DNA of 31,125 bases from IMG/VR virus record IMGVR_UViG_3300043411_001946, positions 1 to 31,125 of that record, one strand, 5' to 3'. Below, piece after piece: positions 1-31,125 of the stretch. This DNA comes from a virus. The notes below the pieces were generated by a model, which saw only the letters and a program-made list of their open reading frames with translations, was not told the origin of the DNA and did not search any database. The number at the start of each line of letters is the position of its first letter. Positions within the stretch are counted from its first letter, which is position 1. A program made the position numbers and the translations under genes.

Positions 1-225
1 GCCTGGGCCGAGGAGGTGGGCGGCGACCTGCCCACGCGCCAGGAGCAGGCACTGCTGTGCGCCAACTGCAAACCGCACCTGCGCCCGCGCTGGCACTGGT
101 CCAGCGAGACATACGAGGAAGACGACTCCGACGCCTGGGTCTGCGACTTCGGCCGCGGCTACCAGTGCGACACCCACAGGAGCTTCCTGGCCTGCGCCGT
201 TTCCGTCCGCCGAGTCGCGGCTTAG
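1..225 (+). CDS. DUF1566/Lcl-type protein, 3' end; likely former DGR target (5' partial)
   Basis: The reading frame is open from base 1, so only the last 74 residues are visible. They have the pattern of the C-terminal DUF1566/Lcl (C-type-lectin-like) fold: LPTRQEQALL, then a WHWSSET block, an AWVCDFGRGYQ block, and an end in AVSVRRVAA. In diversity-generating retroelements such proteins are the targets, and this last ~40-codon stretch is the variable repeat. Many codons here end in C and encode D, S, Y, C or H, which fits adenine mutagenesis of AAC codons, but that is inference without the template repeat. Expected role: a surface or tail-tip ligand-binding protein. The adjacent Avd/reverse-transcriptase remnant supports the reading. 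I see no template repeat elsewhere in the window. Confidence 0.75.
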   Translation, partial: AWAEEVGGDLPTRQEQALLCANCKPHLRPRWHWSSETYEEDDSDAWVCDFGRGYQCDTHRSFLACAVSVRRVAA

Positions 226-256
226 TCCTTTGATCCTTTTTTGAACCAGCCCACCC

Positions 257-574
257 ATGGCGATCCACGACCAGTTGCCCATCTACCGCACCGGCGTGCA
301 GCCGGTGGCGCGCGGCATCGACTTCGTCGGCCACGTCACCAAGCCCTGGCGGCGCACGACGCGCCCGCGCACCCTGCACACCGCGCTGCAGCGGTTGATG
401 GAGATGCCCGCCGCAGACGTGTACGCGGCCGGCAACAGCTACCTGGGCCTGGTGCGCCAGCCCACCCACAGCCACGCCGAGCGGGCAGCGCTGTGCCGCG
501 CGCTGCTGCGGCGCGGGCATGCGGTGGAGGGCCTGCACTTGAACAAGGCCTTTCGCCGCCGGGAGTGCCCATGA
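257..574 (+). pseudogene. Avd-like N-terminus fused to C-terminal end of DGR-type reverse transcriptase
   Basis: This 105-aa ORF looks chimeric. The first ~10 residues (MAIHDQLPIY) resemble the start of the four-helix-bundle accessory proteins (Avd-like) found next to DGRs. From about residue 15 it matches the extreme C-terminus of DGR reverse transcriptases: GVQPVARGIDFVGHVTKPWR, then an RTLHTALQRL block, NSYLGL, and HSHAERAALCRALLRRGH. The palm domain with its YxDD motif is absent and would have no room, because the DUF1566 gene ends 31 bases upstream. The simplest reading is one in-frame deletion that removed most of avd, the template repeat and the catalytic half of the RT. The frame is intact, so the remnant may still be translated. 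The next gene overlaps its stop (ATGA). The Avd part is less certain than the RT part. Confidence 0.6.
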
Positions 575-843
575 CCACCGCAGCGCCCACCCCTGACCAG
601 TTGCAGGCCGCCCTGGCCCGCATCCGTGCCCTGCCGCGCTGCGCGCATTGGCCCAGCGACGTGCAGGCGGTGCTGGCCGACCCGGTGCGTGGTCGGCTGC
701 TGACGCTGACAGCCCTGTGCGCGCTGCGCCCCGCGCGGCCCGCGCCGGCTCCATGCACCACCCGCCCGCGCGCCGCGCCCACCGCGCCGCACGCACCCTT
801 CATCGACTGCAAACGCGCCGCCAGCGGTGAGCGCGACGAGTAG
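571..843 (+). CDS. hypothetical phage protein, 90 aa
   Basis: The ATG overlaps the stop of the preceding frame (ATGA), which implies translational coupling. The N-terminal ~50 residues look structured: LQAALARIRALPRCAHWPSD followed by VQAVLADPVRGRLLTL, probably two or three helices. The C-terminal ~40 residues are rich in A, R, P and T and probably disordered. I do not recognise the family. No signal peptide or membrane segment is visible. The 53 bases after the stop hold a run of CCATCC/CCACC repeats and a purine-rich stretch before the next start. Confidence 0.6.
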   Translation: MTTAAPTPDQLQAALARIRALPRCAHWPSDVQAVLADPVRGRLLTLTALCALRPARPAPAPCTTRPRAAPTAPHAPFIDCKRAASGERDE

Positions 844-896
844 CCGCCCATCCATCCACCCACCCACATTCACGTCGACCAGGAGCCCGCCACACC

Positions 897-1430
897 ATGA
901 GCACCACCACCGCCAGCTACCAGCCGCAGGAAGGCAGCGTTGCTGCCCGCGTCATCCACTTCCTGCAGGTCAATCCTGACGAGAACCTCGCCGCGCATGA
1001 CGTGGCGGTGAAGTTCGGCTGCGGCCACGCCAGCGTGCACACCATCCTGGCGCCCAGCGTGGATGCCGGGCTGCTGCGCCGCACCAAGAATGAGGACGGC
1101 GACATGGTGTATTCGCCGGGCACACGGGCCGCGCCGCCCCCTGCCGCCGCACCGGCCACCGCCGCGCGCACCGCCCCGTTCGTGCTGCACGCCGGCATGG
1201 TGAAGGTGGAGCGCGGCGTACCACTGCCGCCGGCGCACCGCGAGCCTGGGGCGTCGCAGCGCATCTGGGACGAAGCACTGGCGCTGCTGCAGGTGAGCGA
1301 CTCTTTCGCCCTGCCGGGCGCGGCCAAGCCCAGCGCCGCCAAGCACCTGGCGCGCCATGCCAAGGCCAGCGGCCGCAAGTACACCCAACGCGGGCAGGAC
1401 GGCCAACTGCGCGTCTGGCGCGTGGCCTGA
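897..1430 (+). CDS. winged-helix-like DNA-binding protein, 177 aa (hypothetical)
   Basis: Residues ~12-60 read as a winged-helix or MarR-like fold: a helix with VAARVIHFLQ, then ENLAAHDVAVKFGCGHASVH as a helix-turn-helix, then LLRRTKNEDGDMVYSPG as a beta wing. A linker rich in A and P (residues ~75-100) leads to a C-terminal half with a second small basic domain ending in HAKASGRKYTQRGQDGQLRV. The position just before ParB suggests a role in phage DNA transactions or regulation, but nothing shows its target. The ATG is preceded by an AGGAG-like sequence (accaggagcccgccacacc), somewhat far from the start. Confidence 0.65.
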   Translation: MSTTTASYQPQEGSVAARVIHFLQVNPDENLAAHDVAVKFGCGHASVHTILAPSVDAGLLRRTKNEDGDMVYSPGTRAAPPPAAAPATAARTAPFVLHAGMVKVERGVPLPPAHREPGASQRIWDEALALLQVSDSFALPGAAKPSAAKHLARHAKASGRKYTQRGQDGQLRVWRVA

Positions 1431-1446
1431 TGGGGGCAGCGACACC

Positions 1447-3819
1447 ATGAGCGGATTCATCACGCTTCCGCTGGCCGCGGTCACCGAATCCACCTTCAAC
1501 CCGCGCCGCCACTTCGACCCCGCCAAGCTGGCCGAACTGGCCGAGAACATCAAGGCCAGCGGGGTGCACCAGCCGATCCTGGTGCGGCCGCTGCCGGGCG
1601 CGCGCGTGCCCGACACGGCCAAGGGCGTTACGCACGAGATCGTCGCCGGCGCGCGGCGCTTCCGGGCCAGCCAGCTCGCCGGCATGGCCGCCATACCGGC
1701 GGTGGTGCGCGACCTGGACGACGGGGCCGCGCTGGAGGTGGCGCTGTGGGAGAACATCCACCGCGCCGACCTCACGGCGCTGGAAGAGGCCGAGGGCTAC
1801 GACGCGCTGATCCGCGCAACCGGCATTACGCGCGAGGCCCTGGCCAAGAAGATCGGCCGCAGCCCGAGCTACGTGCACGCCAGCCTCAAGCTGCTGGACT
1901 TGTGCCCCGAGGCGCGCGCGGCGCTGGAGGCGCGCAAGCTCGAAGCCAGCCACGCCCTGCTGCTGGCGCGGCTGCCCAGCGGCGCGCTGCAGGCCCAGGC
2001 CCTCAAGCGGCTGCTGCAGGCGGACTACAGCGGCGACACCATGAGCTACCGCGCGGCGGCCGCGTACGTCAAGCGCGAGTTCATGCTGCGCCTGCACGAC
2101 GCCACGTTCGGCAAGTCCGACGCGCAGTTGCTGCCCGAGGCGGGCGCCTGCAAGACCTGCCCCAAGCGTACGGGTGCCAACCCCGACCTGTTCGCCGACG
2201 TCAAGGGCGCGGACGTCTGCACCGACCCACCTTGCTACCGCAAGAAGGAAGCCGCCCACGCCGATGCGCAGCTGAAGGCCGCGCGGCAGGCCGCCCAGGA
2301 CGGCGGCGCCGAGCTGATCGAGGGCCGCGAGGCCAAGCAATTGATGCCCAGCAGCTGGAGCACGCGAGTGGAGGGCTATCTGCGCCTGGACGACGCTGGC
2401 GACTCCCCCACCGACAAGCCGCTGCGCAAACTGATCGGCAAGCAGATGGAGGCGGCTGGCATCACCCCGGTGCTGGTGGCCAACCCGCACAAGGCCGGCG
2501 AGATCATTGCGGTGCTGCCGGCCGTGCAGGTGACGCAACTACTGCGCGCGGCCGGGAATGACAAGGGCGCCGACCTCGCCGCGCGCAAGGCGCAGAACCT
2601 GGCCGACACCATGGCGGAGCAGGCCCGTGAAAAAGCCAAACGCGAGCTCGAAGCGCATTGGCGCTGGCAGGTGCTGGAGGCCATCTGGCCCGCCGCGCAG
2701 GACCAGTTGGTGCCGCTCAACGAAGGCATCAACAACATCCTGCGCACCGCCGCCGCCGACTACGCCGGCCGTCTGAATGCCGAAAAGTGCAAGGCGCTGT
2801 GCAAGCTGCTGGACCTGGGCAAGGTGGCGCCCAAGGACGGCGTGAAGCAGTGGATCGCCGACGCGCCCGCCCCGCTGGCCACCCTGGCGCTGATGGTGGC
2901 GCACAGCGAGGTGGAGTACAACTGGTGGCGCCACGACCATGACGACGATGAGGAAGGCCCTGCCAGCGGCAACGACGGCAACGCCGCCCTGTGGACCGTG
3001 GCCGACGCGCTGGGCGTGGACCGCGCCGCCATCGAGCGCGCCGCCCGCTCGGACGCGCGAGCCGACGCGATGAAGGCCAAGGCCGCCGAGAAAGCGGCCG
3101 CCGCCCAGGCCGCGAAGGCCGATCCACCCCTGGCCCCCGCTGCGCGCCGCAGCGCTACGACGGGGGCACAAGCCCAACGCCCCGCTGCGCGGCGCGGGAA
3201 ACCCGCGGCCCCGCCTGCAGCGCCCCGGACCAGCGAGACGCAGGCGCGCGAAGGCATCGCCGCCGCGCTGCAGGCGCAGGCGCCTGCACCAGGCGCCGCT
3301 GACGCGGCGCAAAGCAACGATGCGCCGGCGGTGCTGCGCCCGCCGGCGTCCGGGGCAGTGGCCGGCGCCGCGCCTGCGGACGGCCAGGCCACCAAGGTGA
3401 TTGAGATCGGCGACCGCGTGACGGTGGTGGAGCACGCGCACCCCTGGTGCGAGTGCGACGGGACGGTGCGGCAACTGCTGGGCGGCGGCAAGAAGGTCCG
3501 CGTGCGCCTCGATGGCCACGTCGCCGACCAGGTGCTGCCCGCTGAAAGCCTGCTGGTGATCGCTCGGGCCGAATGGCCCGCGCTGTCCCAGCACAAGGCG
3601 ACGGCCGCCGCGCCGCTGTCCCTGATGGTGGGCCGCCAAGTCAAGGTGCTGGCCAGCGCCACGGGCCACGGCGGCAAGCGCTGGCTGGGTAAGGTGGGCG
3701 CCATCGTGGCGCAGTTCGGCCCCGAGGCCTGGGACGTGGAGGTCGACTTCGGCCGCAAGGGCGCGACGGTGCCCGAGAAGCGGTGCTTCCACGCGAGCGA
3801 GCTGGAGGTGCTGGCATGA
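1447..3819 (+). CDS. phage ParB/Spo0J-family protein, 790 aa
   Basis: The N-terminal ~110 residues form a ParB/Srx domain: FNPRRHFDPAKLAELAENIK, GVHQPILVRPL, then GARRFRAS (the GERRxRA-type nucleotide-binding box) and ENIHRADLTALEEAEGY. A KorB-like helix-turn-helix follows (ITREALAKKIGRSPSYVHAS). Around residues 235-270 a cysteine cluster (CKTCPKR ... CTDPPCYRKK) resembles the zinc-binding middle part of other phage ParB proteins. Later come an acidic patch (HDHDDDEEG), a long low-complexity A/P/R linker, and two KOW/SH3-like modules at the C-terminus. At 790 aa it is far longer than chromosomal ParB. No ParA is seen, so a role in replication, DNA condensation or regulation is as likely as partition. 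The start at MSGFITLP follows directly on the previous gene. The next gene overlaps the stop. Confidence 0.88.
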   Translation: MSGFITLPLAAVTESTFNPRRHFDPAKLAELAENIKASGVHQPILVRPLPGARVPDTAKGVTHEIVAGARRFRASQLAGMAAIPAVVRDLDDGAALEVALWENIHRADLTALEEAEGYDALIRATGITREALAKKIGRSPSYVHASLKLLDLCPEARAALEARKLEASHALLLARLPSGALQAQALKRLLQADYSGDTMSYRAAAAYVKREFMLRLHDATFGKSDAQLLPEAGACKTCPKRTGANPDLFADVKGADVCTDPPCYRKKEAAHADAQLKAARQAAQDGGAELIEGREAKQLMPSSWSTRVEGYLRLDDAGDSPTDKPLRKLIGKQMEAAGITPVLVANPHKAGEIIAVLPAVQVTQLLRAAGNDKGADLAARKAQNLADTMAEQAREKAKRELEAHWRWQVLEAIWPAAQDQLVPLNEGINNILRTAAADYAGRLNAEKCKALCKLLDLGKVAPKDGVKQWIADAPAPLATLALMVAHSEVEYNWWRHDHDDDEEGPASGNDGNAALWTVADALGVDRAAIERAARSDARADAMKAKAAEKAAAAQAAKADPPLAPAARRSATTGAQAQRPAARRGKPAAPPAAPRTSETQAREGIAAALQAQAPAPGAADAAQSNDAPAVLRPPASGAVAGAAPADGQATKVIEIGDRVTVVEHAHPWCECDGTVRQLLGGGKKVRVRLDGHVADQVLPAESLLVIARAEWPALSQHKATAAAPLSLMVGRQVKVLASATGHGGKRWLGKVGAIVAQFGPEAWDVEVDFGRKGATVPEKRCFHASELEVLA

Positions 3820-4361
3820 GCTGGGAGAAGTGGATTCCGCTGGCCGCCCGCCTGCGCCTTGAGCGCGACAGCGCGCTGGAAATCGCCAACGCGTTGGCCA
3901 CCGAGGCGGCCAAGCTGTTGAGTGCGGACATCGACACCCGCGCCAACTGTGGCTGGACGCGGCGGCAAGAGGCACTGCGCTTGCTGGTGCGCGCCAACAG
4001 AGATGTAGCAGCGCCGGCAGTTGTCCAGGAGCGCTTGACAACTGCGCCCATGCCCGCCCGCCCGCGCGTGTACCTCAGCGGCCCCATGACGGGCCTGCCC
4101 GAGCTGAATTTCCCCGCCTTTCGCGCCGCCGCGGCCCGCCTGCGCGCCGCCGGCTACGACGCGGTTAACCCGGCCGAGATCAACCCCGACCCCGCCGCCG
4201 ACTGGCACCAGTGCCTGCGCAAGGACATGGCCGCGCTGGCCGGCTGCGACGTGCTGGCGCTGCTGCCCGGCTGGCCGACCAGCCAGGGCGCGCACCTGGA
4301 ACTGCACGTGGCGCACCGGCTGGGCCTGCGCATCGTGATGCTGGAGGAGCTGCTGGCATGA
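3816..4361 (+). CDS. DUF4406 domain protein, 181 aa
   Basis: The start is the ATG overlapping the parB stop, with a GGAGGT element just upstream. The C-terminal ~105 residues are a DUF4406 domain, a relative of nucleoside 2-deoxyribosyltransferases: YLSGPMTGLPELNFPAF, then AAGYDAVNPAEI, WHQCLRKDMAALAGCD and LPGWPTSQGAHLELHVAH. The PMTG loop, the conserved Asn, and the GA.LE motif all match the family. Phage copies are often thought to act on nucleotides, but the substrate is unknown. The N-terminal ~75 residues (MSWEKWIPLAARLRLER...) form a separate helical part not found in minimal DUF4406 proteins. Overlap with both neighbours shows it belongs to the operon. Confidence 0.8.
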   Translation: MSWEKWIPLAARLRLERDSALEIANALATEAAKLLSADIDTRANCGWTRRQEALRLLVRANRDVAAPAVVQERLTTAPMPARPRVYLSGPMTGLPELNFPAFRAAAARLRAAGYDAVNPAEINPDPAADWHQCLRKDMAALAGCDVLALLPGWPTSQGAHLELHVAHRLGLRIVMLEELLA

Positions 4362-4858
4362 CCCCTCAAGAATTTGACCGCGAGCGCGACATCATCTCGG
4401 ACCTGATTGAGCTGGCCCGCGTGGTGCACCACGCGCTGGACGACAGCGAAGAGTTCGAGGGCAGCGACGGCCGCACGCACGCCATCGGCGCGCAGGACTT
4501 CGACGACGTGTGCGAAGCCCTCGACAAGCTGGACGCGCTGCCCGACGACAAGCCCGGCCAGGCGCTGGGCCCGTCGGGCAAGGCTGCGTGGGCGCTGGCC
4601 GCTGCAGCCAACGAATGGCGCGCCATGGCCGACGCGCCGACGGATGGCACCGAAATCGAGCTGCTCGTCAGGCACAGAACGTGGTGGAGCGCCAAGAAGA
4701 ACGGGGATGACTTGAGTCTGTGGGAAGGACCCTGTCGCGGCCAGTGGCTCGAATTCAACGGCGGCGGCTGGTCGTGGCAAGGCCATATGGGCACGCCCAT
4801 CGGCTGGCGGCCACTGGCTGCCCTCGAAGCCCGCGACCAGCAAGGCGGTGCCCGATGA
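4358..4858 (+). CDS. hypothetical phage protein with DUF551-like C-terminal part, 166 aa
   Basis: The ATG overlaps the preceding stop. Residues 1-60 are acidic and helical (EFDRERDIISDLIELARVVH, DDVCEALDKLDALPDD). Residues ~88-155 have the spacing common in small phage proteins of the DUF551 type: WRAMADAPTDGTEIELLV, an aromatic W-rich middle, GGGWSWQGH, then PIGWRPL. The function of that domain is unknown. There is no signal peptide or membrane segment. Confidence 0.65.
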   Translation: MTPQEFDRERDIISDLIELARVVHHALDDSEEFEGSDGRTHAIGAQDFDDVCEALDKLDALPDDKPGQALGPSGKAAWALAAAANEWRAMADAPTDGTEIELLVRHRTWWSAKKNGDDLSLWEGPCRGQWLEFNGGGWSWQGHMGTPIGWRPLAALEARDQQGGAR

Positions 4859-4938
4859 CCGCCGCCCAACTCGACATCCTGCGCCACAGCCTGGGCCTGC
4901 GCGCGGCCGGCGGCTGGGTGCTCATCAAGGGGGAATGA
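4855..4938 (+). CDS. 27-aa remnant of a small phage protein
   Basis: The frame starts with an ATG overlapping the previous stop and encodes MTAAQLDILRHSLGLRAAGG plus seven more residues. The opening (AQLDILRHSLGL) resembles the N-terminus of short phage proteins that normally continue for another 30-60 residues, so this looks like a truncated copy kept in the operon. It may still serve to couple translation to the next gene, which starts 5 bases after its stop. Confidence 0.4.
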   Translation: MTAAQLDILRHSLGLRAAGGWVLIKGE

Positions 4939-4942
4939 AGCC

Positions 4943-5467
4943 ATGACACAGCCACCCATGAACCGCGCCCAGCGCCGCGCCGCCCTCTTTGGCCGCGGCC
5001 GCACACTGCGCCAGCGCAACGGCGGCGCCGCCGGGCCACTCACGCCGCTCTACATCCTCGACAACGCCCGCCCGCACGAGCCAGGCGAGAAGGCCGGCGC
5101 GCACCTCAAGACGCTGGCCTGCTTCGAGCGCCTGAAGGACGGCAGCGCCGGCGGCGACGACTACGACCACGTGGCGATGGTGCTCAACCTGGCGAAGATG
5201 CGCGCGCTCGACATCGACGCCAAGCTGGCCGACATGATCGAGCGCGCGCAGGACGCCATGGCCCGCTGCCACGCCCGCCAGCAGCGCGGCGGCCGCTTCG
5301 GCTTCGACGGGCCGGGCCTGCAGCAGGTGGCCGACGCGCTGGACGCCGCGCAAGCCATCATTGACGCCAGCAGCCCGCTGCAGATGCGCGCCGCGCGCCG
5401 CAAGGTGGTGGACCTGCTGGTGGGCAAAGGGGCGTGGCGGCGGATGGAGCGGGAGGCGCAGGCATGA
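4943..5467 (+). CDS. hypothetical phage protein, 174 aa
   Basis: The N-terminus is basic (NRAQRRAALFGRGRTLRQRN), typical of a nucleic-acid contact region. From residue 35 it is mostly helical: LYILDNARPHEPGEKAGAHL, DDYDHVAMVLNLAKMRALDI, then a long helical C-terminus. I do not recognise a family. Its 3' third (from base 5282) lies inside the tandem duplication, so a second, 5'-truncated copy of this end occurs at 8487-8672. The next gene overlaps the stop. Confidence 0.65.
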   Translation: MTQPPMNRAQRRAALFGRGRTLRQRNGGAAGPLTPLYILDNARPHEPGEKAGAHLKTLACFERLKDGSAGGDDYDHVAMVLNLAKMRALDIDAKLADMIERAQDAMARCHARQQRGGRFGFDGPGLQQVADALDAAQAIIDASSPLQMRAARRKVVDLLVGKGAWRRMEREAQA

Positions 5468-5655
5468 GCGACCGAGACCCGCGCGAAATCCGGTCGGCAG
5501 CGCAGCGCTGGGTCATGATGGACCGGAGCGGCCGGACGCTTGAGCAGACCGGCTCGACAGGCAACATGGGCCCGATCACCCATGTCGCGCGCGTCGGCAA
5601 GAAAGCCGCCGGGCGTGTGCTGGACGGCCGCACCTGGGACGAGGTGCCCGCATGA
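5464..5655 (+). CDS. 63-aa protein resembling the C-terminal tail of DUF5131 (Gp37/Gp68)
   Basis: The ATG overlaps the preceding stop. The last ~25 residues (VARVGKKAAGRVLDGRTWDE) resemble the tail of phage DUF5131 proteins, where such a sequence closes a much longer radical-SAM-like polypeptide. Here only the tail is present, joined to an unrelated N-terminus (MSDRDPREIRSAAQRWVMMD). It is either a degenerate remnant or a stand-alone small domain. Similarity is judged by eye. Confidence 0.5.
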   Translation: MSDRDPREIRSAAQRWVMMDRSGRTLEQTGSTGNMGPITHVARVGKKAAGRVLDGRTWDEVPA

Positions 5656-5870
5656 CCAAGCGCTCCGATATCCACGAAGCCGCCTGCCTGGCCTACGGCT
5701 GGTTGTGGCACAGCCCCATTACAGACAACGGAGCCCAGCGCGCGCGCATCGCGCTCATCAACGCGCTGACGCGCGAAGACCTAGCGCATGGCATCCGGCT
5801 GGCCCAGGCTGCCGGCGCAAGGGTGGACGGCGAGGCCATCGAGGCACAGATGATGCGGGGACTGGAATGA
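5652..5870 (+). CDS. hypothetical protein, 72 aa
   Basis: The start overlaps the preceding stop (ATGA), and the next frame overlaps its stop. It is a soluble helical protein: SDIHEAACLAYGWLWHS, then ARIALINALTREDLAHGIRL. The final residues EAQMMRGLE are identical to the end of the 57-aa protein at 6350-6523, because both lie in a 73-bp direct repeat. The C-terminus of one of the two has therefore been replaced. Family unknown. Confidence 0.55.
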   Translation: MTKRSDIHEAACLAYGWLWHSPITDNGAQRARIALINALTREDLAHGIRLAQAAGARVDGEAIEAQMMRGLE

Positions 5871-5911
5871 GCCTGCAAGACCTGCTGCCCACCAACGCCG
5901 AGGCGCGCGCC
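5839..5911 (+). repeat. 73-bp direct repeat, left copy (unit 1)
   Basis: It is identical to 6492-6564. It covers the last codons of one gene (EAQMMRGLE) and the first 15 codons of the next (MSLQDLLPTNAEARA). Together with its partner it brackets a 580-bp segment holding an HNH remnant, the tRNA and a small gene. Confidence 0.95.
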
Positions 5912-5929
5912 TGCTGGAGCGCAAGATGA
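5867..5929 (+). pseudogene. truncated 5' end of the 186-aa HNH-like gene
   Basis: It encodes MSLQDLLPTNAEARA, identical to the start of the gene at 6520, then five unrelated residues (CWSAR) and a stop. The stop overlaps the ATG of the next frame. This is the stub left by the event that created the 73-bp repeat. Confidence 0.8.
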
Positions 5930-6219
5930 ACGACCTGCCCGGCCCCAACCATGTGCGCTGGCACCCAGTGCACCGGCTGGTGTGGGAGGCCGCCCACGGC
6001 CCCGTGCCCAAGGGCAGCATCTGCGTCTTCAAGCCGGGCCGGCGCACCACCGTGCTCGAAGAGATCACGCTCGACCGCATCGAGATCATCACGCGCGCGC
6101 AGAACGCGGCGCGCAACCACCCGCGCGCCCGCAGCCCCGAGCTGGCGCGGCTGGTGCAGCTCAAGGGCGCGATCACGCGCCAGGTCAACCGCATCACCCG
6201 CGAGGCCGCCCAGCAATGA
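5926..6219 (+). pseudogene. C-terminal half of a phage HNH endonuclease, 97 aa
   Basis: The frame opens with an ATG overlapping the stub above. It matches the second half of phage HNH proteins: HPVHRLVWEAAHGPVPKGSI (with the catalytic-region His of the HRLVW motif), then VFKPGRRTTVLEEITLDRIE, ITRAQNAARN, and a basic helical tail with INRITREA-like residues. Full-length relatives carry an N-terminal DNA-binding half of roughly equal size, which is missing here, so nuclease activity is doubtful. Start and length look like a truncation product. It is followed 7 bases later by the tRNA. Confidence 0.7.
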
Positions 6220-6226
6220 ATTCCAC

Positions 6227-6327
6227 GCGAGCTTGGCCGAATGGAAAGGCACCCGGTTCCCAACCGGTTCGGCGTTCCTGCTCCCCTGTAGGACGTTACG
6301 CGGGTTCGATTCCCGTAGCTCGCTCCA
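6227..6327 (+). tRNA. tRNA-Gly(CCC)-like with unusually long variable arm
   Basis: It folds by hand as a cloverleaf. The acceptor stem is GCGAGCT/AGCTCGC (7 bp), then U73 and an encoded CCA. The D stem is GCC/GGC (3 bp) with GG in the loop. The anticodon arm is CCCGG-TTCCCAA-CCGGT, with anticodon CCC at 6259-6261 and one C-U mismatch at the stem base. The T arm is GCGGG-TTCGATT-CCCGT. G1-C72, C2-G71, G3-C70, U73, C35 and C36 are the known bacterial glycine identity elements. The odd part is the ~31-nt variable region with a 5-6 bp stem (CGTTC.../...GGACG), a class II feature expected for Ser, Leu, Tyr or Sec but not Gly. At 101 nt it is very long. It sits within an operon between two ORFs. 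Confidence 0.8.
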
Positions 6328-6349
6328 TTTTTTCTCAGGAAATCGCCCG

Positions 6350-6523
6350 ATGACCACACCCCACATCAACACCCTGCGCCAGCACCTGCTGGACACCCTG
6401 GTCGAGCTGCGCGACCGCAAGCGCCCCATGGAGCCCGACCGCGCCCGCGCGGTGGCCCAGGTGGCCGCGGTGCTGGTGGACACGGCCAAGGTCGAGGCAC
6501 AGATGATGCGGGGACTGGAATGA
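6350..6523 (+). CDS. hypothetical protein, 57 aa
   Basis: The start MTTPHINTLRQHLLDTLVEL lies 22 bases after the tRNA CCA and follows a CAGGA sequence. Short proteins with this HINTLR...L.LRD...P...DRA pattern and a VNTAKVEV-like end are common next to HNH genes in Burkholderiales phages. Here the expected end is replaced by EAQMMRGLE from the 73-bp repeat. Probably a small helical protein of unknown function. Its stop overlaps the next ATG. Confidence 0.6.
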   Translation: MTTPHINTLRQHLLDTLVELRDRKRPMEPDRARAVAQVAAVLVDTAKVEAQMMRGLE

Positions 6524-6564
6524 GCCTGCAAGACCTGCTGCCCACCAACGCCGAGGCGCGCGCC
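6492..6564 (+). repeat. 73-bp direct repeat, right copy (unit 1)
   Basis: It is identical to 5839-5911. In this copy the reading frame of the downstream HNH-like gene is intact, so the right copy keeps the original gene start. Confidence 0.95.
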
Positions 6565-7080
6565 GCGCTGCTGCTGAGCATCCTGGCCCGCTGCGTGGAC
6601 GACGGCGGGTGCCAGCGCTGGCTGCGGGCCGTCAACGGCGACGGCCACCCGATGATGCGGCTGGCCGGCACCGTGGTGCCGGTGCGCCGTGTGGTGCACC
6701 AGCTGGTCAATGGCCCGCTGGCCCCCGGCGAGCGGGCGGTGTGCACCTGCGAATGCCGCCGCTGCGTGGAGCCCACGCACATGCAGGCCATGGCGCACGG
6801 CCGCATGATGCGGCTGCGCGCCCAAGAGGGCCGCATGCGCTCGCCCATGCGGGCGGCCAAGAGCGCCGCGCGCATGCGTGCCGCCAGCCGCTGGACCGAT
6901 GCCGACATCGCCGCCGTGCGGGCCACGGCCGGCACCGGCACGCTGGCCGAGCGCGCTGCGCCCTTCGGGATGAGCCCGACCTACCTCAGTGCGTTGGACC
7001 GGGGCTACTGGCGACGCCCAGTGGCCAATCCCTGGGCAGGCATGGGACAGCGCACGACGCTGCGGGGCACCAGCTCATGA
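6520..7080 (+). CDS. HNH-type endonuclease-like protein with C-terminal HTH, 186 aa
   Basis: Residues ~28-95 carry an HNH_3-like core: CQRWLRAVNGDGHPMMRL, then VRRVVHQLVNG, a cysteine pair set CTCECRRC, and VEPTHMQAM with the final His. This is the pattern of zinc-supported HNH nucleases of phage homing type. Residues ~125-165 form a helix-turn-helix with SRWTDADIAAVRAT, ERAAPFGMSPTYLSAL, which would give DNA specificity. Length and order fit a complete protein. It lies beside a second, broken HNH gene and the tRNA, a setting typical of mobile intron-less HNH genes. Start overlaps the previous stop. Confidence 0.7.
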   Translation: MSLQDLLPTNAEARAALLLSILARCVDDGGCQRWLRAVNGDGHPMMRLAGTVVPVRRVVHQLVNGPLAPGERAVCTCECRRCVEPTHMQAMAHGRMMRLRAQEGRMRSPMRAAKSAARMRAASRWTDADIAAVRATAGTGTLAERAAPFGMSPTYLSALDRGYWRRPVANPWAGMGQRTTLRGTSS

Positions 7081-7301
7081 CCGCCGAACTGATGACCCCC
7101 ACCGAGGTGGCCGAGGCGCTGGACTGCACGCCCGAGACGGTCAACGCCAAGCTGGCCGCGCATGATCGGGTGGGCGTCGGCGTTGATCGTCAGCATCGTG
7201 TAGCTGGGCACGACCTCGCCCGTGCCCGGGTCTGTCCATTCCGACCACAGGCCGGCCAGCGCGCTGCGTCGCCGGGCGACAACAGGTCAGCCCCGACCTG
7301 A
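7077..7301 (+). pseudogene. truncated HTH/excisionase-like gene running into foreign sequence
   Basis: The first ~28 residues (MTAELMTPTEVAEALDCTPE, then TVNAKLA) read as the start of a MerR/excisionase-type helix-turn-helix protein. After about base 7158 the frame reads only the antisense of leftward sequences (SRAP scrap and the small ORF at 7190-7462) and ends at a chance stop. The HTH gene therefore lost its 3' part at a recombination junction. Confidence 0.55.
7159..7268 (-). pseudogene. fragment of SOS-response-associated peptidase (SRAP/YedK family)
   Basis: On the - strand the frame through 7268-7161 encodes SALAGLWSEWTDPGTGEVVP followed by SYTMLTINADAHPIM. This matches the central SRAP block (AGLW..W.DP.TGE, then T..A......M). 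The N-terminal catalytic Cys2 region and the C-terminus are absent. The piece is ~36 codons long, has no start, and is bounded by sequence of other genes on both sides. It is a scrap left by mosaic recombination. Confidence 0.6.
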
Positions 7302-7462
7302 AAGCCGCCACCCTCTTCGATTTCCCGCGCTTGCTTTTTGTTCTGCGCAGAGTAGCTCGCCATTGCGACCTCCTCGGCCGCTTCGCCAGTGGGGGCGGAA
7401 ACCGTCCCAAGGAACAGGCTGCCGCCGTCGTGCCAATACAGGGTGCAGTCGAAGACTGCCAC
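7190..7462 (-). CDS. small leftward ORF of operon p1 (hypothetical; 3' end probably disrupted)
   Basis: A GTG start with AGGGAG a few bases upstream is the best start. A TTG at 7477 abutting the previous gene is the alternative. The first ~60 residues look real: VAVFDCTLYWHDGGSLFLGT, a helix with GEAAEEVAMASYSAQNKKQA, then EIEEGGGFQVGADLLSPGDA. After about base 7268 the frame runs over the SRAP scrap in a different phase and becomes R/C/A-rich, so the native C-terminus has probably been lost. Family unknown. Confidence 0.45.
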   Translation of the reverse strand: MAVFDCTLYWHDGGSLFLGTVSAPTGEAAEEVAMASYSAQNKKQAREIEEGGGFQVGADLLSPGDAARWPACGRNGQTRARARSCPATRC

Positions 7463-7473
7463 CGCGCACTCCC

Positions 7474-7635
7474 TCAAACCAACCCGGCCAGTTCGGCCAG
7501 GCGGTCGCGAGTGATGATCGCATCGCTGCCGGGGCGAACCCAGAAGGCCGCGCCGTTGTATGAGCCCTTGCCGCGCACGAGGCCCATGGCGACGGCGATC
7601 TTGTTGGCTTCGCGGAGGGTCTTGATGATGTTCAT
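7474..7635 (-). CDS. first full gene of operon p1, hypothetical protein, 53 aa
   Basis: The start MNIIKTLREANKIAVAMGLV is preceded by AAGGAA at good spacing. The remainder includes GSYNGAAFWVRPGSDAIITR and ends in DRLAELAGLV. It is small, soluble and compact in appearance, with no recognised family. It lies ~90 nt downstream of promoter p1 with its palindromic operator, and its stop abuts the next leftward ORF. Size, position and operator control resemble genes of anti-CRISPR and other counter-defence loci, but the sequence itself gives no function. Confidence 0.6.
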   Translation of the reverse strand: MNIIKTLREANKIAVAMGLVRGKGSYNGAAFWVRPGSDAIITRDRLAELAGLV

Positions 7636-7718
7636 GATGATTTCCTTCTGTTCTGCCTTCGCGGCAGTGAAAGCCCGGAGCCGCCGGTTCGGTGGTGGCA
7701 ATTAATCTCGATCACCAT
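7632..7718 (-). CDS. possible leaderless 28-codon leader ORF of p1
   Basis: An ATGGTG lies exactly 7 nt after the -10 hexamer, at or next to the predicted transcript start. The frame stays open for 28 codons (MVIEINCHHRTGGSGL...) and its TGA overlaps the ATG of the 53-aa gene. This may be a leaderless coupling peptide or simply conserved 5' RNA. Low confidence as a protein. Confidence 0.25.
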   Translation of the reverse strand: MVIEINCHHRTGGSGLSLPRRQNRRKSS

Positions 7719-7725
7719 GGGGTCT

Positions 7726-7754
7726 ATTATGTTCCGTTTTCGGAACAAACACAA
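7726..7754 (-). promoter_or_regulatory. promoter p1 with palindromic operator (unit 1 copy)
   Basis: Read leftward: -35 TTGTGT (7754-7749), a 17-bp spacer, and -10 CATAAT (7731-7726). The spacer region contains the palindrome TGTTCCG-TTTT-CGGAACA (7730-7747), so a bound repressor would block RNA polymerase. The same inverted repeat occurs in p2. A-rich DNA lies upstream of the -35. Confidence 0.8.
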
Positions 7755-7786
7755 GAGATTTTTCTAGGTGATTTCCCTATGCGCCA

Positions 7787-8263
7787 TCAGGCGGCTTGCT
7801 CCCCCGCCCAGGCCGCACGCAGCTCGGCGCTGTCCGACCGCCCTTGCAGCCAGCGCGAGTACTCGCCCGGCTCCATGTACACGATCACACTGCGCACATG
7901 CAGATCGGCCAGGGCTGCGCGAGTGCGCGCCAGCGCCGCAGCATGCACGGTCACGGGCAGCGGCTTGTAGGCCGGCTGGGACCGCCACAGGTCGGCGCTC
8001 TCGCGGTAGCGCAGCAGGTGGATCGACTCGGGCAACGCGCCCACGTCCGACGCCAGCGCGCGCACGGTGGCCAGCGCCTCGCGCGCCTGTTCGCTCAGCC
8101 AGCTGTCGATTTTGAGCACCTGGGCCTGCACGTCGTCGGGGACGGCAGACCGCCCGCTCTCCCAATAGCGCACGGTGCGCTCCTGCACGCCGGCCAGGGC
8201 GGCCAGATCAGGGACCGTGAGGCCGATGGCCTCGCGGATGGTTTTAAGTTCGGCCGGGGTCAT
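7787..8263 (-). CDS. XRE-family regulator, YdiL/Aca2-like, 158 aa (unit 1 copy)
   Basis: Identical to the protein at 10992-11468 (described there). In this copy the gene upstream is truncated by the duplication junction at 8499 and the native promoter p2 is not directly upstream. Expression would depend on readthrough from p2 across unit 2 or on a new promoter. Its stop lies 33 bases before the -35 of p1. Confidence 0.8.
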   Translation of the reverse strand: MTPAELKTIREAIGLTVPDLAALAGVQERTVRYWESGRSAVPDDVQAQVLKIDSWLSEQAREALATVRALASDVGALPESIHLLRYRESADLWRSQPAYKPLPVTVHAAALARTRAALADLHVRSVIVYMEPGEYSRWLQGRSDSAELRAAWAGEQAA

Positions 8264-8270
8264 CGGTCGC

Positions 8271-8499
8271 TCACAGGGCCCGCCGCACTTTGCTCAGCAC
8301 GCCGGTGCGCAGCACGATCTCATCGTCGCCGAGGGCCGCGTCGGCCAGGCCGATGATGGCCTCCACGTACAGCGCCGCATCGCCGGTGCCGCGCAGGGTG
8401 CCGCCGGTGGGCAGCAGCAGCTTGCTGTCCGGCGAGGGCACCCACTCGATGCAGCCCAGCGCGCCGCGCTGGGTGACGCGCGAATTCAGCGCGGCGGCC
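8271..8499 (-). pseudogene. 5'-truncated copy of the 142-aa leftward gene
   Basis: It holds the last ~75 codons of the gene found complete at 11476-11904, from ALNSRVTQRG onward. At the duplication junction the frame passes into the antisense of the 174-aa gene, giving a chimeric N-terminus if translated. It has no ribosome-binding site of its own. Confidence 0.8.
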
Positions 8500-8672
8500 G
8501 CTTCGGCTTCGACGGGCCGGGCCTGCAGCAGGTGGCCGACGCGCTGGACGCCGCGCAAGCCATCATTGACGCCAGCAGCCCGCTGCAGATGCGCGCCGCG
8601 CGCCGCAAGGTGGTGGACCTGCTGGTGGGCAAAGGGGCGTGGCGGCGGATGGAGCGGGAGGCGCAGGCATGA
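8487..8672 (+). pseudogene. 5'-truncated copy of the 174-aa gene
   Basis: It contains the last ~60 codons of the gene at 4943-5467, from the GGRFGFDGPGLQQ region to REAQA. Upstream the frame reads antisense of the leftward 142-aa gene. No start with a plausible ribosome-binding site is seen. Confidence 0.8.
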
Positions 8673-8860
8673 GCGACCGAGACCCGCGCGAAATCCGGTC
8701 GGCAGCGCAGCGCTGGGTCATGATGGACCGGAGCGGCCGGACGCTTGAGCAGACCGGCTCGACAGGCAACATGGGCCCGATCACCCATGTCGCGCGCGTC
8801 GGCAAGAAAGCCGCCGGGCGTGTGCTGGACGGCCGCACCTGGGACGAGGTGCCCGCATGA
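8669..8860 (+). CDS. 63-aa protein, second copy (DUF5131-tail-like)
   Basis: Identical to 5464-5655. In this copy the upstream operon is replaced by leftward genes, so I see no promoter that would transcribe it. Confidence 0.45.
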   Translation: MSDRDPREIRSAAQRWVMMDRSGRTLEQTGSTGNMGPITHVARVGKKAAGRVLDGRTWDEVPA

Positions 8861-9075
8861 CCAAGCGCTCCGATATCCACGAAGCCGCCTGCCTGGCCTA
8901 CGGCTGGTTGTGGCACAGCCCCATTACAGACAACGGAGCCCAGCGCGCGCGCATCGCGCTCATCAACGCGCTGACGCGCGAAGACCTAGCGCATGGCATC
9001 CGGCTGGCCCAGGCTGCCGGCGCAAGGGTGGACGGCGAGGCCATCGAGGCACAGATGATGCGGGGACTGGAATGA
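8857..9075 (+). CDS. hypothetical 72-aa protein, second copy
   Basis: Identical to 5652-5870, with the same overlapping start and stop. Expression is uncertain because the unit lacks the upstream rightward promoter. Confidence 0.45.
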   Translation: MTKRSDIHEAACLAYGWLWHSPITDNGAQRARIALINALTREDLAHGIRLAQAAGARVDGEAIEAQMMRGLE

Positions 9076-9116
9076 GCCTGCAAGACCTGCTGCCCACCAA
9101 CGCCGAGGCGCGCGCC
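9044..9116 (+). repeat. 73-bp direct repeat, left copy (unit 2)
   Basis: Second-unit counterpart of 5839-5911. It is identical to 9697-9769. Confidence 0.95.
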
Positions 9117-9134
9117 TGCTGGAGCGCAAGATGA
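9072..9134 (+). pseudogene. truncated HNH-like gene start, second copy
   Basis: Identical to 5867-5929: the first 15 codons of the 186-aa gene followed by a premature stop. Confidence 0.75.
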
Positions 9135-9424
9135 ACGACCTGCCCGGCCCCAACCATGTGCGCTGGCACCCAGTGCACCGGCTGGTGTGGGAGGCCGCCC
9201 ACGGCCCCGTGCCCAAGGGCAGCATCTGCGTCTTCAAGCCGGGCCGGCGCACCACCGTGCTCGAAGAGATCACGCTCGACCGCATCGAGATCATCACGCG
9301 CGCGCAGAACGCGGCGCGCAACCACCCGCGCGCCCGCAGCCCCGAGCTGGCGCGGCTGGTGCAGCTCAAGGGCGCGATCACGCGCCAGGTCAACCGCATC
9401 ACCCGCGAGGCCGCCCAGCAATGA
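9131..9424 (+). pseudogene. C-terminal half of HNH endonuclease, second copy
   Basis: Identical to 5926-6219, with the HRLVWEAAHGPVPKG motif and the same missing N-terminal half. Confidence 0.65.
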
Positions 9425-9431
9425 ATTCCAC

Positions 9432-9532
9432 GCGAGCTTGGCCGAATGGAAAGGCACCCGGTTCCCAACCGGTTCGGCGTTCCTGCTCCCCTGTAGGACG
9501 TTACGCGGGTTCGATTCCCGTAGCTCGCTCCA
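9432..9532 (+). tRNA. tRNA-Gly(CCC)-like with long variable arm, second copy
   Basis: Identical to 6227-6327, with anticodon CCC at 9464-9466. If transcribed, the duplication doubles the gene dose. Confidence 0.8.
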
Positions 9533-9554
9533 TTTTTTCTCAGGAAATCGCCCG

Positions 9555-9728
9555 ATGACCACACCCCACATCAACACCCTGCGCCAGCACCTGCTGGACA
9601 CCCTGGTCGAGCTGCGCGACCGCAAGCGCCCCATGGAGCCCGACCGCGCCCGCGCGGTGGCCCAGGTGGCCGCGGTGCTGGTGGACACGGCCAAGGTCGA
9701 GGCACAGATGATGCGGGGACTGGAATGA
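9555..9728 (+). CDS. hypothetical 57-aa protein, second copy
   Basis: Identical to 6350-6523, including the C-terminal EAQMMRGLE donated by the 73-bp repeat. Confidence 0.5.
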   Translation: MTTPHINTLRQHLLDTLVELRDRKRPMEPDRARAVAQVAAVLVDTAKVEAQMMRGLE

Positions 9729-9769
9729 GCCTGCAAGACCTGCTGCCCACCAACGCCGAGGCGCGCGCC
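9697..9769 (+). repeat. 73-bp direct repeat, right copy (unit 2)
   Basis: Second-unit counterpart of 6492-6564. Confidence 0.95.
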
Positions 9770-10285
9770 GCGCTGCTGCTGAGCATCCTGGCCCGCTGCG
9801 TGGACGACGGCGGGTGCCAGCGCTGGCTGCGGGCCGTCAACGGCGACGGCCACCCGATGATGCGGCTGGCCGGCACCGTGGTGCCGGTGCGCCGTGTGGT
9901 GCACCAGCTGGTCAATGGCCCGCTGGCCCCCGGCGAGCGGGCGGTGTGCACCTGCGAATGCCGCCGCTGCGTGGAGCCCACGCACATGCAGGCCATGGCG
10001 CACGGCCGCATGATGCGGCTGCGCGCCCAAGAGGGCCGCATGCGCTCGCCCATGCGGGCGGCCAAGAGCGCCGCGCGCATGCGTGCCGCCAGCCGCTGGA
10101 CCGATGCCGACATCGCCGCCGTGCGGGCCACGGCCGGCACCGGCACGCTGGCCGAGCGCGCTGCGCCCTTCGGGATGAGCCCGACCTACCTCAGTGCGTT
10201 GGACCGGGGCTACTGGCGACGCCCAGTGGCCAATCCCTGGGCAGGCATGGGACAGCGCACGACGCTGCGGGGCACCAGCTCATGA
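9725..10285 (+). CDS. HNH-type endonuclease-like protein, second copy
   Basis: Identical to 6520-7080: the HNH_3-like core with CTCECRRC and VEPTHM, and the C-terminal helix-turn-helix. Confidence 0.6.
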   Translation: MSLQDLLPTNAEARAALLLSILARCVDDGGCQRWLRAVNGDGHPMMRLAGTVVPVRRVVHQLVNGPLAPGERAVCTCECRRCVEPTHMQAMAHGRMMRLRAQEGRMRSPMRAAKSAARMRAASRWTDADIAAVRATAGTGTLAERAAPFGMSPTYLSALDRGYWRRPVANPWAGMGQRTTLRGTSS

Positions 10286-10506
10286 CCGCCGAACTGATGA
10301 CCCCCACCGAGGTGGCCGAGGCGCTGGACTGCACGCCCGAGACGGTCAACGCCAAGCTGGCCGCGCATGATCGGGTGGGCGTCGGCGTTGATCGTCAGCA
10401 TCGTGTAGCTGGGCACGACCTCGCCCGTGCCCGGGTCTGTCCATTCCGACCACAGGCCGGCCAGCGCGCTGCGTCGCCGGGCGACAACAGGTCAGCCCCG
10501 ACCTGA
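10282..10506 (+). pseudogene. truncated HTH/excisionase-like gene, second copy
   Basis: Identical to 7077-7301. Only the first ~28 codons are native. The rest is antisense of the leftward mosaic. Confidence 0.5.
10364..10473 (-). pseudogene. SRAP/YedK fragment, second copy
   Basis: Identical to 7159-7268, with the AGLWSEWTDPGTGE block. Its presence in both units shows that the mosaic junction is older than the tandem duplication. Confidence 0.55.
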
Positions 10507-10667
10507 AAGCCGCCACCCTCTTCGATTTCCCGCGCTTGCTTTTTGTTCTGCGCAGAGTAGCTCGCCATTGCGACCTCCTCGGCCGCTTCGCCAGTGGGGG
10601 CGGAAACCGTCCCAAGGAACAGGCTGCCGCCGTCGTGCCAATACAGGGTGCAGTCGAAGACTGCCAC
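10395..10667 (-). CDS. small leftward ORF of operon p1, second copy
   Basis: Identical to 7190-7462. GTG start, first ~60 residues plausible, C-terminal end probably replaced at the mosaic junction. Confidence 0.45.
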   Translation of the reverse strand: MAVFDCTLYWHDGGSLFLGTVSAPTGEAAEEVAMASYSAQNKKQAREIEEGGGFQVGADLLSPGDAARWPACGRNGQTRARARSCPATRC

Positions 10668-10678
10668 CGCGCACTCCC

Positions 10679-10840
10679 TCAAACCAACCCGGCCAGTTCG
10701 GCCAGGCGGTCGCGAGTGATGATCGCATCGCTGCCGGGGCGAACCCAGAAGGCCGCGCCGTTGTATGAGCCCTTGCCGCGCACGAGGCCCATGGCGACGG
10801 CGATCTTGTTGGCTTCGCGGAGGGTCTTGATGATGTTCAT
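10679..10840 (-). CDS. 53-aa hypothetical protein of operon p1, second copy
   Basis: Identical to 7474-7635. It has the AAGGAA ribosome-binding site and a start overlapping the end of the possible leader ORF at 10837-10923. Confidence 0.6.
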   Translation of the reverse strand: MNIIKTLREANKIAVAMGLVRGKGSYNGAAFWVRPGSDAIITRDRLAELAGLV

Positions 10841-10930
10841 GATGATTTCCTTCTGTTCTGCCTTCGCGGCAGTGAAAGCCCGGAGCCGCCGGTTCGGTGG
10901 TGGCAATTAATCTCGATCACCATGGGGTCT

Positions 10931-10959
10931 ATTATGTTCCGTTTTCGGAACAAACACAA
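10931..10959 (-). promoter_or_regulatory. promoter p1 with palindromic operator (unit 2 copy)
   Basis: Same elements as the unit 1 copy: TTGTGT, 17 bp, CATAAT, with palindrome TGTTCCG-TTTT-CGGAACA at 10935-10952. In this copy the operon upstream (p2) is complete, so this is the native arrangement. Confidence 0.8.
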
Positions 10960-10991
10960 GAGATTTTTCTAGGTGATTTCCCTATGCGCCA

Positions 10992-11468
10992 TCAGGCGGC
11001 TTGCTCCCCCGCCCAGGCCGCACGCAGCTCGGCGCTGTCCGACCGCCCTTGCAGCCAGCGCGAGTACTCGCCCGGCTCCATGTACACGATCACACTGCGC
11101 ACATGCAGATCGGCCAGGGCTGCGCGAGTGCGCGCCAGCGCCGCAGCATGCACGGTCACGGGCAGCGGCTTGTAGGCCGGCTGGGACCGCCACAGGTCGG
11201 CGCTCTCGCGGTAGCGCAGCAGGTGGATCGACTCGGGCAACGCGCCCACGTCCGACGCCAGCGCGCGCACGGTGGCCAGCGCCTCGCGCGCCTGTTCGCT
11301 CAGCCAGCTGTCGATTTTGAGCACCTGGGCCTGCACGTCGTCGGGGACGGCAGACCGCCCGCTCTCCCAATAGCGCACGGTGCGCTCCTGCACGCCGGCC
11401 AGGGCGGCCAGATCAGGGACCGTGAGGCCGATGGCCTCGCGGATGGTTTTAAGTTCGGCCGGGGTCAT
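10992..11468 (-). CDS. XRE-family regulator, YdiL/Aca2-like, 158 aa; last gene of operon p2
   Basis: Residues 1-60 form a helix-turn-helix of the XRE/DUF1870 (YdiL) kind: MTPAELKTIREAIGLTVPDL, AALAGVQERTVRYWESGR, then AVPDDVQAQVL. The RTVRYWESG and VPDDV signature is shared with YdiL and with Aca2, the anti-CRISPR-associated repressor that shuts off its own operon. The C-terminal ~95 residues (LWRSQPAYKPLPVT..., VIVYMEPGEYSRWL) make it longer than Aca2 (~120 aa). It starts 7 bases after the preceding gene. Palindromic operators lie in the promoter of its own operon (p2) and in the next promoter (p1). Inference: it represses both by binding TGTTCC-N6-GGAACA. A general phage repressor is the alternative. 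Confidence 0.82.
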   Translation of the reverse strand: MTPAELKTIREAIGLTVPDLAALAGVQERTVRYWESGRSAVPDDVQAQVLKIDSWLSEQAREALATVRALASDVGALPESIHLLRYRESADLWRSQPAYKPLPVTVHAAALARTRAALADLHVRSVIVYMEPGEYSRWLQGRSDSAELRAAWAGEQAA

Positions 11469-11475
11469 CGGTCGC

Positions 11476-11904
11476 TCACAGGGCCCGCCGCACTTTGCTC
11501 AGCACGCCGGTGCGCAGCACGATCTCATCGTCGCCGAGGGCCGCGTCGGCCAGGCCGATGATGGCCTCCACGTACAGCGCCGCATCGCCGGTGCCGCGCA
11601 GGGTGCCGCCGGTGGGCAGCAGCAGCTTGCTGTCCGGCGAGGGCACCCACTCGATGCAGCCCAGCGCGCCGCGCTGGGTGACGCGCGAATTCAGCGCGGC
11701 GGCCAAGTCCCGCGCCGCGGAGATGGCGATGGCGCGCAAGTGGATTTGCACGCCGGGCTGGTCCGTGGCCAGCATCAGCAGGCCCGAGTCACCGTCCTGG
11801 TCTCGCTCGACCAGGGCGGCGTCGGGCGCTAGACGGTTGATCGCCGCGATGGCGGCCCGGAGGCCCCAGACCTCCTGGGCCGTTAGATCGATTTCGAAGT
11901 CCAT
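11476..11904 (-). CDS. hypothetical protein of operon p2, 142 aa
   Basis: The ATG has a strong AAAGGAG site 6 bases upstream. The acidic protein begins MDFEIDLTAQEVWGLRAAIA, continues with DSGLLMLATDQPGVQIHL and a GCIEWVPSPDSKLLLPTGG block, and ends TGVLSKVRRAL. It looks like an alpha/beta fold with no membrane segment. I do not recognise it. The frame is open upstream to about 12105 with no stop, so an N-terminally extended form from a GTG at 12072 is possible. The upstream part (PEAAESLLAEMRAGKRAMK, ending FTVSKEKR) reads like protein. The duplication breakpoint at 11692-11704 lies inside this gene. Confidence 0.6.
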   Translation of the reverse strand: MDFEIDLTAQEVWGLRAAIAAINRLAPDAALVERDQDGDSGLLMLATDQPGVQIHLRAIAISAARDLAAALNSRVTQRGALGCIEWVPSPDSKLLLPTGGTLRGTGDAALYVEAIIGLADAALGDDEIVLRTGVLSKVRRAL

Positions 11905-12101
11905 GCGCTTCTCCTTTGAGACGGTGAATTGCGAGGGTCGCGCGCGCACCTCGCACACGAGATCGAGCTGCTTGCCGCGCTGAGTCCAGACCGCCCGCTT
12001 GCAGCGGCCTGGCTTCATGGCGCGCTTGCCCGCGCGCATCTCGGCCAGCAGGCTCTCGGCGGCCTCAGGCACCAGCAGGCGCCAGGTGCCGGCGTTGCCG
12101 C

Positions 12102-12530
12102 TCAGGTAGCGTTGATTGGGTGGTAGTTGGATAGCGGACCTGTTGCCCAATCCGGGACACCCTGAATCTGGTCGGATGCGACGATGGTCATCGTCACCTC
12201 CCGCGCCAAAAAGGCGCCAAAAATGTCGTCTGGGTCGCAGCCCTCCGGGAGCACTGTGACCGGCCCGTGCTCGACGGCGCGGAACACCTCCACGCCGGCG
12301 GTCCCGACCATCGAACGACCGGCCAGAGGGCCCGCGTCCAGGGTGCGGCCTATAGCCGCGTGCGCCGCGATATACGCGGCCTTCATGGTGGGACACTCGA
12401 CCACGACGTACCGCCCCTCGCTGAGGGGGTGCGTGAGCATATGGGGGTGGCTCAGGTCTGGACGCGCGCCGAATTCGGCGTGTGCATACCGCATGCCGAA
12501 GAACTCTCGGGTCACTTTTGCTGTTGTCAT
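12102..12530 (-). CDS. hypothetical protein of operon p2, 142 aa
   Basis: It starts MTTAKVTREFFGMRYAHAEF, 15 bases after the 36-aa gene. Other stretches are SEGRYVVVECPTMKAAYIAA, GVEVFRAVEHGPVTVLPEGC and DPDDIFGAFLAREVTMTIVA. It has a balanced composition and looks like a soluble alpha/beta protein with no signal peptide, membrane segment or familiar motif. It is the largest unknown next to the Aca2-like regulator and therefore a prime candidate effector of the operon. A region of ~200 bases follows before the next strong start, which may be an extension of the next gene. Confidence 0.65.
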   Translation of the reverse strand: MTTAKVTREFFGMRYAHAEFGARPDLSHPHMLTHPLSEGRYVVVECPTMKAAYIAAHAAIGRTLDAGPLAGRSMVGTAGVEVFRAVEHGPVTVLPEGCDPDDIFGAFLAREVTMTIVASDQIQGVPDWATGPLSNYHPINAT

Positions 12531-12545
12531 GGCTGCGCTCCCAAG

Positions 12546-12656
12546 TCAAGCTTCGGTGACGGCGCCGATGGCCTTGCCGCCAGGGATCGCCCTGGTCTTG
12601 AAGGTGAACTGGGTCACGACTTGGACCCCTCGGCTGTCGGTTATCGGCTTGATCAT
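12546..12656 (-). CDS. hypothetical micro-protein of operon p2, 36 aa
   Basis: Start MIKPITDSRGVQVVTQFTFK has AGGAG six bases upstream. The rest is TRAIPGGKAIGAVTEA. It is too short for a family call. Alternating V/T/F residues suggest a beta hairpin. It is the first conventional gene after p2, and its ATG overlaps the stop of a 14-codon leaderless frame. Confidence 0.5.
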   Translation of the reverse strand: MIKPITDSRGVQVVTQFTFKTRAIPGGKAIGAVTEA

Positions 12657-12697
12657 GATTTGCTCCTGAAGCAGTGTCGCGCCCTTCGCAACACCAT
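12653..12697 (-). CDS. possible leaderless 14-codon leader ORF of p2
   Basis: ATGGTG lies exactly 7 nt after the -10 hexamer, as in p1 and p3. The frame (MVLRRARHCFRSKS) ends in a TGA overlapping the ATG of the 36-aa gene. It could be a coupling peptide. The alternative is that ATGGTG is just conserved initially transcribed sequence. Confidence 0.25.
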   Translation of the reverse strand: MVLRRARHCFRSKS

Positions 12698-12704
12698 GTG
12701 GTTT

Positions 12705-12733
12705 ATTATGTTCCCATTTCGGAACATGTGCAA
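12705..12733 (-). promoter_or_regulatory. promoter p2 with palindromic operator
   Basis: Read leftward: -35 TTGCAC (12733-12728), 17 bp, -10 CATAAT (12710-12705). The spacer holds ATGTTCC-N6-GGAACAT (12708-12727), with the same half-sites as p1. It drives the 36-aa, 142-aa, 142-aa and XRE genes. Similarity to p1 extends upstream of the -35 (TAGGG...CACCTA...). Confidence 0.85.
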
Positions 12734-12755
12734 GTCTTTTATGTAGGTGCAAACC

Positions 12756-12989
12756 CTAGTCGCGGCGCTTTTCCGGCATCGCCGCGCCAGCGATCACCTG
12801 AGCGTCGGCGACGGCCTGGCGCGCGCTGCCGAGCATGCGGGTGATCGACTGCCGGGTGGCGCCTGATTGCGCGGCGGCGGCAACTTGGGACAACCCCTCG
12901 ACAAGCACGAGGCGCAGCCCCTCGCGCGTGGCGCGGGCAGTGTGCAGGCGCAAGATGCGGGACAAGGCGGCAAATTGATCGGTGGTCAT
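12756..12989 (-). CDS. KorA/TrfB-like DNA-binding protein, 77 aa; last gene of operon p3
   Basis: The protein starts MTTDQFAALSRILRLHTARA and continues with REGLRLVLVEGLSQVAAAAQ, then SGATRQSITRMLGSARQAVA. The VLVEG step followed by a helix-turn-helix (SQVAAAAQSGATRQSITRML) is the pattern of the KorA/TrfB repressors of IncP plasmids, where the helix-turn-helix reads a palindrome in autoregulated promoters. The short dimerisation tail of KorA is reduced here. The ATG overlaps the preceding stop. By position it should repress p3 through the ATGCATCTA palindrome, which differs from the RK2 KorA operator. That pairing is inference. Confidence 0.7.
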   Translation of the reverse strand: MTTDQFAALSRILRLHTARATREGLRLVLVEGLSQVAAAAQSGATRQSITRMLGSARQAVADAQVIAGAAMPEKRRD

Positions 12990-13510
12990 GATTTTCCGAG
13001 TAGCGGCCGGCCGAGCATCCGTGCATTCGCCCTGGCGCCCCAGCCTGCCGGCTTCTTGCGCTGGGCGGCCCGCAAGAGGCCCGCGCGGGTTTGATCGGGC
13101 ACAGGTCGGCCCCGCTTGCTGGCGGCCATCTTGGCGATGCTCTCGGGTGACGCGGCGCGCTCCCGACCGCGTGCCGCAGCCTCCGGCGGCACGCCCGTGC
13201 GCTCCTGCAACAGTGCCCGCGTGCCCTCGGTGACGCGCCCGACGCCCAGCGCTTGGCGCCACATCCAGACCTTCGTGGGGCGCACGCCCCACCAGTAGCA
13301 GATTGCCTCGACGCTCTCGGTGCGCACAGCGCGGGCCAGCTCAGCGGTCAGGATCAAGGAGGGCTTGCCGCGATGCTTGCGCCGCGGCCAGGACAGCGGT
13401 GCGGCGGTCCACCCTCCGACTTCCGTGCGGCCATCAATCTCGTCATCAAGCCGGCCTCCCACGCGCACCAGCGGCGCCACGTAGGAGCCGGCGATCAACT
13501 CAGGCGGCAT
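12986..13510 (-). CDS. predicted HTH DNA-binding protein of operon p3, 174 aa
   Basis: A mid-protein segment (residues ~58-95) has SVEAICYWWGVRPTKVWMWR followed by ALGVGRVTEGTRALL, a helix-turn-helix seen in phage and mobile-element proteins that scan for WW.GV..T.V..WR.LGV. The C-terminal ~60 residues are strongly basic with ESIAKMAASKRGRPVPD, a NUMOD3-like DNA-contact pattern. The N-terminus (MPPELIAGSYVAPLVRVGG) is unassigned. No nuclease catalytic motif is seen. Start and the upstream stop overlap by a few bases, and the KorA-like gene overlaps its end. It could be a regulator or a nuclease-less homing-type binding protein. Confidence 0.6.
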   Translation of the reverse strand: MPPELIAGSYVAPLVRVGGRLDDEIDGRTEVGGWTAAPLSWPRRKHRGKPSLILTAELARAVRTESVEAICYWWGVRPTKVWMWRQALGVGRVTEGTRALLQERTGVPPEAAARGRERAASPESIAKMAASKRGRPVPDQTRAGLLRAAQRKKPAGWGARANARMLGRPLLGKS

Positions 13511-13727
13511 CAAGGGCCGCCTTTGCCTTTCGCTGGTCGAGCATGGAGACGGCGCCGGCGCACATCATTACTAGGTTTCCCGTGGCCCTGTTGCGCGCCA
13601 GGGCGCCGATCTCGGCGCCCTGGCGCTGCACGGTGCCGAGCATGTCCCAGCCCGGCATCGGCGCGTGTTGATAGAGCCGCCAGGGGCCCCCCAGCCTGAT
13701 CGTGATTTGCTTGCCGGTGACTTGCAT
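13500..13727 (-). CDS. first gene of operon p3, hypothetical protein, 75 aa
   Basis: Start MQVTGKQITIRLGGPWRLYQ has an AAGGAAG site upstream. Continuing parts are MPGWDMLGTVQRQGAEIGAL and GNLVMMCAGAVSMLDQRKAK. The N-terminal part looks beta-rich, the end helical. Family unknown. It is the promoter-proximal gene of an autoregulated operon, as are the small genes after p1 and p2. A second open frame (13510-13785) overlaps it but reads H/R/P-rich and is judged a shadow. Confidence 0.6.
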   Translation of the reverse strand: MQVTGKQITIRLGGPWRLYQHAPMPGWDMLGTVQRQGAEIGALARNRATGNLVMMCAGAVSMLDQRKAKAALDAA

Positions 13728-13792
13728 TTTTCTTCCTTGTCCCCCCATTCCGGGAAGGCGCCGGGGTGATCACTGCGATCACCATGGAGTCA

Positions 13793-13821
13793 ATTATGCA
13801 TCTATTTTTAGATGCATGCAA
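13793..13821 (-). promoter_or_regulatory. promoter p3 with a different palindromic operator
   Basis: Read leftward: -35 TTGCAT (13821-13816), 17 bp, -10 CATAAT (13798-13793). A perfect palindrome ATGCATCTA-TTTT-TAGATGCAT (13796-13817) fills the spacer. The core layout equals p1 and p2, but the operator is exchanged. ATGGTG again follows 7 nt after the -10. Confidence 0.85.
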
Positions 13822-13921
13822 GCGCTTTCGAAAAGCCCGCAAATCCTTGTGGTCATTGCTCGTGCGAGAGGAGACAATATCGAAGCTGGCAGCGCCGCCA
13901 CGCAAACCAAGAAACTCGTAC

Positions 13922-14230
13922 ATGCTGCTCCTCAACGTCCGGTACATGCTCGTGCCCCACCCGCACATGCTCGTCGACGCGGCGGGCGAGCGACACCTCG
14001 CGCCCTACGGCGCCCCACGGGACAAGGGGCCGGACTACGGCATCGAGACCGGCATGGACATCGTTCGACGGGGGGCGCCCGATGAATACCTCGTCGAAGG
14101 CGTGGTGAGCGACGGCACCGTCACCACGGCCTTCCGCTGGCACGGGGAGACACGCCCGCCGGCGGTCCCGAGCTGGGAGGCCCTGAAGGAATGGCCGCAC
14201 ACTGTCGTGAGCGAGAGGGCGACGATGTAG
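13922..14230 (+). CDS. hypothetical protein, 102 aa, divergent from operon p3
   Basis: This is the only + strand gene in the right half. It reads MLLLNVRYMLVPHPHMLVDA, then PRDKGPDYGIETGMDIVRRG and VSDGTVTTAFRWHGETRPPA, ending VVSERATM. It looks like a small beta-rich protein. Family unknown. The start is uncertain: ATGs at 13922 and 13946 are possible, and the frame is open upstream to 13766 across the p3 operator, which I consider non-coding. I see no good rightward promoter. It ends 18 bases before the terminator hairpin. Confidence 0.5.
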   Translation: MLLLNVRYMLVPHPHMLVDAAGERHLAPYGAPRDKGPDYGIETGMDIVRRGAPDEYLVEGVVSDGTVTTAFRWHGETRPPAVPSWEALKEWPHTVVSERATM

Positions 14231-14243
14231 GCCTGGAAACGGC

Positions 14244-14272
14244 AAAAAGCCCCACCGCCGAAGCGGTGGGGC
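14244..14272 (-). terminator. intrinsic terminator of the late operon
   Basis: A perfect 10-bp stem, GCCCCACCGC/GCGGTGGGGC with a 4-nt loop, is followed leftward by five T residues (plus-strand AAAAA at 14244-14248). It closes the leftward late transcript before it can enter the accessory region. It may also work weakly in the + direction, where only a short CTTAT follows. Confidence 0.9.
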
Positions 14273-14315
14273 CTTATCCCTTTGACGCCGCCCGGTGACG
14301 CCGGGCGGTGCTGCG

Positions 14316-14573
14316 TCAGGGCTTCGCAGCAACCGGTTGAGGCATGGTCTCGCTTCCACGGGCGGTTTGTGACGCCGCCCGCTGCGCACCCAAGGAGCCG
14401 GGCTCTCGCCGCCCTGGACCACTTTCCCGGCCGTCGCCGACCGGGTAATACGCGCCCGCTCCCACAGGCAGCTCGCCGCGCACGTCTCGCGGCTTCCTTG
14501 CGCAACACCCGGCCAAACGGCCCTCGCTGGGTGGGGTCTGTCCCTGTGGGCGACTCCCCTGCGCTGATGTCAC
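14316..14573 (-). CDS. possible small protein at the end of the late operon, 85 aa
   Basis: A GTG-started frame lies between the Rz/Rz1 genes and the terminator. Its middle (GELPVGAGAYYPVGDGRESG) looks less random than the R/G/P-rich rest. It ends just before an 8-bp GC hairpin (around 14285-14307) and the terminator. No family and no strong ribosome-binding site. The stretch may instead be a structured 3' untranslated region. Confidence 0.3.
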   Translation of the reverse strand: MTSAQGSRPQGQTPPSEGRLAGCCARKPRDVRGELPVGAGAYYPVGDGRESGPGRREPGSLGAQRAASQTARGSETMPQPVAAKP

Positions 14574-14643
14574 TCAGCGCCTTGCCATGACCCGAATTAT
14601 GCAGCAGCTCGCCGGCCGCGGCTGCGCGGCAAGCTTGCGAAGA

Positions 14644-15177
14644 TCAGCCGCCGCCCGCGCCACGGCTCAAGGCATCGCTGGCGCGCTCGCAGGTGAGGCC
14701 GCGGGCGTGGAGTTCGTCAGCGAACGCTCCGACCTCGACAAGCTCTCCCGAATGCCGTGCGAGCAGCCCCGCGAGCAGATCGAGGGGATCGGCACCAGGC
14801 TCACTCGGGCCTGCGCCGGCAGCGCCGGGATCCTCGGCGGCTCGGGGGGCGGCGCGGCGATAGGCGTCGAGTTGTGCGCGCAGGCTGTCAGCAGCAGCGC
14901 GAGCAGTAAGGGCGTCAGCGCGCGCGGTGTCGATGCGGGTCTGTCCATCCTGGGTCTCCTTGTCGATGCGGTTGCGCCACTCGGCTTCGGTCGCGCGAAA
15001 AAGGCGCGCAGCCTCGGCGGTCTGGCGCAGCGTGTCGGCGTGCCGCGCCCGCGCGTCGGCCAGCGCGGCCTGCGCGTTGGCCACGCGAATCTGCTGCAGG
15101 CCGCCGCCCAGTGCCACGCCGGCGGCCAGGGCGACGGTGGCGGTGAGCCACCACGGAATCAAGGGGCTGAGCCTCAT
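14644..15177 (-). CDS. i-spanin, Rz-like, 177 aa
   Basis: Starts MRLSPLIPWWLTATVALAAG: a short cytoplasmic start, one inner-membrane anchor (residues ~8-25), then a long periplasmic coiled coil (QAALADARARHADTLRQTAE, and EAEWRNRIDKETQDG onward). This is the layout of phage Rz proteins, which fuse inner and outer membranes as the last lysis step. Its partner Rz1 is encoded inside it in another frame. The ATG overlaps the stop of the upstream 70-aa gene. Length is in the normal Rz range. Confidence 0.8.
   Translation of the reverse strand: MRLSPLIPWWLTATVALAAGVALGGGLQQIRVANAQAALADARARHADTLRQTAEAARLFRATEAEWRNRIDKETQDGQTRIDTARADALTARAAADSLRAQLDAYRRAAPRAAEDPGAAGAGPSEPGADPLDLLAGLLARHSGELVEVGAFADELHARGLTCERASDALSRGAGGG
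14667..14948 (-). CDS. o-spanin, Rz1-like lipoprotein, embedded in Rz
   Basis: Frame-shifted within the Rz gene. It begins MDRPASTPRALTPLLLALLL and reaches a lipobox LTAC at about residues 20-23, so Cys ~23 would be lipidated after cleavage. A proline-rich stretch follows (APPPEPPRIPALP), the hallmark of Rz1. The predicted lipoprotein sits in the outer membrane and pairs with Rz across the periplasm. At 93 codons it is somewhat longer than typical Rz1 and ends close to the end of Rz. Confidence 0.75.
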   Translation of the reverse strand: MDRPASTPRALTPLLLALLLTACAHNSTPIAAPPPEPPRIPALPAQARVSLVPIPSICSRGCSHGIRESLSRSERSLTNSTPAASPASAPAMP

Positions 15178-15386
15178 TCGCGGTCCCCGCGCCGCGCCAG
15201 CTTGATCACGGCGGCCACCAGCACCCCGGCGACGAGGGCCAGCACCGCCCAGCCCGCCGGCGTGGCGATCAGCCACGGCAGCCACTCGACTGGCGCCGGC
15301 AAGTAGAAGCCGCTGGCCCGGGCCGGCACGTGGCCGATCAGCCACAGGGCCGCGGCGAGGCAGAGAAGGAAGCGGATGGGGCTCAT
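15174..15386 (-). CDS. small membrane protein of the lysis cassette, 70 aa (holin candidate)
   Basis: Two hydrophobic segments: residues ~5-20 (FLLCLAAALWLIGHV, followed by a possible signal-peptidase site ARAS) and ~44-62 (GWAVLALVAGVLVAAVIKL), with a basic end KLARRGDRE. It abuts the endolysin stop and overlaps the Rz start. Position and size fit a holin or pinholin partner of a SAR endolysin, but the cleavable-looking N-terminus also fits a small exported membrane protein. Confidence 0.55.
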   Translation of the reverse strand: MSPIRFLLCLAAALWLIGHVPARASGFYLPAPVEWLPWLIATPAGWAVLALVAGVLVAAVIKLARRGDRE

Positions 15387-15848
15387 TCAGGACTCACACA
15401 TCTCCCTTTCTGCTGCCCGTCTCTTGATGAGACCGGGCAACTGCCGGCCGCCGGCATACGTCCAGCGGCTCAGCTCGGCGCAGGCGCCGGCCAGGTCGCC
15501 GGCGTTGGCCTTGCGGGCCAGCGTGGACCCGCAGAAAGCTTTGTTGCCGACGTTGAAAGCGAAGCTGACGAACGCGGCCTTCTGCCCCTCGGTCAGGGGG
15601 GCGGTGATGCAGTCCAGCGCGCCGGCGTGGTGCAGCAAGTCGGCGGCAAGCTGCTGCTGGCACTGCTCCGGCGTCCAGCGCTGGCCCATGCGCAGCTCCG
15701 GGCCGGTGTGGCCCACGCAGCTCGTGAGCACGCCGATGGGGTCGCGGTAGGTGCGCAGGATCGTGCCCTCGAACACAGGCACCATCGCCAGCAGCAGCGC
15801 GGCGGCGCCCGCACCGACCTTGGCGATCAATTTGGCGCGGGCGCTCAT
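15387..15848 (-). CDS. SAR endolysin, T4-type lysozyme (GH24), 153 aa
   Basis: The catalytic triad spacing E-8-D-5-T is exact: Glu27 in VPVFEGTILRTYRD, Asp36, and Thr42 in GVLTSC. Next come GHTGPEL and TEGQKAAFVSFAFNVGNKAF, both typical of GH24 muramidases that cut peptidoglycan. The N-terminal segment (residues ~8-25) is rich in A, G and L and only mildly hydrophobic, the mark of a signal-arrest-release domain that lets the enzyme wait in the membrane. Cys44 near the active site may take part in disulfide control. Start overlaps the stop of the coiled-coil membrane protein gene. Confidence 0.92.
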   Translation of the reverse strand: MSARAKLIAKVGAGAAALLLAMVPVFEGTILRTYRDPIGVLTSCVGHTGPELRMGQRWTPEQCQQQLAADLLHHAGALDCITAPLTEGQKAAFVSFAFNVGNKAFCGSTLARKANAGDLAGACAELSRWTYAGGRQLPGLIKRRAAEREMCES

Positions 15849-16147
15849 CGCAGCGGGCCCCCCTTGGCCGACGCCCACAGGCCGGCGAGTGCCACGCCCA
15901 GGGCGGCGATCGCGGCCATGGGTTTCGCCAGCTTGCCGAGCCAGTTGAGGACTTTGAACGCGCCCTTCATCGCGTCGAAAAACGCGATCAGCTCGGCGGT
16001 CTGCGTGACCACCTTTTGCGTGAGCCGAGTGTTCTCGGTCAGCGCGTCCTCGAGCCGGTCGAGCCGCTTCTTGTCGCGATCCAGACGCTCCTGCACCGCG
16101 CCCAATTCGTCCTTCGTCGCGCACGGGGGTTTGACGGGTTCGGTCAC
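15845..16147 (-). CDS. coiled-coil membrane protein, XhlA-like, 100 aa
   Basis: GTG start with AGGAGG eight bases upstream. Residues ~12-55 form a coiled coil (KDELGAVQERLDRDKKRLDR, LEDALTENTRLTQKV). Residues ~72-92 are a membrane helix (AKPMAAIAALGVALAGLWAS). This N-coil/C-anchor plan resembles haemolysin XhlA and other holin-accessory proteins. Lying directly before the endolysin gene, it is a candidate holin or holin regulator. Confidence 0.65.
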   Translation of the reverse strand: MTEPVKPPCATKDELGAVQERLDRDKKRLDRLEDALTENTRLTQKVVTQTAELIAFFDAMKGAFKVLNWLGKLAKPMAAIAALGVALAGLWASAKGGPLR

Positions 16148-16911
16148 TTTTTGCCTCCTTTGTAGCTGCGCCCGATGGCGATGTGAGGCACGCGCCCGAA
16201 CTGGCCCTCGGGCCGGTACAGCGCGTACTCCAGCTTCGCGCCGTAGCTGCGAATCAGGCACAGCGCGCCCCAGTGGCGGAAGCTCTTGTAGTGGTACGTG
16301 TCGCCGCACTTGAGCAAAAAGTGCCCCGGCTTCGCGCGCCCGATGTCGGTGCTGCCGCTGATGCACACCGGCCGCTCGCTCACGTCCACGCCCAACGACA
16401 CCGACAGCGCGGACGCGCGGTTGCGACAGCCCACCCACACCCAGCGCGCGACGAAGCCGCGCGGGTGGAAGCGCTTGCAGTAGTACGCTTTGCCGTCGTA
16501 CAGCGGGTCGTCGTAGCGGTAGACGTGCTCGCCGGGGCGCGCCGCCTCGCCGTTGCGCAGGTCCAGCCATCGGCCGTCGCGGTAGACGGCCTCGCCATCG
16601 CCGTTGAGCGAGACGTTGTTGTCCCACTTGCGCGCCCAGGCGGGCAGCTTGTCGGCCGATCGGGGCGTGAACAGCAGCGCGTAGGCCACGACCACGGGCG
16701 CGGTCACATCGGGCCAGAACGTCTTGTGCTCCGCAGCCTGCGCGCGATCGATGCAGGTCACGGCCGCGGCGCGGTCACCGATGCTCACGTCGGCCAGGGC
16801 CATCAGCTCAGCGATGGCGCCGCGCGGGCTCGACGACAGCAGCTTCGCCGCGATCAGCAGCAGCACGGGCGCGGCGTGGAGAACCGCGAAGGCGATGAAA
16901 AGATAGCTCAC
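16144..16911 (-). CDS. membrane-anchored hypothetical protein, 255 aa
   Basis: GTG start overlapping the stop of the upstream gene. A membrane helix at residues ~4-24 (YLFIAFAVLHAAPVLLLIAA) is followed by a ~225-residue soluble part. Notable blocks are VVVAYALLFTPRSADKLPAW, DGRWLDLRNGEAARPGEHVY, RYDDPLYDGKAYYCKRFHPR and GHFLLKCGDTYHYKSFRHWG. Many W, Y, C and H residues suggest a folded, possibly ligand-binding beta domain. I do not recognise the family. It forms a two-gene block with the next upstream gene between tail fibre and lysis genes, where phages often keep superinfection-exclusion or host-range factors. Confidence 0.6.
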   Translation of the reverse strand: MSYLFIAFAVLHAAPVLLLIAAKLLSSSPRGAIAELMALADVSIGDRAAAVTCIDRAQAAEHKTFWPDVTAPVVVAYALLFTPRSADKLPAWARKWDNNVSLNGDGEAVYRDGRWLDLRNGEAARPGEHVYRYDDPLYDGKAYYCKRFHPRGFVARWVWVGCRNRASALSVSLGVDVSERPVCISGSTDIGRAKPGHFLLKCGDTYHYKSFRHWGALCLIRSYGAKLEYALYRPEGQFGRVPHIAIGRSYKGGKK

Positions 16912-17348
16912 AGAACGATCTCCGACGTGATCCCAGAAATGTCGCCGGCCCAACCCTTGACGATGACCAGCTCGTCGATGTGCGCGCGGATGCCACCGGC
17001 GTTGCTGCCAGGGGCGCCCAAGCCGTTGCCAACGGCGCACCGAAAGCTCACGCCGGCCGGGTTCGCCAGCCCGCTGTGCGCGCCCGGCACGGCGAAGGGG
17101 GCGATCAGGTGGTCCCACGCGTTGCGCCAGAGCGGCAGGCGCCGGGCGGCGTTGGTGCAGTAGCCGCAGGCGTCGGCCTTGTCGTCTTCGGCGATGTCGA
17201 GGGCCTGGATGCGGCGGTGGACGGTGCGCAGGCCGGCGGCCTCGATGGCGGCGCAGGCCAGAAAAATCAAGGGGTAGAAGATGGTCAGGGCCAGGGCGCA
17301 CAGCAGGGTCATGGCGCACAGCTTGATGAGGGTGGTGGTTTTGTTCAA
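16908..17348 (-). CDS. membrane-anchored hypothetical protein, 146 aa
   Basis: TTG start chosen because GAGGAG lies six bases upstream and no better start exists. The N-terminal helix (IKLCAMTLLCALALTIFYPL, then IFLACAAI) is a membrane anchor. The soluble part has CGYCTNAARRLPLWRNAWDH and NPAGVSFRCAVGNGLGAPGS. The C-x2-C pair and a further Cys could hold a metal or disulfides. Its last codons overlap the start of the 255-aa gene, so the two are probably made together and may form one complex in the inner membrane. Confidence 0.6.
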   Translation of the reverse strand: MNKTTTLIKLCAMTLLCALALTIFYPLIFLACAAIEAAGLRTVHRRIQALDIAEDDKADACGYCTNAARRLPLWRNAWDHLIAPFAVPGAHSGLANPAGVSFRCAVGNGLGAPGSNAGGIRAHIDELVIVKGWAGDISGITSEIVL

Positions 17349-17357
17349 GGCTGCTCC

Positions 17358-17966
17358 TCAGCTGATTCCAAATATTGCGTAGCTGGCCCGCTGACCGCCT
17401 GAGATGAGCAGTTGCATCGACCCGGTTGAGGCTGATGCCGCGATAGGCGCGTAGCCGGCGTACAGCATCGGGGAGGAGGTGTAGTCCGCCCAAACCGTGA
17501 GAGCTGGGGTAGTCCTGGTTGTCCAGGAGGAGGAGTCTGTACTGGTTCCAATGCACAGCAGGATCGATGGACTGTCTGGTGCGGCGAGCGTGACGGCGGT
17601 GCCGAAGGAATTCGTAGAGCCGTTAGCGAGATACGCCGATCCACCCACGGGACGGAACTGGGCGGCCATCCCATAGCCGCTATAGGTGGCGGTTTGTGGC
17701 CAAATATCCTCAAGCGAGCTCGAATCTGCTGGTGCAATCCTGTAGCAGTGGCGTGGTGCAGAATCGGCAGGGAACATCCAGGTCCAGCCGGGTGGCAAAG
17801 AGCGAGAGCCTCCAGAACCCCCATGCGCGAAGCAGCAGACCAGGAGGTCGCCCTGCCGGACCGGCGCTGGAGCGTAGAGCGGCTTACTGCTGGACGCGCC
17901 GGAAGCCTGGATGTATTCCCACGACTTGTTACTGGACAGCCCGAGGGGCCTAACTGCGAATGTCAT
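17358..17966 (-). CDS. tail-fibre-associated protein, 202 aa (hypothetical)
   Basis: Starts MTFAVRPLGLSSNKSWEYIQ. The stretch APVRQGDLLVCCFAHGGSGG with PPGWTW, then SGYGMAAQFRPVGG, has the beta-strand style of phage tip or particle-bound adhesin domains. Its ATG overlaps the end of the tail-fibre gene, a usual place for fibre chaperones or distal adhesins. The base composition here looks less GC-extreme than the genes on either side, as in the adjacent fibre, suggesting the pair was acquired together. Confidence 0.5.
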   Translation of the reverse strand: MTFAVRPLGLSSNKSWEYIQASGASSSKPLYAPAPVRQGDLLVCCFAHGGSGGSRSLPPGWTWMFPADSAPRHCYRIAPADSSSLEDIWPQTATYSGYGMAAQFRPVGGSAYLANGSTNSFGTAVTLAAPDSPSILLCIGTSTDSSSWTTRTTPALTVWADYTSSPMLYAGYAPIAASASTGSMQLLISGGQRASYAIFGIS

Positions 17967-19195
17967 GCGGGCACCTTCAACCAGTTTCCTTCCCAGCGGG
18001 AGGCGCGCGCGGAGTAGGTCAGGATGAGCCAACTGGCCTGGTTGGCCCCTGTCTCGATGGCTCCAGCCACTTTGGCGCCGCTGGGCACGGCTACGGTGCG
18101 CGAGCCTGTGCCGTCCTGCAAGAATCGAATCTGTACCGTTTGACCGGCGGCCGCGTTGCTGAGCGTGATCGACGTGACGTTGCCCGTCATGGCCGCCGGC
18201 TCGAACACATTGCTGGTCGCGCAATCGAACGTAGGCGTGGCGCTGTGCGCAGGCTGCGTTGAGGGGGTGTAGGCACCGGCGTGAGAGCTGCGATTCGAGA
18301 ACGTCTTGACACCCGCGATGGACTGCGCGCCGGCCAGCTGAACAGTGTTGTTGACAAGCCACTTGAGGCAGTCGCGTGTGGTTTGCAGCAGCGCCGACAG
18401 GGCGCTCGAAGAGGTGGCTGGCAGCGTGCTTGCGGCAGCGCCGTCGGTCAGAGTTGTGGTGTTGGCCGCCTTGCCGTTCAGGGCAGTCTGCGCTGATGTG
18501 CTGACCGGCTTGTTCAGGTCGCTCGTGTTGTCCACGTTGCCCAGACCCACGGCTGAGCTGTTCAGCGTCTGCCACGACTTGTCTCCGCGCCAGTATTGGG
18601 CGCTGGTGCCAGACGTGACTGAAGGCTCCTTGCCTCCTAGCAGCGTGTTGATCTTGCTGCTGGACCAGGTGGTAACCGATCCCGTGGTTGCGTCGCTGAT
18701 GACGCCACCCGCCACTACATCGGCGGCTTTGGCCGCCCAGTGCTTCGCGCTGTACTTGCCGGGCTCGACCGCCACGTCCACCGCTTCCTCGGCCCACAGG
18801 CCGGCCTTAGTAGAGGCGTCGCTCGCCGCCGACGCGCTGCCTCCAGCGGTGCTGGCCGACGCAGCCGCGTTGCTCTCGCTGGTGCTCGCTGCGCTGGCGC
18901 TAGCTGCGGCCGCAGTGGCGTAGCCGTTGGCGGATGCCGCCGACGCTGCGCTCGATTCAGCATCGACAGCCGAAGCAGCAGCATCCGCCGCCGAGCTTTG
19001 CGCCGCCTGCGCCTGCTCGTAGGCCACGGTGGCGTTGTTGTTGACGTTGGTCTGCAGCGCGTTGAATTCGCCGATCTTGACGGTGGTCAGATGATTGACC
19101 CACTGCAACGCCTGTTGGCGAAAAGCGGAATCGACGACGTTCGGCAGCGGACCGGGGAAGTCGCTGATGGGCGTGGGGGGGATGATGACAGCCAT
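17963..19195 (-). CDS. tail fibre protein, 410 aa
   Basis: The N-terminal ~55 residues (IPPTPISDFPGPLPNVVDSA, FRQQALQWVNHLTTVKIGEF) are nearly the same as in the SGNH fibre upstream and probably dock the fibre to the tail. Residues ~55-130 are an Ala/Ser-rich helical repeat (ASAASTSESNAAASASTAGG). Then come fibre-repeat motifs (VGLGNVDNTSDLNKPVSTSA), typical of lambda Stf and P2 H fibres. The C-terminal ~100 residues (VQIRFLQDGTGSRTVAVPSG, ending RWEGNWLKVPA) form a beta tip. It starts 3 bases after the upstream stop. Confidence 0.85.
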   Translation of the reverse strand: MAVIIPPTPISDFPGPLPNVVDSAFRQQALQWVNHLTTVKIGEFNALQTNVNNNATVAYEQAQAAQSSAADAAASAVDAESSAASAASANGYATAAAASASAASTSESNAAASASTAGGSASAASDASTKAGLWAEEAVDVAVEPGKYSAKHWAAKAADVVAGGVISDATTGSVTTWSSSKINTLLGGKEPSVTSGTSAQYWRGDKSWQTLNSSAVGLGNVDNTSDLNKPVSTSAQTALNGKAANTTTLTDGAAASTLPATSSSALSALLQTTRDCLKWLVNNTVQLAGAQSIAGVKTFSNRSSHAGAYTPSTQPAHSATPTFDCATSNVFEPAAMTGNVTSITLSNAAAGQTVQIRFLQDGTGSRTVAVPSGAKVAGAIETGANQASWLILTYSARASRWEGNWLKVPA

Positions 19196-19198
19196 GGA

Positions 19199-21631
19199 TC
19201 AGTCGCCCTCGTGCGAGATCGTCAGCGTCGTCGAGTAGCCGTCGGCGCCTGAGAGGATGTTGGTGTTTTGCGACGAGACGACCTGGACCGACACCGTCCC
19301 GCCGACCGCCAGGTACACCGTGGCGCCGCCGGCGGAGCCGAGGATCACGCCCTGGTCGCCGCCGCCCGTGTCGCCCAGCGATGCGCCGGTGCTGCCGAGC
19401 AGGCGGCGCACGCCGTTGACCACGGCGACCGCCGTGAAGTAGCCCCAGGGCACGGGCGCGACGGACACGCGCTGGCCCGTCACGACGAAGTCGATGCGGT
19501 GGTAGCCGGCCGCGTTGGCGGTGTACGTGGAGCCGCTCCACGCGCCCGGCACGCCTTGCGCCTCGACCGAGGCGCCGAAGGGAATGGTCGTCCAGGCGTT
19601 CGCGAACGCCGTGGTCGCGCCGTTGTAGCGCTGGCTGAGCAGCGAGCGGGCGACGCCGGTGTTGGGAGGGTCCATCGTCACGCTGTACGGGCCGTGCACC
19701 TCGTCGCCGCACTTGTAGCGCAGCGTGCGCACGCCGGCGGCCAGGCTCTTGGTGTCGAGCAGCGCGAAGGCGTTGCCGCGCGCGTCGGTGGCCGGCGCGC
19801 TGCCGGCCGCGAAGGCGCCGCCGTCCACCGACACCGCGACCTGGCTCATTGGCAAGCAGCCCTCGGCGCGCCAGGCGGTGAGCAGCTTGTTGGCGGTGGC
19901 CTCGACCGGCGCGATGCGCCCGCCGCTGGGCGCCCACCAGCTTTCTGGCCGCAGCAGCGGCGGGCCGCCCCACTGCTTGCCCACGAAAAGCTCGTAGATG
20001 CTGGCGCTGGCCGCCTTCTGCACCCAGCTCGTCCCCGACTGGGTGAACAGGCCAGTGAACAGCGTGTCGGGGTCGGTCCACTGAGCAAGTTGGTTGGTGC
20101 TGATCTGCGGCCATTTGGCCAGCAGCGCGGGCACGGTCTTCACGGCCTTGAGCGCATGGCCCATCAGGATGTGCTGCCCCAGCATGTTGAGGTGCACGCC
20201 GTCGAGTCCGATGCAGCCCAGGCGCGCCGCGCGCCAGATGTGCATCGAGAACGCGCCGTTGACGGCGCCGTGCGAGCGGGCGTGCGCGTCGAGCGACAGC
20301 CACTCCGCGAAATTGGTCTTCTGCGGGCTGCTGGCGGTGTCGTCCAGCATCTCGGGGCAGTAAGCGTCGGTCAGGATGCCCGATGCCTTTTTTTGCATCA
20401 GGCCCGGCAGCGTGCCCTTGTTGAGCAGCGTCGTGCCGGGCGTGCTGAAGCAGGTGGCGTCGTACAGGTACTCGCTGACGATCACGATCACGGCCGAGGG
20501 CAGGGCCGCGCGCAGGGCGTTCAGCGCGGTGCTGCAGTCGGCCTGGCACTGGGCCAGCGTGCGGCCCTCGACACGCAGGCCCAAATCGTTGGCGCCCAAG
20601 GCGATCAGCAGCACGTCGGGCACTTCGGCGATGGCTTGCTGGACCATCGTCTTGCCGTTGTAGACGGCGAGCGTGTTGGCCTTGTTCCAGGTCCAGCCGC
20701 CGACGGACAGGTTGATCAGGTCGATGGGCGCGCCGAGCTGGCGCATGCGGTCGGCCAGCAGCTTGGGCCAGCAGTCGCTTTGCAGCGGGTGCTGCGCGGC
20801 GCTGCTGTCGCCGATGACGACGACTTTGGGCACGTAGGCCCCAGCACCGCCACCGCCCGCGTTGACCTGAAAGTAGCTGTTGGCCGCCGTGGCGAAAAAC
20901 AGCTTGTTGGGCGAGCTGCTGCGGTAAAAGCGGTTGGGCTGCAGCGAGCCCAGCGTGGCGGCCGAGTCGATGGCGGCTTCGGTCGCCAGAATGATCTGCG
21001 CCTTCGCGGTGTCGGCGCTCAGGCGCTGCAGCATCGCGTCCACCGTGGACGCCGAGGCGCCGTCCTGCACGCCGATCAGCGCGGAGGCGGACACGGCGGA
21101 CATGTCGACGTTGACGAGGGCGGTGCCGGCGGCGTTCCAGCGCGTGAAGCGGTCGGCCTGCGGCACGGGCAGGCCCGTGCTGGCGCTGGCGCCCAGCACC
21201 GCCCACTTGGTCGGGTCGTCCTTGGGCCGCGTGCTGGTCGGGCCGACGGGGGCGATGCAGCGGTAGGTGAGGCCGGGGCTGTTGAGCGGGTCGTACACCA
21301 CCGTGGGCGGCGTGGCGCCAGCGCCCGACGTGCCGACGGTGCTGGTGGTCCAGGGCACCGCGATCTGCGCCGCGCCGCTGGCGGCCGACGTGGCCGCTTG
21401 CTGCGCAAACGTTTGCGCCTGGCCGCGCGAGGTCTCGGCGTATTCGGCCGACTCGGCCGCCGCGCCGGCGTTGTTGTTGACGTTGGCCAGCAGCGCGTTG
21501 AATTCGCCGATCTTGACGGTGGTCAGGTGATTGACCCAGACCAGCGCCTGCTGGCGAAACGCCGAGTCGAGGACGTTCGGCAGCGGGCCGGGGAACGCCG
21601 TGATGGGGGTGGGGGGGATCAGGGTGGGCAT
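19199..21631 (-). CDS. tail fibre/spike with SGNH hydrolase domain, 810 aa
   Basis: Same N-terminal docking module as the fibre above (IPPTPITAFPGPLPNVLDSA). An Ala-rich stalk follows, then an SGNH/GDSL esterase domain: block I VVVIGDSSAAQ (Ser ~276), a GGWTW glycine block, ALGANDLGL (block III Asn), and DGVHLNMLGQH near residue 470 (block V Asp/His). Such domains remove acyl groups from surface polysaccharide during adsorption. The C-terminal ~330 residues are beta-rich, with VSVDGGAFAAGSA and VLGSAGGATVYLAVGG. It ends the overlap chain from the tail-tip gene. Confidence 0.85.
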   Translation of the reverse strand: MPTLIPPTPITAFPGPLPNVLDSAFRQQALVWVNHLTTVKIGEFNALLANVNNNAGAAAESAEYAETSRGQAQTFAQQAATSAASGAAQIAVPWTTSTVGTSGAGATPPTVVYDPLNSPGLTYRCIAPVGPTSTRPKDDPTKWAVLGASASTGLPVPQADRFTRWNAAGTALVNVDMSAVSASALIGVQDGASASTVDAMLQRLSADTAKAQIILATEAAIDSAATLGSLQPNRFYRSSSPNKLFFATAANSYFQVNAGGGGAGAYVPKVVVIGDSSAAQHPLQSDCWPKLLADRMRQLGAPIDLINLSVGGWTWNKANTLAVYNGKTMVQQAIAEVPDVLLIALGANDLGLRVEGRTLAQCQADCSTALNALRAALPSAVIVIVSEYLYDATCFSTPGTTLLNKGTLPGLMQKKASGILTDAYCPEMLDDTASSPQKTNFAEWLSLDAHARSHGAVNGAFSMHIWRAARLGCIGLDGVHLNMLGQHILMGHALKAVKTVPALLAKWPQISTNQLAQWTDPDTLFTGLFTQSGTSWVQKAASASIYELFVGKQWGGPPLLRPESWWAPSGGRIAPVEATANKLLTAWRAEGCLPMSQVAVSVDGGAFAAGSAPATDARGNAFALLDTKSLAAGVRTLRYKCGDEVHGPYSVTMDPPNTGVARSLLSQRYNGATTAFANAWTTIPFGASVEAQGVPGAWSGSTYTANAAGYHRIDFVVTGQRVSVAPVPWGYFTAVAVVNGVRRLLGSTGASLGDTGGGDQGVILGSAGGATVYLAVGGTVSVQVVSSQNTNILSGADGYSTTLTISHEGD

Positions 21632-22563
21632 CAGATCATGCTCTGCAGTCGGCCGGTGAGCGTGCAGCGGCCGTAGTCGTCGTAGCGCACCGAGCCTTCG
21701 AAAGGCCCGAAGCCCCGCAAAGGCTCGTAAGCCGCGCCCGTGTGAAACAGCCAGAGGGCGGGGACGCTCTCGTAGCGCACCAGCAGGTCTTTGACCGACG
21801 CGGCGTTGGTCGGGTCGATGAAAACCGGGCCGCTGATCTCGCCGCCGCTGGGGCGCTTGATGTAGGTGTAGGTGCCATCGGCCTCGAACTTTTTGTAGCT
21901 GTAGGGCAGCACCGAGAACTCCACGCCGTACTGCGTGGTGCCCAGGCCGATGAAGCGGCCAAGCTGGATGGCGCCCAGCCGGGCGACGCCGCCGGGGTTG
22001 GCGACGCGGATGGTGATGACGGGGTCGAGCGCCAGGCTCAGGCCGGACACGTATAGCGTGTCCTGCAGGCGCACGGGCGCGAGGAAGAAGGCTTGCCAGT
22101 CGTGCACGCCCTGGCCGTCGAGGGCGTAGTCGGTCGGGCCGAACACCAGGGCGCCGCCCGGCCCCTCGGTGATCGTGATCGTGGCGGTGGTGGCTTCCAG
22201 CCCGCCCAGCCACAAATCCGTGATCAGGTCGCCGGGGCGCAGCACGTAGGTCAGCTCGGCGTCGCCGACGGCCTGCGTCGAACGGTAGAGGTCGAACGGC
22301 GCCATGGTGTTCGTGGGCCGCAGCGGCTTCCAATTGATCGCGTCGACTTCGGGCGCGGGCGCCGTCGTGCCAGCGACGATGCGGGCGTAGACCGCGCCGA
22401 TGGACACGCGGTGGCGCAGGTCGCCGACCAGGTAGGACTCGGCCGGGTTCCATGGCGCGGTGCCGTCCTCGGGCAGCGCCCCGGCCGAGGTGCTGGCCGA
22501 GACGATGTGCGAGCGGCCCAGGGGCACGGCATCGAGCATGCCGAAGGTGACGGGCAGGTCCAT
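21631..22563 (-). CDS. tail-tip/baseplate protein, 310 aa
   Basis: It lies between tape measure and fibres and overlaps both. Starts MDLPVTFGMLDAVPLGRSHI. Residues ~35-80 (WNPAESYLVGDLRHR, GAVYARIVAGTTAPAP, INWKPL) have the W...Y..GD.V....Y.A......P......W spacing of ChtBD3-like carbohydrate-binding modules used in phage tips. The middle is beta-rich (ITIRVANPGGVARLGAIQLG), and the end has FEGSVRYDDYGRCTLTGRL. It is the only gene where a siphophage would normally carry several tip genes, so it may combine distal-tail and receptor-contact roles. That is inference. Confidence 0.6.
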   Translation of the reverse strand: MDLPVTFGMLDAVPLGRSHIVSASTSAGALPEDGTAPWNPAESYLVGDLRHRVSIGAVYARIVAGTTAPAPEVDAINWKPLRPTNTMAPFDLYRSTQAVGDAELTYVLRPGDLITDLWLGGLEATTATITITEGPGGALVFGPTDYALDGQGVHDWQAFFLAPVRLQDTLYVSGLSLALDPVITIRVANPGGVARLGAIQLGRFIGLGTTQYGVEFSVLPYSYKKFEADGTYTYIKRPSGGEISGPVFIDPTNAASVKDLLVRYESVPALWLFHTGAAYEPLRGFGPFEGSVRYDDYGRCTLTGRLQSMI

Positions 22564-25500
22564 CAGGCCTCCTCCGTCCGCATCGCGTTGCCGTTGCTGG
22601 TCACGCGGTCGAGGACGCGCGCGGTCAGCTCGGAGGCGGCGGCGACGCGGTCGAGCTTGGCGGCCAGCGCGGCCACTTCGCGGCGCAGTGCGCGGTTCTC
22701 GGACTCCAGGCGCTCGGCCAGGCGGTCGCCGTGGCCGCCGCCGCCGATCAGGCGTTGGGACTGCTCAAAGCTGTAGTAGCGCGCGGGGCCGGTGAACTCG
22801 ACCTCCGGCCCGCGCTCGCCCACCAGGCGCACGCCCCCGGCGTGCAGGCCGCCGTTGGCGAACGCGGGCACCACGACACCGCCCTCGACGCCCATGCCGC
22901 GCTGGCGCAGGAAGGCGTCCAGCTCCTGCGCGTTGACGCCCATGGCGCCGGCCAGGCCGTCCAGCGTCCAGCCCTGGGCCTGGCGCCAGTCGCTGAAGGC
23001 GCCGCCGGCGCGGATGGCGTCCATCTCGGCCTGCAGGCCGGCCATGACTTCGCGGCGCACGACGATGCCGTTGCGCACGGCAAAGCCCTCGTCGTAGATG
23101 CGCGCGGCCATGTCGGCGGCGTCAACCCCGTTGGGGCCGATGGCGCCGGCCAGCGCGTTGACGTGCCAGCCAAGGGCGCGGCTCCAGTCCCCGTTGCCGT
23201 ACCAGCTTGCGCCGCGAATCGCGGCGACCTCGCGCTGCAGCGCGGTCTGCACCGGGGTGGCGCCACCGCCGCCGAAGGCGCCGCCGCCGCCGAAGGCGCC
23301 GCCGCCGCCGAAGGCGCCACCGCCGCCGAAGGCGCCACCGCCGGTCACGGGGTTGGCGCCGGGCAGCGCCGCGGCGGCGTTGCGGGCGGATTCGGCGGCG
23401 CCGCGCGCGGCGGTCTCGGCGGCGAGCAGGCCGACGAGCTGGGCGATGCCATCGTCGATGCTGGTCACCGTGGTCTGCATGCCGCGCTGCACGTCGATGA
23501 GTTGTTGGTAGTGCTGCACCTGCTGCTCCAGCAGGCCGATCTGCTGCTCGGCGTCGGTCAGGCGCAGGCCGGCTCCCTCTTCCAGCGCGCCCAGCTTGGC
23601 GGCCAGGATGGCTTTGTCCACCTCGTACTGCGCCACCGATGCGTACTGATTGACATCGAGGCCGGCGACGGCGGCGTCGATGGCCTGCACCAGCTTGTCC
23701 GAGGACGGCAGGGCGCCGCCGGTGAGCGTCTGCCGCAGCGCGTCGTCGATGTACGCGCGGCCCTGCGCGGCGGCCAGGGCGCGGGTGTCGGCCATCTCGC
23801 CGCGCAGGCTGCGTTTGCGGTCGCCGGTGAGCGACTGGATGGCGCTGGCTTCGTCGGCCAACGCGCGGGCGGCCTGCAGGCTGCGGTCGAAGAACTTCTG
23901 CAGCTCGCCCCATACGCGGTCGGTGCTGCCCCGGGCGGCGTCGTAGGCCTGCTCGGCGGCGCGGGCGGCGTCCTCGGCCGCGTCCTTCGCGGCGCGGGCG
24001 GCGTCGGCCGCGGCGTCGGCGGCGGCGCGGGCGGCGTCGGCCGCGGCGTCGGCGGCGGCGCGCGCGGCGTCGGCCGCGGCGTCGGCGGCGGCGCGCGCGG
24101 CCTCTTGCGCCAGGCGCTGGGCCTCGGCCTGGCGCGCCCACTGGTCGGCGTAGCTGTCGTGGTAGGGCGCGCTGCGCGCCATCTGATCGCCCAGGGCGGC
24201 CACCTGCGCATTGATCTGCTGCAGCGCGGCCTGGAATGCCGGGTCGCCGAGGACGGCGCCGAGGGCCTGGGCGGTGGCGGTGGCGTCGGCCAGCATCTTG
24301 TCGATGGCGGCCTGGCTCACGGCCTGGCTGACCACGGTGCCGGTGAGGGCGGCCTGGATCATGGGCTCGACCACGCCCTGCACCATCATCGACGTGATGC
24401 GCTGCGCGAAATTGCCCGCTATGGCGTCGTAGATGCCGCCGGTGACGATGTCGGCCATGGCCTGGCCGGCGGTCAGGCCCTCGTGCTCGAAGCGGCCCAG
24501 CAGCGCGGCCGATAGGGTGGAGGCCAGGGCGTCGGCGCCGGCGAAGGCTTGCTCGATGGCGGTGGCCACGTCGCCGACGGCATCGGCCGCGGCGTCAGCG
24601 GCGGGGGTGATCTGGGCGAAAGCCCCCTGCACGGACATGAGCGCGTTGAACTGGGCGCGGCCCGCGTCGGTCAACAGGCCTCCAGAGTCGACCAGGGCAT
24701 CGACCATGGCGCGCAGCTCGGCGCGGGTGGCGGGCAGGTCGAGGCCCACGCTGCCCAGGGTGGCGCCGAGCTGGCGGCTGGTGATGGCGGCGCGCTCGGC
24801 GTCGGAGTAGAAGTTTTGTAGGTAGCTGTTGTAGTTGTTGGTGAGATTGTCCAGGCCGCCGGCGAGTTCGCCCAGCGCATACACCGCGTCCTGGCTGGCG
24901 TTGGCGAAGTCGGGGAACACGTCGATCATCAGGCGGATGGCGCCGATCGTTCCGGCCAACTCGACGGACGCCTTCTGGTAGAGGGCCGCGGCTTCCTCGC
25001 CCACCTTGTCGCCGGTGAGCTTGGCCATCTCGACCTGGGTTGCGTCCACCTGCTTCCTGGCCCATTCGGGCAGGTCGAGCTGCTCGAATGCGTCCAGCGC
25101 CTTGGTGTAGACGCCCCGGATCGCGTCACCGTGGTTGGCGTAGGACTCGGTGTCCACCGAGCGCACCAGCGTCCGGTCGCCTTGCGAAATGTCCAGGCCC
25201 GCCCACGTGCCGCCCTTGCCGCGCAGCGCGAACCCAACCGTCGCCTTGAAGTCCTCGGCCGTGCCGCCGAGGGCGCGGCCGACCACCGTCAGCGGCCCGA
25301 CGATGCCCTCGGCCATCGCGCGGCTGGCCGCGGTCAGCTCCGGGCTGCTGCTGACCAAGGCGCTGCCCTTGTTGTTCCAGAAGCCTTCAGCCTGGGGGTC
25401 CGTGTACCCGGCGCCGCGGTAGAAGTCCTCCTTGTAGGCGTTCGCCCAGACCTTCCACTGCATCATCGGGCCGTTGTCGCTCATCGAGGCCGAAGCCAGC

Positions 25501-27980
25501 TCACCGCGCGCCGTGGTCAGCAGGTGGTACAGGGAGCGGTCGGTCTGGTCCCGGATGATGTCTTCCGGCGCGCCGATCTCGCGCAGGCCGGCCAGCAGCG
25601 CCACGCGGTCGGGCAGGTCGCCGGTGAGCTGATTGAAGCCCACCGAGTCCCGCACCACGCGCGCGGCGGCGTCGTTGCCCGAGGACGTGGCGAAGGCGGC
25701 GCCGCCGATGCGGTCGCGAGAGTTTTTCTCGATCAGCGAGCCGATGATGAGGGGGGCGGCGAGGACGGCTGCTGCGGTGGCGGCGATGCCGCCAAGGCTG
25801 GTGCCGGCGCCGGCCGTGCCATAGGCGCCGTTCGTGGACAGCAGGGCGGAAATGCCGTCGCCGTATATGGGTGCGGCGGTGTTGGCGTACAGGGAGCCGG
25901 CTGCGTTGCCCCAGCTCATGCTGCCGCCTATCAAGCCGCTGGCCGCGCCCATGTTGCCGCCCGTGCCGGTGAGCATTCCGTAGGCACTGTAGGCGTTGCT
26001 GGCGCCGCCCAGCAGGCCGATGCCGCCGCCTTGGCCGCCGCCCAGCGCCTGAGCCACGATGCTGGCATCTGCGCCCGTAAAGCTGGCCGCGATGTTGATG
26101 ATCCAGCGCTTGATGGTCATCTGGTACAGCATGTCCAGCAGCGCGGCCTTGAGGGTCTGTCCCAGACGTTTGAACGTGCCAGCCCCGTCCTCGAAGATGT
26201 TGACGAACACGTCGTGCGCGGTGGTGTCGATGGACTTCCACATGTCGAGCTGGGCGCGCTGCTGTTCCAGCGCCTCTTCGCCTTGCTGCTTGAGGCCGAC
26301 GAGTGTTTGGCGCTCTTTGAGGATGGCGATCTGGCGGACGATTTCGGCGGTTTCGTCGGCGGTGGCGCCCAGCAGCTGCATGGCGGCGAGCTTCTGTTCC
26401 TTGGTCGCGATGGCGGCGTCCATCTTGGCCTGGGCGTACTCTGCGACGGTGCGGACGTCCTTGCCGAGCAGGTCGATCTCCTCGCGCAGCTCGGCGTTCT
26501 TGAGGACCATGGCGTGGGTCTCGTCGGACAGATCAGCGAGGTACTTGGCGCGGTTCATCTCGAAAGCGCGCTCGGCAGTGCGCAGGGCAAGCAGCTCGGT
26601 CGATGCCTTGACCTCGGCCAGCTTGGCGAGGACGATCTGCCGCTCCGTGAGGGTGAGCTTGTCGCCGGCGGCGATGAGGTCGGTCTTGACCTTGACCTCG
26701 AACTTCTCGATGTCGGTGAGTTCGCGGCCCAGCTTCAGTTCTTGCTCGGAAGCGGCCAGGCGCTCCTCGATGGTTTTCATCATTGAGCGGAATACGCTGT
26801 CGCTGGCTTTGGCGCCGGCGGCGTTCTTGGCGAGGACGTTCTGGAAGTCGAGTTTGGGTTTTGCTTTCTCGCCTTCGTTGCCGGCAATGGCTGCGCCGGC
26901 AGCGATCCTGTCGAGAGCGGCGCGGAACTGCTGGCCCTTGGACTGCTGGGACCACAGCTTGTCCATGTCGGCGCCCATGTCGCTCATGATGGTCTTGGTC
27001 TGACGCGCGGCGCCGGCCAGTTCATCCCAGGCGCCGGACAGGTCGCCGGCCTTGGCTTTGGTGGTGGCGGCAGCGGTGGCCTGGTCGATGACGGCAGCAG
27101 CGGCCAGGGTGGCGCCGATGGCGATGCCGACGCTCTTGACCACGCGGACCACGCCCTCGAATACGTCGATGACGTAGGAGGCGCCGGTGATGGCTTGCCG
27201 CGTCCACGCGGCAATGGAGCCATCGGCGGCGAGCCTGCGGACTTCATCGCGCAAGCCGCCGGACCCGTTGGTCATGCCGAGCAACGCCTGCACGCCCTCG
27301 TCCAGCGCGGGAATCATGGCGTTGGCCAGTTCCTTCTTCCAGGCGTCGCCGCTGGTGCGCAGGCGCAGGAGGTTGTCGTCGAGGTTGTCGGCGGCGTTGG
27401 CCTGCTCGGTGGTGACCTCGGCTGCAAGGTCGCCAGCCACGGCCAGGTCGGCCATGAAGGGCAGCATTTTGGCGCCCTCCTTCCCGTACAGCGCCATCAT
27501 GACGGCGGCCTTGTCGGCACCGTCGGCGAAGCCGCCCATGGCCTTGGCGACGGCCTGCATCTGGTCTTCGGGGCGCAGTTGCTTGAACTGGCTGACGGCC
27601 AGACCCAGGGCCTGGATGGCAAGGCCAGCGCCCTTGCTTTCCTCGGTGGTGCTCGCCAGGTTCTTGGTGAGCTTGTTCATGGCCCCGCCGATGGTGTCGG
27701 CGGTCTGGTCGCTGTACCTGCCGACGGCAGCGAGGCCGCTCAATGCCTCGACGGTGGAGCCGGTCTGCAGGGCGAGGTCGTGCAGGGCGGCGCCGCTTTC
27801 GACCGCGCCCTTGACGATGTTGACGAAGGCGCCGACAGTGAAGCCGGCGGCGAGGCCGGCGGCAACGCTGGCGACGGAACCCTTGAGGCTGCTGAACTGC
27901 GCCTGGACCTGCTGCAGGCCGGCGACGACGACGGTGTGGCCCTCCAGGGCGAGGCCGATCTTGGCGACGGCGTCACTCAT
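22563..27980 (-). CDS. tape measure protein, 1,805 aa
   Basis: Start at MSDAVAKIGLALEGHTVVVA, the start that overlaps the DUF1799 stop. The N-terminal region is typical of phage tape measures (FSSLKGSVASVAAGLAAGFT, GALHDLALQTGSTVEALSG-like and AMNKLTKNLASTTEESKGAG segments). A hydrophobic helix region follows (GIAIGATLAAAAVIDQATAA), then long coiled coil, an Ala/Asp/Arg hendecad array (~residues 1293-1347), and a Gly/Phe repeat. The C-terminus ends with the familiar GGVRLVGERGPEVEFTGPAR block. Within the late operon it sets tail length. At about 1.5 A per residue it would correspond to a tail near 270 nm. Confidence 0.92.
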   Translation of the reverse strand: MSDAVAKIGLALEGHTVVVAGLQQVQAQFSSLKGSVASVAAGLAAGFTVGAFVNIVKGAVESGAALHDLALQTGSTVEALSGLAAVGRYSDQTADTIGGAMNKLTKNLASTTEESKGAGLAIQALGLAVSQFKQLRPEDQMQAVAKAMGGFADGADKAAVMMALYGKEGAKMLPFMADLAVAGDLAAEVTTEQANAADNLDDNLLRLRTSGDAWKKELANAMIPALDEGVQALLGMTNGSGGLRDEVRRLAADGSIAAWTRQAITGASYVIDVFEGVVRVVKSVGIAIGATLAAAAVIDQATAAATTKAKAGDLSGAWDELAGAARQTKTIMSDMGADMDKLWSQQSKGQQFRAALDRIAAGAAIAGNEGEKAKPKLDFQNVLAKNAAGAKASDSVFRSMMKTIEERLAASEQELKLGRELTDIEKFEVKVKTDLIAAGDKLTLTERQIVLAKLAEVKASTELLALRTAERAFEMNRAKYLADLSDETHAMVLKNAELREEIDLLGKDVRTVAEYAQAKMDAAIATKEQKLAAMQLLGATADETAEIVRQIAILKERQTLVGLKQQGEEALEQQRAQLDMWKSIDTTAHDVFVNIFEDGAGTFKRLGQTLKAALLDMLYQMTIKRWIINIAASFTGADASIVAQALGGGQGGGIGLLGGASNAYSAYGMLTGTGGNMGAASGLIGGSMSWGNAAGSLYANTAAPIYGDGISALLSTNGAYGTAGAGTSLGGIAATAAAVLAAPLIIGSLIEKNSRDRIGGAAFATSSGNDAAARVVRDSVGFNQLTGDLPDRVALLAGLREIGAPEDIIRDQTDRSLYHLLTTARGELASASMSDNGPMMQWKVWANAYKEDFYRGAGYTDPQAEGFWNNKGSALVSSSPELTAASRAMAEGIVGPLTVVGRALGGTAEDFKATVGFALRGKGGTWAGLDISQGDRTLVRSVDTESYANHGDAIRGVYTKALDAFEQLDLPEWARKQVDATQVEMAKLTGDKVGEEAAALYQKASVELAGTIGAIRLMIDVFPDFANASQDAVYALGELAGGLDNLTNNYNSYLQNFYSDAERAAITSRQLGATLGSVGLDLPATRAELRAMVDALVDSGGLLTDAGRAQFNALMSVQGAFAQITPAADAAADAVGDVATAIEQAFAGADALASTLSAALLGRFEHEGLTAGQAMADIVTGGIYDAIAGNFAQRITSMMVQGVVEPMIQAALTGTVVSQAVSQAAIDKMLADATATAQALGAVLGDPAFQAALQQINAQVAALGDQMARSAPYHDSYADQWARQAEAQRLAQEAARAAADAAADAARAAADAAADAARAAADAAADAARAAKDAAEDAARAAEQAYDAARGSTDRVWGELQKFFDRSLQAARALADEASAIQSLTGDRKRSLRGEMADTRALAAAQGRAYIDDALRQTLTGGALPSSDKLVQAIDAAVAGLDVNQYASVAQYEVDKAILAAKLGALEEGAGLRLTDAEQQIGLLEQQVQHYQQLIDVQRGMQTTVTSIDDGIAQLVGLLAAETAARGAAESARNAAAALPGANPVTGGGAFGGGGAFGGGGAFGGGGAFGGGGATPVQTALQREVAAIRGASWYGNGDWSRALGWHVNALAGAIGPNGVDAADMAARIYDEGFAVRNGIVVRREVMAGLQAEMDAIRAGGAFSDWRQAQGWTLDGLAGAMGVNAQELDAFLRQRGMGVEGGVVVPAFANGGLHAGGVRLVGERGPEVEFTGPARYYSFEQSQRLIGGGGHGDRLAERLESENRALRREVAALAAKLDRVAAASELTARVLDRVTSNGNAMRTEEA
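23261..23345 (-). repeat. 18-bp tandem repeat in the tape measure (AFGGGG)
   Basis: About four and a half near-identical 18-bp copies encode repeating AFGGGG, a flexible linker between the coiled-coil part and two related C-terminal modules. The copies differ by G/A changes at one position. Confidence 0.9.
23937..24101 (-). repeat. 33-bp tandem repeat in the tape measure (AARAAADAAAD)
   Basis: Three perfect and two degenerate 11-residue units (AARAAADAAAD, later AARAAKDAAED) form a hendecad array, which favours a right-handed, nearly straight helical bundle. Copy number of such repeats can change by slippage. Confidence 0.9.
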
Positions 27981-28773
27981 TGCGCGGCTTTCCGGTGAGC
28001 GCGGGCGGCCCACTCTTCGATGGCGATGGATTCCATGGCGCGCAGGTCTTCGAGCAGGGTGCCGAGTGACCAGGGCGGCTTGGCGCGGGGGCGAAAGCCC
28101 TGGGCCTGGAGGTAGGCGCAGACGCCTGCGTAGTCGAGCCCGGTGGGCTGGCCGGCCATGCCGGCGTAGCGCCATTGGGTTTGCACGGCCATCCATGCCG
28201 CCCAGGCAGGGGCGTTGCAGGGCCAGAGCACAGCGGTGGGCGGGGCTGACACGGCGGGCGGCGCGCCGACGATGCGCAGGCCGAAAGCGGCGGCGGCGGC
28301 GTTGAGGTCTTCGTCGGGGTCGGCGGGCGAGCCAGCATGCGCGGGGCCTTGGTCGTCTTCTGGGGGGGGTGTCTCAAGCTGGCCACGCGCCCACAGGCGT
28401 GTCAGCCGCCGGAGTTTTTTCGGCGGCCGGCGTCACCGTCGTTGGCGAAGATGGCTTTCTGGTAGGCCATGAAAATGAGCATCTCGGCGCCGAGGACGGT
28501 GAGCATCTGGCCGAAGGCTTCGGGGCTGAAATCGGCGGGCTTACCGTCTCGCAGCACGAGTTGCTGGCCGCGCCAGCCGGTGATGTGGTCCTGCAGGAAG
28601 TCGGTGACGGACTGGTGCGGGTTCTCGGCCTTGGGGCCGAAGTGCTGCTGGTACTGCTCCAGGCTGAGGCGGCGGGCGCTGAGGTGGAAGAAGAAGTTGC
28701 GGCGCACGCGGCCGCTTTGGACGTCGAGGGTGACGGGGAAGTCGAGGGTGTCTTCGATGGCGAGGGTGTACAT
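27977..28773 (-). CDS. frameshifted tail assembly chaperone (GT-like, with DUF1799), 265 aa
   Basis: Product of a -1 shift at A AAA AAC (28414-28420). The first 120 residues are those of the short chaperone; after the shift, translation continues LRRLTRLWARGQLETPPPED and reaches the DUF1799 part: WAAWMAVQTQWRYAGMAGQP, TGLDYAGVCAYLQAQGFRPR. The shifted frame is open for 145 codons back to the slip site, and has no need of its own start. As in lambda gpG/gpGT, the minor long form would bind tail tube subunits while the shared part coats the tape measure. A stand-alone start inside the second frame (28252) is the alternative. Confidence 0.8.
28402..28773 (-). CDS. tail assembly chaperone, short form (G-like), 123 aa
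   Basis: Starts MYTLAIEDTLDFPVTLDVQS and continues with NFFFHLSARRLSLEQYQQHF, TDFLQDHITGWRGQQLVLRD, and PEAFGQMLTVLGAEMLIFMA. Position between tail tube and tape measure, size, and the slippery site three codons before the stop (RRKNSGG) identify it as the G-type chaperone of a lambda-like tail module. It acts in the cytoplasm during tail assembly and is absent from virions. Confidence 0.85.
   Translation of the reverse strand: MYTLAIEDTLDFPVTLDVQSGRVRRNFFFHLSARRLSLEQYQQHFGPKAENPHQSVTDFLQDHITGWRGQQLVLRDGKPADFSPEAFGQMLTVLGAEMLIFMAYQKAIFANDGDAGRRKNSGG
28414..28420 (-). other. programmed -1 ribosomal frameshift site A AAA AAC
   Basis: In the zero frame the codons are CGA AAA AAC TCC, giving the X XXY YYZ heptamer A AAA AAC, one of the most efficient -1 slip sites in bacteria. 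The stop follows three codons later (TCC GGC GGC TGA). GC-rich sequence just downstream could form a stimulatory stem. Confidence 0.88.
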
Positions 28774-28790
28774 GGCGGGACTGGTGTGGG

Positions 28791-29744
28791 TTACAGGACG
28801 ACGATGCGGACTTCGTCGTTGCCGACGATGGGCTCGGCGTTGAAGTCGTTGGAGAGCAGCAGGGTCCCCTCGTATTCGTCGTATTTGGGGTTCAAACGCA
28901 CGGCGCGGGGAACGTGAATCAGCACCCGCTTGCCGGCGCCGCTGCCATGCAGCAGGCTGACGGCGGTGGGGGTGCTGGCGTTGATGGCGGCGCGCATGGC
29001 CACCTCTTGCGCGCCAGTGACCTCGATGGAGAACTTGCCGGTGGGCTTGCGATCGGTGATGTCAACGCTGGCGCAGCCGAGCATGGCGATGTACTTGGCG
29101 TCGTTGGCCATGTCGAGGCTGAGGCCTCGGCTGCAGTACTCGGTGCCGCCGGTGATGGCGCCGGCAGCGTAGGCGGCGCCTAGCGTGAGCTTGCCGGTGT
29201 TGATGTTGTTGACGACTTCGGGCAATTGCCAAGCGGTGAGGTCGTTGGCCGGCGTGGCCGCCGCGACGGAGCCGCCATCGATGCCGACGAAGCTGAACTT
29301 GAGCGTGGGGCGGTCGCCTTCGGGTTCCTCGAAGCTCACAGTGCCCACGCAACCGAGGGCGGTGTGGATGACCCCGTCCTTGCTGTACTTGATGGTGAGG
29401 GTCTTGAGGCCGTCGCTGACCGGGGTGTACTCGACCATGGTGGCGGCGGTGACGACCTCGGCGAATGCGCAGGCGAGCAGCAGCTTGCCCCACGGCGGCG
29501 CGGTGCCGGCGGTGCCGCTGGTGGACAGCTCGATGGTGATGTCGATCTTGACGTTGCGCGTGCCGACCAGGGTGCCGCCGTGGCCCATGGTGGGTCGGAT
29601 CAGGTTGCGGTCAACGTTTTTGTATTCGACGTCGAAGCTGTTGTCACCGATGAGCAGGGCGTCGGCGGCAGCAGGTGCAGCATCGGTGCCGGCGGTGGCT
29701 TCGATCTTGGCGAGGATGACGGTTCTATTGGTCTTGCGTGGCAT
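28791..29744 (-). CDS. major tail tube protein, 317 aa
   Basis: Starts MPRKTNRTVILAKIEATAGT, the usual opening of this tail tube family (K.E...GTD..P). Middle stretches GHGGTLVGTRNVKIDITIEL, PVSDGLKTLTIKYSKDGVIH and GTVSFEEPEGDRPTLKFSFV are beta-rich and fit the tube-subunit fold. Its position directly before the chaperone gene supports this. It polymerises around the tape measure. A strong separate function is not suggested by any part. Confidence 0.85.
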   Translation of the reverse strand: MPRKTNRTVILAKIEATAGTDAAPAAADALLIGDNSFDVEYKNVDRNLIRPTMGHGGTLVGTRNVKIDITIELSTSGTAGTAPPWGKLLLACAFAEVVTAATMVEYTPVSDGLKTLTIKYSKDGVIHTALGCVGTVSFEEPEGDRPTLKFSFVGIDGGSVAAATPANDLTAWQLPEVVNNINTGKLTLGAAYAAGAITGGTEYCSRGLSLDMANDAKYIAMLGCASVDITDRKPTGKFSIEVTGAQEVAMRAAINASTPTAVSLLHGSGAGKRVLIHVPRAVRLNPKYDEYEGTLLLSNDFNAEPIVGNDEVRIVVL

Positions 29745-29750
29745 GGCGGG

Positions 29751-29903
29751 TTACTCGGTGGGTAGGGTGGCGGGCGACTCGTCCAGCGGGCGCAGGGAGC
29801 CGTCGGGCAAGCGTTCGAAGCGGCCGCCGACCTGGGGGTCGGCGGGGACGGGCGCGGCCGCGGCGGCGGGGATGGCGGGCGGGTCGGAGGGCTTGGCTTT
29901 CAT
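29751..29903 (-). CDS. small hypothetical protein between tail terminator and tube genes, 50 aa
   Basis: Starts MKAKPSDPPAIPAAAAAPVP. The second half (GGRFERLPDGSLRPLDESPA) looks like a short beta hairpin plus a tail. Small proline-rich proteins are often found at this place in siphophage tail modules. Function unknown. Five bases separate it from the upstream stop. Confidence 0.6.
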   Translation of the reverse strand: MKAKPSDPPAIPAAAAAPVPADPQVGGRFERLPDGSLRPLDESPATLPTE

Positions 29904-29908
29904 GGCGA

Positions 29909-30358
29909 TCAACTCCAGGGCTGCAGGGTGGCGGCGGGCGTGCGGTGCACGACGGTGAGGCGCAAGGTGGCGCAGGTGTAGGCGGTGTCGTCGGCGTCGT
30001 GGTCCCACTCCACCGTGGCGTCGTCGGTGACTTGCAGCAGGCCGAGACCTGGCGCGGCGAAGTCGTGCAGACGTGTGTGCGCGTCGGCCAGGAGGGCGTC
30101 GGCGGCGGTGTCGGCGGCGGGGCCGCCGGGCGCGGCGCGGGCGGCGCATTCGACGATGACGACGGTGCGCCAGTCGGTGGCCTGCAGCACGGGGTGCGTG
30201 GCCTGGGTGTCGGACAGGCGCAGGTTGATGGCGCTGGCTTCTTCCTGCGCGATGGGGCGCGTGCGGCCGGCGTACACCCTGCCGCCGGCGAGCGCGGGGG
30301 CGGCGAGCAATGCGGCCTGCAGGGCATCGCGCAACTGCAGGAAGGCGGTGCCGCTCAT
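29909..30358 (-). CDS. tail terminator protein, 149 aa
   Basis: Starts MSGTAFLQLRDALQAALLAA; its ATG overlaps the upstream stop. It has the features of the lambda gpU/gpZ-type proteins: an N-terminal helix, AGRTRPIAQEEASAINLRLS, ATDWRTVVIVECAARA, a helix with DALLADAHTRLHDFA, then VEWDHDADDTAYTCATLRLT. Placement between neck and tube genes agrees. It caps the tail tube and joins it to the head. Confidence 0.7.
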   Translation of the reverse strand: MSGTAFLQLRDALQAALLAAPALAGGRVYAGRTRPIAQEEASAINLRLSDTQATHPVLQATDWRTVVIVECAARAAPGGPAADTAADALLADAHTRLHDFAAPGLGLLQVTDDATVEWDHDADDTAYTCATLRLTVVHRTPAATLQPWS

Positions 30359-30681
30359 TGGGCGCGCTCCAGCAGCAGCAGGGACATACCGGTTCCGTCG
30401 GGGTGGTGCTCGGCGGCGCGCCAACGGGTGACGGCGCCGAGGTAGGTGACTTCGACGGCGGCCCCGGTGAAGGGCGCGGGGACGGCGGCGGTTGGGACGG
30501 TGATGGCCGGGGCCGTGGCGGCCATGCCCGAGCTGCCGACTTCGGCCAGGACGTAGTCGTTGTCGAAGATGCCGGCGAAAGGCGTGCCCCCGGCCACGCT
30601 GATGCTGGCGTTGGCCAGCGCGCCCAGCACGTCGGCGTTGACCTGCTGCTCGATGGCGGCGAAGGGGGTGCGCGGGGCCAT
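30355..30681 (-). CDS. head-tail joining/neck protein, 108 aa
   Basis: Starts MAPRTPFAAIEQQVNADVLG, one base after the capsid gene stop. The pattern FAAIE..V....L..LANASI, FAGIFDNDYVLAEVGSSGMA, then VEVTYLGAVTRWRAAEHHPD matches small head-completion proteins of the lambda FII kind (dimerising beta fold binding the connector). Identification rests mainly on position and this outline. Confidence 0.6.
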   Translation of the reverse strand: MAPRTPFAAIEQQVNADVLGALANASISVAGGTPFAGIFDNDYVLAEVGSSGMAATAPAITVPTAAVPAPFTGAAVEVTYLGAVTRWRAAEHHPDGTGMSLLLLERAQ

Positions 30682-30682
30682 G

Positions 30683-31125
30683 TCAGTACGCCTTGGCGCG
30701 CTGCAGCATGGCGGGACGCGTGCAGATGTGCAGCGGGTAGCTGTAGACCTCGGGCTTGATCCAGGCGTTGCGGTCCCGGTCGGGGATGAGCATGGCGTAG
30801 GAGGGCTGGCCGGGGGTGTTGACGAAGTCGAAGGTCTCGGCCGGGCTTTGGGCGACCTCGAACACGTCTTTGCCGCCCACGGGGTAGAACTTGCACTGAC
30901 CGGGTGTGATGGCAACGGTGCTGTTGTCGTCGGTGCCGCGGTAGTTCCAGAAGGTGATGCCGCCGAAGCGGATACTGTCGAAGGCAACGGCGTTGCGCAG
31001 TTCGGCGGCGGCCTGCTGGTTGAGCCAGGTGTCGCGCACGTGGTCGTGGGCGACGAACTTGTCGAAGAAGTCGTCGCCGGCCAGGGCGTGCACCTGGGTG
31101 CTGGGCAGCCAGCCGCCCTGCGCGG
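30683..31125 (-). CDS. major capsid protein, gpE-like, C-terminal part (5' partial)
   Basis: The frame is open to the end of the window, so the N-terminal half lies outside. Visible blocks are HALAGDDFFDKFVAHDHVRD, FDSIRFGGITFWNYRGTDDN, CKFYPVGGKDVFEVAQSPAE, TFDFVNTPGQPSYAMLIPDR, and NAWIKPEVYSYPLHICTRPA. The GDDFFD, FGG..F..YRG and YP.HICTRPA steps are typical for the phage capsid E family (HK97 fold). It forms the head shell and is first in the visible part of the late operon. Confidence 0.88.
   Translation of the reverse strand, partial: AQGGWLPSTQVHALAGDDFFDKFVAHDHVRDTWLNQQAAAELRNAVAFDSIRFGGITFWNYRGTDDNSTVAITPGQCKFYPVGGKDVFEVAQSPAETFDFVNTPGQPSYAMLIPDRDRNAWIKPEVYSYPLHICTRPAMLQRAKAY

Follow-up and report, generated by a model that had tools for sequence, protein, structure and literature searches.

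The locus

The stretch of DNA analysed here, referred to below as the window, spans 31,125 bases and corresponds to an IMG/VR virus record; its tail genes lie on the minus strand. A tRNA-Gly(CCC) gene is found twice on its plus strand, in the following setting:

6227..6327, plus strand: tRNA-Gly(CCC) gene, copy 1, with encoded CCA (Rfam RF00005, fold, single-sequence covariance model R1)
6259-6261: anticodon CCC of copy 1
6269..6299, plus strand: variable region, 31 nt
6271..6297, plus strand: extra V-arm hairpin; 10 pairs, a single bulged U, loop of 6 nt (fold)
5926..6219, plus strand: HNH endonuclease, C-terminal part (PF13392, phrog_1891)
6220..6349, plus strand: 130-bp insert separating the HNH gene from p9 (comparison with related phages)
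6350..6523, plus strand: 57-codon gene 3' of the tRNA, encoding the small conserved phage protein p9 (phrog_2044, weak match)
9432..9532, plus strand: tRNA-Gly(CCC) gene, copy 2, identical (Rfam)
5282..8486: tandem unit 1 of 3205 bp, comprising the tRNA, the truncated HNH gene, p9 and a second HNH gene
8487..11691: tandem unit 2, an exact copy of unit 1

The gene is 101 nt long, encoded CCA included, and the RF00005 model matches it at 6227-6324 (model positions 1-71) with 51.8 bits and an E value of 1.5e-8. This exceeds the gathering score of 29 bits and thereby places the gene among Rfam tRNAs; for genuine tRNAs of class II length (82-91 nt) in a betaproteobacterial genome, the model gives 50-60 bits. 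The initial annotation had located the gene at 6227-6327 on the plus strand with an encoded CCA, which is correct, and the class II architecture and variable region of about 31 nt that it ascribed to this tRNA-Gly(CCC) are confirmed by the Rfam match and the fold. It overlooked the second, identical copy at 9432-9532. When run on the window, ARAGORN reported neither copy, the probable reason being that it accepts variable loops of up to about 25 nt. A tRNA-Tyr that the program placed at 20623-20706 has no Rfam support and is probably spurious.

All seven pairs of the acceptor stem form (7/7). The D stem has 3 bp and the T stem 5 bp, one of which is a G-U pair; in the anticodon stem, 4 bp are accompanied by a C27/U43 mismatch. 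U8, A14, G18G19 and the T loop TTCGA are present. The C27/U43 mismatch and the non-standard Levitt pair A15/C48 constitute mild lesions. The 3-bp D stem, singled out earlier as unusual, is indeed there but is no sign of decay, as class I relatives have one too. An allo-tRNA, with 8/4 or 9/3 acceptor/T stems forming a non-canonical 12-bp acceptor branch, was ruled out by the 7/5 stems.

The 31-nt variable region holds a hairpin of 27 nt. The fold of this region surpasses that of 99.5 % of its shuffled versions, although in this G+C-rich phage 22 % of random stretches fold equally well; for the entire molecule the fold z-score is -2.7. The long variable region with its 10-pair stem-loop conforms to class II and departs from the 4-5 nt variable loop usual in class I, which makes the molecule a variant bacterial tRNA-Gly and no ordinary member. 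Apart from the duplicated one, no further copies of the V hairpin exist across the window, and a consensus search in the vicinity of the gene found neither a promoter of its own nor an intrinsic terminator. Short-period G+C-rich repeats are present elsewhere in the window, at 23934-24110 within the tape measure gene (22563-28196, minus strand).

Glycine identity

Glycine identity in bacteria is conferred by U73, G1-C72, C2-G71, G3-C70, C35 and C36 (PMC9976931). All six determinants are found in the window tRNA, so that the completeness claimed for this set at the outset is borne out against the published table. According to the same source, C2-G71 is an antideterminant against SerRS of E. coli, and tRNA-Leu and tRNA-Tyr need A73 (PMC9976931). 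Having U73 and C2-G71, the molecule lacks the identity of a bacterial tRNA-Ser (G73, G2-C71), and its U73 is equally at variance with that of a tRNA-Leu or a bacterial tRNA-Tyr (A73). Bacterial class II tRNA-Ser resembles it in the 3-bp D stem, the long arm and C11-G24, but has G73, G2-C71 and its own anticodon where the window tRNA has glycine determinants. GGG makes up 9 % of the glycine codons in the ORFs counted, and a codon need for the tRNA is thus not evident.

Genomic setting

The 130-bp insert at 6220..6349 consists of a 7-nt leader, the tRNA gene and 22 nt with an AGGA ribosome-binding-like site. In about 40 related IMG/VR loci that have both the HNH and the p9 gene, the two overlap or sit within 14 nt of each other, which leaves no space for a tRNA. 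None was detected above the Rfam threshold in the 14 closest of these loci. In the other HNH/p9 relatives, the covariance model R1, which was built from the window tRNA alone and used to search phage loci, gave weak matches of class I length away from the HNH/p9 junction. Judged by these sequence comparisons, the tRNA gene has been inserted between two genes that run in the same direction.

The HNH protein of the relatives has an additional N-terminal domain that is missing in the window copy. Just 24 open codons precede the start at 5926, and this is where a 73-nt repeat joins. The repeat is exact (5839-5911, 6492-6564, 9044-9116 and 9697-9769); it occupies the place that the N-terminal part of this HNH gene has in relatives and also begins the second HNH gene (6520).

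That there are two tRNA copies is explained by the exact tandem duplication of 3205 bp. A 13-bp direct repeat, CAGCGCGGCGGCC, bounds the units (starts at 5282, 8487 and 11692), and the duplicated region extends over 5282-11704. The duplication is either a recent amplification or an assembly artefact. Defence-system models yielded nothing strong when compared with the neighbouring genes, and a ParB-like gene used as bait for relatives gave no confirmed matches.

Nearest relatives

Scored with R1, the phage genes that come closest are tRNA-Gly(UCC) genes, one from Stenotrophomonas phage CUB19 (OM638088.1; 63.5 bits) and the others from the IMG/VR contigs L190 (64.3 bits), L189 (62.7 bits), L217 (55.0 bits) and L192 (52.6 bits). 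CUB19, L189, L190 and L192 share with the window tRNA an identical acceptor stem, GCGAGCU/AGCUCGC, as well as U73 and the encoded CCA, and in the first three the D arm, GGCCGA-UGG--AGGC, is nearly identical too. They differ in the anticodon, UCC, and in a variable loop of 4 nt that forms no V arm. By acceptor stem, U73 and D arm, the window tRNA belongs to this lineage. L217, which was found by an acceptor-stem scan, combines the same stem and the anticodon UCC with a 16-nt class II variable region, and its body is nearly identical to that of a phage tRNA-Ser(UGA). L314 combines a D arm of the window type with a different acceptor stem, and its V arm measures 16 nt.

When D and anticodon arms are compared, L314 (class II) comes closest to CUB19/L190 (class I) and vice versa, which argues that the V arm comes and goes inside one lineage. 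Its presence in the window tRNA, L217 and L314 and its absence from the other members are best read as gain or loss of the arm by a phage tRNA-Gly. Positions 8-43 of the window tRNA, which make up its body, are about equally close to class II tRNA-Ser and to tRNA-Gly, and are therefore compatible with an ancestor of either type.

A low covariance score without homologues, named in the initial annotation as grounds for rejecting the gene, is not what emerged: the 51.8-bit match is accompanied by relatives in CUB19, L189, L190, L192 and L217. The proposed search in other phages thus succeeded as far as the acceptor stem is concerned, with relatives both bearing and lacking the arm, but among the matches listed none unites CCC with a long arm. 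In pattern scans this combination was absent from the IMG/VR matches listed and from 85,000 species genomes, so the exact form (CCC, 31-nt variable region) rests on one contig. What these scans did return for class II tRNA-Gly(CCC) proved to be coincidental, to stem from duplicated tRNAs or to belong to a planctomycete group whose extra V region is short. Several tRNA-Gly(CCC)-like genes with a variable region of about 10 nt (L125, L136, L144 and L151) come from one Planctomycetia MAG (CSMAG_2820). The acceptor-stem lineage gave only chance matches, none of them a tRNA, in 399 Burkholderiales genomes.

Class II tRNA-Gly in phages

A pattern scan of IMG/VR that combined a glycine anticodon loop, a T arm at class II distance and UCCA uncovered at least about 42 further class II tRNA-Gly once duplications and odd cases had been removed. 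Their variable regions span 12-17 nt, and their anticodon is UCC or, in some, GCC. Like the window tRNA, these molecules (L217, L314, L260, L245, L301 and others) are phage-borne and unite a class II arm with the glycine identity set; they differ in anticodon and in the length of the variable region, 12-17 nt versus 31. On sequence, the window arm is the longest seen, and its tRNA is the extreme member among the matches listed. The class II oddity noticed at first is thus real, but it is no isolated molecule, as other phage tRNA-Gly carry shorter arms.

In a second scan base 73 was left free so as to avoid bias at that position. Among the matches listed were 22 class II tRNAs with the anticodon UCC, of which 19 have U73, 20 G1-C72, 21 C2-G71 and 19 G3-C70; two have A73 and Leu-like bodies. 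When five class II tRNA-Gly were aligned, all cloverleaf and V-stem pairs formed (100 % of cells), and the short V stem covaried, with compensatory change in two of its three pairs.

The same pattern approach found no class II tRNA-Gly in 287 prokaryote genomes (250 from Burkholderiales and 37 from many phyla). The genome pattern recovered class II tRNA-Gly in 6/6 phage records used as positive control and is narrower in that it also requires C32, so that absence from hosts has been tested in part. Six class II sequences compared with 50,697 named phage records gave no class II tRNA-Gly among the matches listed; the full-length tRNA-Gly listed for L301 and L277 measure about 75 nt and are thus class I. 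The earlier statement that bacterial tRNA-Gly are class I consequently agrees with the prokaryote genomes tested, whereas phages, in which class II tRNA-Gly are found repeatedly, depart from it.

Some further tRNAs deserve mention. A group of phage tRNA-Gly(UCC) with class I-like bodies (L237, L250, L269, L275, L277, L280, L289, L291, L307, L310, L332 and L439) has a near-constant 15-nt V region, AGGCGAATAG(G/T)TT(C/A)C. L386 (600-) and L410 (3449-) are phage class II tRNAs with the glycine anticodon UCC, A73 and tRNA-Leu-like bodies, and are possible leucine tRNAs reading glycine codons. L227 and L228 (both 699-789) are an Inbricusvirus class II tRNA annotated as tRNA-Arg(UCU), with G73 and a Ser-like body.

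Comparison with known systems

According to reviews, long variable arms are confined to the tRNAs for Ser, Leu and, in bacteria, Tyr, and bacterial tRNA genes show a surprising structural uniformity (PMC4033280). A class II-like V arm together with the anticodon CCC is known from the nematode nev-tRNA-Gly(CCC), which decodes GGG as leucine (PMC4033280); that molecule is eukaryotic, whereas U73 and the glycine set of bacteria characterise the phage tRNA. Also described is a V-arm intron in an archaeal tRNA-Gly(CCC). No account of class II tRNA-Gly in phages that have the glycine identity of bacteria turned up in the open-access literature, to which the survey was confined.

The nearest parallel for the arrangement of the locus is the segmental amplification of tRNA-Tyr and SegB in T6, in which a tRNA beside a truncated endonuclease gene likewise lies in a tandem duplication. 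The T6 system differs in that it involves tRNA-Tyr and a GIY-YIG endonuclease and has been shown experimentally (PMC13096335), whereas the window is known from its sequence. Phage tRNAs can replace tRNA degraded by Retron-Eco7 (PMC11555353), and some have an altered anticodon loop, which is believed to confer resistance to nucleases (PMC10264068).

Interpretation

The window gene is probably a working phage tRNA-Gly that reads GGG, a member of the GCGAGCU/AGCUCGC lineage whose variable region has been enlarged to a class II-type arm. It would be co-transcribed with the HNH and p9 genes, undergo normal 5' and 3' maturation and be charged with glycine by the host GlyRS, which the V arm need not disturb because the known determinants are the acceptor stem, base 73 and the anticodon. 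C2-G71 and U73 should prevent charging by SerRS, LeuRS and TyrRS. Once charged, the tRNA would decode GGG and would probably supplement the tRNA-Gly of the infected host or stand in for it.

The same gene could be viewed as a non-functional relic, i.e., a phage tRNA-Gly whose variable loop was broken up by a short inserted palindrome and which remains recognisable because the insertion is recent. The C27/U43 mismatch and A15/C48 are in keeping with decay, as are the single contig on which the form occurs and the rearranged locus, with its adjoining HNH gene that has lost the N-terminal domain. We nevertheless think a relic unlikely, though with an appreciable chance of being right, given that the remaining stems, the CCA and every glycine determinant are intact, and that at least about 42 other phage tRNA-Gly retain class II arms of 12-17 nt, which covary in those examined. 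A different possibility is that the molecule derives from tRNA-Ser, is still serylated and inserts serine at GGG, leading to mistranslation or toxicity. Its long V arm, C11-G24, G30-C40, R4-Y69 and C72 are all serine elements (PMC9976931), charging by SerRS does not need the anticodon, and the body of L217 is nearly that of a phage tRNA-Ser(UGA). However, U73 and C2-G71 replace G73 and G2-C71, C2-G71 being an antideterminant against SerRS, and the glycine set is conserved over many class II tRNA-Gly, which renders continued serylation very improbable. In Thermofilum pendens, an archaeon, the tRNA-Gly(CCC) has an 18-nt V-arm intron and its precursor looks like a class II tRNA (PMC4810241). That the phage hairpin is similarly removed after transcription seems extremely unlikely, since the V insert of other phages has a variable length and a covarying sequence and behaves as a structural arm. 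Nor are bacteria or phages known to have an enzyme for such introns.

What the arm might be for is a separate matter, and a role in defence would add a purpose to a working tRNA-Gly and is compatible with it. Protection by the arm from a host enzyme that recognises the V region is conjecture, and we accord it a low probability. By analogy with T6, where Septu, tRNA-Tyr and SegB are involved, the arm could be an adaptation to a host defence that cuts or recognises the variable region, with the duplication raising tRNA dosage; the truncated HNH gene beside the tRNA, the exact tandem duplication and its 13-bp repeat bounds are suggestive of this. Such an adaptation is doubtful all the same, for Septu has been shown to act on tRNA-Tyr and not on tRNA-Gly, SegB is a GIY-YIG and not an HNH enzyme, the duplication may be an assembly artefact, and the analysis came upon no defence directed against tRNA-Gly V regions. 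The broader idea that phages repeatedly build class II tRNA-Gly by grafting or keeping a V arm as resistance or decoy against host enzymes that read this region, with the window copy tandem-amplified together with an endonuclease gene, is just as speculative and would be a long shot.

With their glycine determinants and covarying arm, the phage class II tRNA-Gly break the rule that reserves long arms for Ser, Leu and Tyr many times over, and their recurrence suggests an overlooked viral route of tRNA remodelling. Since the longest arm escapes a common tRNA finder, more such tRNAs may be hidden. They constitute a natural set of molecules for asking why phages carry tRNAs and, now that one defence is known to cut the variable loop, whether tRNA-cutting defences select on tRNA shape.
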